Positions 1-64,000 are shown, numbered from the stretch's first letter. The stretch: DNA of 64,000 bases from Streptomyces sp. I6 (GCA_003725745.1 RHDP01000001.1:3177001-3241000), one strand, 5' to 3'. Made by a program: numbers and translations. Notes: a model not told the origin generated them from the letters alone.

Positions 1-180
1 CGGGCGGCGGGAACGAGACGGCCGGAACGGGACGGCGGCAACCAGACGGCCGAAACCAGACGCCGCAAACCGGGCACCGGAAGCCGGGCACCGAAAACGA
101 GGCGGGAGAAACGAGACGGGAGAAACGAGACGGGACCAGACGCCGGGAGCGGACGCCGGGAGCGGACGGCCGGACCGGAG
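1..180. repeat. Degenerate short tandem repeats
   Basis: No gene is visible before purD. This stretch is built of imperfect short repeats, for example GGGAGAAACGAGAC twice in tandem (104-131) and GCCGGGAGCGGAC twice in tandem (142-167), grading into looser GGACGGCCGGAAC-like units. Positions 181-323 hold nothing I recognise. Confidence 0.6.
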
Positions 181-323
181 AGGTGGGAACGAACGGCTGC
201 CCGGGCGCGGAGGGCGTCCGGGCGAAGCTCGTGCGTCGGGGCCGAGCCCGTGCGGCGTTGAGAAGAGGTCCGGGAGGGATCCGGGACATGTCCGGGAGGT
301 TCCGGGGCCGTCGGCGGAGAACG

Positions 324-368
324 GCGCGACCCCGCACACCGGGCCCGATGGCCCCGGCGGGGTCGCGC
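324..368 (-). terminator. Hairpin terminator after purD
   Basis: A perfect 12-bp stem (GCGCGACCCCGC at 324-335, its complement at 357-368) encloses a 21-nt loop that contains a smaller GGGCC/GGCCC hairpin. It lies 8 nt beyond the purD stop codon, so it most likely ends purD transcription. There is no U-tract, as is common in Streptomyces. Confidence 0.65.
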
Positions 369-376
369 ATGGCCCG

Positions 377-1629
377 TCAGGAGGGGGACGCGGCCTTGGC
401 TGCGATATCCGTGCGGTGGTGCGAGCCGTCCAGCCGAATGCGGCCCACGGCGGCGTAGGCGCGGTCGCGGGCCTCGGTCAGGTCCTCACCGGTCGCGGTC
501 ACCGACAGCACCCGGCCGCCCGCGCTGAGGATCGCGTCGCCTTCCCTCCTGGTCCCGGCGTGCAGGACGTACGCGTGCGGCGCGTCCTGCGCGGAGACCT
601 CGTCGAGTCCGCCGATCGGGTCGCCGGTGCGAGGAGTGGCCGGGTAGTGGCGGGAGGCGATGACCACGGTCACGGCGGCGTCGCCGCGCCAGTTCAGCGG
701 GGGCTCGTCGGCGAGAGCGCCCCTCGCCGCGTTCAGCAGGACGCTCGCGAGCGGTGTCCTGAGCCTGGCGAGCACCACCTGGGTCTCGGGGTCGCCGAAA
801 CGGGCGTTGAACTCGATCACGCGTACACCGCGGCTGGTGATCGCGAGTCCCGCGTACAGCAGGCCCGCGAAGGGCGTGCCACGGCGGCGGAGCTCGTCCA
901 CGGTGGGCTGGAGCACCGTCTCCATGACCTCGTCGACCAGCTTCGGGTCGGCCCACGGAAGCGGCGAGTACGCCCCCATGCCCCCGTGTTCGGTCCCTCG
1001 TCACCGTCGAGCGCACGCTTGAAGTCCTGTGCCGGCTGGAGCGGCAGCACCGTCTCACCGTCGGTGATGGCGAAGAGCGAGACCTCGGGGCCGTCCAGGT
1101 ACTCCTCGATGACCACGCGACCGCAGGCCAGCGCGTGCTCCCGAGCCTGCTCCAGATCGGCGGTCACGACGACGCCCTTGCCCGCGGCGAGCCCGTCGTC
1201 CTTGACCACGTACGGCGGGCCGAACGCGTCCAGGGCCTCGTCGACCTCGTCCGGAGTGGTGCAGACGTAGCTGCGCGCGGTGGGAACGTTCGCCGCGGCC
1301 ATCACCTCCTTGGCGAAGGCCTTGGAGCCCTCGAGCCGGGCCGCCTCGCGGGAGGGGCCGAAGCAGGGGATGCCGGCGGCCCGGACGGCGTCGGCGACAC
1401 CGGCGACGAGCGGCGCCTCGGGGCCGACGACGACCAGATCGGCCTCCAGCCGGCCGGCCAGCGCGGCGACGGCGTCGCCGTCGACGGCGTCCACCGGGTG
1501 CAGCTCGGCGACCTCTGCGATGCCGGCGTTGCCGGGGGCGCAGTAAAGAGCGGAGACGTCGGGGTCGAGGGAGAGAGCGCGGCACAGGGCGTGTTCGCGG
1601 GCGCCGCCGCCGATGACGAGGACCTTCAC
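377..1629 (-). CDS. purD: Phosphoribosylamine-glycine ligase (frameshifted in this sequence)
   Basis: GAR synthetase joins glycine to 5-phosphoribosylamine using ATP, the second step of de novo purine synthesis in the cytoplasm. The N-terminus carries the family signature GGGAREHA, followed by an ATP-grasp core. GTG at 1629 is chosen because the protein then begins directly at [13 protein letters not shown]. The reading frame breaks at the C-run 981-985: the first part reads DEGPNTGAW, the second resumes at [12 protein letters not shown]. One extra C there restores the family motif [10 protein letters not shown] and gives about 417 residues, the normal length. A sequencing deletion is likelier than a true mutation in a purine gene, because the same lesion recurs across this window. 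Confidence 0.93.
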
Positions 1630-1690
1630 GGCAGCCAGGGTAGCCCGCGCTCCGGAGGTCGCCTTGTGCGGGCCACCGAGGCGGCCGTGC

Positions 1691-4029
1691 CTACTCGTTT
1701 GTGTATTCCTCCACAACGGTCGCGCCCAGCTCCCTGACGATCAGATCGTGTCCGGACAGCGCAGAGTCGACCAGGTCCGGATCGTCCTCCTCCGGGATGT
1801 CGTCCTCGAGCGCGACGGGAGGCGGCGACGGCGGGGACTGCCGGGCCCCGGCCCCGGCGGAGTCCGCGGCGGAGCGACCCTGCTGCGGGGCCGTGCCCCC
1901 CTCCCCGCCCGCCGGGGGCGAGGGCTGTGCCGCCGGGTGCGGGGACGGCCGCGGAGCCGGCGGGGGCTGGGGTGCGGACGATGACGGGACGGCAGGGGAC
2001 GGGGCGGGCCGGCCGCCGTAACCCCCTGGCTGCCGCCGTAGCCGCCGGCGGACGATCCGCCCGGACCGGGCTGGGGCTGACCGGCACCGCCCGACGGGTC
2101 GATGATCGCCTCGATCTTCCACTGCACGTTGAAGTGCTCGGCGAGCGCCTGCCGCAGCACGTCCTCGCTACCGCTGCTCGCGAAGTTGTCCCGCGCCCCG
2201 GCGTTGATGAAGCCCAGCTGGAGGGTGGTGCCGTCGAAGCCCGCCACCTGGGCGTTCTGGCTGAGCAGGATCCAGGTGAAGCGACGGCGGTTCTTGACCG
2301 CGTCCAGGATCTGCGGCCACATGTTGCGCACCTGGGCGGCTCCCTGGGCCGCGGCGGGGGCGACTGCCGGGGACTGGGCGGCGGGAGCCGGCTCCGCCGG
2401 CGCCGGGGCCGGGCCCGCGGATGCCGCAGAGGGCCGGGCGCCCTGGCCGGGCGCGGCGGCCGAGGGCCAGGCGCCCGGCCGGGCGGCGGCGGGAGCACCG
2501 GAGCCGGGAGCCGCTGCTCCCGGCCATGCGCCGGGCCGCGGGGCGGTGGCCTCCTGGGCGGGGGTCGGGGACGGGGATCGCGGGGTCTCGGCCGGGGCAG
2601 GCTCCGCCTCGGCGGTCTGCCGGGAAGCCTGTGCGGGCTGGGGCCGCGTGGACTGGGGCGGGACGGGCCGGCCCGCCGGCTCGGGCCGGACCGGCTGCGA
2701 CTGGACGGGCTGAGGCTGGACGGGCTGAGGCTCTGCGCCGGGTGCTCCCTCACCCCGCACGGCCGCACGCACGGCAGCGGGCCCACCGCCCGGGACCATC
2801 GGCGCATGGGCCTCCGGCCCGGGCACATAGCCCATCGCCGGCCCGGAACCCTGCGCCGTGAACGCCGCGGCCGCACCGCGCTCCAGCCGATCGAGCCGGG
2901 CCTGGAGGGACCGCTCGTCGTCGAAGGCCGCGGGCAGCAGCACCCGGGCGCAGATCAGCTCCAGCTGGAGCCGGGGCGAGGTGGCGCCCCGCATCTCCGT
3001 CAGACCGGCGTTGACGAGGTCCGCGGCGCGGCTGAGTTCGGCGGCGCCGAACACCTGGGCCTGGGCCTGCATCCGCTCGACCACGTCCGCGGGCCCGTCG
3101 ATGAGCCCCTTCTCGGCCGCGTCCGGCACCGCGGCGAGGATCACCAGGTCCCGAAGCCGCTCCAGCAGGTCCGCGACGAAACGACGCGGGTCGTTGCCGC
3201 CCTCGATGACCCGGTCCACGACCTCGAACGCCGCGGCGCCGTCGCCCGCGGCGAAGGCGTCCACGACCGAGTCCAGCAGCGATCCGTCGGTGTACCCCAG
3301 CAGGGCAGTCGCCATGGCGTACGTCACACCGTCGTCCGCCGCACCGGCCAGCAGCTGGTCCATGACCGACATGGAGTCACGTACCGAACCCGCGCCGGCC
3401 CGCACCACCAGCGGAAGGACCCCGTCCTCGACCGGGATCCGCTCCTTGCCGCACACCTCGCCCAGATACTCCCGGAGAGTGCCGGGCGGCACGAGGCGGA
3501 ACGGGTAGTGGTGCGTACGCGACCGGATCGTCCCGATGACCTTCTCGGGTTCGGTCGTCGCGAAGATGAACTTGAGGTGCTCCGGCGGCTCCTCGACCAC
3601 CTTCAGCAGGGCGTTGAAGCCCGCCGAGGTGACCATGTGCGCCTCGTCGATGATGTAGATCTTGTACCGGCTCGAGGCGGGGCCGAAGAACGCCTTCTCC
3701 CGCAGCTCACGGGCATCGTCCACACCACCGTGCGACGCGGCGTCGATCTCGATGACGTCGATCGACCCCGGCCCGTTGCGCGCGAGGTCCCGGCAGGACA
3801 GGCACTCGCCGCAGGGAGTGGGAGTGGGGCCCTGCTCACAGTTCAGGCAGCGCGCGAGGATGCGGGCGCTGGTCGTCTTCCCGCATCCGCGGGGCCCGCT
3901 GAACAGATACGCGTGATTGACCCGGTTGTTCCGCAGCGCCTGCTGCAGCGGGTCGGTGACATGCTCCTGCCCGATGACCTCGGCGAAGGACTCGGGACGG
4001 TAGCGGCGGTACAGCGCGAGGGACGACAC
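1691..4029 (-). CDS. dnaX: DNA polymerase III gamma/tau subunit (frameshifted in this sequence)
   Basis: DnaX is the clamp-loader ATPase of the replicative polymerase. GTG at 4029 starts the protein at [14 protein letters not shown]. The Walker A motif GPRGCGKTT (K51) is followed by a four-cysteine zinc module (C64, C73, C76, C79) and a DEAH-type Walker B, then a long Pro/Ala/Gln-rich linker and a conserved C-terminal domain. The frame breaks at the C-run 2022-2026; one added base joins [10 protein letters not shown] to GYGGRPAP and leads to the acidic C-terminus ending EEYTNE at 1691. The restored length is about 779 residues. Programmed frameshifting is known for dnaX in E. coli, but there it shortens the protein and uses an A-rich slippery site that is absent here. 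Confidence 0.92.
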
Positions 4030-4269
4030 GCATACGAGGTTATCGGGGCCCGCCGACAACCACGGCGGCCACCGGGGAACCACCGGTCCGGGAGCCACGG
4101 GGCCACGGGCCCGCGAACCGCAGATGCCGGCCCGGCGCTCCCGAGGCCGTGACCCTCCCCGGGCCGGTCGCGGGGCCGCAGGCGCCGGCCCCGGATGCGG
4201 CGTTCCGGCCGGCCCGGATGCGACGTCCGGATGCACGACGGCGACCACCGCCATACCGGAACGCAAAGC

Positions 4270-4355
4270 GCCCCCCACGCACCCGCCAGAGCCGACCTAC
4301 CCTTGCTGCCTTCCGGCCCTGGGGGAGTTCAGTCAGATAGCGCCACGTGAGGGGC
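4270..4355 (-). ncRNA. ffs: Small signal recognition particle RNA (4.5S/scRNA)
   Basis: The minus strand contains the SRP domain IV core AGGGCCGGAAGGCAGCAA (GGAA tetraloop, complement of 4303-4320), which binds Ffh for co-translational targeting. Flanking sequences fold into one long hairpin closed by a 10-bp stem formed by 4346-4355 with 4270-4279. The ends are set by that stem and are approximate. The gene sits between dnaX and tRNA-Ser, a common Streptomyces arrangement. Confidence 0.85.
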
Positions 4356-4431
4356 TGCGCACAGAGTACCTGATGGTGAGGGCGGGGAACGAGTTCGCGA
4401 GCACTCCTCCGCGTCATGTAATGTTTCCGGC

Positions 4432-4519
4432 GGAGGATTCGCCTAGAGGCCTAGGGCGCACGCTTGGAAAGCGTGTTGGGGGCAACCCCTCACGAGTTCG
4501 AATCTCGTATCCTCCGCCA
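4432..4519 (+). tRNA. tRNA-Ser(GGA)
   Basis: The acceptor stem GGAGGAT/ATCCTCC, a long class II variable arm (TGTTGGGGGCAACCCCTCA) and the T-loop GTTCGAATC are all present; the anticodon is GGA within CTTGGAAAG. CCA is encoded (4517-4519). The 3' 56 nt are the attachment core of the island, which restores a complete tRNA on integration. Confidence 0.95.
4464..4519 (+). repeat. attL core (56-bp direct repeat)
   Basis: Identical over 56 bp to 44862-44917, running from TTGGAAAGC in the anticodon arm to the encoded CCA. The flanking bases differ (C/T on the left, C/G on the right), so the repeat length is exact. Confidence 0.95.
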
Positions 4520-4537
4520 CGGCTGACCAGCCAAAAT

Positions 4538-4570
4538 GAAGGTCCCGACCGCCCAGCGGCCGGGACCTTC
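4538..4570 (+). terminator. Hairpin downstream of tRNA-Ser, supplied by the element
   Basis: A 10-bp stem GAAGGTCCCG (4538-4547) / CGGGACCTTC (4561-4570) closes a loop with an inner GCC/GGC pair. It lies 18 nt after the tRNA and is on the element side of attL. The native tRNA terminator appears to have been displaced beyond attR (44923-44954). Confidence 0.65.
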
Positions 4571-4580
4571 GTCGTCCCGT

Positions 4581-4600
4581 GGTCTCAGTTTTGGTCTCAG
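4581..4600. repeat. Element-end repeat GGTCTCAGTTTTGGTCTCAG
   Basis: Two GGTCTCAG half-units spaced by a T-rich step, about 60 bp inside attL. Near-identical copies occur at 41189-41207 and at 44737-44755, the last about 106 bp inside attR. A plausible role is an integrase arm-type binding site. Confidence 0.6.
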
Positions 4601-4712
4601 TTGGCCTGCTGAGACCTTCGGCGATCGCCGGGCGTACACGACACCTGTCTGGTGCCAGCGACCTCTGCGATGCTTACCCCACACCAGCTGGCAGGCAGAG
4701 AGTGGGACTGAG

Positions 4713-6680
4713 TTGAGCATCCTGGGTAACTTCGTGTGGTCGATCGCTGACCAGCTGCGAGGCGTCTACAGGCCACACCAGTACGGCGGAGTCATTCTGC
4801 CGTTCACGATCCTGCGCCGCCTCGACTGCCTCCTCGAACCCACTCGCGACGACGTCCGCTCCCTCGCCCAGAAGTACGACGGCGGTGCTTTGGACGTCCA
4901 GGTCAAGCGCAAGACTGGGCTGACCTTCTACAACACCTCGCAGTACGACCTCGCCCGGCTCCTTGAGGATCCTGCAGGGCTGCGTGCCAACCTGATCGAC
5001 TACATTTCGCACTTCTCCAGCAACATCGATGTCTTCGAGCGCTTCGGCTTCGAGGCAGAGATCAACAAGCTCGACGAGAAGAACCGGCTGTACCTGATCG
5101 TCTCCAAGTTTGCCGACGTCGACCTGCACCCCGATACCGTCCCGAACGCGGCGATGGGCGATCTGTACGAGCACCTGATCTACAAGTTCGCGGAAGCCTC
5201 CAACGAGGAGGCTGGCGAGCACTACACGCCACGCGACGCGATCCGTCTCATGGTCGACCTGCTGTTCGCCGAGGAAAACGAAAGCCTGCTGGAACCCGGC
5301 ACCATCCGCACGATCTACGACCCCACCGCTGGAACGGGCGGCATGCTCTCGGTGGCCGAGGAACGCCTGCTGGAACGCAACCCGCAAGCCCGTCTGCGCC
5401 TATATGGACAAGAGATCAACGATCTCTCCTACGCCATCTGCAAGTCCGACATGATCGCCAAGGGGCAAGACGTCGGCAACATCAGGCTCGGAGACACCCT
5501 CGCTGACGACAAGTTCTTCGACAAGACCTTCGACTTCTGCATGTCCAACCCGCCGTATGGGGTGGACTGGAAGGCTTCGGAGGAAGCGGTCAAGGCGGAA
5601 CGCAAGAAGGACGGGCCGAACGGCCGCTTCGGCCCGGGGGTGCCGCCGGTCTCGGATGGCCAGATGCTTTTCTTGACTCACTTGGCTCACAAGATGCGCC
5701 CCGCCCACGAGGGCGGAGGCCGCGCCGGCATCGTCTTGAACGGATCCCCGCTGTTCACTGGCGTGGCCGAGTCAGGCTCGTCGGAGATCCGCCGCTGGTT
5801 GTTGGAGAACGACCTGGTGGACGCAGTTATCGCGCTGCCCACCGACATGTTCTTCAACACCAACATCGCGACCTACATCTGGCTTCTGGACAACGCAAAG
5901 CCGGCCGAACGGCGTGACAAGGTCCAACTGATCGACGCCACCAGCATGTGGACCAAGATGCGCAAGGGGATGGGCTCCAAGCGCAAGGAGATCGACGCGG
6001 CAGCTCGCGAGCGGATCGTGAAGCTGTACGACGCCTTCGTCGAGACCGAGGATTCCAAGATCCTTAAGAACTCCGACTTCGGGTACTGGACGATCACCGT
6101 TGAGACCCCCCTGCGCATGAACTTCACGGCATCCCGAGCCGTCAATCTGGACAACAAGGCTCTGGCCAAGGCGTTCGGCAAGGACAACGACCCGGCACCG
6201 TTCCTGGCCGTGCTGGCGGGCATGGCCATGCAGACCTACCTGAGCCAGGACGAGTTCATCGAGGCCATCCGCATGGAGTTCGCCGCGGCTGGACTGAAGC
6301 TGACCTCTGCCCAGTACCGCCACCTCGCCATCGCTCTCGGCGCCCCTGATCCGTCTGCAGGGGCCGTCACGGACGCCAGGGGCAACCCCGAGCCAGATGT
6401 CCCGAAGCGCGACACGGAGAACGTCCCATTCACCTTTGGCGGCAACACGCTCGGCGATGCCGGCCGGGACGAAACGATCAAGGCGTATTTCGAGGCCGAG
6501 GTGGCCCCGCACGTGCCAGATGCCTGGATGGACACGAAGAAGACGAAGGTGGGCTACGAGATCCCATTCACCCGGCTTTTCTACACGTACACTCCGCCGC
6601 GCCCGCTGGCTGAGATCGACAAGGATCTGGAGGCCCAGATCTCCAAGATCATGGGGCTGCTCCGGGAGGTCGAGGCGTGA
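4713..6680 (+). CDS. hsdM: Type I restriction-modification methyltransferase subunit HsdM
   Basis: Adenine-N6 DNA methyltransferase subunit of a type I system. The N-terminal helical domain (from LGNFVWSIADQLRGVYRP) precedes a Rossmann-type methylase core with the SAM-binding motif DPTAGTGGM (from D203) and catalytic motif NPPY (from N279). The length, 655 residues, fits the family. TTG at 4713 is taken as the start because the conserved helix begins just after it and no ATG/GTG fits in frame; the upstream reading frame crosses the attL hairpin and is not credible. The stop overlaps the hsdS start by 4 nt, so translation is coupled. Confidence 0.93.
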   Translation: MSILGNFVWSIADQLRGVYRPHQYGGVILPFTILRRLDCLLEPTRDDVRSLAQKYDGGALDVQVKRKTGLTFYNTSQYDLARLLEDPAGLRANLIDYISHFSSNIDVFERFGFEAEINKLDEKNRLYLIVSKFADVDLHPDTVPNAAMGDLYEHLIYKFAEASNEEAGEHYTPRDAIRLMVDLLFAEENESLLEPGTIRTIYDPTAGTGGMLSVAEERLLERNPQARLRLYGQEINDLSYAICKSDMIAKGQDVGNIRLGDTLADDKFFDKTFDFCMSNPPYGVDWKASEEAVKAERKKDGPNGRFGPGVPPVSDGQMLFLTHLAHKMRPAHEGGGRAGIVLNGSPLFTGVAESGSSEIRRWLLENDLVDAVIALPTDMFFNTNIATYIWLLDNAKPAERRDKVQLIDATSMWTKMRKGMGSKRKEIDAAARERIVKLYDAFVETEDSKILKNSDFGYWTITVETPLRMNFTASRAVNLDNKALAKAFGKDNDPAPFLAVLAGMAMQTYLSQDEFIEAIRMEFAAAGLKLTSAQYRHLAIALGAPDPSAGAVTDARGNPEPDVPKRDTENVPFTFGGNTLGDAGRDETIKAYFEAEVAPHVPDAWMDTKKTKVGYEIPFTRLFYTYTPPRPLAEIDKDLEAQISKIMGLLREVEA

Positions 6681-7891
6681 CACCGCCGCAGGATATTCGC
6701 CTTAAGTACCTCTACACCCAATCAGGAGAGGCCAATCATCCAAGCGAGGAAGTTCTTTCGGTCTACCGCGAACACGGGGTAATCCCCAAGTCGTCGCGGT
6801 CCGACAACTTCAACAAAACCCCTGATAGCGTGGAGCGCTATCTGCTCGTCCGGCCTGGTGACCTCGTGGTCAACAGGATGAAGGCTTGGCAGGGATCGCT
6901 CGGGGTGTCGGCATACCGAGGGATCGTCAGCGGAGACTACGAAGTGCTTCGCCCCGTCTCCAATTCAATTTCGGGCCGATACATGCACTACGCGCTCCGC
7001 TCACGCCACATGGTTGGAGAATACAGGGTGCGGTCGACGGGGATCAGGCCCTCCCAGTGGCGGCTTTACTGGGACCAAATGGGAGACATTCGGATTACCC
7101 TGCCACCTTTGCAGGAGCAGGAACGGATCTCCGATTACCTCGACCATGAGATCGCGCAGATCGACACTCTGATCAGGGAACAGCAGCAGCTGGTTGAGAT
7201 GCTGCGCGAGCGGCGGGCCGCCGTAAGTACAGAGGAAATTGATTCGGTTGCGTCTCTGACCACCGGGCAGCGCTTGAAACACGTCGTGACCGGAGTAACG
7301 CAGGGTTGGAGTCCGCAGTGTTACCCGTGGCCCGCCGATGGCGTAGAAACCTGGGGGGTCCTGAAGGCTGGCGCCGCCAACGGAGGGGTGTTCCGGCCGT
7401 ATGAGAACAAGGAGCTTCCCGAGGACCAGGCACCCAGACCTGACCGTGTCGTCCAGAGGGGCCATCTTGTTGTTTCGCGGGCAAACACCCGTGACCTAGT
7501 GGGGAGTGCAGCAGTCGTCGAAGGTGATTTCCCTCGTCTCATGCTGTCCGACAAGTTGTACGCCTTCGATCTCGATGAGACACAGGCAGACCCTGTCTAT
7601 GTGGCGACCGTTCTGGGGACTCCTCGCCTTAGAGGTCTCATTGAACTGGAAGCAACCGGGGCGTCTCCTTCGATGCAGAACGTCAGTCAGGACGACATCC
7701 TCAACCTTCCGATGGACCTTCCTGCAGTTGACGTTCAACATCAGGTTGTTTCCCGCATTCGCGAGCAGAACGGTCAGATCGACACCCTGATCGCCGAGTC
7801 TGAACGCCTGATTGAACTGTCCCAGGAACGGCGGGCCGCGCTCATCACCGCGGCCGTGACCGGCCAGATCGATGTATCTCAGGAGAGCTGA
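6677..7891 (+). CDS. hsdS: Type I restriction specificity subunit HsdS
   Basis: Specificity subunit that selects the bipartite recognition sequence for HsdM and HsdR. Two target-recognition domains are visible, each followed by a conserved helix: LPPLQEQERISDYLDHEIAQ near residue 140 and DVQHQVVSRIREQNGQ near residue 350. The second ends with the typical ERRAALITAAVTGQIDV tail. GTG at 6677 overlaps the hsdM stop as GTGA. At 404 residues the protein is full length. Base use is less GC-rich than in the neighbours, usual for HsdS. Confidence 0.92.
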   Translation: MTPPQDIRLKYLYTQSGEANHPSEEVLSVYREHGVIPKSSRSDNFNKTPDSVERYLLVRPGDLVVNRMKAWQGSLGVSAYRGIVSGDYEVLRPVSNSISGRYMHYALRSRHMVGEYRVRSTGIRPSQWRLYWDQMGDIRITLPPLQEQERISDYLDHEIAQIDTLIREQQQLVEMLRERRAAVSTEEIDSVASLTTGQRLKHVVTGVTQGWSPQCYPWPADGVETWGVLKAGAANGGVFRPYENKELPEDQAPRPDRVVQRGHLVVSRANTRDLVGSAAVVEGDFPRLMLSDKLYAFDLDETQADPVYVATVLGTPRLRGLIELEATGASPSMQNVSQDDILNLPMDLPAVDVQHQVVSRIREQNGQIDTLIAESERLIELSQERRAALITAAVTGQIDVSQES

Positions 7892-10800
7892 TGGGCCAGC
7901 ACAACGAGATGCAGTTCGAGAAGGAGCTGTGCGAGCACCTAGCCGCCCAGGGATGGCTGTACTCCGAGGACGACACCGGTTACGACCGTGAACGCGCTGT
8001 GTTCCGGAAGGACCTCCTCGGGTGGCTTGAGGACACGCAGGATGGCGAGCTGGCCAAGGTGGTCAAGACCGGTGCCGCAGACGAGGCCAAGCAGCAAGAT
8101 CAGGTCCTAGACCGGCTGGTGAAGTGTCTGACGAACGACATGGAGAACGGTGGCGGCACGCTCAACGTGCTCCGCCACGGGTTCAAGCACCTGTCGGCCC
8201 GGTTCCGCATGTGCCAGTTCAGGCCGGAGTCCACCCTGAACGCCAAGACGGTGGAGGACTACGACAAGGTCCGCCTGCGTGTGATGCGGCAGGTCCACTT
8301 CTCCACGGCCGACCAGCGCAGTGTGGACCTGGTGTTCTTTATCAACGGCCTGCCGGTGGCCACGGCCGAGCTGAAGACCGACTTCACGCAGACGGTCGAG
8401 GACGCCAAGCAGCAGTACAGGAGCAGCCGGCACCCGAAGGACCCCGGCACGAAGCATGTGCAGCCGCTGTTCACCTCTGGGCGCGGCGCGCTGGTGCACT
8501 TCGCGGTGTCCAACGACGAGGTTTGGATGACCACGAAGCTGGCCGGCGAGAAGACGGTCTTCCTGCCGTTCAACCGGGGTACCGAGGACGGTGGGGCCGG
8601 CAACCCTCTCAACGCGGAAGGGTCGCCGTCGTCGTACCTGTGGGAGCGCGTGCTGCAGCGGGACGCATGGCTGAACATCTTCGGCCGGTTTATGTACATC
8701 AAGCATGACCAGCACACCGATCCGATCACCGGCAAGAAGACCCGCTCAGCAACACTGCGCTTCCCCCGTTTCCACCAGTGGGAGGCCGTAACCAAGGTGA
8801 CCAACAAGGTCATCGAGGAGGGGGCTGGCCACCGGTACCTGATCCAGCACTCGGCGGGCTCGGGCAAGACCGACTCGATCTCCTGGTTGGCTCACCGCCT
8901 GGCCCGGCTGCAAGTGGACAACACCAAGGTCTTCGATTCCGTCATCGTCGTCACCGACCGCAACGTGCTGGACGGGCAGCTGCAGGACGCGATCAAGCAG
9001 ATCGACAACGATCAGGGGATCGTGCTGGCCATTGACCGGAGGCAGGCAGCCCGTGAGGGCTCCTCTAAGTCGGGAGTGCTGGCCAAGGCCCTCACCGACG
9101 GCAAGTTGATCATCGTCGTCACGATCCAGACCTTCCCGCACGCCATGGATGAGATCCGTCAGTCCAAGGGGTTGAAGGGCAAGAGGTTCGCCGTCATCGC
9201 CGACGAGGCGCACTCCTCTCAGTCCGGGCAGGTGGCCAACAAGCTGAAGGCCGTGTTGACGTCCGAGGAGCTGAAGGAGATCGAAGAAGGTGGCGAGGTC
9301 GACATCGAGTCGGTCTTGGCCTCCGAGGCGTCCGAGCGGGCCGCCAGCGAGAACATCTCGTACTTCGCGTTCACCGCCACGCCCAAGGGCAAGACGTTGG
9401 AGCTGTTCGGCCGGGTGCCCGAGGGCACAACCCTGCCACCTCAGGCTTTCCACGTGTACTCGATGAAGCAGGCCATCGAGGAGGGCTTCATCCTCGATGT
9501 TCTGCGGGGCTATCACTCGTTCAAGCTGGCCTTCCAGGTCGGGCAGAACGCAGCTGGCGGCGACTCGGAGGTCGACCAGAGCGAGGCGACCAAGCAGGTC
9601 ATGCGGTGGGTGAAGCTCAATCCGCAGACCATCGCGCAGAAGGCCGCGATCATCGTCGAGCACTTCCGGTCCAACGTCGCGCACCTGCTGGACGGTCACG
9701 CCAAGGCCATGGTCGTGGCCGACTCCCGCAAGGCGGCGGTGCGCTTCAAGTTGGCGATCGACGACTACATAGCCAAGAAGGGCCTCGGTTACGGCACCCT
9801 GGTGGCCTTCTCCGGCAAGGTCGACGACCCCGAGTCCGGCCCAACGGACTTCACCGAAACCTCGATGAACCCCGGGATATACGACCTGCGCACCGCGTTC
9901 CAGGGCGACGAGTACAAGGTCATGATCGTCGCCAACAAGTTCCAGACCGGCTTCGACCAGCCGCTGCTGTGCGCCATGTACGTCGACAGGCCGCTGTCGG
10001 GCGTGACGGCGGTGCAGACGCTCTCCCGCCTCAATCGCACGTACGTGACCCCGTCGGGCATCCACAAGACCTCGGCGATGGCGCAGGTCGTGGACTTCGT
10101 CAACTCTCCGGACATCATCCAGGAGGCGTTCGAGCCGTACTACACCGACGCGCACCTGGAGCAGGCCACCGACCCGAACCTCGTCCACGACCTCTCCGCC
10201 AAGCTGGACACCTTCGGGATCTACACGCCGGCCGAGATCGACCAGTGCGCCGAAGCATTCGTGATGAACAAGGGCAACAACGCCCTGACGGCTGCGGTGA
10301 ACCCTGGGAAGAAGCGATTCCAGGACAGGTATACCGCCGCTCTTGTCGCGAACGGCGGTGAGGGGGAGAAGGCCGTCCTGGAAGAGCTCGACTTGTTCCG
10401 CAAGGACGTCGGCACCTTCGTACGCCTCTACGACTTCATGAGCCAGATCATCGACTATGGCGATGCAGACCTGGAGAAGCGCAGCATCTACCTTCGGCTG
10501 TTGGCTCGCCGGATCCAGCCCGACAACTACACCGCCCCGATCGACCTGTCCGACGTGGTGCTCCAGAACGTCAAGCAGATCGACAAGGGCAAGGTCGACA
10601 TCTCCCTGGGCGGCCAGGACGTCGCGCTCAAAGGCGTGACGGGCGCGGGGTCAGCAAGTAAGAAGGACCCCAAGATCGTGGCGTTCCAGACCGTCCTGGA
10701 GCGGCTCAACGATCTCTTCGGCAACGAGGACTTCACGACCACCCAGAAGGTGTCCTTCCTGGAGGCCCTCCTCGGCTCTCTGCTGGAGGATCAGGACCTC

Positions 10801-11037
10801 GTGCAGCAGGCCAAGGTCAACAGTCCCACCCAGTTCGCCGAGTCCCCGGATTTCGACGATGCCGTCACGGGAGCAGTCGCGGACAACCAGGGCGCGCACA
10901 CCAAGATGAGCGACTACTTCTTCACCAGCACCCCGGGGCGGGCCCAGCTCGTCGTCGAGTTGGCCAAGTGGTTCTACGCCGTGGTGGTCGATCAGGTGGA
11001 AAGCAACGACGAGGGCACGGATCCCGTCCCGCAGTAA
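7891..11037 (+). CDS. hsdR: Type I restriction endonuclease subunit HsdR
   Basis: Motor and nuclease subunit that translocates and cuts unmodified DNA. The N-terminal PD-(D/E)xK nuclease is intact (D146 and AELK with E160 and K162). The SF2 helicase core shows Walker A HSAGSGKTDS (K326), Walker B ADEAH, the AFTATP motif III and a NKFQTGFDQP motif VI region. Length is 1048 residues. The ATG overlaps the hsdS stop (TGATG). With hsdM and hsdS this makes a complete, apparently active restriction system carried at the left end of the island. Confidence 0.94.
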   Translation: MGQHNEMQFEKELCEHLAAQGWLYSEDDTGYDRERAVFRKDLLGWLEDTQDGELAKVVKTGAADEAKQQDQVLDRLVKCLTNDMENGGGTLNVLRHGFKHLSARFRMCQFRPESTLNAKTVEDYDKVRLRVMRQVHFSTADQRSVDLVFFINGLPVATAELKTDFTQTVEDAKQQYRSSRHPKDPGTKHVQPLFTSGRGALVHFAVSNDEVWMTTKLAGEKTVFLPFNRGTEDGGAGNPLNAEGSPSSYLWERVLQRDAWLNIFGRFMYIKHDQHTDPITGKKTRSATLRFPRFHQWEAVTKVTNKVIEEGAGHRYLIQHSAGSGKTDSISWLAHRLARLQVDNTKVFDSVIVVTDRNVLDGQLQDAIKQIDNDQGIVLAIDRRQAAREGSSKSGVLAKALTDGKLIIVVTIQTFPHAMDEIRQSKGLKGKRFAVIADEAHSSQSGQVANKLKAVLTSEELKEIEEGGEVDIESVLASEASERAASENISYFAFTATPKGKTLELFGRVPEGTTLPPQAFHVYSMKQAIEEGFILDVLRGYHSFKLAFQVGQNAAGGDSEVDQSEATKQVMRWVKLNPQTIAQKAAIIVEHFRSNVAHLLDGHAKAMVVADSRKAAVRFKLAIDDYIAKKGLGYGTLVAFSGKVDDPESGPTDFTETSMNPGIYDLRTAFQGDEYKVMIVANKFQTGFDQPLLCAMYVDRPLSGVTAVQTLSRLNRTYVTPSGIHKTSAMAQVVDFVNSPDIIQEAFEPYYTDAHLEQATDPNLVHDLSAKLDTFGIYTPAEIDQCAEAFVMNKGNNALTAAVNPGKKRFQDRYTAALVANGGEGEKAVLEELDLFRKDVGTFVRLYDFMSQIIDYGDADLEKRSIYLRLLARRIQPDNYTAPIDLSDVVLQNVKQIDKGKVDISLGGQDVALKGVTGAGSASKKDPKIVAFQTVLERLNDLFGNEDFTTTQKVSFLEALLGSLLEDQDLVQQAKVNSPTQFAESPDFDDAVTGAVADNQGAHTKMSDYFFTSTPGRAQLVVELAKWFYAVVVDQVESNDEGTDPVPQ

Positions 11038-11080
11038 TGCCGGTGGTTGGACACCAAGGAGCGAGTCCCGCTGAGACGCG

Positions 11081-11122
11081 GCAGGGGGTGGGATGGTGAT
11101 ACCTCCCCATCCCACCCCCTGC
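11081..11122. terminator. Bidirectional terminator between hsdR and int
   Basis: Perfect 16-bp stem (GCAGGGGGTGGGATGG at 11081-11096 with its complement at 11107-11122) and a 10-nt loop. It separates the convergent hsdR and integrase transcripts. Confidence 0.85.
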
Positions 11123-11155
11123 GCTCTTGGCCTGACCATTAGCGCGCCGCCGGCG

Positions 11156-12918
11156 CTACCACTCGTCTGTATCGCCGTACTTTCCTGGGTGACGGGCGCG
11201 ATCCACAGCCTGTGCACATGCTTCGGCGAATGCTGCCTCGACGGCCGTCCTGTCCGTGCCTCGCACCTGCGCCTCGACCTCCTGGCCCGTACCGGAGCGT
11301 CGGGCCGTGCGCCAGGCCGAGACGCGGTCGGTGTAGCGGTCGGTCTCGAAGTCCCAGGCCGGCACCGACCACTGTTCCGGGACTCCGGTCGCCGCGCGTT
11401 CCCCACCGGGGAGGAACAGGGCCCGGGCGTGGAAGGCCACGGTCCGTTCCGGCATTCGGTCGCGGATGGCGCTCGCGCCGCCGGGGCCCTGGTGTTCCCA
11501 GCGCCAGCGGTCCCATTCCTCGACCTCGGCAGAGTGGTCGGGCCAGTCCTCGCTCCACCGTGCGACGACCTCGTCGGCGTGCTCGCGGTGGAGGAAGGGA
11601 ACTCGCCGCTCGCCGAGACGGGCGGCACCACCAGCTCGGCGGGGACGGGACTCTGGCCGACGTCCGGCGCGGCACTTCCCGCAACCTGGTCCGTGCCCCA
11701 CAGGAGGCCGCCGACCTTGGCGGCGGTGTCCTTGAGGACGCGGCTGGTCAGGTGCTGGTAGCGGCGGCGCATCCGGGCGGACTTGCCGGGTTCCCAGCCC
11801 ATGATGGAGTCGACGACCGCGTCGGAGACGCCGAGGATGAGCAGGACGGTCGCCGCGGTGTGGCGGGCGTCGTGAAGGCGGGCATCGCGGACGCCAGCGG
11901 CCCTCAGCAGCTCCTTCCACTTGTGGTAGTCCGTGTTCGGGTTCAGGGGCTCGCCAGTGGGCGACGTGAACACGTACCCCTTCTCCGTCCACAGGTCACG
12001 GGCCCGGGCTCGCTCGCGTGCCTGGTCCTCCTTGTGTTGGCGCAGGAGCTGGAGGAGTTCGTCCGGGGCGCCGACGGGCCGCTGGCCGGCGCGAGACTTG
12101 GCGTTCTTGGTCTCGCGCCGGGTGTTGATCTTCTGGGGGCAGTAGCCGGGCTTGCGCCCGCAGCGGTCTCCGCAGCCGTGCTTGTAGCGGGGCCGCAGCC
12201 GGCCACGGCGTACACGGATGACGCCGAGCTCGAAGTCGACGTCGTCCCACTGCATGCCGAGAACTTCGCCCTGGCGCAGGCCGAGGGCGAGCGCGATGAC
12301 CCAGCGGGCGGTGTTGCGGTGCTTGGCCGCCTCGGCGAGCAGGTGCTGGACCTCCTCGACCGTGTACGGCTCGACCTCCTCCTCTTCGACCTTGGGGGCC
12401 TTGGCGATGGAGGCCGGGTTGGCGGTGAGGTGCTGGCGGCGCACAGCCTCGTTCAGCGCCGTGCGGAGCGTGCGGTGGGCCTGGTGGGCGGTGCCAGCGG
12501 CGCTGCCGTTGGCCTGCATCTTCTTGTAGAAGCGCTCCAGGTGCTCGGGGTCGAGCTTCTGCAGGCGGTGGGCGCCCAGGCCGGGGATGAGGTGGTGATA
12601 GACCGCCACCCGGTAGCCGTCGATCGTGTTCTCCGAGACGTGCGCGGCGGCGATGTTCTCGACCCAGTGGGTGAGCCACGTCTCCACGGTCCACGACTGG
12701 CCGGCCTTGCGGACGGTCCCCTTGTCACGTTGCCGTTCCAGCTCGCGCACGAGCTTGGTGACCTCTGCGCGGGTCTTACGACCGACGTGGCGACGGTCAG
12801 GCGTGCCGTCGTCCTTGACCCCGACGGTGACGCGGCCGTGCCATCGGCCATCCTTGCCGAGATAGATCGACGAAGCGCCGTTGGGCTGACGGGGCTTCGG
12901 TCCAGAGGCTCGCGTCAT
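11156..12918 (-). CDS. Tyrosine recombinase (integrase) with C-terminal extension, probable frameshift
   Basis: Site-specific recombinase expected to act on the tRNA-Ser att sites. It has an N-terminal AP2-like arm-binding region, a SAM-like core-binding domain (about residues 65-165) and a catalytic domain with the first Arg in ALALGLRQGE and the box HDARHTAATVLLILG. A Cys-rich zinc-knuckle-like insert (CGDRCGRKPGYC) lies between them. The recognisable integrase ends near LLWG (about 11690). The same frame stays open to 10651 without family character, whereas the -1 frame carries well-formed protein ending YGDTDEW at 11156; one lost base between 11600 and 11690 would join them. Remnants of both parts occur outside attR. 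The 3' boundary is therefore uncertain. Confidence 0.8.
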
Positions 12919-13211
12919 GCGGCGGCCCCGAAGTCGGTCGCCGACAGACGGCGGGCCAGGAAGTCGTTCACCGCCTCCGCTGGGATGCGGCGCAAGCTAC
13001 CGATCTTGACGGAAGCGATCTCGCCGGTGGAGACGTACTCGTACAGCTTGGTGCGGCCGATGCCGATCCGGCGGGCGGCCTCGGCGACGGTCAGCGCGAC
13101 CAGGGTCGTGTCGCCGGCGGATCGCCGCTCCGCCATGAGGGTGCGCAGGGCGTCTTCGGGGACGTCCAGGAGGTGGGCTATCTGGGAAATGGGCAGCGCG
13201 GGCTGCGGCAT
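12915..13211 (-). CDS. Excisionase / AlpA-like helix-turn-helix protein
   Basis: A 98-residue DNA-binding protein with a MerR/Xis-type helix-turn-helix (LTVAEAARRIGIGRTKLYEY, about residues 40-60) and wing (IGSLRRIPAEAVNDFLARR). Such proteins bend DNA for excisive recombination. It overlaps the integrase start by 4 nt, the usual xis-int order, so both are co-expressed. An 18-bp sequence 69 bp upstream recurs, inverted, before the replication gene. Confidence 0.85.
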   Translation of the reverse strand: MPQPALPISQIAHLLDVPEDALRTLMAERRSAGDTTLVALTVAEAARRIGIGRTKLYEYVSTGEIASVKIGSLRRIPAEAVNDFLARRLSATDFGAAA

Positions 13212-13279
13212 GAGGTACTCCTCCCACCGGCATCGCAGCGTCGCGGGAGCGGCAACTCCCGTCGGCCTGGCCGGTGGCG

Positions 13280-13297
13280 TCGTTCAGGGATGGATGG
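13280..13297 (-). promoter_or_regulatory. 18-bp site upstream of xis-int
   Basis: TCGTTCAGGGATGGATGG on the plus strand is the exact reverse complement of 14124-14141. The two sites point outward from the XRE gene and lie 69 and 57 bp from the starts of xis and of the replication gene. They are probably shared operators or promoter elements. Confidence 0.6.
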
Positions 13298-13380
13298 GTC
13301 GGTGGATGATCGTCGGCGACGGAGGTCGCCGTGTGTGGGGGTTCTCGGCGTTCGTAGCGCCGTGAGGGGGTAGCGGCCGA

Positions 13381-13920
13381 CTATTCGCCGGTGGGTGGCT
13401 TCCCCTGGTTTCGCAGGTGCGCCCGGGACGGGTGCAGGCTCCTCTGCAGGGCCCGTTCTTCGAGCCGGAGGAGTTCGTCGACCTGTCCTCTCTGCTCGGG
13501 GCCCTTGTCCCCGTATGCGTTGAGTTCCATGTCGATCTCGTGCAGGTGCATCTGGTTCCGGTCGATCGCCGCTCGCAGTTGGTGGTACTCCCGCGTCATC
13601 TGGACGTACTCACGGGCAAGCTCACGAATGCGGGGCGTGGCCAGTTCTCCTGGCGGCCCCGTCAGGTCCTGCATGGTGATGTCGAAGACCTTGCAGAAGC
13701 CGAGCGCCTCGTCGAGGTTGACCCTGCGACGGGGTTTGCCGCTCTCGATGCGCCAGATCGCCGACTGGTTGATCGGATGGCCGACGGCGGCCATCTCCTC
13801 GGCGAGTTTCACTGTGCTCCAACCGCGGACCTCGCGCTCCAGCTTGATGCGTGCGGCGACGTGCTCCTCCGGCATCGGACGACCGGGGCCGGCGCGCTCC
13901 GCACCTTCCTCACCGCTCAC
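13381..13920 (-). CDS. XRE-family helix-turn-helix regulator
   Basis: Cytoplasmic transcription regulator. The HTH spans roughly residues 25-75 (VKLAEEMAAVGHPINQSAIW, then RIESGKPRRRVNLDEALGF). The C-terminal half is helical and charged. GTG at 13920 is preferred over the GTG at 13926 because the GGGAGG ribosome site then has proper spacing. It sits between xis-int and the replication gene, flanked by the inverted 18-bp sites, and a TGCAA-N4-TTGCA palindrome lies 74 bp upstream, so it likely controls excision and replication as well as itself. Confidence 0.8.
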   Translation of the reverse strand: MSGEEGAERAGPGRPMPEEHVAARIKLEREVRGWSTVKLAEEMAAVGHPINQSAIWRIESGKPRRRVNLDEALGFCKVFDITMQDLTGPPGELATPRIRELAREYVQMTREYHQLRAAIDRNQMHLHEIDMELNAYGDKGPEQRGQVDELLRLEERALQRSLHPSRAHLRNQGKPPTGE

Positions 13921-13993
13921 TCGCACCTCCCTTCACGCGACAACGGGTCCACTGGGGCCAACGTCCACAACTAAACATCGTTGCGGAGTGAAA

Positions 13994-14007
13994 TGCAAGG
14001 CGTTGCA
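13994..14007. promoter_or_regulatory. Palindrome TGCAA-N4-TTGCA upstream of the XRE gene
   Basis: A perfect 5+5 palindrome (TGCAAGGCGTTGCA) in the divergent region between the XRE gene and the replication gene. Its size and position suit an autoregulatory operator. Confidence 0.45.
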
Positions 14008-14123
14008 CTGCCGAAAATCTCGGCTATGGTCGTAGTCCGCCGTACAGCGGCGGACGGATCCGCACACGCAAGCGGCCCCGGTGCTACGAACACCGGGGCC
14101 GAAGTAGAGGCTCCACCGCACAA

Positions 14124-14141
14124 CCATCCATCCCTGAACGA
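14124..14141 (+). promoter_or_regulatory. 18-bp site upstream of the replication gene
   Basis: CCATCCATCCCTGAACGA, the inverted partner of 13280-13297, 57 bp before the preferred GTG start of the replication ATPase. Confidence 0.6.
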
Positions 14142-14197
14142 TCGAAACCGGAGGCCGGGGTTGCCGCCCCGTAATGGCCTGCCGGGTGAGGAGCTCC

Positions 14198-15718
14198 GTG
14201 ACCCAGGGTACGACCCTGCCATCCCAGACGCCATCCCGCTTCGACGAGGGCCCCACCCCGACGGAGCCTCCGTTCAACGTGGACGCCGAGCGCGCGGTCC
14301 TTGGCGCCTGCATGCACAAAGCCGACGTCATCGAGGCGATCCGGCCAGTCCTGGGTGACGACGCCTTCTACCGGCCGGCGCACGAGACCATCTGGCGCGC
14401 GCTTCTCACCCAGCACCGTGAGGACAAGCCGACCGACCCGATCGTCCTCACCGAGCTGCTCCAGCAGCGAGGTGACCTGCAACGGGTCGGCGGTCCCGCC
14501 TACGTGTTCCAGATCGCGGACGCGCCCTACGGCACCGGCAGCGCGGAGCACCACGCGGAGATCGTCCGCGAGAAGGCCGACCTGCGCCGCCTGGTGACAT
14601 CCGCCGTACGCACCCTCCAGCGGGCCCAGGAGCCCGGGGCGGATCCCGAGGCGATACGCAGCGAGGTCGAAGCGGAGGTACGTGCCGAACGCGAGCGCGC
14701 GCTCGCTTCGGGGCAGGGGCGGCTGTCCCGCTTCGCCACCGACGGTTGGTCGTTCGTCAAAGAGAGCGGCGCGGACGCCGAGCCCCTGTGGGGCACCCGC
14801 GATAAGACCGTATGGGCTCCGGGCGAGAGCCTGATGATCGTCGGCGCTCCGGGCGTCGGCAAGACGACCCTGGCCCATCAGGTGATCTTTGCCCGCCTCG
14901 GCTTGCAGGAGACCGTCCTGGAGATGCCCGTCGCCCCCAGCAGGCGCGTGCTCTACCTGGCCATGGACCGCCCGAAGCAGATCGCCAGGGCCATGGCCCG
15001 CCGCGTCTTCCCCACCGACGAGAGGATCCTGCGCGAGCGGCTCGTGGTCTGGGAAGGTCCGCTGCCCGCCACACTCGACAAGGAGCCCGACCTCCTCGCC
15101 GACCTCGCCGCCGCCCACCAGGCCGACACCATCGTGATCGACAGCCTCAAGGACGCGGTCAGCACGATGGTCGACGACAGCCTCGCGGTCGCCTTCCACA
15201 ACGCCCGCATGCGCGCTCTGCGCAACGGCGTGGAGATCATGGAGCTGCACCACCAGCGCAAGGCCACCGCCGACGCGCCGCGCGGCCAGCGCCCCAGCCT
15301 GGACCAGGTCTACGGCTCCACCTGGATCACCGCCGGCGCGGGCAGCGTCCTGTTCGTCACCGGCCGGGCGGGGGACCCCGCGGTCACCCTGCATCACCTC
15401 AAGACCCCCACCGGCGAGGTCGGCCCCCTGGACGTCACGCACGACCACGTGCGCGGCACCACCACCGTCGACCCCACCAAGGACCCCGCCGTCCTGCTGC
15501 GCAACGCCCCCAACGGGCTGACCGCACGCGACCTGGCGACCATCCTCATCGGCGGAGGCGACCCCGAACGAGCCGACATCGAGAAGGCGCGACGCCACCT
15601 CAGCCGCCTCGTCGACAGCGGCCTGGCCACCAAGGCCGACGGCATCGCCGGAGGGGCCGGAGGCGGCCAGCAGGCCCGCTACTACGCCTCCGCCCGCCAC
15701 CTCACCGCCGTCGGCTGA
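14198..15718 (+). CDS. Replication ATPase: DnaB N-terminal domain fused to a RepA-like P-loop ATPase
   Basis: A 506-residue protein. The N-terminus resembles the DnaB helicase N-terminal domain (NVDAERAVLGACMHKADVIE and PAYVFQIADAPYG). The middle is a RecA-fold ATPase with Walker A GAPGVGKTTL (K222) and a Walker B strand ending in ADTIVIDSLKDAV, as in plasmid RepA/AAA_25 proteins. The C-terminus looks winged-helix. GTG at 14198 has a GAGGAG ribosome site 4 nt upstream; an ATG at 14174 is less well placed. Probably the element's replication initiator or helicase, with iteron-like repeats just downstream. Confidence 0.8.
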   Translation: MTQGTTLPSQTPSRFDEGPTPTEPPFNVDAERAVLGACMHKADVIEAIRPVLGDDAFYRPAHETIWRALLTQHREDKPTDPIVLTELLQQRGDLQRVGGPAYVFQIADAPYGTGSAEHHAEIVREKADLRRLVTSAVRTLQRAQEPGADPEAIRSEVEAEVRAERERALASGQGRLSRFATDGWSFVKESGADAEPLWGTRDKTVWAPGESLMIVGAPGVGKTTLAHQVIFARLGLQETVLEMPVAPSRRVLYLAMDRPKQIARAMARRVFPTDERILRERLVVWEGPLPATLDKEPDLLADLAAAHQADTIVIDSLKDAVSTMVDDSLAVAFHNARMRALRNGVEIMELHHQRKATADAPRGQRPSLDQVYGSTWITAGAGSVLFVTGRAGDPAVTLHHLKTPTGEVGPLDVTHDHVRGTTTVDPTKDPAVLLRNAPNGLTARDLATILIGGGDPERADIEKARRHLSRLVDSGLATKADGIAGGAGGGQQARYYASARHLTAVG

Positions 15719-15739
15719 GCCCCGCACCGACCCCCTGAA

Positions 15740-15879
15740 AGCGTTCACGCGACCGTACACGCGGCCCCTGCGCCAGCACACCGCCATGAACCGCTCACAG
15801 CGCACACGCTCACCGCAAAACCGCAGGTAGAGCGATCACGCGACCGTCCACGCCGTACACGCACCCAAGCGATCACGCG
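15740..15879 (+). repeat. Iteron-like direct repeats AGCGWTCACGCG
   Basis: Three copies of AGCGWTCACGCG (15740-15751, 15831-15842, 15868-15879). The first two are followed by ACCGTMCACGC. They lie in the 250-bp gap after the replication ATPase, so a replication origin or replication-protein binding region is plausible. Confidence 0.5.
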
Positions 15880-15881
15880 CG

Positions 15882-15904
15882 GGGCCCCCTTTAGAAGGGG
15901 GCCC
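15882..15904 (+). terminator. Strong hairpin, 10-bp stem
   Basis: GGGCCCCCTT (15882-15891), loop TAG, AAGGGGGCCC (15895-15904). It adjoins the third iteron and lies 65 bp before the next gene. It could end the replication transcript or belong to the origin. Confidence 0.6.
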
Positions 15905-15969
15905 GCGTGTACGCCCCCTCCGTGAACGCCGTGATCGTCTCCCCAACCTCCCTCGGAGGAGCCCCGTAC

Positions 15970-17313
15970 ATGCCGCCCGCGACAACCGACACACTCGCCA
16001 CCGCTCCATTCCCGCACGCCGACAGCCCGCTCCTGCCCGTGGCCGTCTTGGCCGTCGCCGCCGGCGCACTGCTGGTGGGCCTGAGGGCCCGACGTAGCCA
16101 ACGCCGCACCCACGATCGGAAGTGGCGCCCCTCGGCCGCGGTCGTCGCTGCGACCGTGGCGGCGCTGGTGTGCACCGCCTACAGCGCGGACACCAGCTGG
16201 TGGTTCGCCGCCCACTACCTCGACATGCGCAACACCGCCGAGCGCACCGCGATGTTCGCCGCCGCCGAACTCGCCCTGTTCTCGATGGCGCTGATGGCCC
16301 GCCAGAACCTGCACGGGCCGAGGCAGGCGGCCGGCCTGCCCGGAGTCCTGGTCTGGGTGATCACCGCCATGCAGACCATCCCCGCCTTCGCCGAGTCCGG
16401 CTTGGTCGGCGGCACCGTGCGCGCCTTCACTGGCCCAGTGATGGCGGCCGTGCTGTGGCACCTGGCCATGGGCATCGAGCTCCGCCAGCGCACCCCCGAC
16501 GCCGCGTCCCACGGGCTCGCCGCCGTCCTCACACGGCAGGCCCGCGAGCGGCTGCTCGCCCGCCTGGGGATCGTCGAGCAGGACCAGAGTGCCGCCGAGA
16601 TCATCCGCGACCGGGCCACGCAGCGGGCGGTCGCCCTGGCCGCCCGGCTCGCCGAGATGAGGCCCGAGCAGCGCACCGAATGGGCGGGCCGACGCACCGT
16701 GCGCCGCCTGTCCAAGACCCTCGCCCGCTCCGGCATCGACGCCGATCCGCGCCGCAACGAGCAGCTGCTACGCCAGCTCGCAACCCGCCGCCAAGCAGCC
16801 GCCCTGGCCACCATCGACCTGCCCGGGCGATGGGCCACGCCCGCCGGGCAGCCCGTCAGCCCGCCCGACCACTCCCGGGCAGACGCCGACGAGCGGGCGG
16901 AAGGCAACGGGCGGGCAGAAGACCGCGCCCGCCTGCACCCATCAGATCCGGGCGACGAGGAACCCCACCCGGGCGCCCGCCCGCAATCCGCCCGCCCGAA
17001 TCCCAACACCCGCTCCGGCCCGGAAACGACAGCCCGCCTGCAAGGGGCGGCTCCGCCGCCCACGGGCAGCGGTTCTGGCACCACACCGGGCAAGAGCCGT
17101 AAGCCGAAGCCGAAGCGGCCTGGCCGCAAACCCCGCGCCTCCGACGAGATGCTTCGCGACTACGCGCACCGTCTCCACGACGAGCACGGCCGCCTGTCCC
17201 GCGACTCCCTGGAACAGGTCGTACGCGACGACGGATACAGCGTCGCCAGCGACCACGCCGGCGAGATCGTCCGCACGGTCAAGGCCGAACTGAACGCCTC
17301 CCGCGACGACTGA
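15970..17313 (+). CDS. Polytopic membrane protein of the element (DUF2637/spread-protein-like)
   Basis: A 447-residue protein. The first 190 residues contain about four or five hydrophobic segments (LLPVAVLAVAAGALLVGL, AAVVAATVAALVC, a pair around VLVWVITAMQTIPAF and MAAVLWHLAMGIEL). The rest is cytoplasmic: a charged helical region, a Pro/Gly-rich linker and a basic stretch (GKSRKPKPKRPGRKPR) before a small C-terminal helical domain. ATG at 15970 has a GGAGGA ribosome site. Membrane proteins of this layout sit near transfer genes on Streptomyces plasmids, and I infer a role in transfer or spread. The exact family is not certain. Confidence 0.65.
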   Translation: MPPATTDTLATAPFPHADSPLLPVAVLAVAAGALLVGLRARRSQRRTHDRKWRPSAAVVAATVAALVCTAYSADTSWWFAAHYLDMRNTAERTAMFAAAELALFSMALMARQNLHGPRQAAGLPGVLVWVITAMQTIPAFAESGLVGGTVRAFTGPVMAAVLWHLAMGIELRQRTPDAASHGLAAVLTRQARERLLARLGIVEQDQSAAEIIRDRATQRAVALAARLAEMRPEQRTEWAGRRTVRRLSKTLARSGIDADPRRNEQLLRQLATRRQAAALATIDLPGRWATPAGQPVSPPDHSRADADERAEGNGRAEDRARLHPSDPGDEEPHPGARPQSARPNPNTRSGPETTARLQGAAPPPTGSGSGTTPGKSRKPKPKRPGRKPRASDEMLRDYAHRLHDEHGRLSRDSLEQVVRDDGYSVASDHAGEIVRTVKAELNASRDD

Positions 17314-17363
17314 CGACCACCTGACTCAGCCTCCCGCCCCTCCACACCACCGACAGGAGACTC

Positions 17364-17987
17364 ATGCACCACGCGCGCCACAAACCCATCACGCCCCAGC
17401 AGCAGTCGTCCACCATCCCAGCCCACAGCACAGCAAGTTGGAGGTCCGGACACTCCCCCGCAGGGGGAGCGCCCGAACCCGACCCCGCCCCGGGGGTGGC
17501 GGGGCCCGTCCGGCACCAGGGGGCACCGGACGGGAAGACTGCGACCGAGGGCGGACCGCAGCCAGGCAAGGCCAGCCGCAAGGGCAAGGCCAGGAAGGGG
17601 AAGTCGCGTCCGCGTGACAAGGAGCAGCGCCCCGCTCACAGCGTCCGCCTCAACGAGCTAGAGCTCGCCATCATCCGATCCGGTGCCGATCACGTCGGCA
17701 TGAGTGTGGCCGGGTTCCTGGCCCACTCCGCGCTGGCCGCTGCCCGCGACCAGTCCCGCACCGCGGCGGCCATCGCCACCGAGCGGGACATCCTGACGGC
17801 CCTGTTCGGTGTGCGTCGTCAGCTCGGCTGGGCGGGCAGCAACGTCAACCAGATCGCCAAGGCACTCAACTCGGGCGCCGACGTACCGCACTTCGCTGCC
17901 GCCCTCGCCGACCTGCAGCGTGCCGCGCAGGCGGTCCAGCGGGCAGCCGACAGGGTCGCCAACGGGCAGGAGGGCGAGGCGGCGTGA
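17364..17987 (+). CDS. MobC-like mobilization accessory protein
   Basis: A 207-residue protein. The N-terminal 90 residues are low-complexity and basic. The C-terminal domain, from HSVRLNELELAIIRSGADHV to NVNQIAKALNSGADV, matches MobC-type relaxosome proteins, which bind oriT as ribbon-helix-helix-like dimers and help the relaxase nick. ATG at 17364 has an AGGAGA site. It is coupled to the relaxase gene by a 4-nt overlap. Three hairpins lie inside its 5' coding part, so the true start could be further in. Confidence 0.8.
   Translation: MHHARHKPITPQQQSSTIPAHSTASWRSGHSPAGGAPEPDPAPGVAGPVRHQGAPDGKTATEGGPQPGKASRKGKARKGKSRPRDKEQRPAHSVRLNELELAIIRSGADHVGMSVAGFLAHSALAAARDQSRTAAAIATERDILTALFGVRRQLGWAGSNVNQIAKALNSGADVPHFAAALADLQRAAQAVQRAADRVANGQEGEAA
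17453..17534 (+). other. Cluster of three hairpins, candidate oriT
   Basis: CTCCCCC/GGGGGAG (17453-17459 with 17463-17469), CCCCGCC/GGCGGGG (17483-17489 with 17498-17504) and CCCGTCCGG/CCGGACGGG (17505-17513 with 17526-17534) follow one another within 82 bp, directly ahead of the conserved MobC and relaxase domains. Transfer origins of MOBP elements are commonly next to mobC and contain inverted repeats. No nic consensus is identified. Confidence 0.35.
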
Positions 17988-19696
17988 TCCCCCGGATCCA
18001 CCAGCAGGGCAGCAACACTCTCGGGCTCCTGCGCTACCTGTACGGGAAGGGCACCCACGAGGAGCACATCGACCCGCACCTGGTCGCTTCCTTCGACGGC
18101 ATGGCCCCCGACCCCGGCCGCGACCCTGCGGTCACGAAGAAGGACCTCCAGCACCTCCTCGACCAGCCCCTGTCCCTCCTCGACGCGGACCGGCGTCCCG
18201 ACAAGCACGTGTGGCACTGCTCGGTGCGCGCCGCGCCCGACGACCCGATCCTGGCCGACGAACAGTGGGGCGACATCGCCCGTCGCATGGTCGCCGCCAC
18301 CGGCATCGACCCCGGCGACGGCGCCGGCTGCCGCTGGGCCGCCGTCCGGCACGCCGACGACCACATCCACATCATCGCCACCCTCGTCCGCGAGGACGGA
18401 CGCCGCCCCGACCACCACCGCTCCGGCAAACGCGCCCAGGCCGAGTGCCGACTGATCGAAAAGGAACTCGGCCTGCACCAGGTCGCACCCGGGGACGGCA
18501 CCGCCGCCAAGCGGGCCACCAGTGCGGAGCGGCACAAGGCCGAACGCACGGGCAGGGGGCGTCCGGCGCGGGAGGAGCTGCGGGAGACCGTACGGCGCGC
18601 GGTCGCCGGCGCCGGCAGCGATGAGGAGTTCTTTGACCGGCTGGCCGCCGCCGGTCTGCTGATCGGCAAGCGCATCGCGCCCTCCGGTGACCTGCTCGGC
18701 TACAAGGTCGCGCTGCCCGATGACCGCAACGGGGACAAGGAGCCGGTGTTCTACGCAGGCTCCACGCTCGCACCCGATCTGTCCCTGCCCCGCATCCGCG
18801 AACGCTGGGCCCTGCCAGCGGAGGCTGCCGCCTCGGCGGACGGCTCTGGGCCGGAACAACCCCCCTTGCCGGACGTGACAGGTCCCGCGTTCGCGCGGCG
18901 CCGGGCCACCGCCGCCACCTGGCAGGCGCTGCTGATCATCGATCACGGTGGTGACGGCACGGCAGCGGCCCAGATCGCTGCAGCGGGGGAGATCCTGGAC
19001 GCGCTGGCCAAGACCTCCGCCGCCCACACCCGCAAGGAGCTGCGCGAGGCGGCCTTCGTGTTCGAGCGGGCCAGCCGCTCCCGCGTGAGGGCTGTACGCG
19101 GGCACGAACGGGCCCTGCGACAGGCCGCCCGTGACCTCGTTCGTAGTGGACCCGCCCTGGGCCGCGGGGAAGACGGCGCCACCGCCGCCATGCTCATCGA
19201 CATGGTCTTCTTCCTCGCCATCGCCGCGGCGAACTGGCACGCGAAGAAGGAGCACGCGCAGCAGGCCGCCGCAGGTCAGCAGGCAGCTGAACACCTTCGG
19301 GCAGCCTACGAATCCGCAGCAGCCCAGCCGATGGCCGTCCTGCGGCAGCGAGGCCAGCGTCTGGCGCCGCGTGTTCGGCAACGGCACGCCGACCTGCTCC
19401 AGCAAGTGCTGCCGGAGCTGGCCGAGCGGATCCGCGCCGAGGCCGGCTGGGCCGCCCTGGCCTCCACTCTCGACGACGTCCGCAAGGCCGGCCACGACCC
19501 GGCCGTTCTGCTGGCCGACGCCGCACGACGACGTGAGCTCGACACCGCCGACTCCATCAGCGATGTCCTCGTGTGGCGCCTGCGCCGCAGTGCACACCTG
19601 CTGGCCCTCCCCCAAGCCCCGACGGAACGGCCACGATGGGCACTCGGCGCACCGCACCCCTCGCGCCCGTCACGCAACCGGCCACCAGCGCCGTGA
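17984..19696 (+). CDS. Relaxase/mobilization nuclease (MOBP-type)
   Basis: Strand-transferase that nicks oriT and pilots single-stranded DNA. The three-histidine metal site is visible in HADDHIHIIATL (H123, H127, H129). The N-terminal motif with the candidate tyrosine is GSNTLGLLRYLYGKG. The remaining 400 residues are mostly helical. GTG at 17984 overlaps the MobC stop (GTGA). At 570 residues it is typical of actinobacterial MOBP relaxases. With no coupling protein or T4SS in the island, transfer would need a helper. Confidence 0.88.
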   Translation: MIPRIHQQGSNTLGLLRYLYGKGTHEEHIDPHLVASFDGMAPDPGRDPAVTKKDLQHLLDQPLSLLDADRRPDKHVWHCSVRAAPDDPILADEQWGDIARRMVAATGIDPGDGAGCRWAAVRHADDHIHIIATLVREDGRRPDHHRSGKRAQAECRLIEKELGLHQVAPGDGTAAKRATSAERHKAERTGRGRPAREELRETVRRAVAGAGSDEEFFDRLAAAGLLIGKRIAPSGDLLGYKVALPDDRNGDKEPVFYAGSTLAPDLSLPRIRERWALPAEAAASADGSGPEQPPLPDVTGPAFARRRATAATWQALLIIDHGGDGTAAAQIAAAGEILDALAKTSAAHTRKELREAAFVFERASRSRVRAVRGHERALRQAARDLVRSGPALGRGEDGATAAMLIDMVFFLAIAAANWHAKKEHAQQAAAGQQAAEHLRAAYESAAAQPMAVLRQRGQRLAPRVRQRHADLLQQVLPELAERIRAEAGWAALASTLDDVRKAGHDPAVLLADAARRRELDTADSISDVLVWRLRRSAHLLALPQAPTERPRWALGAPHPSRPSRNRPPAP

Positions 19697-19749
19697 ACGA
19701 CCACAGCCGACGGCGCTGACCAGCGAAAAAGAGGCGAAATATAGCCGAC

Positions 19750-19776
19750 GATCGCCGGTTGGCCAAACCGGCGATC
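19750..19776 (+). terminator. Terminator after the relaxase gene
   Basis: Perfect 11-bp stem GATCGCCGGTT (19750-19760) / AACCGGCGATC (19766-19776) with a 5-nt loop, about 55 bp beyond the relaxase stop. Confidence 0.75.
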
Positions 19777-19951
19777 CTCCGGACCATCGGTGCCCAGAAG
19801 CCCCACAACATGCCCTTGGCACCCTCGTCCCCACCGCAGTCGAGCGCGCGGCACCCCCGCCACCGGCCCACGCTCAGCAACCACCCTTCCGCGAGCACCC
19901 TGCCTCTCGCCAGCACCAACCGATCTCACGACACCACACAAGGAACCACCC

Positions 19952-20247
19952 ATGCCCTCCTCCGTTCGCCCCGAAGTCGTCCTCCTCCTCACCACGTTGG
20001 ACCTCAACCACCCGACACCCGGCAGCGCCCCTACCACCGCGACGGACGCCCGTTCACCCGCGCCGAGCGCGACCTGCTGACCACCTTCACCCCGGAGGAA
20101 AAGACCGCCGTGATAGCGCAGATACAGCTCGAAGGGGAATGGCAGCGTGAACTCGACGAGATGAAGGACGCCTTCGTCGACCTGCTCATGAAGTACTTCG
20201 CCAAGCTCCCGAGGGATCCGTGGTCAGCGACGCCGTCGTCATCATGA
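19952..20247 (+). CDS. Small hypothetical protein (frameshifted)
   Basis: Starts MPSSVRPEVVLLLTTLDLNH. The downstream frame carries TRQRPYHRDGRPFTRAERDL and EEKTAVIAQIQLEGEWQREL, a helical, charged protein of about 98 residues. The frame changes at the C-run 20011-20013; one extra C joins the two parts. An AAGGAA ribosome site precedes ATG at 19952. I do not recognise the family. It ends inside the next small gene's start region, suggesting coupling. Confidence 0.55.
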
Positions 20248-20339
20248 CCGACGAGGACTACGCGAAGTTCGAACACCTGGCCGAGATCGCCACAGCGGAA
20301 GACACCCTCGAATTCCGCGCCTTGTACGAAGGAAGCTGA
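20220..20339 (+). CDS. 39-residue hypothetical protein
   Basis: GTG at 20220 has a GAGG ribosome site 6 nt upstream and overlaps the previous gene by 28 nt. The peptide is acidic and helical (MTDEDYAKFEHLAEIATAED, then TLEFRALYEGS) and ends 35 nt before a strong terminator. Function unknown. Its clear amino-acid bias and linkage to the preceding gene support it as real. Confidence 0.45.
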   Translation: MVSDAVVIMTDEDYAKFEHLAEIATAEDTLEFRALYEGS

Positions 20340-20373
20340 CCGGCCGCACACCACGACGGCCCGCTCTGCGGAT

Positions 20374-20414
20374 ACCCGAAGCCGGGCCTCCCGAAGGGAG
20401 GCCCGGCTTCGGGT
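20374..20414. terminator. Bidirectional terminator, 19-bp perfect stem
   Basis: ACCCGAAGCCGGGCCTCCC (20374-20392), loop GAA, and its exact complement (20396-20414). It separates the convergent small genes and the DUF317 gene. Confidence 0.9.
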
Positions 20415-20429
20415 GCGTTGGACGGGCCC

Positions 20430-21248
20430 TCAGCAGGCCGGAGCGCGCAGGAGCCGATCGCGTGTACTCTCCGGCAGCACCCGGCGCAGCACCGGCGCAC
20501 TGGAACTGAGGGAGTCGGCGAACGCGGCGACGAGGTCGTGCGGCACGCTGCTGCTGAACGAAGCCGCCCACAAGTAGCCCGCACCGACCACCGGCTCGGC
20601 CCACGCCTGCCACCCCGCCAGGGCCGCCTCGCCAGCCTCGGCCACCAGCGCGAGCGGGTCGCCATCCTGGATGAGGGGCGGCACCTCACCCAGGTGGATG
20701 TGGGAGGCGAACGTTGGATCCACCGCTCCCGTGCCCTGGTCGACGTCGCGCAGCCACCCGTGCGCCGTTACCGCGTCGAGGACCAGCTCGGGGCCACCAC
20801 ACGGCAGGGCGGGCTGATCGCGGGCGGCGAGCGCGGCCAGGAAGCTGGCGAGGATCTCTCCCGGGACGTCGGGGGTGAAGTAGGCCGACCACTGGGCGAG
20901 CGGGCTGCGCAGGTCCGTACGGGCGGACACTTGCCAGGCGATCGGCAGGTTCCCCAGGTGGAACGGCTCGTCCGGCAGGACCCACTGCGCCCACCGCAGG
21001 AAGTCGGGGCTGATGTGCAGGACGGTGCTGCGCAGGACATGGCGGTCTTCCGGCGCCTCATCAGGCTCCTGGCGCCCGCGGACGAGCGTCAGGTTCGTCC
21101 ACCCCAGATCGGCGAGCGTGTCAGCGACGGCGTCGTAGAGGCGGCCGTCGTCACCGGCCAGGTGCCGAGGTCCGACCCAGTACGCGGACGGGACGCAGGC
21201 CGGAGCTGGTGGATCGATCGGTACGTCGGGATGCAGGTGCGTCTCCAA
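20430..21248 (-). CDS. DUF317-family protein
   Basis: A 272-residue soluble protein. SAYWVGPRHLAGDDGRLYD near the start and PDFLRWAQWVLPDEPFHLG with W-rich spacing recall DUF317, a family of unknown function abundant on Streptomyces integrative elements and plasmids; two repeats seem to be present. It likely belongs to the element backbone. Family assignment is from memory of its pattern. Confidence 0.65.
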   Translation of the reverse strand: METHLHPDVPIDPPAPACVPSAYWVGPRHLAGDDGRLYDAVADTLADLGWTNLTLVRGRQEPDEAPEDRHVLRSTVLHISPDFLRWAQWVLPDEPFHLGNLPIAWQVSARTDLRSPLAQWSAYFTPDVPGEILASFLAALAARDQPALPCGGPELVLDAVTAHGWLRDVDQGTGAVDPTFASHIHLGEVPPLIQDGDPLALVAEAGEAALAGWQAWAEPVVGAGYLWAASFSSSVPHDLVAAFADSLSSSAPVLRRVLPESTRDRLLRAPAC

Positions 21249-21417
21249 GGGGCTGGGGGCTGGGGCTTGATGCCGCCAGCGGTGTGTTAAAGCTGGATGG
21301 GGGTGCCGGGTCCGCTTCGCGGCGGCCTCGGGTGGCTGATGGCCGGGCTACCCCGTCTCGCCCTCACCAGGCAGACGACAAGGTTTCCCCCACGGCGCCG
21401 ACTCGAGCCTCTGGCTG

Positions 21418-21777
21418 TCACAACCGCTGGGAGGTCTCCAGCACACGAGCGACCGCGGCGGCGACGACATCCGCCGGCGTCTCGGTGTCGAAGGACATCT
21501 GGTAGCCGCGCACCTTGGCCGTACCGATGACGGCGATCTTCCACCCCTCGCCGTCGGTACCAGGACGCCCGAGCGGAAACCATCCAAGGTAGAAGCGCCC
21601 ATCCTTCGAGTTGACGTGCACGTCCGCGCGGTCGTCCACGACGAGGTGGAAGTCGTCGGCGGAGAACTGATCCATCACGAGCGTGGCCTGACCCGGGCCG
21701 AGCAGCCACTCACGCAGCCGCAGGGCCTCGACCGTGGTGGAGAATCCGGGACCCTGGGGTGCCGCAATCACGGGCAA
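21418..21777 (-). CDS. Short DUF317-like protein
   Basis: A 119-residue protein with DDFHLVVDDRADVHVNSKDG and LGWFPLGRPGTDGEGWKIAV. This layout (strand-rich, W-containing, then ETPADVVAAAVARVL) resembles the C-terminal half of DUF317 proteins, and the preceding gene on this strand is of that family. No catalytic motif seen. The 169 bp between the two genes hold nothing recognisable. Confidence 0.5.
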   Translation of the reverse strand: MPVIAAPQGPGFSTTVEALRLREWLLGPGQATLVMDQFSADDFHLVVDDRADVHVNSKDGRFYLGWFPLGRPGTDGEGWKIAVIGTAKVRGYQMSFDTETPADVVAAAVARVLETSQRL

Positions 21778-22058
21778 TCACCTCGTTGACCTGGAGCTTT
21801 TACGAGAAGGTCGTCCAGGTTCACATGCCCTTGCGGCGTTGGCCAGTCATTCATGGATCTTTGCCGTCTGCCCCCGGCGAACCAAAGACGCAGAGCGTCA
21901 GACCCCGCTGTCCAGCCGCGGAAAACGGCGTGCCCGCAGTAGGGCCAGTGCTGATAGCTGCCCCACGGATGGGATCGAGGCTGCACGCGCTAACGCAGAT
22001 GAACAGCACCCCGGAGTCCCAGGCCCGGCCGCCTCGGGGGTGACCTAGCAACCGAAGC

Positions 22059-22502
22059 CTAGGCCAGCGCCACCCAGGCAGCCTTGGTTCCGCAGTTCGT
22101 GACCTGGAAGCCCCACTGTCCCCGGGTCAGCTCGTGCACGATGTGCAGGCCCCGTCCGCGCTCAGTGAGTAGCCCGCTCACTGCCTCTGACGCGGTGGCT
22201 TCCAGCGCGGGCACGGCAGCCAGGTAGAGGTCCGTAGGAAGCAGCGGATTCCCATCGTGGATCTCGCAGATGTATCGCCCGGCAACAGAGCGAAGGTGTA
22301 CCTCGTACGGGCCGCACGCGTGCTCGTGCGCGTTCGCCACGAGCTCCGAGATGGCCAAGACCCCGTCGCTGACGACGTCCCCGGGCAGGCCCAAGTCCTT
22401 GAGGACATGTCGCAGAACCGCGCGGGCTTCGCCGGTCGGGTTGAGGGTGCGGTCGGTCCAGCGGTACACGAGGCCGACAGCGTTGGATGGCGCGCTGGTC
22501 AT
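22059..22502 (-). CDS. RsbW-like ATP-binding protein (HATPase_c)
   Basis: A 147-residue GHKL-fold protein, the size of Streptomyces anti-sigma-factor kinases. The N box is ISELVANAHEHA; the G1 box is altered (IHDGNPLLP); the G2 box is LTERGRGLHIV. ATG at 22502 has an AGGAGG site. Such proteins usually bind a sigma factor or phosphorylate an anti-anti-sigma partner; no partner gene lies next to it. It may link the island to host regulation, but that is inference. Confidence 0.75.
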   Translation of the reverse strand: MTSAPSNAVGLVYRWTDRTLNPTGEARAVLRHVLKDLGLPGDVVSDGVLAISELVANAHEHACGPYEVHLRSVAGRYICEIHDGNPLLPTDLYLAAVPALEATASEAVSGLLTERGRGLHIVHELTRGQWGFQVTNCGTKAAWVALA

Positions 22503-22712
22503 CGGGCGGCAGACCTCCTGTGGGTGACAGCGATGGCCTCCTCCCGGGGCTGCGACGTGGTCGCGGAAGTGCGGCCAGTACGCGGCTGAGAGGCGTACTG
22601 GCCGCACGAACCACCCTGGCTTCGCGCGGCCCCGGGAAGATCGTGGCTCAGGTACCAGCCACGAGGCCGGTCGCGAGTCACGCACTCAACGATGGATGCC
22701 GGTGCGCCTGAT

Positions 22713-22732
22713 GCTCATGGGCGTTTATGAGC
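22713..22732. promoter_or_regulatory. Palindromic site GCTCAT-N8-ATGAGC
   Basis: GCTCATGGGCGTTTATGAGC is a hyphenated palindrome. Its right half GCGTTTATGAGC occurs inverted at 26601-26612. It lies between divergent genes at 22502 and 22830. A shared regulator, perhaps the XRE protein at 25-26.6 kb, is plausible. Confidence 0.45.
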
Positions 22733-22829
22733 GCAGGGGGCGCGAGCGGGCGACAGGGCGCTCCAGCGAGACCGCCGACCCGCCGCCGGCCTTCGCCTGC
22801 GCCCCTCTGATCACTGGGAGTATGGGCGG

Positions 22830-23453
22830 GTGAGTGCTGACGTGTTGGGACGCTGGGTGCCAGATCGTCCCGAGGATGTGGCCGCGGACTTCGCCAAGAC
22901 GGACTTCCCGTGGTGGATCGCCGGTGGCTACGCGATCGAACTCGCGGTCGGCCGCGAGCTGCGCGCACACGGCGACCTCGACGTCCTCGTCCTCCGACGC
23001 GACCAAGCCCTCGTACGTGAACTGCTGGCCGACTGGGACCTGTACGTGGCGGACCCGCCCGGCCAAGGGGAATTGCGACCGTGGCGTCCTGGAGAGGTCC
23101 TACGGCCGCCGCTCCACGACATCTGGTGCCGCCGCACGCCCAAGGCGCCCTGGTCGGTGCAGCTCATGCTGGACGAGGCCGAGGGCACCCAGTGGGTCTC
23201 GCGGCGAGACCCGGCGATCCGCCTCCCGATCGACCAGCTCGGACGCACGACCGAGACAGGCATCCCGTATCTCGCGCCCGAGGTGCAGCTCTTCTACAAG
23301 GCGAAGGCGACCCGGGACAAGGATGAGACCGACTTCGAAGCGGTACTGCCGCTGCTCGACGCTCCGGCGCGCGCCTGGCTGGCAGACGCGATCAAGGTGA
23401 TCGCGCCCACCCATCACTGGCTCCGCCGGCTCCTGCCGGTCAGCCGAACGTGA
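22830..23453 (+). CDS. Nucleotidyltransferase, aminoglycoside adenylyltransferase-like
   Basis: A 207-residue protein of the polymerase-beta superfamily. WWIAGGYAIELAVGRELRAH followed by GDLDVLVLRRD supplies the helix and the D-x-D metal motif (about residues 28-57). The layout resembles aminoglycoside-2''-type adenylyltransferases. Whether it confers resistance cannot be told from sequence. GTG at 22830 follows a GGGCGG site. Its 3' end overlaps the convergent gene by 14 nt. Confidence 0.7.
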   Translation: MSADVLGRWVPDRPEDVAADFAKTDFPWWIAGGYAIELAVGRELRAHGDLDVLVLRRDQALVRELLADWDLYVADPPGQGELRPWRPGEVLRPPLHDIWCRRTPKAPWSVQLMLDEAEGTQWVSRRDPAIRLPIDQLGRTTETGIPYLAPEVQLFYKAKATRDKDETDFEAVLPLLDAPARAWLADAIKVIAPTHHWLRRLLPVSRT

Positions 23454-23898
23454 GCAGCGGAACGTCGTAGAGGTGGGGGTTCCGGGGCCGGGTCATCGTG
23501 GGCGACGTGACTTCCACGATCAGCAGCTCGCTGAGGAACTGGACCTTGGCGCTGAGGAGGTGGCTCGTCCTGCCGTCGGCCGACTGGGCCTTCAGGCCGG
23601 CGGAGACGTGGATGTGCGGGAGTATTCCGCCGGTGGCGGGGTCCTGGGCGAGGGTGCCGGCGCCGAACGCCTCGACGTTGGTTACGTACGTCTTCGCCCA
23701 GACCGGTGCGTCCGGGTCCTCGAGCCTCTCGCAGGCACCCACGATCTCGGCCTCCGCGAAGGCTCCGATGAACGAGGGGATGTAGCCCTGCCGGACGCCG
23801 TTGTCCCGGCAGAAGGTGGACAGCGCCTCGAAGAAGTCCTCCCCGTGGTCGAAGGTGACGCCGAAGGTACGGCCGACGGTCAGCTCATGAGCACGCAT
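23440..23898 (-). CDS. PPC/DUF296-domain protein
   Basis: A 152-residue protein covering one PPC (DUF296) domain. The core includes GEDFFEALSTFCRDNGVRQG, FIGAFAEAEI and the conserved GGILPHIHVSAG, whose histidines bind metal in characterised relatives. These domains occur in DNA-binding plant proteins and as free-standing bacterial proteins of unclear function. It follows the asparaginase gene by 27 nt on the same strand, so the two are probably co-transcribed. Confidence 0.8.
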   Translation of the reverse strand: MRAHELTVGRTFGVTFDHGEDFFEALSTFCRDNGVRQGYIPSFIGAFAEAEIVGACERLEDPDAPVWAKTYVTNVEAFGAGTLAQDPATGGILPHIHVSAGLKAQSADGRTSHLLSAKVQFLSELLIVEVTSPTMTRPRNPHLYDVPLLTFG

Positions 23899-23925
23899 GT
23901 GCGGGTGTCTCCAGATGAGGTGGGA

Positions 23926-24927
23926 TCAGCGGGCGGAGGCGGTGGTGAAGGTCTCGCGGACCGTCGCTCCGTCGGCGCCTTGGGCGAGCAGGGCCTGCAG
24001 CAGGAGCCGCGCCTGGTACGGGCCGAGGTCTCCGGCGCCGATGAGCCCTCGTCCGAGGAGGTCCTTCTCGGAGCCGGCGAAGCCGTACGTGTCCGAGAGG
24101 ACGGGTCCGTTGCCGATGCGGGAGGCGAGGACCACGGGGATGCGGGACGCGAGCTTGGTGAGCCCTTCGACGAGGCGCTCCGGCACGTGGCCGACACCGA
24201 AGGCCGCGACCACGAGCCCGTCGCAGTTGCCGTCCCACAGGTCGAGCAGTGCACCGTCGTCGCCAAGGGTGACGACGTAGAGCCCGACACGCGCCTCACG
24301 GCCGGGGGCGCCGACCAGCGGCCCGCGGGTCGGTAGGCCGCCCGCCATCCGCACCCGGTTCTCCGCGACCCGCGCGATCGGTCCGCACGACGGTGAGGTG
24401 AAGGCGGCTGGGCTGGTGGTGTGGGATTTGCGGACGGTCCGGGCCGAGTGGATCTCGTCGCCGAGTACGACGAGGCAGCCGGCGCCCCTGAGTCCAGGGT
24501 CGGCGGCGGCCAGGACCGCGGCGTAGAGGTTGGCCGGACCGTCGGCGCCGGGGAGGGTGGGGTTGCGCATCGCGCCGGTGACGACGACCGGCTGCTCGTG
24601 GCCGTGGTAGAGGTCGAGGAGGAAGGCGGTCTCCTCGATGGTGTCGGTGCCCTGGGTGATGACGACGCCGTCGACGTCTCCGGTCTCCAGCTCCGCCGTG
24701 ATCGCGGCCGACAGCGCGGTGAGATCCTCGAAGGTCAGGGAGGCGCCGGGCAGGCGTCGGAAGTCCCGCACCTTGAGGCCGATGCCGCTCGTGGCCAGGG
24801 CGGGTACCGCGGCGAGGAGTTCGTGGGCCGAGAGCGCGGGTACGACGCCTCCGGTGGTGGGATCGGTGGTCATGGCGATCGTGCCGCCGAGGGAGAAAAC
24901 CGCCACGTTCCTGACCGACTCCGTCAT
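23926..24927 (-). CDS. L-asparaginase
   Basis: Hydrolyses asparagine to aspartate and ammonia. Both threonine motifs are present: VFSLGGTIAMT near the N-terminus (about T16) and VVITQGTDTIEETAF (about residues 92-106). The C-terminal GNGPVLSDTYGF region is also typical. At 333 residues without a signal peptide it should be cytoplasmic. ATG at 24927 has an AGGGG site. It is cargo of the island with the PPC protein and lies just downstream of an XRE regulator on the same strand. Confidence 0.88.
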   Translation of the reverse strand: MTESVRNVAVFSLGGTIAMTTDPTTGGVVPALSAHELLAAVPALATSGIGLKVRDFRRLPGASLTFEDLTALSAAITAELETGDVDGVVITQGTDTIEETAFLLDLYHGHEQPVVVTGAMRNPTLPGADGPANLYAAVLAAADPGLRGAGCLVVLGDEIHSARTVRKSHTTSPAAFTSPSCGPIARVAENRVRMAGGLPTRGPLVGAPGREARVGLYVVTLGDDGALLDLWDGNCDGLVVAAFGVGHVPERLVEGLTKLASRIPVVLASRIGNGPVLSDTYGFAGSEKDLLGRGLIGAGDLGPYQARLLLQALLAQGADGATVRETFTTASAR

Positions 24928-24986
24928 ATCCCCTGCTTCCCTGTCCGGACGCCGCCGAGCGCTGCCTCGCGAGTGGTTCACGCAGG

Positions 24987-26557
24987 CTATCGGGTCGGCG
25001 CCGTCCGGGTACGCGGAATGATCACCAGCTGTTCGGCCACGAACCGGCAGGCGGCCTCCAGCCCTTCGAGGCCGAGCAACCGGCTGCGCGGCCGGGCCAG
25101 CCGCTCCGTGCCGACGGCCGACAACTGTGCGCACCTGCGACCGAGCCAGGACGTATCGAGGCCGAGGTACTCCGCGGTTGCCGCCAGGCGTTGTCCGGCC
25201 TGCTCAGCCGCCGTGGCCGAGTGGTGGCTGACGTGGCCCGTCACGTCGGCGAACGTCCGTAGGGCGCCCGGCCGCGCGGTGACCGCGAGATGGGACGCCC
25301 CTCGGTCCGTACCCATGAGGCGATCACTGCTCGGCGCCCATGGGAGAGAGCGAAGCCGTCGGTGTGTGCGAAGCCTCCGTCGTCCGTCACCCAGGTGCGG
25401 ATACCGAAGGACTCCATGAGCGCGATGGCGAGGAACATCAGAACGCGCTCGTACGCCGGCGAGGAGGCGACCGCAGCCTCGGGGACGCAGAACCCCCGGC
25501 CGCTGGTACCGCCCGGACGCCTGGGCGCCATTCGTTCCAGGTACTGGTACTTGTGCCGGAAGAACAGCCACGTGGCGGCCTCCTCACCGCGCTGTTCCCT
25601 GGTCCAGAAGACGGGTGCGTCGCCTAGGTCGTCACGGTGGCCCAGGATGTACCGGGCTGCGGTCTCCGAGCCGATCAGCATCCGGGAGACTTCGGTCAGA
25701 CCGAGGTCGGAGGCGAGCGGAGGGCCTGGGGAAGCGGTGAGCGAAGCCAGCGACGTGTGCAGAGGCTGGTCGTCACCGAGCAGTGCCGCCTCGAATCCGG
25801 ACACGGCCCACAAGATGCCGTAAGTCAGGTCGTCCAGTTCATACGCGGCGGGGATGTCGACCGGGTCGGAGGCGGTGGCACGTACGCCGCTCGGTCGGGC
25901 GTCGGTGACGAACTGCCGGACCGCCCCGTCCACCGTGCGATTCGCCACGAGGAGCGCGCGCATCGGCATGGTGCGCCAGGCATCCAGCTCCGGGCGGGAG
26001 TCGAGTCTCAGGCTGTCCCCGAGGAAGGAGGCCGCGGGAAGGGTCAAAACGGGAATCGCCGTCGTAGAGACGGACCGGCCGGCGGGTAACAGAAGCTGGC
26101 CCGGCCCTTCGGGCAGCGCCGCGTACCCACGAGCTCCGGCATCCGCCACCCCCGGTCGGCCCGCGGAGTCCGAAATGTGCGGATCGGCCGTGGGCAGGAG
26201 TCCGAGCAGCTCCTCCGGAACTCCCAGCGCATCGGTCCACTGGACGAACTGCCGTCGGTCACGGATCTGCTTGAGTCCGCGTTCCAGTCTGCTGACCTCG
26301 GCCTGGTCGATGTTGACTATCCGCGCCACGCCGGCCTGGGAGAGGCCCGTGTGCTTTCTGAACAGCTTGACGACGGTGCCGAGTTCCCATGCGGCCACGG
26401 CTCGCCGGACCGTCGGATCACGCCAGAAGGCCGGGTCGGCTCGACGGGCGGCCGGGCCGTCCTGGCACGAGGCGCATCGTGTACCGGCGTTGAAGCGGCT
26501 GAGAAGGGCACCGCAGCGCGTACACCGCCGTTGTCCGCTGTCGACCATGGTCGGCAT
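24987..26557 (-). CDS. Zinc-ribbon XRE regulator with long C-terminal domain (frameshifted)
   Basis: The N-terminus has a two-CxxC zinc ribbon (CTRCGALL and CASC). It is followed by an XRE helix-turn-helix (FRKHTGLSQAGVARIVNIDQ, about residues 65-95) and a 400-residue domain of the kind seen in large Streptomyces XRE regulators. The frame breaks at the C-run 25298-25301: RRAVIASWVRTEG continues, after one added base, as ASHLAVTARPGALRTFADV and ends at 24987. Restored length is about 523 residues. ATG at 26557 or 26548 could be the start. It lies divergent to the biosynthetic operon, with the GCTCATAA repeats between them, so it is a good candidate for the operon's regulator. Confidence 0.75.
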
Positions 26558-26600
26558 TCTGCCTCGCTCTGCGACCACCCGGACACAGTCCGCTCGTGGG

Positions 26601-26620
26601 GCTCATAAACGCTCATAAGC
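26601..26620. promoter_or_regulatory. Tandem decamers GCTCATAAAC GCTCATAAGC
   Basis: Two adjacent 10-bp repeats in the divergent region between the zinc-ribbon XRE gene and the biosynthetic operon. The first 12 bp recur inverted at 22721-22732. Probably operator half-sites. Confidence 0.5.
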
Positions 26621-26706
26621 GTGGGCCTTCGTGGCGGCCATCGTGGTGGAGCACCACCGACCGGAGCCGCGTGCCGCGACTCCCCGGACACGTGAGGATC
26701 CGACCT

Positions 26707-27468
26707 GTGACCTCCTTGACCCTGCCGCCCAGGCCCCCCGATTCGCCGCCGCTGATCCATGCCTGGCAGACGCTGGCGGACGGGCTGCTGACCCAGCGGC
26801 TCCATCTCCATCTCGATGAATGGCGGGCTGCCGTCGCCGAAGAGAAGGCACTGCCGGACGTGCCGAGCGCCGATGTCTCGGTGCTGGCCCAGCGCCCGTC
26901 AACGCTGCCGGCAGGCGACGAGTCCGCGATGGCGCTGCTGGAGGACGCCGGGCTCGGCTTCTGGTGGGAGCTGCCCCAGCGGCACGGGGCGGAGTCGCGG
27001 AACCGGCGCGGGGCACTCCACCGTGCCGCCGACACCGCTGCCCAGAACCTCCTCGCGGAGCAGTCCGGGGCAGCCTGGTGCGGCGCCGTGACCGCCGTCA
27101 GCGCCGCCGCCGCATGGTGGGTGGGCTTCTTCGCGGTCATCCGCCACCGCGGGTTGCACCACATCACGTTGGAGCCGCACCCGGGCACGCTTCATGAGCA
27201 GGCCCTGGGCACCGCGGTGGGCACCGTGGCCCACGGAATGGCCACGCGAGTGATGGAGGCGGCGCTGCGCGGCTCCGTCGACGACCCCACCCTCCGCGCC
27301 GCGTACTGCCGGGCTATCGAGGCCGGCATCTGCGCCGAGCCCGAGCTGCCCCGCCTTATCGACGAGTTGGCAGAGCTCCGGCTGGTGGACCTGGTGTCCA
27401 CCACGGCCCGCTGGCGGGGTCGCTTCACCAAGTACGCCGGCGGCACGGGGGCGGGGCAGGTCGAATGA
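26707..27468 (+). CDS. Hypothetical protein, first gene of the biosynthetic operon
   Basis: About 253 residues from GTG at 26707 (GAGG ribosome site); the reading frame is open upstream but lacks a better start. The protein is soluble and helical, with a cluster of histidines (VIRHRGLHHITLEPHPG) and a C-terminal acidic helix (LPRLIDELAELRLVDLV). I do not recognise a family. It overlaps the following kinase gene by 4 nt, so a role in the same pathway is likely. Confidence 0.6.
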   Translation: MTSLTLPPRPPDSPPLIHAWQTLADGLLTQRLHLHLDEWRAAVAEEKALPDVPSADVSVLAQRPSTLPAGDESAMALLEDAGLGFWWELPQRHGAESRNRRGALHRAADTAAQNLLAEQSGAAWCGAVTAVSAAAAWWVGFFAVIRHRGLHHITLEPHPGTLHEQALGTAVGTVAHGMATRVMEAALRGSVDDPTLRAAYCRAIEAGICAEPELPRLIDELAELRLVDLVSTTARWRGRFTKYAGGTGAGQVE

Positions 27469-28151
27469 ACCACCGCTATCCGTTCATCGTCATCGAGGGA
27501 CTCGACGGCACCGGCAAGACGACGCTGCGCAAGGGTCTGTTCCGGCTCTGGGAGGGGCTCTACGGCGTCACCCCGCTGTGCGCGCTCACCACCAACTTCC
27601 TCGCCTCCGACCAGGCCGCTGCCATCGTCACCGGTAAGTACCAGCCGAACGCCGCTAACCGCGACGCCTACCTGTCCGCGATCGTGGCGGACAAGCGGGC
27701 CACGCTGGATCGCCTCGTGCTCCCCCAGCGAGCGGCCCGGCCGGTGATCGCGGATCGCTGGCTCCTCAGCGAGCTGGCCTTCTTCGCCGTGAAGCACGGC
27801 ATGAGGGCATCGGAGACGTACGGAACTCTGACCGCGCAGCTCACTGTGGCCCCGGATCTCACGCTCGTCCTGGACCTGGAGACCGACACCTCGATGAGCC
27901 GGGCGCAGGCCCGACAGGGTGACGCCGTCCGGGCCGACTGGGACGTGCACGACGTCCAGAGCCGGGTTCGCGAGACCTACGAGGCCGTGGTCTCGAAACC
28001 CGACGAGTTCCCGCTCCTCGGCAACGTGGTCCGCCTGGACGCCCGCCGGCCCAGGTCCGAAGTACTGCTCGCCGCCTGGGACGTACTGCGCGAACGGCAG
28101 CTGGTGCCGTTGCGCGCCGCCCGTACGGAAGGAGGAGAGACCCATGGCTGA
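27465..28151 (+). CDS. Thymidylate-kinase-like P-loop kinase
   Basis: A 228-residue member of the dTMP kinase fold: Walker A VIEGLDGTGKTT (K18), a DRW motif (PVIADRWLLSELAFF) and a lid region SRAQARQGD. Housekeeping tmk is expected elsewhere, so this copy probably phosphorylates a pathway nucleotide or another small substrate. It overlaps the upstream gene (ATGA) and the next gene by 8 nt. Confidence 0.75.
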   Translation: MNHRYPFIVIEGLDGTGKTTLRKGLFRLWEGLYGVTPLCALTTNFLASDQAAAIVTGKYQPNAANRDAYLSAIVADKRATLDRLVLPQRAARPVIADRWLLSELAFFAVKHGMRASETYGTLTAQLTVAPDLTLVLDLETDTSMSRAQARQGDAVRADWDVHDVQSRVRETYEAVVSKPDEFPLLGNVVRLDARRPRSEVLLAAWDVLRERQLVPLRAARTEGGETHG

Positions 28152-29013
28152 CGGCACGAAGGCGATGCATCTGCGTGAGGCCCTCGACGACAGCGAGCGG
28201 AAGCACCCGCTCCTGGCGATCGGTGCGGTGAACGCACTCGCCGCGCACGTCGCGGCGGAAGCGGGCTTCGACGCCCTGTGGGTAAGCGGCCTGGAGGTGT
28301 CCGCGGCCTCCGGACTGCCGGACGCCAACGTCCTGGGCCCCCGGGACCTGTCCGACGTCGTCGCCTCTCTCGGCCGTGTCACCGAACTGCCCGTCATCGT
28401 GGACATCGACAACGCAGGCGGCTCGGGGCGCACGGCGGAGCGGTTCGCGTCCGACCTGATGCGCGCCGGAGCCGCGGCGGTGTGTGTCGAGGACAGCGCA
28501 TACCCGAAGTGCAACAGCTTCGCGGCCCACCGGTCCCAGACCCTCGCCGACCGGGACCTGCTGTGCGAGCAGGTGGGGCGCATACGGAAGCTCGCCGGTG
28601 ACGGCCTCGTGGTCGTGGCCCGCACCGAGGCCCTGATCGCCGGCGAGGACATGGCCACGGCGATCACCCGCGCCGAAGCGTACGCCGAGGCCGGAGCGGA
28701 TACGATCCTCATCCACTCCAAGGACGCGACCGGTGATCAGGCGCGGGCCATCGGGCGAGCATGGAGCCACAGCGTGCCGCTGGTCAGCGTGCCCACGGCG
28801 TTCCCCGACCTGAGCGCCGCCGAACTCGGCGAGGCCGGCTTCAGCCTCTGCATCTACGCGAACCAGCTCAGCCGTGCCGCCCTCGCGGGTATGCGCACCG
28901 CCGCCCGTCAGTTCCGGCGCGGAGGGAGTTTCCGCTCCACCGTCGCGGGGTCCCTCGCGGAGGTCGGCGACCTGATGCGCGTCGGCGAACCGGAGGCACT
29001 GTCGTGCCTCTGA
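28144..29013 (+). CDS. PEP mutase / isocitrate lyase superfamily enzyme
   Basis: A 289-residue TIM-barrel protein strongly resembling PEP mutase and phosphonopyruvate hydrolase: GFDALWVSGLEVSAASGLPD, the Asp-pair strand VIVDIDNAGG and the motif EDSAYPKCNSF (from E116). In true PEP mutases this motif reads EDKxxPKxNS; here S118 replaces the lysine. PEP mutase makes the C-P bond of phosphonates; other relatives cleave or form C-C bonds next to carboxylates. The changed motif means the reaction cannot be assigned. ATG at 28144 follows GGAGGAG. Confidence 0.8.
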   Translation: MADGTKAMHLREALDDSERKHPLLAIGAVNALAAHVAAEAGFDALWVSGLEVSAASGLPDANVLGPRDLSDVVASLGRVTELPVIVDIDNAGGSGRTAERFASDLMRAGAAAVCVEDSAYPKCNSFAAHRSQTLADRDLLCEQVGRIRKLAGDGLVVVARTEALIAGEDMATAITRAEAYAEAGADTILIHSKDATGDQARAIGRAWSHSVPLVSVPTAFPDLSAAELGEAGFSLCIYANQLSRAALAGMRTAARQFRRGGSFRSTVAGSLAEVGDLMRVGEPEALSCL

Positions 29014-29474
29014 CGCCCGAGCTGCCTCGGATCAGTGTCTCCGTGAAGGCGGCGATCGTGCGCGACGACGCCGTCCTCCTGCTGTCGTACGACGACGAGA
29101 CCGGGTTCCACTACAACCTCCCCGGCGGCAAGGCCCAGGTCGGCGAGGACCTGCGCCAAGCCGTGAACCGCAAGGTCGCACAGGAGACCGGCCTCCAGGT
29201 CGTGGCCCGGCGTCTGCTCTGCGTCGTCGAGTACGTCCCCGAGTCGTGGCAGGGCGAGTTCGGGGACGTACAGAAGGTTCAGTTCAACTTCCTCGCCGAG
29301 CAGGTGGACGACGCCGAGCCGCACATGCCGGAACCGCCGGACCCCATCCAGGTGGGCTTCGAGTGGGTTCCGCTGGAACGTCTTGGCGACGTGTACCTGT
29401 TACCCCGGATCAACCGCCCGCTGTCGGCGGCATTGAGCGGAGAGCTCGCCGACCCCTTCGTGGACAGGTGGTGA
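29004..29474 (+). CDS. Nudix-fold protein with degenerate Nudix box
   Basis: A 156-residue Nudix-like protein. The box reads GGKAQVGEDLRQAVNRKVAQ followed by ETGL, so the consensus REuxEE becomes RKVAQE: two of the acidic metal ligands are replaced. Hydrolase activity may be lost or altered, and a binding role is possible. GTG at 29004 overlaps the previous gene by 10 nt; the stop overlaps the next start as GTGA. Confidence 0.75.
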   Translation: MPLTPELPRISVSVKAAIVRDDAVLLLSYDDETGFHYNLPGGKAQVGEDLRQAVNRKVAQETGLQVVARRLLCVVEYVPESWQGEFGDVQKVQFNFLAEQVDDAEPHMPEPPDPIQVGFEWVPLERLGDVYLLPRINRPLSAALSGELADPFVDRW

Positions 29475-30144
29475 CCTTCATGGATCCGAAGCTGAAGGAT
29501 CTGCGAGAGTGGCTGCTGCGGGAGCACACCGGGACAGTCTGTGCCGACCGACTCCGCGTGATCGCCGACGAGCTCGCCGACATGACCGCCCGCGGTCTGT
29601 CGGGGCCGTGGTGGAACTCGGCTGCTACAGAGGCGCGATGGCCCTCTGGATCCGTAGCGTGCTCGAATCGCTGGGCGACCACGACCGCGAGATCCACGTC
29701 TACGACTCCTTCCAGGGCATGCCCGCGCCCGGCGCCGAGGACTCGGACCACCTGGCGACGGGCGAGCTCCGTTCATCCCCGGACGACGTGCGCGCCACGC
29801 ACGCGGCCTGGGGCAGGCCGGCACCGGTCATCCATCCGGGATGGTTCGACGAGACCCTTCCCGAGGAGCTGCCCGACGAGATCGCGTTCGCCTACCTGGA
29901 CGGCGACTTCTACGACTCGACCCTCACGGGACTCACGCACTGCGTCACCCGCCTGGTGCCGACGGGCGTGCTGCTCGTCGACGACTACGCGGACACGGCG
30001 GTCAATCCACGGGCCTGGGACGGGCTCCCGGGGGTGAAGCGCGCCTGTGACGCGTACTTCGGCGCGCCATCGCCCGTGACCGTCGTCGTCGGCGAGGGTG
30101 ATCTCGCCTTCGGCCGGTACGAGAAGCCGGGGACCCTCGGATGA
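29471..30144 (+). CDS. TylF/macrocin-type O-methyltransferase (frameshifted)
   Basis: SAM-dependent methyltransferase of the TylF-like family. N-terminal helices (MDPKLKDLREWLLREHTG) lead to the SAM motif VVELGCYRGAMALW, then HVYDSFQGMPAP and the metal-site motif AYLDGDFYDST, with VLLVDDYAD later. The frame breaks at the G-run 29602-29605; one extra G joins MTARGLSG to AVVELGCYRG, giving about 224 residues. The start is GTG at 29471 (overlapping the Nudix stop) or ATG at 29480. Relatives O-methylate sugar or hydroxyl groups of natural products. Confidence 0.8.
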
Positions 30145-31064
30145 GCGCAGTCCTCGTGGTGCGCGGAGCGGCGGATGCGGGTGCGATCCGCCGCGCGCTG
30201 CCCGGCGTCCTCGTGCACGATTTACTCGACCTGAACTGGCCTCTGCCAGCCGACACGGCCGTGGTCGTCCTGCGTTCCGGTGTCCGACTCGGCGAGCGGG
30301 AGCTCGACGCACTGCCCCGCCTGCGGCACGTCGTACGGACCGGCTCCGGCATCGACCACATCGACGTAAGCGCCCTCCAACGCCGTGGCATCACACTGCA
30401 CCGCAACGCCGAGGCCGGCGCGGGCGCCGTGGGAGAGTGGGTCCTCGCCGCTGCCCTCGCCCTGACCCGGCGGATCCCCTTGGGGCAGCACGCGCTGCTG
30501 CTCGGCCGGCACGAGAAGCATGCGTGCATGGGAGCACCACTCGGCACCCTGACCGCAGGAATCTGGGGCGCGGGCCCGGTGGGGCTGGCCGCCGAGTGGG
30601 CCCTCGCTCCCTACGTGGACCGCACGGCCTTCGCCGCGTGGCCGTCGAACTCTCCCGGTCTGCGTGAGCTGTCGCCGACAGCCCTCATGGAGCAGTCGCA
30701 GGTACATGTGATCGCTCTGCCGTTGCGTCCCACGACCGAACAGCTCATCGGCGAGGACTTCCTCGCACGTGTCACTCCGCAGCGGCCTCTGCTGATCTGC
30801 GCCGGGCGGCTGGAGACCCTCGACGTCGCGGCCTGCCTGCGGGCGCTGGCGGACGGGAGGCTCTCGGGCCTCGCCCTCGACCCGGTCGAGCGGGAGCACC
30901 TGCCGCTCCTCACCGGCTCCACGACGCCGCTCAACCTCCTGGCCTCGCCCCACATCGGCGCCCAGCGCTCCGACGTGCGCGGCGCACTCGACCGATGGGC
31001 CGTCGATCTCCTCAAGGAGATCACCGCCGCCGACAAGATCCTGATCGAAGGAGGGCACCGGTGA
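30141..31064 (+). CDS. D-2-hydroxyacid dehydrogenase family protein
   Basis: A 307-residue NAD(P)-dependent oxidoreductase like phosphoglycerate dehydrogenase. The dinucleotide motif is IWGAGPVGLAAEWAL. The catalytic triad can be placed as Arg in ICAGRLETLDV, Glu in DPVEREHLP and His in ASPHIGAQRSD. It would interconvert a 2-oxoacid and a 2-hydroxyacid, which suits a product of the PEP-mutase-like enzyme. Overlaps its neighbours by 4 nt on both sides. Confidence 0.85.
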   Translation: MSAVLVVRGAADAGAIRRALPGVLVHDLLDLNWPLPADTAVVVLRSGVRLGERELDALPRLRHVVRTGSGIDHIDVSALQRRGITLHRNAEAGAGAVGEWVLAAALALTRRIPLGQHALLLGRHEKHACMGAPLGTLTAGIWGAGPVGLAAEWALAPYVDRTAFAAWPSNSPGLRELSPTALMEQSQVHVIALPLRPTTEQLIGEDFLARVTPQRPLLICAGRLETLDVAACLRALADGRLSGLALDPVEREHLPLLTGSTTPLNLLASPHIGAQRSDVRGALDRWAVDLLKEITAADKILIEGGHR

Positions 31065-31927
31065 ACCCATCGGCGCGACTGCGCCGGGAGATCGCCGACA
31101 GAGTCGCCCAGTCTCTGCTCGCGTCCGGCGAGGCTCGTGAGGTCTGGCTGGAGGGAGCCCTCGCCTGCGGCTTCGCCCACGCGGCGAGCGACATCGACCT
31201 GCGTGGCATCGTGGACGGCACCCTTCCGGTGTGGGAGTCCCGCATCGTGGACGGCGTCCGTGTCGACCTCCAGGCGACGGCGCCGCAGCGGGCGGAGGAA
31301 CTCCGTCACCTGTTCCGCTCCTTCGACGTCCGCCGCGACGACCTCAGCTCCTTCCGCCGGGTACGCGCCTCGATGCACGACCTCATGTGCCTGCGCACCG
31401 CTCTCTCCTACGGCTCCGGACGCTGGAATCCGGTGCTCGCTCCCGAGGAGCGCCAGGGCTACCGACGGTGGGCGGTCGCCGACCAGGCCGAAGTGGCGGC
31501 CAGTCTCGCCGAGGACCTGACCGGCCTCGTCGAGGACGGCCTGGCCGAATCGGTCGGCGTCGTATGCCGGAAGCTGGAGACCTGTCTCGCCGCGCTCGAC
31601 TGCGCGGCGGCCGGCCATCCCGTCCTGGGCGACAAGTGGCTGCCGCTGCTCACCGGCGCGCCGCCCCGCCCGTCGATCAACCCGGCTCGCGCGGAGACGT
31701 GGGAGTGGTTCCGTCCGGTTCAGCGACGCGTGGCCAGAGCGCTCCTGGGCTGCTGGCCCGTCGACGACCCGCTGCAGAAGCCTCCCAGTCTGGGCGCCCC
31801 AGACGCCGGCTGGCTGCCCCAGCGGTACGCCGACGGGTGGTTCCTTCGCCGCGGCGACGTCCACATCCCCATCACCGGCGGACAGCTTCTCGGATGGCTG
31901 TCCGCGGTCTCCACCGATGGCGCGTAG
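31061..31927 (+). CDS. Nucleotidyltransferase-like protein
   Basis: A 288-residue protein with a polymerase-beta-type motif: WLEGALACGFAHAASDIDLR gives the helix and the D-x-D pair, and VDLQATAP may supply the third acid. The C-terminal 150 residues are helical. It could attach a nucleotide to a pathway intermediate, in keeping with the kinase and Nudix neighbours. The start GTG overlaps the previous stop (GTGA). Confidence 0.65.
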   Translation: MNPSARLRREIADRVAQSLLASGEAREVWLEGALACGFAHAASDIDLRGIVDGTLPVWESRIVDGVRVDLQATAPQRAEELRHLFRSFDVRRDDLSSFRRVRASMHDLMCLRTALSYGSGRWNPVLAPEERQGYRRWAVADQAEVAASLAEDLTGLVEDGLAESVGVVCRKLETCLAALDCAAAGHPVLGDKWLPLLTGAPPRPSINPARAETWEWFRPVQRRVARALLGCWPVDDPLQKPPSLGAPDAGWLPQRYADGWFLRRGDVHIPITGGQLLGWLSAVSTDGA

Positions 31928-31957
31928 ACCGCGCCTCTCCTCCTCGGGAGGCTTCTG

Positions 31958-33844
31958 ATGCCCGTCACCCGCACCGCCCCCACGGACCTGGAGAGTCTCT
32001 ACGCCCCGTTGTCGAACACCGGGCCGGACACGGCGGTCTCCGTCATCCTCAAGCTCCGGGGAGAGACCTGCGACATCGACTGCCTGTACTGCTTCGAGAA
32101 GCGCAAGGAGGCACCGGGCGGCGCCCGGATCAACGCGGCACAGGTCCACCGCCTCGGTTCGATCTTCTCCGGGCGCCCGCTCAGCATCGAACTCCACGGC
32201 GGGGAGCCCCTGACCGCCGGCCGGGAGCGGATCGCGGAGATCCTGGACGCGCTCGCCGCACAGCCGAACGTCCTCCGCGTGAGCCTCCAGACCAACGGCC
32301 TCCGGCTCGACGACGCGTGGCTGGACCTGTTCGAGCGGCACTGCCCGGAGCTGGAGATCGGCATCTCCCTCGACGGGGACGCGCTTGGGAACTCGTGGCG
32401 CGTCGGGTACGACGGCCGCCCCACGTACCCCCGAGTGGTCGAAGCCCTGGAGCTCCTCGGCCGTCGGGAACGCAACGTCGGCGTCATCTGCGCCGTCACC
32501 CCGTACGTCCTCGGCCGGGCCTCCGAGGTCATGGAGCACCTCGCCTCCTTTCCCGCCGTGACGACGGTCAGCCTGGTGCCGTGTTTCGACGCGGCGGTCA
32601 CCCGGTCGACCATGGTGGTCGGATCCCGTGCGCCGACCAGTCGGGCACTCCAGCGACGAGCCATCGGCCCCACCGGCCCGGCCTGGGCCGTCACGCCTCG
32701 GCAGTACGCCGACTTCGTGTTGGAGGCCGCCCACCACTGGGTCACCGACGGCCTGTTCCGCCGCGTCAAGCTGGAGCCCGTCGTCTCCGTCATCCGCCGT
32801 CTGAAGGGTCTGCAGACGCGTTCCTGCCACTTCTCCGACTTGAAGTGCGACCACGTCCTCACCCTCTATCCCGACGACCGCCTGGGAAGCTGTGACGAGC
32901 TGCCCTGGCCGCAGGCTGGCCTCGCCGCGCTCGGCGACATACACGCCGAGGCGGACGTGGCCAGCGCCCAGGGCGGCTCTCCCTTGCTTCAGCAGGCACG
33001 CTCCTTGGTCACGAAGTGCACGACCTGCGACTACCGCGATTCCTGCGGCGCAGGCTGCCCGGCGGTCCGCCTCCGCTTCGCCGCCGCGGGCGACGAAGAC
33101 GCGTACTGCGACCACCGCATGCGCCTGATCGACGGCGTCGCCGCCCTCCTCGCCCAGCCGAGTTTCCCGCCCGGCGCCTCCTGTTCCCGGCTTCGCTGGC
33201 GTCCCGTCCGCCCCAATGACATGCAGCACGTCGCGGCGTTCATGGCCCGCTGGGACGACCCGACTGTGCCCCGCAAGCCCGCACGCCTGCAGGTCAGCGC
33301 CCAGGGCAACATCAACACGGTCGGTCTCCCCGGCGTGCACGAGGCAGACGATCTCGACCCCCACCATCCTCAGTGGTACGGGGGCATCGAACCCGGCATC
33401 CGCCCGGTCGTCGACGCACTCACCGCAGGCTGGAACGCCATCACCTATGACAGCTGCCAAGGCCACGCGTACGCCGACCTCCCCGGAGCCGAGCCCCGCT
33501 TCCTCTCGGTCGGCATCCTGCCGCGCGACCGCGACGAATACGCGCGTACGGCAGCGCGCCTGTGCCGGGCCGCCGGCCGAGCCGAGCCCTCTCTGCCCGG
33601 GACCTGTTCCCTGGTCCTCGGCCGCAGCGAGCTCACCTGCCGCACCACCGGCCGGGCGTACCCGACGCTCGACCTCCATCTCGTACCCGCTGCTGGCACC
33701 GCACCTGCCGAGTACTTCGAGGACCTCGCCCAGGCCGTGCACGTCCTCACAGAGGCCCTGGCCGAGGCCGCCTCTGCCCCGCCGTCCACCCGCTGTGCCT
33801 GCGCGCCCGAAGCCGCCCGCTCCAGCGATGGAGGCGAGCAGTGA
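31958..33844 (+). CDS. Radical SAM/SPASM enzyme with extra C-terminal domain
   Basis: A 628-residue radical SAM protein. The [4Fe-4S] site is CDIDCLYCF (C38, C42, C45). GGEPL and LQTNGLRLDD follow as SAM-binding strands. A SPASM-type cysteine cluster for auxiliary iron-sulfur centres lies around residues 285-370 (RSCHFSDLKCDHV, then KCTTCDYRDSCGAGCPAV). Such enzymes modify peptide side chains (thioethers, C-C crosslinks, epimers). A further 240 residues containing WNAITYDSCQGHAYADL are not part of the usual fold. GGGAGG precedes ATG at 31958. Likely the main maturase of the operon. Confidence 0.88.
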   Translation: MPVTRTAPTDLESLYAPLSNTGPDTAVSVILKLRGETCDIDCLYCFEKRKEAPGGARINAAQVHRLGSIFSGRPLSIELHGGEPLTAGRERIAEILDALAAQPNVLRVSLQTNGLRLDDAWLDLFERHCPELEIGISLDGDALGNSWRVGYDGRPTYPRVVEALELLGRRERNVGVICAVTPYVLGRASEVMEHLASFPAVTTVSLVPCFDAAVTRSTMVVGSRAPTSRALQRRAIGPTGPAWAVTPRQYADFVLEAAHHWVTDGLFRRVKLEPVVSVIRRLKGLQTRSCHFSDLKCDHVLTLYPDDRLGSCDELPWPQAGLAALGDIHAEADVASAQGGSPLLQQARSLVTKCTTCDYRDSCGAGCPAVRLRFAAAGDEDAYCDHRMRLIDGVAALLAQPSFPPGASCSRLRWRPVRPNDMQHVAAFMARWDDPTVPRKPARLQVSAQGNINTVGLPGVHEADDLDPHHPQWYGGIEPGIRPVVDALTAGWNAITYDSCQGHAYADLPGAEPRFLSVGILPRDRDEYARTAARLCRAAGRAEPSLPGTCSLVLGRSELTCRTTGRAYPTLDLHLVPAAGTAPAEYFEDLAQAVHVLTEALAEAASAPPSTRCACAPEAARSSDGGEQ

Positions 33845-34558
33845 TCCACATCGCCGAGACGCTGTCCATCCGGACCGTGGAGAGCTTCCTCAAACCGAAC
33901 GAGATCGATCGCCTCAACGACGTCATGGACGGCGCGCTCGGCTCCTTCGGGCGCGACCGGTACGGCGCGGGCCGCCATACGACCATCCACGAGATCCCCG
34001 GTCGCTCCCCTCCGAGGCGCAGGACGTCTACGAGCCGGCCGGCCGGATCGAGATGACCGACATCCCGTACGAGGCGACCACCCTCCTCGACCAAGCCCTC
34101 AAGCTCCACATGGCCGCCGTCACGCGCACCCTGCCTTCGGTCACCGGCCACCGGCCATGGATCTACCTCGAATACGGCGCCGGCCAGTACATCACCCCGC
34201 ATGCGGACGGCATCGCCCCCGATCCCCTGACCCGTCCCCGGCAGATCGCGGCCGCGACGGTCACGCTCACCGACCTCCAGGACACCGGCGGGGCGTTCTA
34301 TGTGGAGACCACGGGCAGCGACGCCGTCTGGACCGCAGACGAGGCACCGACTGAGTCGGGTTACGCCCACGGGATGCGCTTCGCACACGACGGGACGGAC
34401 ATGTCCTCCCCTGGTTCCGCACCATGCCCCGCACCCGATGGAGCGTCACACCTGCACCCGGCACGCTCGTGGTCTTCGGCAGCCAGCTCATTCACGGCAC
34501 AGAACCTGTCCGTGCCGGCCGCGTCCGCAAGTTCCTCACGCTCTTCGTCTCCGAGTAG
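33841..34558 (+). CDS. 2-oxoglutarate/Fe(II) oxygenase (two frameshifts)
   Basis: Non-haem iron hydroxylase of the prolyl-hydroxylase-like group. The iron ligands are H-x-D in GQYITPHADGIAPDP and the distal His in FGSQLIHGTEPV; an Arg 10 residues later (GRVRKFLTLFVSE) would bind 2-oxoglutarate. The protein is spread over three frames: breaks at 33996-34010 and at 34408-34411 are each repaired by one extra C, giving about 239 residues. GTG at 33841 overlaps the radical SAM stop. It probably hydroxylates the modified peptide or a building block. Confidence 0.8.
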
Positions 34559-34647
34559 GAAGCTTCGCCATCATGACCGGACCCCGCGGCCCGCCTCACG
34601 GCCACCCGCCCCCAACCCACGGCCCCGACCAGACGAGAGAGCGAGCA

Positions 34648-34809
34648 GTGGCAGAAGACAAGACGTTCGACGAGTTCCTGGAGGCAGTCGCGTCCCTGCG
34701 CGACAGCGACCCTGTGCGCACCACCGCGCACACCTCCAACGCGGCCACCGAGACCTGGCTGGCCACCACGGTGCAGCCCAACGCCGCTGAGCCCACCACC
34801 GAGACCTGA
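34648..34809 (+). CDS. Candidate RiPP precursor peptide
   Basis: From GTG at 34648 the product has 53 residues. An acidic amphipathic leader-like half (KTFDEFLEAVASLRDSD) is followed by a Thr/Asn/His-rich half (VRTTAHTSNAATETWLATTV) and a QPNAAEPTTET tail. It lies between three oxygen/radical enzymes and is followed at once by a hairpin, the arrangement expected of a highly expressed precursor. An in-frame ATG at 34573 would add a Pro/His-rich 25-residue extension without family character. No homologue is known to me; the precursor role is inferred from size, composition and place. Confidence 0.6.
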   Translation: MAEDKTFDEFLEAVASLRDSDPVRTTAHTSNAATETWLATTVQPNAAEPTTET

Positions 34810-34815
34810 CCCGCC

Positions 34816-34847
34816 ACGGGGCCGGGCCCGTCCCGGTCCGGCCCCGT
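34816..34847 (+). terminator. Hairpin between precursor and HExxH gene
   Basis: ACGGGGCCGG (34816-34825) pairs with CCGGCCCCGT (34838-34847) around a 12-nt loop, 7 nt after the precursor stop. It may act as a partial terminator that raises precursor over downstream expression. Confidence 0.65.
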
Positions 34848-34865
34848 TCCACCCCGGAGTCCCAG

Positions 34866-35756
34866 ATGAGCGCTCTCTCCCCGGAAGCCCTGGTCACCGT
34901 CGGCGGAATCGCCGACCACCAGCGCCTCCGGACCAGCCGTATCGCCTCCGTACTCGGCAACCGCCTCGGCTCGTCCGCCCTCGACTACGCCGTCGCCCAC
35001 CACCTCCTCGAAGGCGCCGAACATGCCGTACGCACCCGGGACGCGGACCGCCTTACCTGGTACCGGAATAGGACGGTGCGAGACCTGACCCACCTGTCGG
35101 TCGACCCGCACCTCGTGCTCAGCCCACGCCCCGCGGATCTGCTGTGCTCGGAGATCTCCGAAACCGCGTACTACCTCGTCGGCCCGGACACCGCCCCTGC
35201 CACGCCCGAGGCCCAGGTGATCATGCGTGCCGCCCTCGCCTCCGCCACCGAGCACGGCTTCAGCAGGCTGCTCACCCAGCACGCCCCCGTCATCTGCTTG
35301 CTCAAGCGCCGCCGGCTCGACGAGACCCTCCACAGCTGGGCCCTCACCCGCCTCCCTGGCACCGTCTTCACCGACTACACCGCCCACCCCGAGGTCCTGG
35401 CCCGCGACCTGATCCACGAGGCCGCCCACAACTGGCTCAACGACGCCCTGGCCGCGAACAATGTTCGCCTCCCCGCCGACGTCACCTTCTTCTCCCCCTG
35501 GCGAGGCACGCGGCGTTCCGTCTTCGGCTTTCTCCACGCGTGCTGGGCCTTCTCCCTCACCGTGCTGTACGTACGGGAGGCGCGGCGCAGCGCCACGGAC
35601 GCCGTCGTACCCTTCCTCGACACCCACCTGCGCCAGCAGGCGGTCCAGTTCGCTGCCGCTACCGAATGCTTGGAGCAGGCCCTCTCCTACGTGCCCGCAA
35701 ACGAAATCCGTGAACGCATCGGCCGCGCAGTCGGCAAGGTCGTGGGTCCCGCGTAG
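34866..35756 (+). CDS. HExxH-motif protein (putative peptide hydroxylase)
   Basis: A 296-residue protein with HEAAH (H184-H188) in DLIHEAAHNWLNDALAAN and a C-terminal helical region (DTHLRQQAVQFAAATECLEQ). The helical N-terminus includes DYAVAHHLLEGAEHAVR. Proteins of this layout occur beside RiPP genes, and some have been described as 2-oxoglutarate-dependent peptide beta-hydroxylases rather than proteases. ATG at 34866 has a GGAG site. It closes the operon. The 191 bp after it hold no gene. Confidence 0.75.
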   Translation: MSALSPEALVTVGGIADHQRLRTSRIASVLGNRLGSSALDYAVAHHLLEGAEHAVRTRDADRLTWYRNRTVRDLTHLSVDPHLVLSPRPADLLCSEISETAYYLVGPDTAPATPEAQVIMRAALASATEHGFSRLLTQHAPVICLLKRRRLDETLHSWALTRLPGTVFTDYTAHPEVLARDLIHEAAHNWLNDALAANNVRLPADVTFFSPWRGTRRSVFGFLHACWAFSLTVLYVREARRSATDAVVPFLDTHLRQQAVQFAAATECLEQALSYVPANEIRERIGRAVGKVVGPA

Positions 35757-35947
35757 CATCCGCCCAAGTTCGATGGGGGACCTGCGGTTCGCCACTACAC
35801 ATCTTGGATTGCGCGGAAGACTTCAGTCACGCACGGAAGATTTCAGTCGGTATTTCAGTTTACTGCTCCGAACACAACGGTGCGTGATAGGCGTTGAGCA
35901 AGGGATGCCGTCAAAGGGCTGGCATCACGAAGCCCCAGGGGGTACGC

Positions 35948-36175
35948 ATGTCCAACGAGCCGAGCGATTTTCGAGCCTGGCTCATGCGCCACGTCGGCGA
36001 ACAGTCGGCCATCGGTGACCTCGCCCGTGACGTACGGGACGACGCCGAATGGCCCGAGGGCGAACCCGAGTCGTTCGAGCTCTACAACGAGTACCTCGAC
36101 TCCATGAACGCCTGTGAAGGTGCGCTGGATGCCCTTGAGAAGGCGTGGAGCCGCTACGACGGGATCCGAACATGA
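35948..36175 (+). CDS. YozE SAM-like fold protein
   Basis: A 75-residue acidic protein matching the YozE_SAM_like pattern: FRAWLMRHVGEQSAIGDLAR then VRDDAEWPEG and YNEYLDSMNACEGALDALEK. This small helical family is widespread and of unknown function, often in mobile DNA. ATG at 35948 is chosen because the domain begins immediately after it; the 18 codons upstream are not conserved in character. Confidence 0.7.
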   Translation: MSNEPSDFRAWLMRHVGEQSAIGDLARDVRDDAEWPEGEPESFELYNEYLDSMNACEGALDALEKAWSRYDGIRT

Positions 36176-36312
36176 GCCTCGGCGGACTGAAGGCTTCCGC
36201 GCGGCGGCAGTGAGACTTCCACGGCACGGAGACTGCAGCAGGCACGTCACAACCAGGTCGACTGAAGTCTGCGGTGCGATGCGACAACCTACGCGGGGCC
36301 GAGAGGAGCCGG

Positions 36313-37112
36313 TTGAACTCGTCGCGCAACAGAGCTAATTCCCGGAGTGTACAAACCCAGCAGGCCGAGGACGCGGTCACTCGCGCCCTGACCAAGGTGC
36401 CCGCCAACCAGCGACGACTTACGGACGGCCGCGACACGAGGACCGTCCTCCTCGGCATGATCCGCGAGTGGGAGGAGATTCGGGGCGGCACCTTCGAGTG
36501 CAGGCTGGTCGGCAGTCGGTGGGCTCATCTGTCCGACGACTCCCTGGCGGTAGGCGACTACCGTCCGCTGGGCCTTAGCACCGACATGTGTGCCGTGAGC
36601 GACCATTCCATGGCACGCACCTTCGGATCTGGATACCGGGACTTCATTGTCGGGAACGCCGCGCCCGTGTCCTACTGGAGCGCACTCACGACACTCGACG
36701 ACATGGTTCCCGTCATGCTCGCTGTCCTCGACCGCGAACTCACCGGCGGCATAGCGTGCCTGGACTGGTATCTGCAGACCTCGTGCCCACCCAGGCTCTG
36801 CCGAGAGCATCCAGCCGAGGACGGCACGCCGTTCTGCGGCTCGATGAGCTGCGCAGGAGCATCACCGGGGACGCCGTGCGACTGCTCTTGTGGGGCGCGA
36901 ACCACGGAATGGGTGAGGAGACCGTCCAGGCTCAGCGTCCCGAGGCGCCAGACTGGTCAACGGCACCGGCACCGCTGTGGCGCCCAGGCGCCGGCAGCGT
37001 AGAAGTCGATCGCGAGCATCCCCGGATCGCGGGGCGAGACCCCTTCAACAGACACGGCGCTCGTGTACGCGCTCCCTCATCGGCGTGGACCTCCACGGCG
37101 AATCACCGGTAG
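36313..37112 (+). CDS. Hypothetical protein (frameshifted)
   Basis: TTG at 36313 follows a GAGAGGAG site. The first 158 residues (for example RTVLLGMIREWEEIRGGTFE and LTTLDDMVPVMLAVLDREL) look like genuine protein; after about 36786-36792 protein-like sequence continues in the -1 frame (RLDELRRSITGDAVRLLLWG) and stops at 37112. A single lost base would explain this, as elsewhere in the window. I do not recognise the family; no catalytic motif or membrane segment is evident. Confidence 0.45.
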
Positions 37113-37118
37113 ACGTCC

Positions 37119-37823
37119 CTACTCGTACGTCGCCTTCCATCGTTCCCGGTGCCGTCGATCCCCTTGTCCCAGGCCGTTCACCGTGCCGAGCGACAGCAGC
37201 GAGGCCCCGTTGTTCCACAGCCCGAGGTGATCACGATGGACGGCGAGAACGTCGTTCTCCGTAGCGAAATTCTCAGCCGGCCTGCTGAAGTACGTGGTGG
37301 CCACGAAGATCGCCACGTCGACCTTGAAATGGACCCTCGCGCCGAGCAGGTCACGAACCTCGCGGCTGGGGATCTTGCGCTTGGGCGTGTACCGCTTGCA
37401 CTGGATCACCATGCTCCGCCCATCGGGAAGAGTCCCCAGGACGTCAGCACCGTTGTCGTGAGAGCCGCCGACCCTCCGAACATCCGTGCACCCATCCCGT
37501 CGGCAGAGGTCCACGACGAAGTCCTCGAACTCCCTCCCCGTCATCACGTCGACCTCAGCAAGCGTCCGACGCCCGGCCTTAACAGCCTCGTCATGCCGCC
37601 ACTGCCGATCACCGCCCCGGATGAATTGATCGGTACGCCACAACCACCACACACTGCCAGCAACGCCTCCGAGAACGAGCGCACCGACGAGATAGGGCCA
37701 GATCACGCTCCACAAGGTGACCAACACGACGAGGCCGAGGCCCCCGGCGGTAGCGCCGACCTTGAACCGCTGCTGGCGCCGCTTGCGCGCAGCCGATACC
37801 CGCCGCTTCCGTGCCGCCGCCAT
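37119..37823 (-). CDS. Membrane-anchored Mrr-like restriction endonuclease
   Basis: A 234-residue protein. A basic N-terminus (KRRVSAARKRRQQRFK) is followed by two hydrophobic segments (GLGLVVLVTLWSVIWPYLVG and ALVLGGVAGSVWWLW). The C-terminal nuclease domain has MTGREFEDFVVDLCRRDGC, the metal-site Asp in GADVLGTLPDG and QCKRY (Q-x-K), typical of the Mrr branch of PD-(D/E)xK enzymes that attack modified or foreign DNA. ATG at 37823 is used. It follows the ubiquitin-like operon on the same strand and probably belongs to the same defence region. Confidence 0.82.
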   Translation of the reverse strand: MAAARKRRVSAARKRRQQRFKVGATAGGLGLVVLVTLWSVIWPYLVGALVLGGVAGSVWWLWRTDQFIRGGDRQWRHDEAVKAGRRTLAEVDVMTGREFEDFVVDLCRRDGCTDVRRVGGSHDNGADVLGTLPDGRSMVIQCKRYTPKRKIPSREVRDLLGARVHFKVDVAIFVATTYFSRPAENFATENDVLAVHRDHLGLWNNGASLLSLGTVNGLGQGDRRHRERWKATYE

Positions 37824-39354
37824 GACCCTCCCTTTGGTCCGGCACAGCAGGATCAAGGAGGAGGCACCGAACCGTAAGGGCGCCGATCAGCCAATGGCTG
37901 ACAACCGGTACTTCGCTCATCCGCCTATAGTCGGCTGCGCCACCGTCAGCCAACGAACGCCCGTCAGGCGCCCCAGCGCCGTCGAAGTGTTTCGCGACGC
38001 CCTCAGCATCACCGCGGCCGAGGCGGCCAGCCGGAGTGCACCACCGACAGTTCACGTCCTGGCGGGGGTCTTGCAGGTCGCGCTGGCGAGTACGGGGGCG
38101 ATGAATGACGGCGGCGTGATCGTGGTCGTCATGATGCAGGCCGGTGGCGGCCAGAACGAAGTGGTTGAGTGCCTCGGCAGCTGCGAGGGTGTTGAGTGTG
38201 ATGACGCTGGGGGCCGGGACACCGGGGACGTAGCGGGCGGCGTCCCGTTCGGCTTTGGGGTGCATGTCGATCGCGAGCTGAGTGGAGTCGATGAGCCGGT
38301 TGCACCACAGGCAACCGTCGCCCGGGAGCATGATCCGGGTGGCGGTGTGGATCTGGCCGACGCAGCCGGCGGAATCGACGGGGATCTTGACGCCCACTTG
38401 GACGCCTGGGATGAGGAACTGCTGAACGGTGGCGTTGACCCAGTGGCGGGCGGATGCGCTGTCGGCGGCGAGGAAGATCCAGTCGCAGAGCGCCAGCTCC
38501 TTGAGGGCCTCGGGGTGCTCCACGCGTGTGGCCTTGGGGATCAGACGAATGCGGGGATTGGCGCGCTGCGCGTTCCGGGCCGCGAGGTCGGTCTTGAGCC
38601 GGCCGATGTCGTCCTTTCCGGAAGCTACGAGGCGAGGCAGGTTGGATGCCTCGATGGTGTCTTTGTCGATGAGGACGAGCGTGCCAACCCCCAGGCAGGC
38701 AAGTTCTTCGACGAGGATGCTGCCGACACCACCCAGGCCGACGACCGCAACTCGGAGCCGGTTCAGCGTCTCCTGCCCGACGTCGCCCAGGAGCCGGGCC
38801 TGCCGATCATGGTCCGGCCCGGCGGGTGTGGCAGTGGCCGGACAGGGGCGAAGGCGCAGCAGATTGCCTCCCGGGATCACGGTCTCGGTCAGGGGTGTGC
38901 GGCTGCCGTCGGCAAGCCAGAGGTCCCCCGCAGCGGCGTGTGGTGTAAAGACGAGCCCACCGACCGTCTGTCCGGTGATCTGCCGCAGGGCCGGATACCC
39001 ACGCTCATGGCTCGCGGTGTCGACGGAGGAGAAGCGAACCCGATCCAGCCCCGCATGGGCATGGACCGCAAGGTAGGCCGCAGATTCGTCACGGGCACGG
39101 ACTGCCGCATCCCGGACAAACGATGGGGCGAGAGCGCGGTGGCCGTACTCACCAGGGATGTAGTCGGCGTCATTGGTGGCCGTGATCAGGTCATAGGCCA
39201 GCAGCCGCGGGCCTCGCGCCCCTTCGGCATGGCCGGCCAGCAGCACGGCCCCACCGCCAGCCGGGAACAGATGCGCAGACAATTCCGTCCAGAGGCGGTG
39301 GGGGATGGTCAGACTCCATCCCTCGGCGGGCGGGTTCACTGGTCGGCGAGCCAC
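37609..39354 (-). CDS. JAB-domain/E1-like (ThiF) fusion protein
   Basis: Two enzymes in one chain. Residues 1-165 form a JAB/MPN-like metallo-isopeptidase (HAH at 98-100, then SSVDTASHERG with D112), which in related systems trims or removes ubiquitin-like proteins. Residues 180-440 are a ThiF/E1 adenylation domain: nucleotide loop VVGLGGVGSILVEE (about 204-217), LIDKDTIEASNLPR and two zinc pairs, CLWC (348, 351) and CRWC (436, 439). Credible protein ends near residue 445; the remaining in-frame stretch to 37609 overlaps the Mrr gene and looks like a read-through, so the true stop is probably near 37917-38010. It overlaps the E2-like gene by 19 nt. Confidence 0.8.
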   Translation of the reverse strand: MARRPVNPPAEGWSLTIPHRLWTELSAHLFPAGGGAVLLAGHAEGARGPRLLAYDLITATNDADYIPGEYGHRALAPSFVRDAAVRARDESAAYLAVHAHAGLDRVRFSSVDTASHERGYPALRQITGQTVGGLVFTPHAAAGDLWLADGSRTPLTETVIPGGNLLRLRPCPATATPAGPDHDRQARLLGDVGQETLNRLRVAVVGLGGVGSILVEELACLGVGTLVLIDKDTIEASNLPRLVASGKDDIGRLKTDLAARNAQRANPRIRLIPKATRVEHPEALKELALCDWIFLAADSASARHWVNATVQQFLIPGVQVGVKIPVDSAGCVGQIHTATRIMLPGDGCLWCNRLIDSTQLAIDMHPKAERDAARYVPGVPAPSVITLNTLAAAEALNHFVLAATGLHHDDHDHAAVIHRPRTRQRDLQDPRQDVNCRWCTPAGRLGRGDAEGVAKHFDGAGAPDGRSLADGGAADYRRMSEVPVVSHWLIGALTVRCLLLDPAVPDQREGHGGGTEAAGIGCAQAAPAAVQGRRYRRGPRPRRVGHLVERDLALSRRCARSRRRCWQCVVVVAYRSIHPGR

Positions 39355-39722
39355 CGGCGGATCCTTTCGGCCTTGAGTGCCGCGCTGTCGATGGCCCCGT
39401 CACGACGGCTGGAACGGCGCGAAATCTGCAGTGCGGGCTGGCCGCGCCAGCCCGTCGACTGGACTGCCGGTCCATGGGACTGCCCGTCGGTACGGGAAAG
39501 AGGCCCGACGTAGTGGGGATAGACGTCGGCGTCCGGGTAGGCGGCGCTGATCTGGAACCCCAGCCAGGTGGCAGCCGGAGCGTAGGAGGGACCGACCGAC
39601 ACGTCCTCGACGGTGACAAACACACCGCCATTGCCGTCCGGGACCACCTCGACCGGATGACCGGCGAACTGGGCCCGGATGGCCTCGACCGCTTCGGTGA
39701 TCGCCGAAGCGAGGGCGCTCAC
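39336..39722 (-). CDS. E2-like (Prok-E2) protein without cysteine
   Basis: A 128-residue protein between the ubiquitin-like and E1 genes. VEVVPDGNGGVFVTVEDVSV and ATWLGFQISAAYPDADVYPH (strand-rich, then PYVGP-like P-x-Y region) resemble the UBC fold of prokaryotic E2 family E proteins, which share this gene context. There is no cysteine anywhere in the chain, so it cannot form the usual E2 thioester. It overlaps the Ubl gene by 4 nt and the E1 gene by 19 nt. Confidence 0.7.
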   Translation of the reverse strand: MSALASAITEAVEAIRAQFAGHPVEVVPDGNGGVFVTVEDVSVGPSYAPAATWLGFQISAAYPDADVYPHYVGPLSRTDGQSHGPAVQSTGWRGQPALQISRRSSRRDGAIDSAALKAERIRRWLADQ

Positions 39723-40003
39723 GAGTTGTCGTCCGGGGGCACGGCCAGGAACTCCTGGTTCGGGTGAACCCGGATCTGCTCGTCGTCGTCGACGACCTCG
39801 TAGCGCCCGTTCCCCTGCTTGACCGACAGCTGGAAGCCAGTGTCGATCGGTACGCCCTGGGCGATCGCTGCCTGCTTGATCCCCAGGCCAGTGAACTCAC
39901 GGCCGGGCAGGATCACGGGCTGGTTGTTCACGGTGATCGTGACCTCGACGGGGCGGCGCTTGTCCTGGCCGACCGTCGGCTCGATGGCGGTGTCCGTGTC
40001 CAT
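39719..40003 (-). CDS. Ubiquitin-like (multiubiquitin-domain) protein
   Basis: A 94-residue protein with one beta-grasp domain after a short acidic N-terminus: VEVTITVNNQPVILPGREFT, GLGIKQAAIAQGVPIDTGFQ, then EVVDDDEQIRVHPNQEFLAV. This is the pattern of the multiubiquitin family, which occurs in bacterial operons with E2- and E1/JAB-like genes. It ends in PPDDNS, not diglycine, so any conjugation would need trimming or different chemistry. First gene of the operon; transcribed from the region with the XRE operators. Confidence 0.82.
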   Translation of the reverse strand: MDTDTAIEPTVGQDKRRPVEVTITVNNQPVILPGREFTGLGIKQAAIAQGVPIDTGFQLSVKQGNGRYEVVDDDEQIRVHPNQEFLAVPPDDNS

Positions 40004-40079
40004 CGCGTTCCTCTTTTCTGGTGGTACCGATGCCGCCTGGTCTCAGGCGGGCACGCCTGCGTTTCGAGATCTTCGCATC

Positions 40080-40139
40080 GTTTGAGATGTCGAACACCCG
40101 TGATCACGCTAACACGGAGGTGTTTGAGATGTCGAACAC
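40080..40139. promoter_or_regulatory. Paired operators GTTTGAGATGTCGAACAC
   Basis: The 18-bp sequence occurs twice, at 40080-40097 and 40122-40139, start-to-start 42 bp (four helical turns). With flanking bases the second forms the imperfect palindrome GTGTTTGAGATGTCGAACAC. It lies between the divergent ubiquitin-like operon and the XRE-ImmA pair and is a clear candidate binding site for that XRE repressor. Confidence 0.75.
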
Positions 40140-40183
40140 TGATAGAAAGGAGGCAACACCCCCACACCAAGAGGAGGAGGGCG

Positions 40184-40570
40184 ATGGCCAGGACCCGCGT
40201 GAACGTGGCCGCTCTGTACGCGGCCCTCGACGCCGCGCGGACCACGAGAGGACTCTCGTGGCGACAGTTGGCTGGAGAGGTGGGCGTCAGCCCTTCGACC
40301 ATGACCCGGCTAGCCAATGGCCACCGACCGGACGTGGACGCCTTCGCCGCCCTCGTGCAGTGGCTCTCCCTGCCGGCCGAGAACTTCATGATCGATCCGG
40401 GCACCGACGTCGAGGGCAAGCCCACCGCCGAGCCGGAGCTGCTGGTGCAACTCGCCCCGCTCCTGCGCGCCCGAAGCGACCTGGGTGAAGAAGACGTGCG
40501 GTACCTGGAAGAGGTGATCGGAGCGGCAATGCGTCGGTTCTCCTCCGACCGCGACTCCCCTGTGGGGTGA
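40184..40570 (+). CDS. XRE-family repressor
   Basis: A 128-residue protein with a helix-turn-helix (LSWRQLAGEVGVSPSTMTRL, about residues 25-44) and a linker before an acidic C-terminus. ATG at 40184 follows GAGGAGGAGG. It is coupled to the ImmA-like gene by a 4-nt overlap and diverges from the ubiquitin-like operon across two operator-like repeats, so it probably represses both. Confidence 0.85.
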   Translation: MARTRVNVAALYAALDAARTTRGLSWRQLAGEVGVSPSTMTRLANGHRPDVDAFAALVQWLSLPAENFMIDPGTDVEGKPTAEPELLVQLAPLLRARSDLGEEDVRYLEEVIGAAMRRFSSDRDSPVG

Positions 40571-41154
40571 GCATGGGATCTCGGTGGACCAAGAAGGCGC
40601 TCGAAGAACTGGCACTCGAGGAACGTCGACGGATCGGAGTCGACCTCCACGAGCCCCTAGACCTCACGCGCCTGACCGACGAGTGGGGTATCCGCGTGTA
40701 CGGCCTGAGCGACCTCGCCGCTCATGGTTGCTCACAGGCGGCGCTGGAGTACTTCGGTTCCGCCGGTGCAGGAAAGTGGTCCGCTGCCCTGGTCCCGGCA
40801 GGGACAGGCTGCTTCATCCTCGTGAACTCCTCGCATACACCGCAGCGGCGCCGATCGAACATCGCGCACAAGATGGGGCACCTCCTTCCTGAGCACGAGT
40901 TCAGTGGTGTTCTGGTCAGCGATGGCGGGTGCCGCAACCTGGACCCGGCGATGAAGGTGAAGGAGCAGGAAGCACACGACCTCTCCGCGGAGCTCCTGAT
41001 CCCCAAGTCCGCCGCAATCAAGGCCGCGTTCGACAACCTTGCCGATGACGAAGTCGCTCAGCGCTTCGATGTGAGCATCGAGTTCGCACGAATGCGCATG
41101 AACGCCTCGGGTGCCAGGAAGATCGCAACACGGTCCAGAGCCAAACGCCGGTAG
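40567..41154 (+). CDS. ImmA/IrrE-like protein with altered HExxH
   Basis: A 195-residue protein of the ImmA/IrrE (COG2856) type, which normally cleaves a partner XRE repressor. The zinc motif region reads NIAHKMGHLLPEHEF: H101-K-M-G-H105, with lysine (codon AAG) where catalytic glutamate (GAG) is expected, one base apart. The downstream acidic EQEAHDLSAELLIP segment is conserved. GTG at 40567 overlaps the XRE stop; ATG at 40573 is an alternative. If the substitution is real the protein may sense or bind but not cleave. Confidence 0.8.
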   Translation: MSMGSRWTKKALEELALEERRRIGVDLHEPLDLTRLTDEWGIRVYGLSDLAAHGCSQAALEYFGSAGAGKWSAALVPAGTGCFILVNSSHTPQRRRSNIAHKMGHLLPEHEFSGVLVSDGGCRNLDPAMKVKEQEAHDLSAELLIPKSAAIKAAFDNLADDEVAQRFDVSIEFARMRMNASGARKIATRSRAKRR

Positions 41155-41785
41155 GTGGGCCCACGCTGCATCTCGAACCGGACGCCTCGGTCTCAGTTCT
41201 GGTCTCACTTGTTTCCGGCATACGGGGCATTCCTCTCACGCGGAGCGGTTCACATCCGCGAGCTCATCGCCCAGCCCGCCCGCTGCGACACCACCAGCCC
41301 TCGCTTGCTGTGCTTCAGCGGAGCAGGCTCCCGACGACATGGCATACGCAGATGCCGAAGCCTCACCGAGCGTTCAACTCGTCGGCCTGACCAGTCTCTA
41401 CGGCCAGGCGTAAGCAAGCCGGCGTGACAGTCGGTACCGGAGCGAGAGGTACCAACGGTCGCCACTGTCCGGGCGGCAGGCGCCACAAAACTCGGAGGGG
41501 GGTCCCGCCACGAAATGTGGTTCACATAATTCCCGCCGCGCAACGGAGAGTTGGGGATCTGCGAAGGACCCTTCGCAGCTTCGAGCGTGTAGAGTTGGGG
41601 CTACCGAGACCCGGGGATCCGGGTCTCGCGTGTGGTGCCGGGGGAACGGGCGTGCCCTTCCTGCGCTGCGGCATCGCGCACAGCAGGTGTGAGACCCATG
41701 CACAGCCGCACCGCCCAACCGGGCGCCAACCAAGCAAGGCGGTGCGGCCCAACCGTCCCCTCACAGGGACAGAAGGGCAATCCTT
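41155..41785. other. Gene-poor stretch with repeat and hairpin
   Basis: No convincing gene. It holds the internal GGTCTCAGTTCTGGTCTCA repeat (41189-41207) and a perfect 10-bp hairpin CGAGACCCGG/CCGGGTCTCG (41605-41614 with 41619-41628). The hairpin lies ahead of the small membrane protein and HsdS/HsdM-like genes and could be an attenuator or leader structure. Confidence 0.5.
41189..41207. repeat. Internal copy of the element-end repeat
   Basis: GGTCTCAGTTCTGGTCTCA, identical over 19 bp to 44737-44755 and one base different from 4581-4599. With the right-end copy it brackets the HsdS/HsdM-like module. Confidence 0.65.
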
Positions 41786-42001
41786 ATGAGAACTGCCAAT
41801 GTCCATCATGCCTGGACCTGGCCTTCACAAGCCAGGAAGACAGTGGTGACGCTTATCGTGATCATTGTCGTGGGCTCGGTCGCGGCTGCCATGGCAGGGC
41901 ACGGCCGGGCCGCTCTGACCGCGGTCACCCTGGCCATGCTCGCCGTGGCGGCGGAGGAACTACTGCGCGCGGCTCTGCGGTACTGGCTGCGCGCCGTTTG
42001 A
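41786..42001 (+). CDS. Small two-helix membrane protein
   Basis: A 71-residue protein with hydrophobic segments VVTLIVIIVVGSVAAAMAG and AALTAVTLAMLAVAAEELL. ATG at 41786 has an AGAAGGG site 8 nt upstream. It precedes the solitary HsdS-like gene by 32 nt. Function unknown; it could be a small membrane partner or a toxin-like protein. Confidence 0.5.
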   Translation: MRTANVHHAWTWPSQARKTVVTLIVIIVVGSVAAAMAGHGRAALTAVTLAMLAVAAEELLRAALRYWLRAV

Positions 42002-42033
42002 TCCACGACGACATACGAAGGACGGGTCGAGCT

Positions 42034-42672
42034 GTGCACGGAAGCCGTACATCCATAGCACCGCAAGACGCTTGGGGCGACGCCCAGGGCGAGCGGATCC
42101 CTTTGGGGCACCTGAGCAGCGTGACAGCCGGCCCGTCCGGTTCTCTGTTGGAGCACCTGCACGACGGTCCCGACGGGGTACCGGTCATCGCACCGCCGGA
42201 CCTCACAGAACACTTCACCGTGGACGCCCGGCGGGTTCGCCGGGTGCCCTCGAACCAGGCCGATCGACTCGCCCGATTCGCACTGCGCGCGGGTGACCTT
42301 GTTGTCGTGCGGCAAGGAACGCTCGGCCGACTGGCCCTGATCGGATCCGAACACACGGGCTGGTTCTACAGCTCTTCCTGTCTGCGCATCCGGCCACATC
42401 GCGATGTGGTACTGCCTGCATACCTAGCCGCGTACCTGTCGCACCCTCCGGTGCGCAGAGAGCTGCTGGGGCGGGCGCTTCCCGGCACGGTCCCCTCGCT
42501 TAATTCGGCAATGTTGAATCAGCTACCAGTCACCGTGGTCCCTCGGGAACGCCAGCGAGCTGTCGTCGAAGCTCTCGCCGACATCGATGAGCAGATCAGG
42601 ATTCAGCGTGAGATGGCCACACGTCTGGAGGCCCTTCGACCGTCGGTCTTCGACGAGCTTACCAACAGGTGA
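42034..42672 (+). CDS. Single-domain HsdS-like specificity protein
   Basis: 212 residues, about half a normal HsdS, with one target-recognition domain (LRAGDLVVVRQGTLGRLALI, then SSSCLRIRPHRDVVLPAYLA) and one helical dimer segment (RQRAVVEALADIDEQIRIQR). A half-subunit of this type may work as a dimer. GTG at 42034 follows GAAGGA. Its stop overlaps the HsdM-like start by 4 nt. There is no hsdR beside it. Confidence 0.75.
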   Translation: MHGSRTSIAPQDAWGDAQGERIPLGHLSSVTAGPSGSLLEHLHDGPDGVPVIAPPDLTEHFTVDARRVRRVPSNQADRLARFALRAGDLVVVRQGTLGRLALIGSEHTGWFYSSSCLRIRPHRDVVLPAYLAAYLSHPPVRRELLGRALPGTVPSLNSAMLNQLPVTVVPRERQRAVVEALADIDEQIRIQREMATRLEALRPSVFDELTNR

Positions 42673-44708
42673 CCGCACCAGTGAATGAGAATCGTGTCGG
42701 GCCACTGGCCACCGAGCAACTTGAGAAACGCCTCTTTCAGGCCGCCGACATCTTGCGTGGTGATCTGCGAGCCTCGGAATACAGCGAGGTCATCGCACCG
42801 CTGCTCATTCTAAAGAGAGCCTCGGACCAGCCCGGGCTGCTCACAGTTCCGGACCTCGCCCGCTGGTCCCACGTCGTTGCACACCATCCCCGCGAACTCG
42901 GAGATGCACTCAACAGAGCACTATGGGCATTGGAGAAGAGCAATCCCAGAGAGTTGAATGGGCTCTTCGACCACGTCGACTTCAACAGGCGGGTCCCCGG
43001 TCCATCTGCGCTCCAACGGTTGATCTGCCACTTCGACCCGCTGCGACTCAGTGACGACCACATTGAGTTTGGTGACGTGCTCGGCCGTGCCTACGACGGC
43101 TTTCTCAGCGCCGTGTCCATGACCGACAGGCGAAGCGGCGAATTCTACACCCCACGTGCCGTATGCAGGCTTCTTGCAGAACTCGTAAGACCGCAGGAGG
43201 GTCAATCTGTCTACGATCCATGCGCGGGCTCGGGAGGCATGCTTCTCCAGGCGGCGCACTACGTTGAGCAGCATGACGGGAACGAAGCAGATCTCGCCTT
43301 GTACGGGCAGGAGAAGAACAGGGCCGCATGGTTCAACGGCGCGCTGAACCTCTTCCTGCACGGCATCAGAGACACGTCCGTGTCCGTCAGCGACTGTCTG
43401 GCCGATCCACTCCTCGAAGACGGGCGAATCAAGCAGTTCGACCGCGTACTCACGGCGCCACCGTTCTCGATGAACTACGTCCGGCACGAGGTCGGCTACC
43501 CGGAGCGAATGATGTATGGCTGGACACCAGAAGGCGGCAAGAAGGCCGACCTGATGTTCGTCCAGCACGTACTCGCCGTTCTCCGTCCCGATGGCGTCGG
43601 AACAGTGGTCGCTCCGCACGGTGTGCTCTTCCGGGGCAGTGCGGAGGCCGACATCCGCCGAAGGCTCATCGAGGACGGTCGTCTCGAAGCCGTCATCGGA
43701 ATCGGGCCGAACGTCTTCCACAACACAGCTCTACCCGCCTGCATCCTGGTGTTGAGGGGTACCCAGGGTCTACCGGCCGATCGGCGGGGCAGCGTTCTCT
43801 TCATCAATGCCGAGCACGAAATCGCCTCAGGTCGCGCACAGAACCGGCTGGAGCCACAGCACGTAGAGAGAATCGTCGAGTCCTTCCAAGGCTGGAAGGA
43901 CATCCCTGGCTTCGCGAGCGTCGTCTCACTGGACGACATCGCGGCAAACGACTTCAATCTCAACATCCGTCGTTACGTCGACACCGACCCATTCGAGGAA
44001 CCCATGCTCGATGTCCGAGCTGCACTGACAGGCGGTGTCCCAAAGAGGGAAATCGACCTGACAAGCCAGAGGTTCCGCGCCTTCGGTATCGATCTCGACG
44101 ATCTGTTCCAGCCTAGTGGCCCCCATTACGTGGACTTCCTTGAGGAGGGGTACGAGGCGACCGCGGCCCGCATTCCGGAACTGGCCGCTGATCTGGAACG
44201 CAGGTTCATCTTCCGCTCCAGAGACTGGTGGCAGCAGCAGTACTATCTTTTCGCTGACGTGGCCGGCACAGACCGTCTTTTCACGTCCGGTCTGCGCTCC
44301 CAGCTTCGTTCATCGTTCTGTGCGAACCTGATGCCACTGGGAATCTTGGGCGAGCATCAATTGACCGGTCTCCTCGCGTCATGGTGGTCGGACCACGAGG
44401 ACGACCTCAAAAGCCTCAACCATCGCGGCTTTACCGGCGTGGTCGACCGATGGCACAGTACTCGCCCGAGCTGGTTGGGGACCTCGCGCATCCCGTCCGA
44501 GCCGGACACCGCGCGCGTACTCGATGCCCTTGGGGACGACCTCTGCTCGCGCGTCAGACAGCTTGTCGTCATGGAACGGCAGAGTCTGGTCGAGACGTAC
44601 CTCTCATGGGGCGATCGATACGCGACCTCATTGGCCGACCTTGAGCGACGATACGAAACCGCAGCAGCTCGGCTCAAAGCGCGAATGGCAGCCCTCGGCC
44701 ATATCTGA
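42669..44708 (+). CDS. HsdM-like N6-adenine methylase with altered motif IV
   Basis: A 679-residue type I methylase-like protein. The SAM motif DPCAGSGGM is intact (from D183). The catalytic motif reads VLTAPPFSMNY: A263 (GCG) replaces the Asn of NPPF. That Asn contacts the target adenine and is normally essential. An extra 230-residue C-terminal part has long charged helices and ends in a coiled-coil-like segment (LADLERRYETAAARLKARMA). GTG at 42669 overlaps the HsdS-like stop. It may bind DNA and SAM without methylating. Confidence 0.78.
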   Translation: MTAPVNENRVGPLATEQLEKRLFQAADILRGDLRASEYSEVIAPLLILKRASDQPGLLTVPDLARWSHVVAHHPRELGDALNRALWALEKSNPRELNGLFDHVDFNRRVPGPSALQRLICHFDPLRLSDDHIEFGDVLGRAYDGFLSAVSMTDRRSGEFYTPRAVCRLLAELVRPQEGQSVYDPCAGSGGMLLQAAHYVEQHDGNEADLALYGQEKNRAAWFNGALNLFLHGIRDTSVSVSDCLADPLLEDGRIKQFDRVLTAPPFSMNYVRHEVGYPERMMYGWTPEGGKKADLMFVQHVLAVLRPDGVGTVVAPHGVLFRGSAEADIRRRLIEDGRLEAVIGIGPNVFHNTALPACILVLRGTQGLPADRRGSVLFINAEHEIASGRAQNRLEPQHVERIVESFQGWKDIPGFASVVSLDDIAANDFNLNIRRYVDTDPFEEPMLDVRAALTGGVPKREIDLTSQRFRAFGIDLDDLFQPSGPHYVDFLEEGYEATAARIPELAADLERRFIFRSRDWWQQQYYLFADVAGTDRLFTSGLRSQLRSSFCANLMPLGILGEHQLTGLLASWWSDHEDDLKSLNHRGFTGVVDRWHSTRPSWLGTSRIPSEPDTARVLDALGDDLCSRVRQLVVMERQSLVETYLSWGDRYATSLADLERRYETAAARLKARMAALGHI

Positions 44709-44736
44709 GCGCACAGGGAGGTCAGTGTCCTGGCCT

Positions 44737-44755
44737 GGTCTCAGTTCTGGTCTCA
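44737..44755. repeat. Right-end copy of the element repeat
   Basis: GGTCTCAGTTCTGGTCTCA, 106 bp inside attR; see copies at 4581 and 41189. Confidence 0.65.
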
Positions 44756-44760
44756 TTCGC

Positions 44761-44790
44761 CCCCGTCCGGCCCCGTCCGGCCCCGTCCGG
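44761..44790. repeat. Three tandem CCCCGTCCGG decamers
   Basis: Exact 10-bp unit repeated three times between the end repeat and attR. Confidence 0.85.
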
Positions 44791-44861
44791 ACAAGGCCAC
44801 CTCGAACGCTCCGCCGCAGGTCAGGACGGGTACGACCCCCGCCGGACCCCCGTACGAACAT

Positions 44862-44917
44862 TTGGAAAGCGTGTTGGGGGCAACCCCTCACGAGTTCGAA
44901 TCTCGTATCCTCCGCCA
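44862..44917 (+). repeat. attR core (56-bp direct repeat)
   Basis: Perfect copy of 4464-4519; only the 3' half of the tRNA is present, without the 5' acceptor strand, so it is not a tRNA gene. Confidence 0.95.
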
Positions 44918-44922
44918 GCTCA

Positions 44923-44954
44923 GAGGGCCGGACCGCGAAAGTGGTCCGGCCCTC
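44923..44954 (+). terminator. Original tRNA-Ser terminator, now beyond attR
   Basis: Perfect 12-bp stem GAGGGCCGGACC (44923-44934) / GGTCCGGCCCTC (44943-44954) with an 8-nt loop, 5 nt after the att core. It would follow the tRNA directly if the island were excised. Confidence 0.7.
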
Positions 44955-44981
44955 CGGCGTTCGTCCGTCTCGGTTACCGTC

Positions 44982-45373
44982 TCAGTCGGGTCTTCCGCCG
45001 TCTCCGGGCGGCTCCCAGAGGACGTCCCCGGCTTGCTGCGCGACCTTCCGCAGCAGCGTCCCGGTCACGTGCATGTACCGGGCCCGCATACGTGCCGCTC
45101 CCCCGGGCTCCCAGCCCATGATCGGTCGACTGCGACGGCCGGGACGCCGAGGCTCAGAAGGACGGTCGCGGCGGTGTGGCGAGCGTCATGGAGCCGGCCG
45201 TCCCACACGCCGGCGTCCCGCAGCAGTCGCTTCCAGACGTGGAAGTCGGTGTTCGGACTGAGCGGCCCGCCGGTCGGTGAGGCGAAGACGTATCCCTTGC
45301 CCTCCCAGTCGGTGCCGGCCGCGACCCTCTCCCGCTCCCGCTCCTCCCGGCGCTGCCGCAGGAACTTGATCAT
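44982..45373 (-). pseudogene. Remnant of a second tyrosine integrase
   Basis: The 3' third of an integrase related to the one at 12.9 kb: GKGYVFASPTGGPLSPNTDF and the catalytic box LHDARHTAATVLLSLG. A frame change near 45122 is needed to continue as MGWEPGGAARMRARYMHVTG (with the tyrosine region) to a TGA at 44982. The N-terminal two thirds are missing. Its stop lies 65 bp from attR, the normal place for int in a tRNA-integrating element, so it marks an earlier element at this site. Confidence 0.85.
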
Positions 45374-45394
45374 CGGATCCGCCGATCATTGAAC

Positions 45395-45495
45395 ACTCCC
45401 CCGCAGGGCATCCGCCGCTCATCGGTGTCGCCATACCTCCAGGGTTCCGGGTGCTCGGTCCACAGCCTGTGCGCAAGTGGCCGAGAGAGCGGTGC
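45395..45495 (-). pseudogene. Remnant of the integrase C-terminal/distal segment
   Basis: The minus strand reads CAQAVDRA and, in another frame, YGDTDE, matching the end of the extension after the island integrase (CAQAVDRARHPGKYGDTDEW). Here it lies upstream of the integrase fragment rather than downstream, so the remnant is rearranged as well as decayed. The rest of 45374-45659 holds nothing recognisable. Confidence 0.5.
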
Positions 45496-45659
45496 ACGAG
45501 GCGCTGGAGGAGTGGGTGCCCAACTGCCCAAGACACGGGGGCCTTGCGGATCCCGTGGAATCGGGCGGGTCTCCGTCGCTGGCTGCTGACGTGGGCTGCT
45601 GACCGAGGTGCCCCACATATGGCTGGCCGACTGCCGGACGCGACGGTGACAATGAGCGG

Positions 45660-46463
45660 ATGATCGCCTCCTCGCCTCAGGGACCTGTCGAGCCTCCACG
45701 CATCGTCACCGAGTTCGCGGCGGGGCGGCCGGTACGGGCCGTATGGAGGAACGAACTCGGCGGGTTGACGTTCCAAGTCGGCTTGGGTGATGTACGGCAG
45801 TTCGTGAAGTGGACGCCCGTCGCCAGTGGTGTCGACCTTGCCGCTGAAGTGGCGCGCCTGCGGTGGGCGTCGAGGTTCACCGTGGTGCCGCGGGTGCTCG
45901 GTGAGGGCTCTGACGAAACGGGGTCCTGGATCATCACCCATGGCCTGCCCGGCCGTATGGCGGTGGACAGGCACTGGAAGCGCGACCCCGCCACCGCGGT
46001 ACGCGCGGTCGGTTCCGGGCTGCGGGCGCTCCACGACGCGCTGCCTGTGGCGAACTGCCCGTTCGACTGGTCGGCCGAGAATCGCCTGGAGAGTGCGCGG
46101 TCACGAGCGGCGGCGGGCCGGGCCGTTCCGGCGGACTGGCCTCAGGACCTTCCGCACTTCGGCACAGTCGAGCGCGCGTTAGGGGTGCTCGCGGACATCC
46201 CGCCCGTCGACCGGCTCGTCGTCTGCCACGGCGATGCCTGCGCCCCCAACACGCTGGTCGGTGACGACGGTACATGCACGGGACATGTCGACCTCGGCAC
46301 GCTGGGTGTCGCGGACCGCTGGGCCGACCTCGCCGTCGCCACGTGGAGTACACAGTGGGACTACGGCCCCGGATGGGAAGAACCGCTGCTCGAAGCCTAC
46401 GGAGTGGAGCCGGACCTGGAGCGGATCACGTACTACCGGCTGCTCTGGGAACTGTCGGACTGA
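45660..46463 (+). CDS. APH-family phosphotransferase
   Basis: A 267-residue aminoglycoside-phosphotransferase-like kinase. The catalytic loop VCHGDACAPN (H190, D192, N197) and the metal-binding Asp in GHVDLGTLGVADRWADLAVA (D211) match APH(3')-type enzymes, as does the short C-terminal LEAYGVEPD region. Lys in RQFVKWTP is the likely ATP-site lysine. Substrate is unknown; it may be a resistance or a metabolic kinase. It adjoins the integrase remnant, so it could be cargo left from the older element. Confidence 0.85.
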   Translation: MIASSPQGPVEPPRIVTEFAAGRPVRAVWRNELGGLTFQVGLGDVRQFVKWTPVASGVDLAAEVARLRWASRFTVVPRVLGEGSDETGSWIITHGLPGRMAVDRHWKRDPATAVRAVGSGLRALHDALPVANCPFDWSAENRLESARSRAAAGRAVPADWPQDLPHFGTVERALGVLADIPPVDRLVVCHGDACAPNTLVGDDGTCTGHVDLGTLGVADRWADLAVATWSTQWDYGPGWEEPLLEAYGVEPDLERITYYRLLWELSD

Positions 46464-46625
46464 ACCGCACACACCGTGGTGACGTGGTGCGGGCGCCTGA
46501 GCCTCGGGCCGTTCGGCGAGGTTGCCACTTTCGAAGCGTGCCCCGGCCCGGAACAGGCGGCGAGGTGGCATGCGCTCACGGCACCCACCGGGCCCGGGCG
46601 GAATCGGCGTGTCTGAGGGCCATGA

Positions 46626-46790
46626 CGAGCGCGGCGCCCGCGCTGCCGACTCCCTCGGTGGCCTTCGTTCTCGTAGTTGACCCGGACCACGCCGGCGGCG
46701 TTCTCGGTGTCGAGCACGGACTCCGCATCACCCACAGCGATATCGCCGTAGCCGTCCCTGGCGAAGTCCGCAGCTTCCCGCCCGCCGCGG
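46626..46790 (-). pseudogene. Fragment of an FG-GAP repeat protein
   Basis: One minus-strand frame reads ADFARDGYGDIAVGDAESVL followed by AAGVVRVNYEN, the pattern of an integrin-alpha/FG-GAP blade (D-x-x-x-D-GYGDLAVG). No start, signal peptide or further blades are present. The rest of 46464-46929 holds no gene. Confidence 0.4.
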
Positions 46791-46929
46791 CGCGGTTGGC
46801 CAGGTCGGCCGGGTCGGCCGGGTGCCACGAGCTCGATCGGCCGGACCCGTGGAGTGCCGGTGGCCTCCTGCTGCCACTCAACTGCGCGGCAGGGCTCGGG
46901 ACCAACACCGCGAGCGCTGCGGCTCGCTC

Positions 46930-48510
46930 CTACCGGGGCTGCTCCGGCGCAGGCTCCTGCTGTGGTTGGGGCTGATCCTGCTGCGGTTGGGGCTTGGCCG
47001 GCTCCTCGGTCTTCGGAGGCTGCGGCCGCTGCGGCTCGGGGGCGACCGGCTGGTTCTCTTCCTGCCGGGGCTGCTTCTCTTCCGGCTTGGGCTCCACGGG
47101 CTTCTCGGGCTGTACCGGCGATGGCGGCTGATCCGAGTCCGGAGCCACCGGCTGCTCCTTCTTCTGCTCTTCCTTCTCCCTCTGCTGCTCGTCGTCCTTC
47201 TTCTTCTCGTCCTGCTCCTTCTTCTCCTGCTGCTCCTTCTTCTCCTGCTCCTTCTTCTCCTGCTCCTTCTTCTTCTCGTCCTGCTCCTTCTTCTTCTCGT
47301 CCTGCTCCTTCTTCTCCTGCTGCTCCTTCTTCTCCTGCTCCTTCTTCTCCTGCTGCTCCTTCTTCTCCTGCTCCCTCTGCTGCTCGTCGTCCTTCTTCTT
47401 CTCGTCCTCGTCCGTCCGATCGTCCTGCGTCTCCCTGTCCCCGCTCTCCGGGAATTCGTCCGCGGAGTCGGTGGAGGGGTCGGGCAGGACAGGGAAGGCT
47501 GCGTTCGGCGGCTGGCCCTTCGGGGCGGGAATAGGGTGATCGCTTCGGCCCTGGCTGTCTCCGTTCGGGCGCTCGAACCACGCCTTGGTCTCCGGATCGA
47601 ACATCGTGACGGCCTTCATCGGCTTCGGCGCCGGGGTCACCGCGACGATGGTGGACGAGCGGAAGGCCGTCCACTTCTCACCCTGGTACTTCTGCTCACC
47701 CTGGACCGCGACAGCGGGGGCCAGCGGGTTGCCGCAGGCGCAACGCACTCGCGGGACGCCGCGGCTGTCGACGAGGACCGCCGTACCGGCCTGGAGGACC
47801 GCCTGGTACTGGATTGCCCTGCCGTCCCGGTATCCGTGATTGGTGACCCGGGTGTCCCACACCAGCCGAACCGAAGTCAGTGACCGCAGATAGGCGGGTA
47901 CTTCAGCCTGCGGGATGCGCAGGGCGCCCGCGAACGCGCTCCCCTTGCTCTTGTTCTCCGTGAGATACGCGATCTGTTTCTCGACATCGCAGCTCGCTAC
48001 GTTCCGCGTGCCTCCGTACAGACCGGGGTGCGCACCGCTCACGGCCACGGTGCGGGAACCGATTCTCGATGTGCTGGGGCCGGACGGGGCCGCGGCGTTC
48101 CTGGTGTCCGTTGCCACCGAGGGGGTGAACGGGTCACGGCCGGCCGCCGCGGCGGTCTGAAGGAAGATCTCCCCACCTCCCCGGGCTCCGCCTCCCATGA
48201 GGGAGAACGTGAGGATCACCGCCATCGCCACGACGACGGCCGCGCCGGCGCTCACCAGGGTGAGCCGGCTCCGCCGCCAGATCGGCAGCTTTCCGCGGCC
48301 CCGGCCCGGCTCGTCGGGTCCGCCCGCCCCGGGCGGCTGACTCGGAGGACCGGGCGGAGGACCGGGCGGGGGCGGTGACCCGGGCGGCGGAGGCGGTGAT
48401 CCGGGCGGCGGAGGCTGTTCCAGCTCGTCGGATGGCCGACCGGTCAGCGGGCCGGACGGGGGCCCCGTGGGCCGTGTGGGGCGCTCGGACGGAGGAAGCT
48501 CTGACGTCAC
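46930..48510 (-). CDS. Membrane protein with DUF6777-like domain and charged repeat tail
   Basis: About 526 residues. A Pro/Gly-rich cytoplasmic N-terminus leads to one membrane helix (LTLVSAGAAVVVAMAVILTF), an extracellular domain of about 220 residues (from RDPFTPSV to the FERPNGDSQ region) that resembles Streptomyces DUF6777 proteins, and a tail of KKEQQEKKEQ-type repeats (47157-47400) ending in Pro/Gln-rich sequence. GTG at 48510 has a GGGGAG site with ideal spacing; the ATG at 48573 lacks one. The tail is highly charged and probably an extended or coiled spacer in the cell wall. Confidence 0.7.
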   Translation of the reverse strand: MTSELPPSERPTRPTGPPSGPLTGRPSDELEQPPPPGSPPPPPGSPPPPGPPPGPPSQPPGAGGPDEPGRGRGKLPIWRRSRLTLVSAGAAVVVAMAVILTFSLMGGGARGGGEIFLQTAAAAGRDPFTPSVATDTRNAAAPSGPSTSRIGSRTVAVSGAHPGLYGGTRNVASCDVEKQIAYLTENKSKGSAFAGALRIPQAEVPAYLRSLTSVRLVWDTRVTNHGYRDGRAIQYQAVLQAGTAVLVDSRGVPRVRCACGNPLAPAVAVQGEQKYQGEKWTAFRSSTIVAVTPAPKPMKAVTMFDPETKAWFERPNGDSQGRSDHPIPAPKGQPPNAAFPVLPDPSTDSADEFPESGDRETQDDRTDEDEKKKDDEQQREQEKKEQQEKKEQEKKEQQEKKEQDEKKKEQDEKKKEQEKKEQEKKEQQEKKEQDEKKKDDEQQREKEEQKKEQPVAPDSDQPPSPVQPEKPVEPKPEEKQPRQEENQPVAPEPQRPQPPKTEEPAKPQPQQDQPQPQQEPAPEQPR

Positions 48511-49338
48511 GGCAGTCTCCCCAGGTTCGGGGACGTCGGGGAAATGATGATGATCATCATTAGCCCTCCTCATCCCATTATGGGCTTCCGGTTCGGTAAT
48601 GGTGGATCTTCAGAGTTGCCCGCTGCGGCACCCGTACCGGCGGTGCGGGCGGCGCGGGCGAGGCGGGGGAGCGGCGTTCTGCACCGGCTCATGTCCCCAG
48701 GAAAGCCTGATCACCGCACTCGCGTCATGGCGCTTGATCTCGTGGCTTGACAGACGGCGGCCCGGCGCTTTGCGGCTTGACGGACACGGGCGCCCGGCAC
48801 CGTCGTGGACCGACCGCCCATCGGCCCGATTCGGGACCGCCTGCCGTGAACGGGTTCGCGGGACGACGGCACCGAGAACCCCGTCGCCCACGCGACCCGG
48901 TCGAGGTGCCGCGGTTCCAGGAATCATCAGGCAATTCCGTGACATCCGTCACGCCGAATTCGGCACTGGGGAGCCCGAATAGTAGAAGGCCCGGGACTGG
49001 ACAAACGAGACTTGTCCACTTTGAGGAAGACATGTCCCGCAGGAGCCGAGGGGATGTTCGACCGGCTCGCCGGTTGCGCCCGTCCGTGGTGCATCCAGAG
49101 GTTTCTGACGGTTCAACAGAATCGCACGTCGGTGCGGAACCGAGGGCAGCACGCCCGTAGGCGCTTTTCAAGAGGCCGCTCGCCCTACGAATCGGAATAG
49201 TAACGGCGCTCGTTGCCCCGGGCGCGCGGCGCTTCTAAGAATGGCGGCGCGCAAAGGCGTCTCCGCAGCTCAGCACAGGACCAGTGCCGGGTCGACCGTT
49301 CCCCGGGGGCGCTCCGCGAAAACCGAGTGAGGTCATGC
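48511..49338. other. Intergenic region without a recognisable gene
   Basis: 828 bp between divergent genes. I see no frame with protein-like composition and a ribosome site. It should hold both promoters; no clear consensus is evident. Confidence 0.5.
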
Positions 49339-50181
49339 ATGAGGAAGCACCGCAGGAAGACGCACCACCGGAAGATAACGATCGCCGCTGTCGCCCTGGG
49401 CGGCGTGGCCGTGCCCTCTGTCGCCATGGCCTGTCTGGACCCGCAGGAAGGCCAGGAACGCCTGGAGAGCCGTGACAGCCGGTCCTGGGGGGAGTGGCGG
49501 AACGCCTCGGACGAGTCTCCCTGGCAGCGGGGCGGCTGGGACGGGAAGAGCAAGCACGGTGGTGAGCCCGGAAGCGAGCAGCCCGGTTCGGAGCCGGGAA
49601 GCGAGCAGCCCGGTTCGGAGCCGGGCGCCGCCGAGCCCGACGGCTCGGCCCCGGCCCCGCAGGCACCGCAGACCCCCGGTCCCGCCGCCCCCGCGCCGGC
49701 ATCGACGAAGCCCGCGGAGCCGAAGCCCGCCGCCCCCGCGCCGCAGCCGGCCGCCCCGAAGCCCTCGGCCTCCCCGAGTGCGCCCGCGTCCTCCGCTCCT
49801 GCCTCCGGCGCCGTCGCGCGCGTCGTGCAGCTCGTCAACAGCGAGCGCGGAAAGGCCGGATGCTCCCCCGTGACCGTCAACGCCGAGTTGACCAAGGCCG
49901 CCCAGGACCACAGCAAGGACATGGCCGCCCACCGCAACATGTCCCACACGGGGTCCGACGGCTCGAACCCGGGAACCCGCATCACCCGCGCCGGTTACCA
50001 CTGGAGCACGTACGGCGAGAACGTCGCCTACGGCTACGAGACCCCGGAGAAGGTCATGGCGGGCTGGATGTCCAGCCCGGGTCACAAGAAGAACATCCTG
50101 AACTGCGAGTTCAAGGAGATCGGCGTCGGCCTCGCGCAGCCGGGGAACTACTGGACCCAGAACTTCGGCACAGCTCGCTGA
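49339..50181 (+). CDS. Secreted CAP/SCP-domain protein (YkwD-like)
   Basis: A 280-residue exported protein. The N-terminus is a signal peptide (RKITIAAVALGGVAVPSVAMA). A disordered linker with PGSEQPGSEPGSEQPGSEPG repeats and Pro/Ala runs follows. The C-terminal CAP domain starts at VVQLVNSERGKAGCSPV and has HSKDMAAHRNMSHTG, YGENVAYGY and NILNCEFKEIGVG; the conserved His and Glu residues are present. ATG at 49339 follows GAGG. Function of bacterial CAP proteins is mostly unknown; a cell-wall role is likely. Confidence 0.85.
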   Translation: MRKHRRKTHHRKITIAAVALGGVAVPSVAMACLDPQEGQERLESRDSRSWGEWRNASDESPWQRGGWDGKSKHGGEPGSEQPGSEPGSEQPGSEPGAAEPDGSAPAPQAPQTPGPAAPAPASTKPAEPKPAAPAPQPAAPKPSASPSAPASSAPASGAVARVVQLVNSERGKAGCSPVTVNAELTKAAQDHSKDMAAHRNMSHTGSDGSNPGTRITRAGYHWSTYGENVAYGYETPEKVMAGWMSSPGHKKNILNCEFKEIGVGLAQPGNYWTQNFGTAR

Positions 50182-50705
50182 CCACGCCCGCGGCCGCTCA
50201 CCGCACCTGCGAACGGACCCCACCGCGGCCCCCGGAGGCCCCGGCCGTGCGCGGACGCAACGTCCGCTCGGCTGCCGGGGCCTGCGCCGTGTCCGGCCGC
50301 CGGACCGCCGCACGGCCAGGCGAGGATCCTCTCACCGACCGCCCACGGGTGCGGCATCTGACGGCGATTGAGCACGGCCCGCCGAGCGGGGACGCCGAGC
50401 GGGGACGGCGAGCGGGGACGGCGACACGGCCGGCGGGGGAATCGACGACCGAGACGGCCAGGGGGCAGGCGACCTGGTCTGCAGGGTCGCCGCCGGAGGC
50501 TCGCCGTCCGGGGGGCTTCGTCTGGGGGGCTTCGTCTGGGAGTCCCCACCTGAGGAGTCCCCGGAGAGCGCGGGCAGTCGTCGGCGAGGTTCGGCGGGCT
50601 CCGCGGAAAGTCCTGCCGGACCTCTGGCCCTCCATATGAGCCACCAGTAGCTTACCGCCGGTAAGGCCCTGTCTCCCTCCCGCCCCACACCCCCAGGAGC
50701 GCGCC
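50182..50705. other. Intergenic region with short tandem repeats and a palindrome
   Basis: No gene seen. There are tandem GAGCGGGGACGGC-like units near 50388-50430 and GGGGGGCTTCGTCT twice near 50510-50536. The palindrome CTTACC-GCC-GGTAAG (50651-50665), about 40 bp before the next start, resembles a TetR-type operator. Confidence 0.45.
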
Positions 50706-52001
50706 GTGAGGACAGCACTTCCCCCGACCCTGGCCGGTGCCGCCGTCGCCCTCGCGGTCATCGCCGGCGCCGCCCCGGCGTCCGCCGCGACGGCGCCTCC
50801 GGCCCCCGCCGCTCCCGCCGCGGCCTCCGCCACCCCCGGCTCGTCCGCCCTGCGCGAGGTGCTGTTCGTCGGCAACAACTGGGACGGCACCGCCGACGTG
50901 CTGGAGCCCTCCGGCTCCCTCGCCAGGATCGGCCGGATCAATGTGATCCCGGACAAGGACCGGCGGATGCTGGAGATCCACCTCAACCCGCTGAAGCTCG
51001 CGTACTTCCTCGGCATCCGGTGGTCCGTCGGCGAGGGCCACGACCAGTTTGTCGATGACATGTACTCGACACCCGATGGTTCGGCCGTCGTGGTGTCCCG
51101 CCCCAGCTTCGCCGACGTCGTCTCCATCGACGTGTCCACCGGACGGCTCAACTGGCGCTTCCCGGTGTCGGGCTACCGCTCCGACCACATGGCCGTCTCC
51201 CCGGACGGGACCCGCGTCGCGGTATCCGCGTCGACGTCCAACCGGGTGCACGTCCTGGACATCCGGACCGGCCGGGAGACCGGCTCGTTCGCCACCGGCG
51301 ACAAGCCGCACGAGAACGTCTTCACCGACGGCGGCAGCCGGATCTGGAACAGCGCCATAGGCGAGGTCAACACCGCGCTGGACGACCCCGTCTGGGACTT
51401 CACCAAGGGGGACCGCAAGATCACCGTCGTCGACGCGAAGACGTACCGCACGGTCGAGGTCATCGACATGCGGCAGCGGCTGGACGCCTTCGGCCGCAGG
51501 GACCTCTCGGACGCGGTGCGCCCCGTGGCCTTCACCCCCGACGAGTCGAAGCTCTACTTCCAGGTGTCCTTCTTCAACGGCTTCCTGGAGTACGACGTGG
51601 CCGCCGACCGGATCACCCGCGAGAAGACCCTCCCGAAGAATCCGGCGACCAGCGAGAACCGCACGACCTGGGTCAACGACTCCCGCCACCACGGCATCTC
51701 GATGAGTCCCGCGGGCGACAAGATCTGCGTCGCGGGAACGATGGACGACTACGCGACGGTGGTCGACCGGGCCACCCTCCGGGAGGGCCCGCTGGTCCCG
51801 GCGTCGAAGCCGTACTGGGCCACGGTGAGCGGGGACGGGAGGTCCTGTGTGGTCTCCGAGAGCGGATCGGACTCGGTCTCGGCGATCGACTTCGCCACCG
51901 GCCGGAAGGTGGCGAACGTGCCGGTGGGCGACCATCCGCAGCGCGTGCGGCTCGGCAAGGTGGCGGCGGACTGGCGGGAACCCTCGGCCCGGCGGGAGTA
52001 G
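50706..52001 (+). CDS. Exported YncE-like beta-propeller protein
   Basis: A 431-residue protein with a signal peptide (LAGAAVALAVIAGAAPASAA) and repeated blades of the YVTN/YncE type: VVSIDVSTGRLNWRFPV, HMAVSPDGTRVAVSASTSNR, VHVLDIRTGRETGSF, SAIDFATGRKVANVPVGDHP. GTG at 50706 follows CCAGGAGC. A substrate-binding or scaffolding role outside the cell is inferred; no catalytic site is visible. Probably under the palindrome at 50651. Confidence 0.8.
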   Translation: MRTALPPTLAGAAVALAVIAGAAPASAATAPPAPAAPAAASATPGSSALREVLFVGNNWDGTADVLEPSGSLARIGRINVIPDKDRRMLEIHLNPLKLAYFLGIRWSVGEGHDQFVDDMYSTPDGSAVVVSRPSFADVVSIDVSTGRLNWRFPVSGYRSDHMAVSPDGTRVAVSASTSNRVHVLDIRTGRETGSFATGDKPHENVFTDGGSRIWNSAIGEVNTALDDPVWDFTKGDRKITVVDAKTYRTVEVIDMRQRLDAFGRRDLSDAVRPVAFTPDESKLYFQVSFFNGFLEYDVAADRITREKTLPKNPATSENRTTWVNDSRHHGISMSPAGDKICVAGTMDDYATVVDRATLREGPLVPASKPYWATVSGDGRSCVVSESGSDSVSAIDFATGRKVANVPVGDHPQRVRLGKVAADWREPSARRE

Positions 52002-52071
52002 TCCGGGAGCCGGGCACCCGGGGCGCAGGCCCGGGAGCGGCCCCCGGTTTCGGCGACCACGGGCCCCTCGG

Positions 52072-52128
52072 CCCCCGCCTCCGCCGAAGCCCCCCGCCTC
52101 CGCCGAAGCCCCGCGCCTGCGCCGAAGC
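52072..52128. repeat. Three tandem 19-bp repeats
   Basis: CCCCCGCCTCCGCCGAAGC at 52072-52090 and 52091-52109, and a variant at 52110-52128. They lie between the beta-propeller stop and the HhH-GPD gene. Confidence 0.85.
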
Positions 52129-52184
52129 CCCGCGGGGCTTGCCGCGGAAGTGCGGCACGCCCCGGCGGGAGGGATCATCGGGGA

Positions 52185-52766
52185 ATGAGTCCCGAGATCC
52201 ACCTCGCCCAGCAGCCCGAGGCCGACGAACTCCTCGGGCGCAGCCCTCTCGCCCTCATGGTCGGCATGCTGCTGGACCAGCAGGTCCCGATGGAGTGGGC
52301 CTTCACGGGTCCCTTCACGATCGCCGAGCGCCTCGGGAAGAACGATCTCGACGCCCATGAGATCGCCGCCCTGGACCCCGAGGGGTTCGCCGCGCTGCTG
52401 TCGCAGAAGCCCGCCGTGCACCGCTATCCGGGGTCGATGGCGAAGCGGATCCACCAGCTGTGCCAGTACCTGGTGGCCGAGTACGACGGCGACCCGACGG
52501 CGCTGTGGAGCGACGCGCCGTCGGGCAAGGAGGTACTCGGCCGGCTGCTCGCCCTGCCCGGCTTCGGCAAGCAGAAGGCCCAGATCTTCCTCGCCCTGCT
52601 GGGCAAGCAGTACGGGGTGAGACCGCAGGGGTGGCGGGAGGCCGCGGGGGCGTACGGCGAGGAGCGCGCCCACCGTTCGGCCGCGGACATCACGGGACCG
52701 GAGTCGCTGGCCAGGGTCCGGGCGCACAAGCAGGAGCTGAAGCGCGCGGCGAAGGGGGCCAAATGA
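52185..52766 (+). CDS. HhH-GPD-type DNA glycosylase family protein
   Basis: A 193-residue helix-hairpin-helix protein: LGRSPLALMVGMLLDQQVPM resembles the helical N-terminal part and LLALPGFGKQKAQIFLALLG is the HhH. The usual catalytic Asp downstream is not obvious, and no iron-sulfur cysteines are present, so its substrate is open. Base-excision repair is the family role. ATG at 52185 follows GGGA. Confidence 0.8.
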   Translation: MSPEIHLAQQPEADELLGRSPLALMVGMLLDQQVPMEWAFTGPFTIAERLGKNDLDAHEIAALDPEGFAALLSQKPAVHRYPGSMAKRIHQLCQYLVAEYDGDPTALWSDAPSGKEVLGRLLALPGFGKQKAQIFLALLGKQYGVRPQGWREAAGAYGEERAHRSAADITGPESLARVRAHKQELKRAAKGAK

Positions 52767-52902
52767 CGCACAAGTACGCCCGAAGACGTACGAGTTGCCG
52801 TCATTAGCGCTAAATCTCGTGTGAGTTGCGGCACATGTGTTCACAGAACACTCAGAGATCGCTAGCTTCCCCTCAACCTCGTTCGCACCGGGAAGGACCT
52901 CT

Positions 52903-54462
52903 GTGAACGCAACCCATCGCAGAGCAGTGGCCACCGTGGCCGCAGCCGCACTCGCGACCCCGCTCCTGCTGGCATCCGCCTCGCCCGCAACCGCCGACCG
53001 GCACGACCCCGCCAGGCAAGCGGCCAAGCAAGCGGCCAAGCTCTCCAAGAAGCTCGTCCGCAAGTCGTCCGCCGAGGACGCCTTCAAGCACCTGCAGAAG
53101 TTCCAGCAGATAGCCGACAGCACCGGCGGTCACCGTGCCGCCGGTTCGCTGGGGTACGACGCCTCCGCCGCGTACGTCTACCAGCAGCTGAAGAAGGCCG
53201 GGTACGACGTCTCGTACCAGAACTTCGACTTCATCTACACCGAGACCCAGGCCGAGAAACTGTCGGTGGTCTCCCCCGCGCCGCGCGACATCGCGATATC
53301 GGCGATGACGTACACCAAGTCGACCCCCGTGGGCGGTGTCAGGGCCGACCTGGCCGCCGTTCCCGTGGACGCCGACGGGACCACGGGCTGCGAGCCCGGG
53401 GACTTCGCCTCCGGGACCTTCACCGGCAAGGTGGCGCTGATCCGGCGCGGCGGCTGTACGTTCGCTCTCAAGCAGCAGAACGCGGCCGAGGCGGGCGCGA
53501 TCGGCGCGATCATCTACAACAACACCGAGGGATCGCTCTCCGGCACCCTCGGCGGCCCCGAGGCCGGAAAGATCCCCACCGGTGGCATCACCCAGGCCGA
53601 GGGCGCCAAGCTGGCCGAGGACCTGGCCAAGGGCCCGGTGAGCATCGACTTCGAGATCCGCCAGCTCCAGGAGAAGCGCACCACGCGCAACGTCATCGCG
53701 GAGACTCGGCGCGGAAACGCGGCCAACACCGTGATGCTGGGCGCCCACCTCGACTCCGTGACGGCCGGCCCCGGCATCAACGACAACGGCTCCGGCTCGG
53801 CCGGTCTGCTCGAGGTGGCCCTGGAGTTCGCCAAGGCGGAGAAGCGGCCCGCGAACAAGGTGCGGTTCGCCTGGTGGGGCGCCGAGGAGAACGGTCTGCT
53901 GGGCTCCGAGCACTACGTCGCGAACCTGAGCGACCTGGGCAAGAAGGAGATCAAGCTCTACCTGAACTTCGACATGATCGCGTCGCCGAACTACGGCCTG
54001 TTCGTCTACGACGGCGACAACTCCGACGGCGTCGGCGCACCGGCCGGTCCGGAGGGTTCGGCCCAGCTGGAACGCGACATCAACGAGTTCATGGACCGCG
54101 TCGGCGCGCCCCACGAGGGCACGGACTTCACGGGCCGCTCCGACTACGGCCCCTTCGTCGCGGCCGGCATCCCGTCCGGCGGCACGTTCACCGGCGCCGA
54201 GGGCATCAAGTCCGCCGCACAGGTCGAGAAGTTCGGCGGTACGGCGGGCGTCGCCTACGACGCGTGCTACCACGCCAAGTGCGACGACATCAACAACGTC
54301 AACATGAAGGCGTTCGACGTCAACATCGACGTCATCGCCAACGCCACCGGCACCTACGCGCACGACCTGAGCTCGCTGCGCAAGCCGGTCGTCCCCGTCC
54401 CCACGGACGGCGACACGGGCAGCGGTGGCGGTCTGCACGACGACCACGAGGTCACCGAGTAA
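52903..54462 (+). CDS. Secreted M28 aminopeptidase with PA domain
   Basis: A 519-residue exported zinc peptidase. GTG at 52903 (GGAAGGA site) begins a signal peptide ([20 protein letters not shown]). A protease-associated domain ([20 protein letters not shown]) is inserted before the catalytic core. All five metal ligands are visible: H282 in LGAHLDS, D294 in INDNGSG, E328/E329 in WGAEENG, D357 in NFDMIAS and H457 in CYHAKCDD. Releases N-terminal amino acids outside the cell. Confidence 0.92.
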
Positions 54463-54537
54463 CAGCGGGGACTCCGTCCCCCGGGCCCGCCCCGCACCAC
54501 CTGCGGGGCGGGCCCACTCCCGGCGCCGGCGGGCTTG

Positions 54538-55039
54538 ACCGAGGCCCGTGACGGTGACGCGGACCGGCATGCCGCGGCCGATGCCGCCCAGCGCGCAGAA
54601 CTCCGCGGGGAATCCCCCGGCATGCCACTCCTGGCCCACCTGCGCGGCGCGTTCCTCCGCCTTCTCCCCACCCTGGCCGGTTCTCCCCACCCTGGCCGGT
54701 TCTCCCCGCCCTGGCCGGGCGCGGCGATCCCGGAAAGGTCGCCCTTCAGGTCGGCGAGGAAGACGCGGACACCGTTCGACGACGGCTGCTCCGCGAGGAG
54801 CTGGAGCGTCGTGGTCCCGCCCGGTCCGGTCGCGCCGGCGACCGGACCGGTCGGTTGGGCATGCCGAGCGGGATCCTGACGGGCGCTCCGGGAAGGCACC
54901 GGCCGCCGTCGAGCAGGGCCCCCGGTTCCAGGGCGGGCCCGGGGACGGCGCAACCGGAGGCGTTCTGCCGCATCCCGTCGGAGAGATCCGCCGACCCGGA
55001 CGGGTCCGCGGGCGGCGTCGACTGCTCGGGCTCAGTCAT
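54538..55039 (-). pseudogene. Broken HerA-like ATPase (DUF853)
   Basis: Starts [20 protein letters not shown] at 55039. After a frame change it reads [20 protein letters not shown] and [19 protein letters not shown], the P-loop region of HerA/DUF853 ATPases, but the P-loop lysine is missing. Another frame then gives [20 protein letters not shown] and [11 protein letters not shown] before homology stops near 54540. Three 19-bp tandem repeats (54662-54718) interrupt it. The C-terminal two thirds are absent. Confidence 0.75.
54662..54718. repeat. Three tandem 19-bp repeats within the HerA remnant
   Basis: TTCTCCCCACCCTGGCCGG at 54662-54680 and 54681-54699, and a one-base variant at 54700-54718. 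The length is not a multiple of three, so expansion disrupts the frame. Confidence 0.9.
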
Positions 55040-55158
55040 GACACGGCGCCATCTTCCGGGTTTGCGAGGCTTTTGCGAGGCTTTTGCGGGGTTTCGCTCA
55101 GCATCCCATCGGCACTGCCTGGCTGCGCCGACCGCCGCTCGCCCGGTAGGCTTTCCGT

Positions 55159-55455
55159 GTGATCTTCAAGCGCATCGGCAACGGGCGGCCGTATCCCGAC
55201 CACGGCCGGGAAAGCACCCGGCAGTGGGCGGATGTCGCGCCGCGCCCGGTCCGCCTCGATCAGCTCGTGACCACCAAGGGCCAACTGGACCTCGAGACCC
55301 TCCTCGCCGAGGACTCGACCTTCTACGGCGACCTCTTCGCCCATGTCGTGAAGTGGCAGGGCGACCTCTACCTCGAGGACGGGCTGCACCGCGCCGTGCG
55401 CGCGGCACTCCAGCAACGGCAGGTGCTGCACGCCCGGGTACTGGAGCTCGACTGA
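55159..55455 (+). CDS. Conserved hypothetical actinobacterial protein
   Basis: A 98-residue protein with VRLDQLVTTKGQLDLETLLA and VVKWQGDLYLEDGLHRAVRA. The DGLHR segment recalls ParB-like folds, but nothing more supports a function. It starts at GTG 55159 and ends before the LytR_C gene. Good codon bias and full length suggest a functional core gene. Confidence 0.7.
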   Translation: MIFKRIGNGRPYPDHGRESTRQWADVAPRPVRLDQLVTTKGQLDLETLLAEDSTFYGDLFAHVVKWQGDLYLEDGLHRAVRAALQQRQVLHARVLELD

Positions 55456-55609
55456 CCCGGACCGACCGCCGCGAGCGACCCGTTCGGGCCCCTCTGCGCC
55501 CCCGTAAGGCGCAGCCCCGCGACCCGTAAGGCGCAGCTTCGCGTCCATACGGGCGCAAGCGGATGATCGTTAAGTAGGCATAGCCTGCGGACCGCACTAC
55601 GCTGCGCCC

Positions 55610-56233
55610 ATGAGCATGCTCACTCCCCCAGGCATGGGCGGAAAGTACCGCATCACGGGCAATGCGTATCCGCGTATGCGCCGCCCTCGTCGCCGCCGCA
55701 AGGTCGTGCTCGCAGCCGTCGCAGCCGTGGCCGTCCTCGGCCTCGGCGGGTGGGGAACGCTGCAGCTCATCGACGCCTTCTCGGGCGATACCAGGAAGGC
55801 CGTCGCCAAGAGCCAGGCAACGGCGTGCAAGCCCGGGTCCGCACCGTCCGCCGCGCCCGCGCCGCCCAGGCCCGCCCAGATCACCGTCAACGTCTACAAC
55901 GCCACCCCGCGCAGCGGACTGGCCAAGGCCACCGCCGACGAACTGCAGAAGCGCGGCTTCAACATCGGCAAGGTGGGCAACGCGTCACCGGAGTACGACA
56001 AGAAGGTACCCGGCGCCGGGCTGCTGCTGGGCGCGCCGGACGCCTACGAGGGACCGTTCGGCGTGCTGGGCACCCAGCTCGCCGGCGCCCAGCTCAAAGC
56101 CGACGCCCGCACCTCGGCTGACGTCGACCTGATCATCGGCACGGCCTTCAAGGCGCTGAACAGCAAGCCGGTCGCGGACAGGGCGCTGGCCGCGCTGGCC
56201 CAACCCCCGCCGGCGCCGGGCGAGTGCGGCTGA
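55610..56233 (+). CDS. LytR C-terminal-domain membrane protein
   Basis: A 207-residue protein. A short cytoplasmic N-terminus rich in Arg (MRRPRRRRK) is followed by one membrane helix (VVLAAVAAVAVLGLGGWGTL). The external LytR_C domain runs from QITVNVYNATPRSGLAKATA through DVDLIIGTAFKALN. LytR_C domains accompany envelope polymer enzymes, but this protein lacks the LytR-CpsA-Psr catalytic part. The last 14 bp before the stop are repeated twice downstream. Confidence 0.82.
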   Translation: MSMLTPPGMGGKYRITGNAYPRMRRPRRRRKVVLAAVAAVAVLGLGGWGTLQLIDAFSGDTRKAVAKSQATACKPGSAPSAAPAPPRPAQITVNVYNATPRSGLAKATADELQKRGFNIGKVGNASPEYDKKVPGAGLLLGAPDAYEGPFGVLGTQLAGAQLKADARTSADVDLIIGTAFKALNSKPVADRALAALAQPPPAPGECG

Positions 56234-56285
56234 ACCCGGACACACCGGGCGAGTGCGGCTCGGCCTGAACACCGGGCGAGTGCGG
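56216..56285. repeat. Three dispersed copies of CCGGGCGAGTGCGG
   Basis: At 56216-56229 (end of the LytR_C coding sequence), 56245-56258 and 56272-56285. They look like duplications of the gene's 3' end. The rest of 56286-56486 shows no gene. Confidence 0.8.
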
Positions 56286-56486
56286 TCGCACCCGTCCTCC
56301 CCGTCGCGGCCGGGTCCTCCGCTACCTCGCGCGACCGCCCCGGGGACAGACGGGGGCACCCCGCGCTCGGCGGCGGGAGTGCCCGGGCCCCCACGGGCGG
56401 TCGTGCGGTCCGGACTGCGGCCGGGTGCCTTCCGGCCGCGTCCCGGCAGGGCGCTCCCCCGCTGCCTGGCCCTGCCCGGCCGGGCC

Positions 56487-56554
56487 CTACTGCTCTGCCG
56501 GGCCTACTGCTCCGCCGGTCCTACTGCTCCGCCGGTCCTACTGCTCCGCCGGTC
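56487..56554. repeat. Four tandem 17-bp repeats abutting the upp stop
   Basis: Unit CTACTGCTCCGCCGGTC: one variant copy (56487-56503) and three exact copies (56504-56554). The upp stop codon (CTA on the plus strand, 56555) begins a fifth, partial unit, so the array appears to have grown from the end of upp. Confidence 0.9.
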
Positions 56555-57190
56555 CTACTCCGCCGCGCCGTACATCCGGTCGCCCGCGTCGCCCAGGCCG
56601 GGAACGATGTAGCCGTGCTCGTTGAGCCGCTCGTCGACGGAGGCCGTCACCACGGTCACCGGCGTGCCCGCGAGCTCACGCTCCATCACCTCGACGCCCT
56701 CCGGCGCCGCCAGCAGCACCACCGCCGTCACATCGTCGGCGCCGCGCTTGATCAGTTCCCGGATCGCGGCGACCAGCGTGCCGCCCGTGGCCAGCATCGG
56801 ATCGAGGACGTACACCTGCCGGCCCGAGAGGTCCTCCGGCATGCGTGTCGCGTACGTCGACGCCTCCAGGGTCTCCTCGTTGCGGATCATGCCGAGGAAG
56901 CCCACCTCCGCGGTCGGCAGCAGCCGGACCATGCCGTCGAGCATGCCGAGGCCGGCCCGCAGGATCGGCACCACCAGGGGCCGGGGACGGGAGAGCTTCA
57001 CACCCGTGGTCGCCTCCACCGGCGTCTGGATGTCGATCTGCTCGGTGCGCACATCACGCGTGGCCTCGTACGCGAGCAGGGTCACCAGCTCGTCGGCGAG
57101 GCGCCGGAAGGTCGGGGAGTCGGTGCGCCGGTCGCGCAGGGTGGTGAGCTTGTGCGCCACCAGGGGGTGGTCGACGACGTGGATCCGCAT
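56555..57190 (-). CDS. upp: Uracil phosphoribosyltransferase
   Basis: Salvages uracil to UMP with PRPP. The 211-residue protein begins [20 protein letters not shown] and has [16 protein letters not shown], the PRPP loop [17 protein letters not shown] and the uracil-binding tail [16 protein letters not shown], all typical. ATG at 57190. It diverges from the tadA group, as in other Streptomyces as far as I recall. Confidence 0.96.
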
Positions 57191-57277
57191 GGGCCCCACA
57201 GTATCCGGGGCTGGCGTGGACGCCGCCTCCGGAGGGAAGGTGGGACGTAGCCTTCCAGCGCCGAGGTGGTGTGGCCG

Positions 57278-57484
57278 ATGCAGGAGCGGGATCAGCAGGA
57301 CCGGGAGCAGCGGCGGGAACCGCGGCAGGAAGAAGAGGAGACCGACGCCGAGCGAAGGCGGCGGCGCGCCCAGTTCCTCCGCGAACTGCACGAGGCGAAG
57401 GCCCTGCGCGACCGCGTCCAGCCCCGGCGCGCCCGCGCGGCGCGGATGCGCCAGGCGATGCGCATGCGCTCCTTCCGCTGGTGA
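57278..57484 (+). CDS. Small highly charged hypothetical protein
   Basis: A 68-residue protein made almost wholly of Glu, Arg and Gln ([20 protein letters not shown]), ending [16 protein letters not shown] at 57278 with upstream GAGGTGG. It lies between upp and the tadA pair. Probably a helical, nucleic-acid-binding or structural peptide; not recognised further. Confidence 0.6.
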
Positions 57485-57666
57485 GCCTCGGTGTCCCCTG
57501 GACGGACCCGTACGGCGCCGTCCGGTGGGCCCTCTCACTGAACGCGTGCACGACGCAAGGCCGGAAGACCTCTCGCGGAGCCGCTGTTTCTGCCACGATT
57601 CCGAGTGGGCGGGGCACGAGCAGCGCTCCGTCGGTCGTCACAACTCTGATCAGTGGGAGAGTCACG

Positions 57667-58182
57667 GTGTACTTCGCCGCACTGCTCGCGCGCACCGAAG
57701 ACGGGTGGGTAGCGAGCGACACAGAGCTCGACGATGTGGAGTCCCTGTCGGATCTGGCCGACTTGGCCCGCGATGCCTCGGTGAACGAGGACACGGTGAT
57801 CGCCTTCATCGAGCAGGAAGACACATGGTTCGGCATCGTCCGGGTGGACGGCGAGGAGGATCCTCGCGTCTTCGTCTCGGACGCCGCCTCGGCAGCACGC
57901 TCCTCCTACGGAGCGATGCTCACGGACGAGCTGCTCGGCAAGGACGAGGAGGATGACGAGCTGGACTCGCTCGACCTCGACGGCACGGAGGACGGCGAGC
58001 CGGAGAGCGAGGAGGAGCCGTCCGAGGACTCCGAGGCGGTCCCGGTAGGGCCGCTCGGCGACTCGGACCTGCTCGCCGACCTCGGTATGTCCGCGAAGGA
58101 GCTCTGCGCGCTCAGCTCCGAGGCGCTCACCGAGATCGCCGACACGCTCGGCGCCTCCGAGATCCTGGAGGCCGTCCGCTAG
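57667..58182 (+). CDS. tRNA adenosine deaminase-associated protein
   Basis: A 171-residue acidic protein, recognised by context and by YFAALLARTEDGWVASDTEL at the start. The middle is a run of Glu/Asp (DELDSLDLDGTEDGEPESEE) and the end is a helical segment (SAKELCALSSEALTEIADTL). GTG at 57667 has a GGGAGAG site. It overlaps tadA by one base and presumably acts with it, but its biochemistry is not known to me. Confidence 0.85.
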   Translation: MYFAALLARTEDGWVASDTELDDVESLSDLADLARDASVNEDTVIAFIEQEDTWFGIVRVDGEEDPRVFVSDAASAARSSYGAMLTDELLGKDEEDDELDSLDLDGTEDGEPESEEEPSEDSEAVPVGPLGDSDLLADLGMSAKELCALSSEALTEIADTLGASEILEAVR

Positions 58183-58763
58183 TGACGGACCCCGTGCGGG
58201 CGCCGTGGGAGGCGCCGATGCGGCTCGCGCTGGAGGAGGCCGCACGCGCGCCGCTGACCGGGGACGTCCCGGTCGGCGCCGTCGTGCTGGCCGAGGACGG
58301 CGCGGTCCTGGCCACCGGCCACAACGAACGCGAGCTGACCGGAGACCCCACCGGCCACGCGGAGGTGCTCGCGCTCCGGCGCGCGGCCGCGGCACGCGGG
58401 AGCTGGCGGCTGACCGGATGCACGCTCGTGGTCACGCTGGAGCCGTGCACGATGTGCGCGGGTGCGCTGGTGCTGTCCCGGGTGGACCGGGTGGTCTACG
58501 GCGCCCGCGACGAGAAGGCGGGCGCGGCGGGCTCGCTCTGGGACGTCGTGCGGGACCGGCGCCTCAACCACCGACCGGAGGTGATCCACGGAGTGCTGGA
58601 AGCCGAGTGCGCGCAGCAGCTCACGGCGTTCTTCCGGGACGCTCGCGGGGGTGCAGCGGATACGCCCGGCCCGCAGACCCCGGACTCTCAGACCCTCAGC
58701 CCGCGGACCACCGGCTCTCAGACCACCGGAGAGGGGCCGGGCAACGGCCTTCCGGGGCGCTGA
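58182..58763 (+). CDS. tadA: tRNA-specific adenosine deaminase
   Basis: Converts wobble adenosine 34 of tRNA-Arg(ACG) to inosine. The zinc deaminase motifs are complete: GHAEV (H59, E61) and LEPCTMCAGA (C89, C92). Residues 1-155 cover the family; the last 35 residues are a Pro/Thr/Gln tail (PQTPDSQTLSPRTTGSQTTG) not needed for the fold. GTG at 58182 overlaps the previous stop. Confidence 0.93.
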   Translation: MTDPVRAPWEAPMRLALEEAARAPLTGDVPVGAVVLAEDGAVLATGHNERELTGDPTGHAEVLALRRAAAARGSWRLTGCTLVVTLEPCTMCAGALVLSRVDRVVYGARDEKAGAAGSLWDVVRDRRLNHRPEVIHGVLEAECAQQLTAFFRDARGGAADTPGPQTPDSQTLSPRTTGSQTTGEGPGNGLPGR

Positions 58764-58811
58764 CCGATACCGATTTCAGAGCACGGCACACCTTGGGCTA
58801 AGCTCTCTCCC

Positions 58812-58896
58812 GGTAGCGTGTCCGAGCGGCCGAAGGAGCTCGCCTCGAAAGCGAGTGTGGCGCAAGTCACCGAGGGTTCAAATCCCTCCGCTACCG
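58812..58896 (+). tRNA. tRNA-Ser(CGA)
   Basis: Acceptor GGTAGCG/CGCTACC, class II variable arm and T-loop GTTCAAATC; anticodon CGA in CCTCGAAAG. CCA is not encoded (GCT follows). No att-like repeat of this tRNA is seen nearby. Confidence 0.95.
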
Positions 58897-58904
58897 CTGA
58901 CAGG

Positions 58905-58937
58905 CGAGAGGGCGGTCCCGATGGGGCCGCCCTCTCG
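58905..58937 (+). terminator. Terminator after tRNA-Ser(CGA)
   Basis: CGAGAGGGCGG (58905-58915) pairs perfectly with CCGCCCTCTCG (58927-58937), 8 nt after the tRNA. Confidence 0.85.
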
Positions 58938-58975
58938 TGATCCTGCGTCTCGGTTTCCGTCCCACTCCGGCGGTC

Positions 58976-59137
58976 TCATGCGTCGCGCTGGGCCTCCCGC
59001 CATTCGGCCAGCGCCTCCTCCTCGGTCCGATAGGCAGCGGCGACCATCAGGGCAGACACGGCGAAGAAGAAGGCCGCTCCGGCGTCGAACCATCGCACGT
59101 CCGACTTGAGTGCCGACTCGTGTGCGGCTCGGCTCAC
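58976..59137 (-). CDS. Small single-helix membrane protein
   Basis: A 53-residue protein from GTG at 59137: a short charged N-terminus (SRAAHESALKSDVRW), one hydrophobic helix (FDAGAAFFFAVSALMVAAAY) and an acidic tail (TEEEALAEWREAQRDA). GGGGA lies upstream. It follows the next gene in the same frame after its TAA. Function unknown. Confidence 0.5.
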   Translation of the reverse strand: MSRAAHESALKSDVRWFDAGAAFFFAVSALMVAAAYRTEEEALAEWREAQRDA

Positions 59138-59209
59138 CGGTTCCCGGTCCCCGCGATCGCCGAGGTAGTAGCCCTCCGCGGTGCGCTCCGGCCGCCCTCC
59201 GTCCGGAGC

Positions 59210-59512
59210 TTAGCCGATGGCGACGGACAGCAGGACAACGGCGACGAGGGTCGCCGCCGCGGCCCGCAGCCAGCGGGGGGTGAGCCACAGCACGAGGAGG
59301 AAGTCCGGGCCCCGGGTTTGCAGGCCTGCGCGGTGGCAGCGCAGCATCGCGCTCCCGAACAGTGGGAGGACCAGCCCGCACAGGGTGAAGGCGGCGGCCT
59401 CGGGCACCACCGGCCTCCCCGGCAGCAGGGTCAGGATCACTGCGGTCGCGGCCAGCCCCGCCAGGAACAGCGACACCCCCACGTGGACCTTGTAGCCGGT
59501 CGGCACAGGCAC
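59210..59512 (-). CDS. Small integral membrane protein
   Basis: 100 residues with three hydrophobic helices (VGVSLFLAGLAATAVILTLL, AFTLCGLVLPLFGSAML, AAAATLVAVVLLSVAIG). GTG at 59512 begins VPTGYKVHVG; the open frame further upstream is low-complexity. Together with the following 53-residue protein it may form a small membrane complex. Family not recognised. Confidence 0.55.
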   Translation of the reverse strand: MPVPTGYKVHVGVSLFLAGLAATAVILTLLPGRPVVPEAAAFTLCGLVLPLFGSAMLRCHRAGLQTRGPDFLLVLWLTPRWLRAAAATLVAVVLLSVAIG

Positions 59513-59767
59513 GCACCCCTCTCTCGCTTGGTGCCTCTCGCTTGGTGCGAGAAAGCCTGGCTCGTGGGAGGTCGCCGGAGGAGTACCACTCTCGGCAGGC
59601 ACGAGCGGCCGAGATGGCGAGGTTTCGGCAAGGCCGCCGCCTTCGCCTCCGGCACCGCTGGTGAGGGAGCCTCTCACGGCCGGACGGGCGACCCCTGCAG
59701 CGGGGTCCTCCGCTCCCGACCGCTCGGTTAGACTCACGCGTCCGCGGAGGGGCCGCAGGGGAGGCAG

Positions 59768-59777
59768 GGGCTAGTGG
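59768..59777. repeat. Target-site duplication, left copy
   Basis: GGGCTAGTGG; the identical right copy is at 61306-61315. Confidence 0.85.
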
Positions 59778-61305
59778 CAAGGCCGTTCAGTTTGCGGATG
59801 GGTGGGGTTGTCCAGGGTCCGTAAGCTGCGGTTTCGCGGACATGAGGAGCGGAGCCCCGGTAGAACTGGCAGTCGACCAAGACAAGCCGTTCACAAGGAC
59901 CGGAGGCTCCGCTGTCCGGACAGTGTGCCATCACTCGTGTCGTCACGGTGGCCGGAGGCCGGTTCGCACCCGGTCATCTCGGTGAACTCACCCAGTGCAT
60001 CCCCTTCGAAATGGTCGACGAGGCATTGAAGGCCACGGGCAGGGTCCAGGAGCGGCTGCGGGACCTGCCATCCCGGGTGGTCGTCTACCTGCTGCTGGCC
60101 GGGTGCCTGTTCCCGGAGGTCGGATACCTCGGGGTCTGGCGCAAGCTCACCGGCGCTCTGGCCGGTCTGCCACTGGCCGCGCCGTCGGCAAGCGCGCTGG
60201 CCCAGGCCCGCCGCCGTATCGGCGCCACACCGCTGAAATGGCTGTTCGACCTGCTGAAAGGCCCGGTGGCCGGGCCACGGACACCGGGAGCATGGTGGCG
60301 CGGTCTGCTGGTGATCGCGCTCGACGGCACCACCCTGACGGTCCCCGACACCCCTGCCGTCCTGACCCGGTTCACCAAGCAGGCGGGCAACCACGGCGGG
60401 ACCGGCTACCCGCAGGTCCGCCTGCTGACCCTGGTCGCCTGCGGCACCCGCACCCTCATCGACGCGGTCTTCGGACCCACCACATCGGGTGAGACCACCC
60501 ACGCCCCGCGCCTGCTGCCCAGCCTGCGGCCGGGGATGATCCTGCTGGCCGACCGCAACTTCGCCGCCCAGGGGCTGATCAACGACATCGCGGCCACCGG
60601 GGCCGAGGTCCTCGTCCGGCTCAAGAACGGCCGCCGGATGCCGATCCTGGCCCGCTACCGGGACGGCTCCTACCTCTCCGCCCTCGGCCCGGTACCCGTG
60701 CGCGTCGTCGACTGCGAGATCACCATCACCACCACCGCCGGGAAACACACCGGCCTCTACCGGCTCGCCACCACTCTGCTCGACCACCACCGCCACCCCG
60801 CCGGTGAACTGGCCATGCTCTACCACCAGCGCTGGGAGATCGAAACCGCCTACCTGGAACTGAAATCGACCATCCTCGGCGGCCGGGTCCTGCGCGCCCG
60901 CACCCCGAGGGCATCGACCAGGAGATCTACGCCCTGCTGGTGGTCCACCAGCTGCTGCGGACCGCCATGGCGGACGCCACCAGCACCCAGCCCGGCACCG
61001 ACCCGGACCGGGCCGGCTTCTCCATCGCCTGGCAGGCCGCCCGCGACCAGCTCGTCCTGGCCGCGGGCGTCATCGCCGACACCGCCATCGACCTGACCGG
61101 CACCATCGGTCGGCACGTCCTGGCCAGCCTGCTGCCCCAGCGGCGGCTACGGGTCAGCCCCCGCATCGTCAAACGCGCCATCTCCAAGTACCAGGCCCGA
61201 GGCCCCCGCATCGACCGGACCAGCTACAAGGCCACCACTGGCATCGAGATCCTCGCAGCCGCAGGCCCTTGACGACACGACCCAGCCGCAAACTTCACGG
61301 CCTTG
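59778..61305 (+). mobile_element. IS4-family insertion sequence, 1528 bp
   Basis: Terminal inverted repeats of 25 bp match at 22 positions (59778-59802 with 61281-61305, both beginning CAAGGCCGT at the outer end). A 10-bp direct repeat GGGCTAGTGG flanks it, the duplication size usual for IS4-family elements. It holds one transposase gene and lies directly upstream of the small gene at 61315. Confidence 0.92.
59948..61272 (+). CDS. IS4-family transposase (frameshifted)
   Basis: DDE transposase. The N-terminal IS4-type domain (HLGELTQCIPFEMVDEALKA, then LLAGCLFPEVGYLGVWRKLT) precedes a DDE core: first Asp in LVIALDGTTLTVPDT, second in ILLADRNFAAQG, and the Y-(2)-R-(3)-E-(6)-K signature in YHQRWEIETAYLELK. 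The frame breaks at the C-run 60903-60906; one extra C joins VLRARTP to EGIDQEIYALLVVHQLLRTA, ending at 61272. The true start may be upstream of GTG 59948, since the frame reads QCAITRVVTV before it. Confidence 0.88.
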
Positions 61306-61314
61306 GGGCTAGTG

Positions 61315-61476
61315 GTGCAAGCGAAGAAGATCGCTCTCTATGTGGTCGTCGTCTTCGTGCTGTACACGATCATCAACTCCCCGGACCGGGCGGCCGACCT
61401 CGTCGGGCTGGGCTTCGAGGGCATATCGAGCGCCGCGCAGGGCGTCGGCGAGTTCATGACGGAGCTCGTCAACTAG
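61315..61476 (+). CDS. Small membrane protein disrupted upstream by the IS
   Basis: A 53-residue protein from GTG 61315: one membrane helix (KKIALYVVVVFVLYTIINS) followed by an amphipathic part (ADLVGLGFEGISSAAQGVGE). The start codon's first base is the last base of the right target duplication. Before insertion the upstream sequence would have been GGGGAGGCAGGGGCTAGTG, a good ribosome site, now 1.5 kb away at 59757-59777. Expression probably now depends on the IS end. Confidence 0.7.
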   Translation: MQAKKIALYVVVVFVLYTIINSPDRAADLVGLGFEGISSAAQGVGEFMTELVN

Positions 61477-61713
61477 TTCCGGCAGGGTGCCGGAGGTTTC
61501 GGCGGCTCCGGAGGGGGGTCCGGCGGCTCCGGAGTTTCGAGTGTTTCGGAGTTTTCTGGCGGTTCCAGAGGGTTTCCGGCGTTTCCGGACACGGCACCGC
61601 CCGCCGGCCGTCCGGGCGCCCCACCCGGCGGCCGGCGGCCGGCGGCGCGAGGTACCACCACGCGAGTGATGACCGCCGGAGACCACCGAGCCACCCCCTC
61701 CACCCGGCCCTTC

Positions 61714-61745
61714 AGCCCCCACCGTAGAGGTGAGGGGCTTTTTCA
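61714..61745 (+). terminator. Rho-independent terminator
   Basis: AGCCCC (61714-61719) pairs with GGGGCT (61734-61739), followed by a T-run. It ends transcripts arriving from the IS/small-gene side before sigF. Positions 61477-61713 are TTCCGG-rich simple sequence without a gene. Confidence 0.7.
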
Positions 61746-61892
61746 CTTATGCACCAACTTGCTCCCAACACGGCGTTATGGGGTGCTTGAACACGATGGA
61801 CCTGTGTTGTGATGCTATGACCGCTTTTGATGGATGAGTTGACCCGGCGTTGACCCTTGGGGTTGACGCCGTTCGACCCGTGAAGGGGTGGC

Positions 61893-62726
61893 GTGACCGT
61901 GCCGGCCAGTACTGCGCCTCAAGTGCCACCCCAGAACGAGAGCGAGGGCCGGGCCAAGCAGAGCCGGGGCGCGGACACCAGGGCGCTGACCCAGGTGCTC
62001 TTCGCGCAGATGAAGGACCTGGAGCCGGGCACGCCGGAGCACACCCGCGTCCGGGCAGCGCTGATCGAGGCCAATCTGCCGCTGGTCCGGTACGCGGCGG
62101 CACGCTTCCGCAGCCGCAACGAGCCGATGGAGGACGTCGTCCAGGTCGGCACGATCGGCCTCATCAACGCGATCGACCGCTTCGACCCCGAGCGGGGTGT
62201 GCAGTTTCCGACGTTCGCGATGCCGACCGTGGTCGGCGAGATCAAGCGGTACTTCCGCGACAACGTCCGGACCGTGCATGTACCGCGCCGGCTGCACGAG
62301 CTGTGGGTGCAGGTCAACGGCGCGACGGAGGACCTGACCACGGCGCACGGGCGGTCCCCCACGACGGCCGAGATCGCCGAGCGCCTGAAGATCTCCGAGG
62401 ACGAGGTCCTCGCCTGCATCGAGGCGGGCCGGTCGTACCACGCGACGTCACTGGAGGCCGCACAGGAGGGCGACGGCCTGCCGGGCCTGCTGGACCGGCT
62501 GGGCTACGAGGACCCCGCGCTCGCCGGGGTCGAGCACCGCGACCTGGTGCGCCATCTCCTCGTACAGCTGCCCGAGCGCGAACAGCGGATCCTGCTGCTG
62601 CGCTACTACAGCAATCTGACGCAGTCCCAGATCAGTGCCGAGCTGGGAGTGTCGCAGATGCATGTGTCAAGGCTCCTCGCCCGCAGCTTCGCACGACTGA
62701 GATCCGCAAACAGGATCGAGGCATAA
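61893..62726 (+). CDS. sigF: SigB/F/G-family RNA polymerase sigma factor
   Basis: A 277-residue alternative sigma factor with regions 2, 3 and 4 complete: [20 protein letters not shown] (2.1-2.2), [20 protein letters not shown] (2.4 area), [15 protein letters not shown] (3) and [20 protein letters not shown] (4.2 HTH). GTG at 61893. The name rests on position: in S. coelicolor sigF and sigN are neighbours close to tadA. sigF there is needed for spore maturation. No anti-sigma gene is adjacent. Confidence 0.85.
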
Positions 62727-62760
62727 CCGAATCGGGTAGACCCCTTTCAGCCCATTTCGA

Positions 62761-62789
62761 GGGGGATGAATGCCGTATACCCCCTTTTT
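62761..62789 (+). terminator. Weak hairpin with T-tract after sigF
   Basis: GGGGG (62761-62765) can pair with CCCCC (62780-62784), followed by TTTTT. Five base pairs only, so a weak candidate. Confidence 0.4.
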
Positions 62790-62815
62790 CCTGCGGCGAT
62801 CTGACGCTCTGTTGT

Positions 62816-62850
62816 CGACATGTCACTACAGCGCGTTGCCGACATGTGAC
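62816..62850. promoter_or_regulatory. Direct repeats CGACATGTSAC upstream of sigN
   Basis: CGACATGTCAC (62816-62826) and CGACATGTGAC (62840-62850), 24 bp apart start to start and about 110 bp before the second sigma gene. Possible regulator binding sites. Confidence 0.4.
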
Positions 62851-62960
62851 ATTCTGCGGGAACCGCGTTTGCCGCGGCCCCGCCTCCGGTATTCAGGTGG
62901 AGGCTGCGTTCCTCCGATGGTCGCGGCCGACGCGACCGTCCGCGACCTCCAGGGGGTGGC

Positions 62961-63887
62961 ATGTCCGCAGAACAGGGCAGCTCGAAGGTGCTCACGCTCA
63001 CGCAGAGCGCTCCCTCGACCGACGCGCTCCCGGCGCCCGATCCGGTCTCCGCGCCCATGCCCGTGGACGTGTCCCCCGTGGACGTGTCCATGGACCTGCC
63101 GGCCGGTGCCGCCGAGGCCACCGGGGCCCTCGACACCCGGACTCTCTCGCGCTCGCTCTTCCTGCGGCTGGCCGCCCTCGACGAGGACAGCCCCGAGCGT
63201 ACGTATGTACGCGACACCCTGATCGAGCTCAATCTGCCGCTGGTCCGCTACGCGGCGGCACGCTTCCGCAGCCGCAACGAGCCGATGGAGGACATCGTCC
63301 AGGTCGGCACGATCGGCCTCATCAAGGCGATCGACCGCTTCGACTGCGAACGCGGCGTGGAGTTCCCGACGTTCGCGATGCCGACCGTGGTCGGTGAGAT
63401 CAAGCGCTTCTTCCGGGACACCAGTTGGTCGGTGCGCGTTCCGCGCCGGCTCCAGGAGCTGCGGCTCGCGCTGACCAAGGCGAGCGACGACCTGGCCCAG
63501 AAGCTGGACCGCTCCCCGACCGTGCCCGAACTCGCCGCGGTACTGGGTGTGTCGGAGGAGGACGTGGTCGACGGCCTCGCCGTGGGCAACGCGTACACGG
63601 CGTCCTCGCTGGACTCACCGTCGCCCGAGGACGACGGGGGCGAGGGCTCCCTCGCGGACCGCCTGGGCTACGAGGACGGCGCCCTCGAGGGCGTCGAGTA
63701 CCGCGAGTCCCTGAAGCCGCTGCTGGCCAAACTGCCCCCGCGCGAACGGCAGATCATCATGCTGCGCTTCTTCGCCAATATGACGCAGTCTCAGATCGGC
63801 GAGGAGGTCGGCATCTCCCAGATGCACGTCTCCCGGCTGCTCACGCGGACGCTGGCACAGCTGCGCGAGGGCCTGATCGCCGACTGA
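62961..63887 (+). CDS. sigN: Second SigB/F/G-family sigma factor
   Basis: 308 residues, closely related to the preceding sigma factor in regions 2-4 ([20 protein letters not shown] again, then [19 protein letters not shown] and [20 protein letters not shown]). It has a longer Pro/Ala/Asp-rich N-terminus of about 60 residues. ATG at 62961 follows GGGGTGGC. The pair probably arose by tandem duplication; the nucleotide match across region 2 is also high. Named by synteny with S. coelicolor; the family call is firmer than the name. Confidence 0.82.
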
Positions 63888-64000
63888 CGCACCGCCATGG
63901 GGCGCCGGCCGCCACGGCCGTACCGCCTGCCTCGCGGCCAACCGCCGCTACCCGCCGCGGGGTTCCGCTCCGGGCGGGCGCCGGACAGACTGTCCCGATG

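Follow-up and report, generated by a model that had tools for sequence, protein, structure and literature searches.

An eleven-gene actinobacterial cluster that appears to make a small ribosomal peptide and decorate it through relatives of phosphonate and antibiotic enzymes

Related systems and gene content of the locus

RiPPs matured by a radical SAM enzyme and an aKG-HExxH protein are represented by the ChlBH type (Morishita et al., 2024, as cited in PMC12636437 and PMC13060819), and a fusion of the two activities is reported to install a cyclophane, on which its beta-hydroxylation of Asp and His depends (PMC12636437). The locus of Streptomyces sp. I6 described here resembles that type in pairing a radical SAM enzyme with an aKG-HExxH protein and a short precursor, but here the two enzymes, fused there, have a gene each, accompanied by that of a 2OG oxygenase and by seven other protein-coding genes, and the precursor core is T-x-H-[T/S]-S-x6-W. 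It also recalls the FxsB and His-Xaa-Ser systems, the radical SAM protein H matching TIGR04269 (FxsB, E 4.7e-27) and, weakly, HxsB/HxsC, with H-[T/S]-S in the core; however, H scores 95 bits against the FxsB cut-off of 370 and has its own C-terminal extension. The accessory genes of FxsB and His-Xaa-Ser systems differ from those here. 2-Hydroxyacid dehydrogenases are known partners of PEP mutases, yielding phosphonolactate (PMC12871164), and valinophos-type pathways pair a PEP mutase with the phosphonopyruvate reductase VlpB; here a PEP-mutase-family enzyme (C) likewise lies by a D-2-hydroxyacid dehydrogenase (F), but C is without the PepM lysine, family scans of the eleven genes A–K recognised neither a decarboxylase nor an ATP-grasp ligase, and these genes accompany that of a ribosomal peptide. 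The predicted fold of G, finally, finds its best PDB matches among ANT(4')/kanamycin nucleotidyltransferases (E 1.1e-4), although at a TM score of only 0.42–0.47 (under 0.5). G has GA before the SDxD aspartates, where those enzymes usually have GS. In the literature searched, we found no published description of the eleven-gene cluster.

The window, that is the whole 64,000-nucleotide stretch analysed, carries A–K on one strand at 26707–35756 (Table 1). A first-pass annotation had described an operon of translationally coupled genes; ORF coordinates, with the sequence around E, bear out all seven overlaps that it listed, and Pfam and NCBIfam scores back most of its family labels. The divergent HTH regulator, which probably controls the operon, is in place at 87–95% identity in eight close relatives and partial in L033, with no match shown in L042–L044. 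Judging by DNA matches, the genes beyond it are a lineage-specific part of a syntenic block, the match beginning at about 22020–22062 in seven of 12 loci of the same arrangement (type 1) and at 22811 in one more, and being absent in L033 and L042–L044.

Table 1. Features of the locus, in window coordinates; the overlap column gives the gene's start and the end of the gene before it.
Gene	Feature	Position	Strand	Overlap	Basis
	Flank genes: HATPase, aminoglycoside-2''-adenylyltransferase-like, PCC-domain protein, asparaginase	22059..25134			Pfam
	Divergent HTH regulator, 3' part apparently frameshifted	25241..26578	-		PF13560
A	Orphan, mostly helical protein	26707..27468	+		Without family match
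B	P-loop kinase of dTMP-kinase kind	27465..28151	+	27465/27468	PF02223; P-loop GLDGTGKTT
C	PEP-mutase-family enzyme, separate clade (EDSxYPKxNS, DxDNAGG)	28144..29013	+	28144/28151	PF13714, tree
D	Nudix-fold protein, altered box (RKV for REU)	29004..29474	+	29004/29013	PF00293
E	TylF-like O-methyltransferase, frameshifted near 29.6 kb	29471..30144	+	29471/29474	PF05711
F	D-2-hydroxyacid dehydrogenase	30141..31064	+	30141/30144	PF02826
G	ANT/kanamycin-nucleotidyltransferase-like protein	31061..31927	+	31061/31064	Predicted fold
H	Radical SAM peptide maturase, SPASM-like, C-terminal extension of about 220 residues	31958..33844	+		PF04055
I	2OG-Fe(II) oxygenase, frameshifted	33841..34558	+	33841/33844	Intact relative L026 passes PF13640
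J	53-residue precursor peptide	34648..34809	+		tblastn conservation; core T-A-H-T-S-x6-W
K	aKG-HExxH-type peptide beta-hydroxylase	34866..35756	+		TIGR04267

Precursor, maturation enzymes and spread of the cluster

Using tblastn, J with TAHTS was found in the window and in 19 of the 20 fetched loci, L045 not being found by that search. The core consensus is conserved over four arrangements of the cluster, the leader is rich in FL..V..LR, and Trp stands at +11 in all 50 distinct J peptides, a set chosen by motif. Variants in L161 and L124 retain T, H, [T/S], S and W, L079 has two precursors, one with Ala for Ser, and in both plasmid clusters NCBI annotates a small ORF at J. At the level of sequence, these comparisons establish J as a conserved short peptide that shares its cluster with H and K; a short precursor gene beside modifying enzymes, as a RiPP calls for, is thus present, and the peptide next to the radical SAM gene, on whose conservation the first-pass reading depended, is indeed conserved.

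H passes the radical SAM profile PF04055 (34.4 bits, cut-off 29.5), with the CxxxCxxC cysteines C38, C42 and C45 invariant in 11 of 11 sequences and further invariant cysteines downstream. Its closest NCBIfam models are those of the sulfatase maturase TIGR03942 and the cyclophane maturase FxsB, and it falls under both cut-offs (121.3 bits against 349.45 as an anaerobic sulfatase maturase). In type 1–4 loci with a long enough contig, H is accompanied by the conserved peptide and the aKG-HExxH gene. For I, the intact relative in L026 passes PF13640 (28.8 bits, cut-off 27), while that in L162 (23.4) and the window fragment (14.9) do not; H121, D123, H219 and R228, invariant in five of five relatives, make up the HxD...H...R motif of 2OG-Fe(II) oxygenases, and score and motif together place I in that family. 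K belongs to the aKG-HExxH family (TIGR04267, 53.5 bits, cut-off 40), HExxH and H224 being invariant in 12 of 12 sequences. Profile scans of the eleven genes recognised no peptidase or exporter.

All eleven genes occur in the same order in 12 of the 20 fetched same-genus loci, and 27 of 79 named loci, from Streptomyces, Kitasatospora, Actinomadura, Micromonospora and a groundwater MAG, carry matches to all eleven, again in that order; a 28th type-1 locus lies on a contig that ends before J and K. On this comparative evidence the A–K arrangement is not due to chance, and the two halves noticed earlier, a PEP-mutase and nucleotide-enzyme set followed by a RiPP-type maturation set, co-occur as one conserved unit; a pattern in which they always stand apart did not arise. 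Their fusion is nonetheless asymmetric, since the second half (radical SAM, 2OG oxygenase, peptide, HExxH protein) exists without the first in 25 of the 79 loci, partnered by a protein kinase, another Nudix protein and gene X, while an intact first half without the second was not found in 295 same-genus genomes or the 79 named loci. Because the RiPP half has other partners in those 25 loci, A–G look like an exchangeable module. Gene A is present in 14 of the 295 genomes, 13 of which (the window's and 12 others) hold the full cluster, the 14th being a remnant (G087) that keeps A, B and a truncated C. The radical SAM gene was found in 22 of the 295 genomes, the window's included, and phylum-wide in one of 396, the window itself; some clusters are plasmid-borne.

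C-like matches (E<=1e-4) among the 79 loci are confined to the 28 type-1 loci, and B-like ones occur in types 1, 2, 3 and 4, at 31–34% identity in types 3 and 4. Type 2 loci keep I and lack E; both are missing from a Kitasatospora plasmid cluster, which an MFS transporter gene adjoins, and in L097 they stand side by side. The representatives compared of the other arrangements carry phospho- or nucleotidyl-transferases of their own: L035 (type 2) has a protein kinase, L079 a nucleotidyltransferase, L097 a CPT-like kinase close to its cluster and L117 two APH-like genes. L079 also holds relatives of F, D and A, with no PEP mutase found in its 19.8 kb, and L097 has a TylF relative without PEP mutase.

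The PEP-mutase-like protein and its neighbours

The label PEP-mutase/isocitrate-lyase-like given to C in the first-pass annotation holds for the superfamily (PF13714, 153.5 bits against 31.5, E 9.4e-45) but not for the published PepM motif EDKX5NS (PMC12723261), which in 28 of 28 type-1 loci reads EDSxYPKxNS, the motif lysine being replaced by serine. Among the 17 non-C rows of the tree set, 16 have EDKX5NS; the one remaining row, a weak match, does not. The DxDTGYG loop is altered as well, with NAGG or close to it for TGYG in 11 of 11 C rows, and the C clade has a long stem branch (1.78). C also remains under the TIGR02320 cut-off (205.7 bits against 319.55), a weak test that is exceeded in only 3 of 121 same-genus genomes and excludes most EDK-type proteins of the genus; the EDK-type protein of the same genome scores 305.1 bits. 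The lost lysine, the changed loop and the long stem make it conceivable, at somewhat less than even odds, that C is no longer a phosphonomutase and, whether by C-C lysis, hydrolysis or condensation, yields or uses up a 2-keto acid, with nothing phosphonate made. Against this, C keeps the motif Asn-Ser, the PK lysine, D87, D89, R160 and H191 in 13 of 13 sequences, residues that presumably serve in metal or substrate binding, and the second half of its motif is N-S, where C-C lyases carry CGH.

D matches PF00293 (45.1 bits, cut-off 21.1) but departs from the Nudix hydrolase box GX5EX7REUXEEXGU, having lost its first glutamate, with Lys (27 of 28 loci) or Thr (one of 28) in place of the REU glutamate. 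Together, the changes in C and in this box suggest an activity or a substrate that is new. B passes PF02223 (45.1 bits, cut-off 27); as a dTMP kinase (TIGR00041) it reaches 67.8 bits, under the cut-off of 83.25. The 3' fragment of E alone passes PF05711 (92.7 bits, cut-off 23, E 2.9e-26), with 106.5 bits for the intact relative in L026. F matches PF02826 (65 bits, cut-off 25.1, E 7.2e-18) and has R223, E250 and H271 invariant in an eight-sequence alignment, corresponding to the Arg-Glu-His triad of D-2-hydroxyacid dehydrogenases. That G is a nucleotidyltransferase, as first labelled, is tentatively favoured by its predicted fold (model pLDDT 87.9) and by its homologue in L044, which passes PF01909 (26.5 bits, cut-off 21), but not by a Pfam nucleotidyltransferase match of its own; the L161 homologue has no match either, and S43-D44-x-D46 is invariant in 12 sequences. 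A gave no family match in profile scans, and its model (pLDDT 74.6) resembles no PDB fold at E<=0.001; with a tail, KYxGGTGAGQVE, nearly invariant in 12 aligned sequences (the window's among them), it is perhaps a partner or scaffold protein.

In this assembly, single-base frameshifts overlooked in the first-pass annotation interrupt E once, near 29.6 kb, and I near 34.0 and 34.4 kb, and the regulator is apparently frameshifted too; E is a single open frame in 12 of 12 fetched relatives and I in 19 of 19. Unless the shifts in E and I are assembly errors, the pathway may be incomplete in this genome. Real decay of the cluster in this strain is a tentative explanation: three genes carry single-base changes relative to six relatives, and elsewhere L034 has an IS110-type insertion in H, F, H and K are split in L032, and G087 is reduced to its remnant. 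However, all four in-gene changes lie in or adjoin homopolymers three to five bases long, a setting that, with a genome completeness of 87.42%, is as expected from long-read consensus error. Because private indels not divisible by three number nine in the window (some at the alignment edge or intergenic) and two to eight in each of the six relatives, the window is not sharply singled out.

Proposed pathway and competing readings

We favour A–K as one biosynthetic pathway for a RiPP, with a probability of about 0.6; the best reading of the comparative data would be a RiPP family with a radical SAM and aKG-HExxH core and interchangeable decorating modules, of which this operon is the PEP-mutase type. 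In the order of steps that we infer as most likely, H would begin by cross-linking or otherwise functionalising the core, for which H-[T/S]-S could suggest, short of an even chance, a three-residue His-to-Ser cyclophane resembling those of FxsB and its His-Xaa-Ser relatives; the cyclophane is a guess because H lies so far under the FxsB cut-off. K might then, on balanced odds, add a beta-hydroxyl to a core residue, perhaps His. More doubtfully, I would perform a second oxidation that E may methylate, a step proposed because E and I are jointly missing in the Kitasatospora plasmid cluster and adjoin in L097, and one that is not general, since type 2 has I without E. With similar reserve, B and G can be imagined to phosphorylate or nucleotidylate a hydroxyl, as product chemistry or self-protection. 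It is rather unlikely that C and F turn PEP into a three-carbon 2-hydroxy acid that decorates the peptide (phosphonolactate, should a C-P bond be made), and A and the altered D would perhaps be binding or scaffold partners.

The first-pass idea of a phosphonate- or hydroxyacid-like unit, nucleotide-activated and joined to the peptide, is conjectural, C being devoid of the PepM lysine in all 28 loci and the relatives of F, D, A and the nucleotidyltransferase in L079 standing without PEP mutase; because of these relatives, and the TylF relative in L097, a PEP-derived unit is not a necessary substrate of such enzymes. Nor did profile scans recognise among A–K a ligase to attach a unit to the peptide, A having no family match. 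We regard as quite unlikely the fullest version of the scheme, a new RiPP class in which a near-fixed core matured by the radical SAM and aKG-HExxH enzymes receives exchangeable caps, that of type 1 being a PEP-derived C3 unit from a rebuilt PEP-mutase clade; if true, this would perhaps be the first case of a ribosomal peptide bearing a phosphonate.

The modified peptide may instead be an intracellular cofactor or signal with lineage-specific caps (compare mycofactocin and PQQ) and not an antibiotic, which we hold unlikely. Antimicrobial RiPPs usually have variable cores, whereas that of J hardly changes between Streptomyces, Nocardia and Micromonospora, and the lack of a recognised exporter or peptidase among A–K fits as well; yet the patchy occurrence in 22 of 295 same-genus genomes and one of 396 phylum-wide, with plasmid clusters, suits an accessory metabolite better, and the MFS transporter by the Kitasatospora plasmid cluster and the aminoglycoside-adenylyltransferase-like gene of the window's syntenic block could serve export or immunity. 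That C, F and G yield a small molecule of their own, a phosphonate or 2-hydroxy acid, with the RiPP genes mere neighbours, is improbable: a phosphonate route that combines PEP mutase with a 2-hydroxyacid dehydrogenase is known (PMC12871164) and the second half can exist without the first, but 13 of 14 A-bearing genomes have the full cluster, genes overlap throughout the first half, the A–K order is fixed over several families and C fails the PepM motif. A nucleotide-based defence system, with H as a viperin-like radical SAM enzyme beside a nucleotide kinase, Nudix protein and nucleotidyltransferase, is very improbable, for although H has weak pVip matches (E 3.1e-9 and 3.4e-6) and B (3.7e-14) and D (5.7e-7) match candidate-system models, H is far closer to peptide maturases (TIGR03942, 4.8e-35), has invariant downstream cysteines and keeps company with the peptide and the aKG-HExxH enzyme.

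Under the favoured reading of A–K as one RiPP pathway, ribosomal peptides and PEP-mutase chemistry would be joined in a gene order fixed over several actinobacterial families. Screens for EDKX5NS exclude the C clade, so that phosphonates, if this clade makes any, would be missed by them. The four arrangements round one peptide core offer a genetic route to sort enzymes that act on the core from those that add caps, and A–K appears to make a small, heavily modified ribosomal peptide and to decorate it through relatives of phosphonate and antibiotic enzymes, an altered PEP-mutase branch among them.

Content, edges and distribution of the A–K cluster

The operon lies in a 7.05-Mb host genome assembled as two contigs (completeness, 87.42%) and comprises the eleven genes A to K, listed in the table with neighbouring and related features. 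All seven gene overlaps claimed in the first-pass annotation were seen in the ORF coordinates and sequence, and family scans agreed with most of its family labels, those of G and I having the separate bases given in the table. No fold was found for A in the PDB at E ≤ 0.001, and its model was moderately confident. We rejected a viperin or defence reading, for which support was weak.

Features of the window and of the host genome, with positions in the window unless another sequence is named
Feature	Position	Strand	Remarks
A–K operon	26707–35756	+	eleven genes
A		+	orphan
B		+	P-loop kinase
C		+	PEP-mutase family
D		+	Nudix fold
E		+	TylF-like methyltransferase
F		+	D-2-hydroxyacid dehydrogenase
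G		+	nucleotidyltransferase-like; label from a fold match and from one homologue
H		+	radical SAM
I		+	2OG-Fe(II) oxygenase; label supported in one of two intact relatives
J		+	53-residue peptide
K		+	aKG-HExxH
Mrr-type endonuclease	37119–37856	−	adjoins ubiquitin-like set
ThiF/E1-like protein	38032–39354 (scanned)	−	PADLOC E1-E2 models
Multiubiquitin protein	39722–40003	−
HTH-looking ORF	39764–40570		just before IrrE-like gene; read from ORF list only
IrrE-like M78 peptidase-domain protein	40567–41154	+
Second PepM-like gene (L140)	G000:C1:2667976–2668782		elsewhere in host genome; EDKLFPKMNS

At the DNA level, a block common to seven close relatives extends from near 22052 to near 35756, and an eighth, L026, shares it from 22811. 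To the right of 35756 there is no more DNA match over the 1.3–5.8 kb available in seven of the eight relatives and the ~4 kb available in L034, whereas the left edge is less certain because the left flank compared was short (~0.6 kb in the relatives and 1.35 kb in L026). A PCC-domain gene (23440–23898) and an asparaginase gene (23926–25134) lie beside the operon in the eight block-sharing close relatives. Downstream of the operon, the multiubiquitin protein, the ThiF/E1-like protein and a small protein without family match make up a predicted bacterial ubiquitin-like conjugation set, which together with the adjoining Mrr-type endonuclease gene occupies 37119–40003 (− strand).

Of 295 same-genus genomes, 22 (that of the window among them) have a close relative of H. 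In the 20 loci compared out of those 22 genomes (the window and genome G028 set aside; gene matches below 40 bits left out, except for I and J), 12 carry all of A–K in the same order, in seven H, I, J and K occur with no C, E, F or G, and the remaining locus is distant. A is present in 14 of the 295 genomes, namely the window's, those with the 12 full clusters and G087. Across a phylum-wide draw of 396 genomes, H was found in one (the window itself) and A in two (the window and G087). A wider scan of 84,980 species gave 121 relatives, the best 80 of which were kept, yielding 79 loci that share strains with the same-genus set. These comprise 28 loci of type 1 (the A–K arrangement, with a PEP-mutase-like C), 25 of type 2, three of type 3 and four of type 4, together with three partial type 2 loci and 16 that are distant or unassigned. 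By tblastn, all of A–K were matched in order in 27 of the 79, and the 28th leaves its contig before J and K. Type 1 among these best 79 loci spans Streptomyces, Kitasatospora phosalacinea, Actinomadura harenae, two Micromonospora and a groundwater actinomycete MAG.

A conserved peptide core and its changing surroundings

The precursor J was recovered by tblastn in the window and in 19 of the 20 loci, with TAHTS in each; the search missed J in L045, whose strain is represented in the wider scan by locus L117, with TAHSS. Trp stands at +11 in all 50 distinct peptides of a set selected by the pattern TAH[T/S][S/A], and is the sole independent feature of that set because the remainder was the selection pattern. 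Less biased are the tblastn set (TAHTS) and two peptides in which A is replaced by M or R with the same Trp spacing, TMHSS in Kitasatospora cathayae and TRHTS in L124. Since these variants change other positions but keep T, H, [T/S], S and W equally spaced, the core motif can be written T-x-H-[T/S]-S-x6-W. The type 3 locus L079 has two precursor genes (10964–11116 and 11212–11355), one encoding TAHTA and the other TAHTS, so that A replaces S of the core in one of the two copies.

Among the best 79 loci, the 25 of type 2 have the order Nudix-H-X-I-B-kinase-J-K and come from Streptomyces, Nocardiopsis, Nocardia, Actinomadura, Actinospica and Micromonospora. Their kinase is a protein-kinase-like enzyme, and the Nudix box is canonical in the two loci read, L035 and L038. 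Homology between A and the type 2 gene X is not claimed, the profile comparison having given a probability of 0.5%. Gene-by-gene detail comes from two type 3 loci, L079 and L097, and from one type 4 locus, L117. Type 3 (L079, L082 and L097) retains H, J and K. In L079 they are joined by PIG-L, aminotransferase-like, A-like, methyltransferase, two Nudix, nucleotidyltransferase and 2-hydroxyacid dehydrogenase genes, and no PEP mutase was found in the 19.8 kb of this locus; its A-like protein matched the tail of A over 41 columns in profile comparison (probability 95.7%, E 8.8e-9). At L097, TylF-like, 2OG and CPT-like genes adjoin H on the opposite strand. Type 4 (L116–L119, Streptomyces) has a TAHSS precursor, and the vicinity of L117 contains UDP-sugar, glycosyltransferase, APH and AICAR-formyltransferase-like genes, the product of the last scoring 236 bits against PRK07106, below the cut-off of 415. 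At L117 (2409–2564 and 5618–6772), the TAHSS precursor is paired with this AICAR-formyltransferase-like protein and with UDP-sugar genes.

A plasmid of Kitasatospora cathayae carries the order A-B-C-D-F-G-H-J-K, with neither E nor I found within 19.7 kb. E and I thus go as a pair in this cluster, although type 2 among the best 79 loci retains I without E. Across the four arrangements around one core, A–G act, as judged from sequence, like an interchangeable module attached to the peptide core. A second phospho- or nucleotidyl-transferase, differing in fold, is present in the examined representatives of the other arrangements, which suggests that capping of a hydroxyl is a shared need. Proteobacterial relatives in Paracoccus, Thalassobaculum and Azospirillum (L122, L125 and L126) have matches to H, Nudix, K and B-like proteins, and searching these three loci with the motif pattern found no precursor.

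Frameshifts and breakage

Compared with six relatives, the window has one frameshift in E, two in I and one in the divergent regulator upstream, each shift being of a single base within or next to a short homopolymer. E is a single open frame in all 12 relatives compared, and I in all 19. Given the completeness of 87.42%, these frameshifts may be consensus errors. That they are real and the cluster is decaying in this strain we consider possible but somewhat doubtful. Private out-of-frame indels across the block number nine in the window and two to eight in each of the six relatives, a control that pools coding and non-coding sequence and does not set the window sharply apart, which slightly raises the likelihood of real decay. 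Breakage is also seen elsewhere: H of L034 is split by a 1.67-kb insertion (about 11881–13550 as oriented), which encodes what looks like an IS110-type transposase; L032 has split genes, G087 a remnant of the cluster, and three type 1 loci of the best 79 (L065, L072 and L073) two-piece genes.

The PEP-mutase-like enzyme C and relation to described systems

The closest solved structures to C are PEP mutases and phosphonopyruvate hydrolase. PepM is defined in a published screening by the motif EDKX5NS (PMC12723261), which is kept in 16 of the 17 comparison rows of our tree set, the 17th being a weak match. In its place C has EDSxYPKxNS in 28 of 28 type 1 loci among the best 79 and in the plasmid copy. 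The loop DxD[T/S/A]G[Y/F]G is present in 14 of the 17 comparison rows, and all 11 C rows have DxDNAGG or a near variant. Tree inference placed C by itself on one side of a branch supported at 84/100, with a stem as long as 1.78, its exact place being unsure because three comparison rows, the weak match included, are long branches. Thus, C fails both EDKX5NS and the TIGR02320 cut-off, the latter a weak test since most EDK-type proteins of the genus also fail it. Because it retains most of the active site, C may work like a PEP mutase, though it cannot be classified as such. Likewise, the first REU glutamate of the Nudix protein D is missing in 28 of 28 type 1 loci among the best 79. Since the second PEP-mutase-family gene of the host genome has the classical motif, the strain may in addition produce an ordinary phosphonate.

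NCBI annotation of the plasmid copies is generic, with dTMP kinase and isocitrate lyase/PEP mutase family protein in Kitasatospora, protein kinase in Streptomyces clavifer, and radical SAM protein and HEXXH motif-containing putative peptide modification protein in both. No description of this cluster was found in open-licence literature, judged by title and abstract start. Published passages describe rSAM/HExxH systems that parallel this cluster (PMC12636437; PMC13060819) and a route joining PEP mutase and a 2-hydroxyacid dehydrogenase (PMC12871164), and name VlpB a PnPy reductase (PMC11867202). We rate the cluster as belonging to a known kind, RiPP. If it is true that C makes a C–P bond that ends on the peptide, however, a categorically new outcome would be possible.
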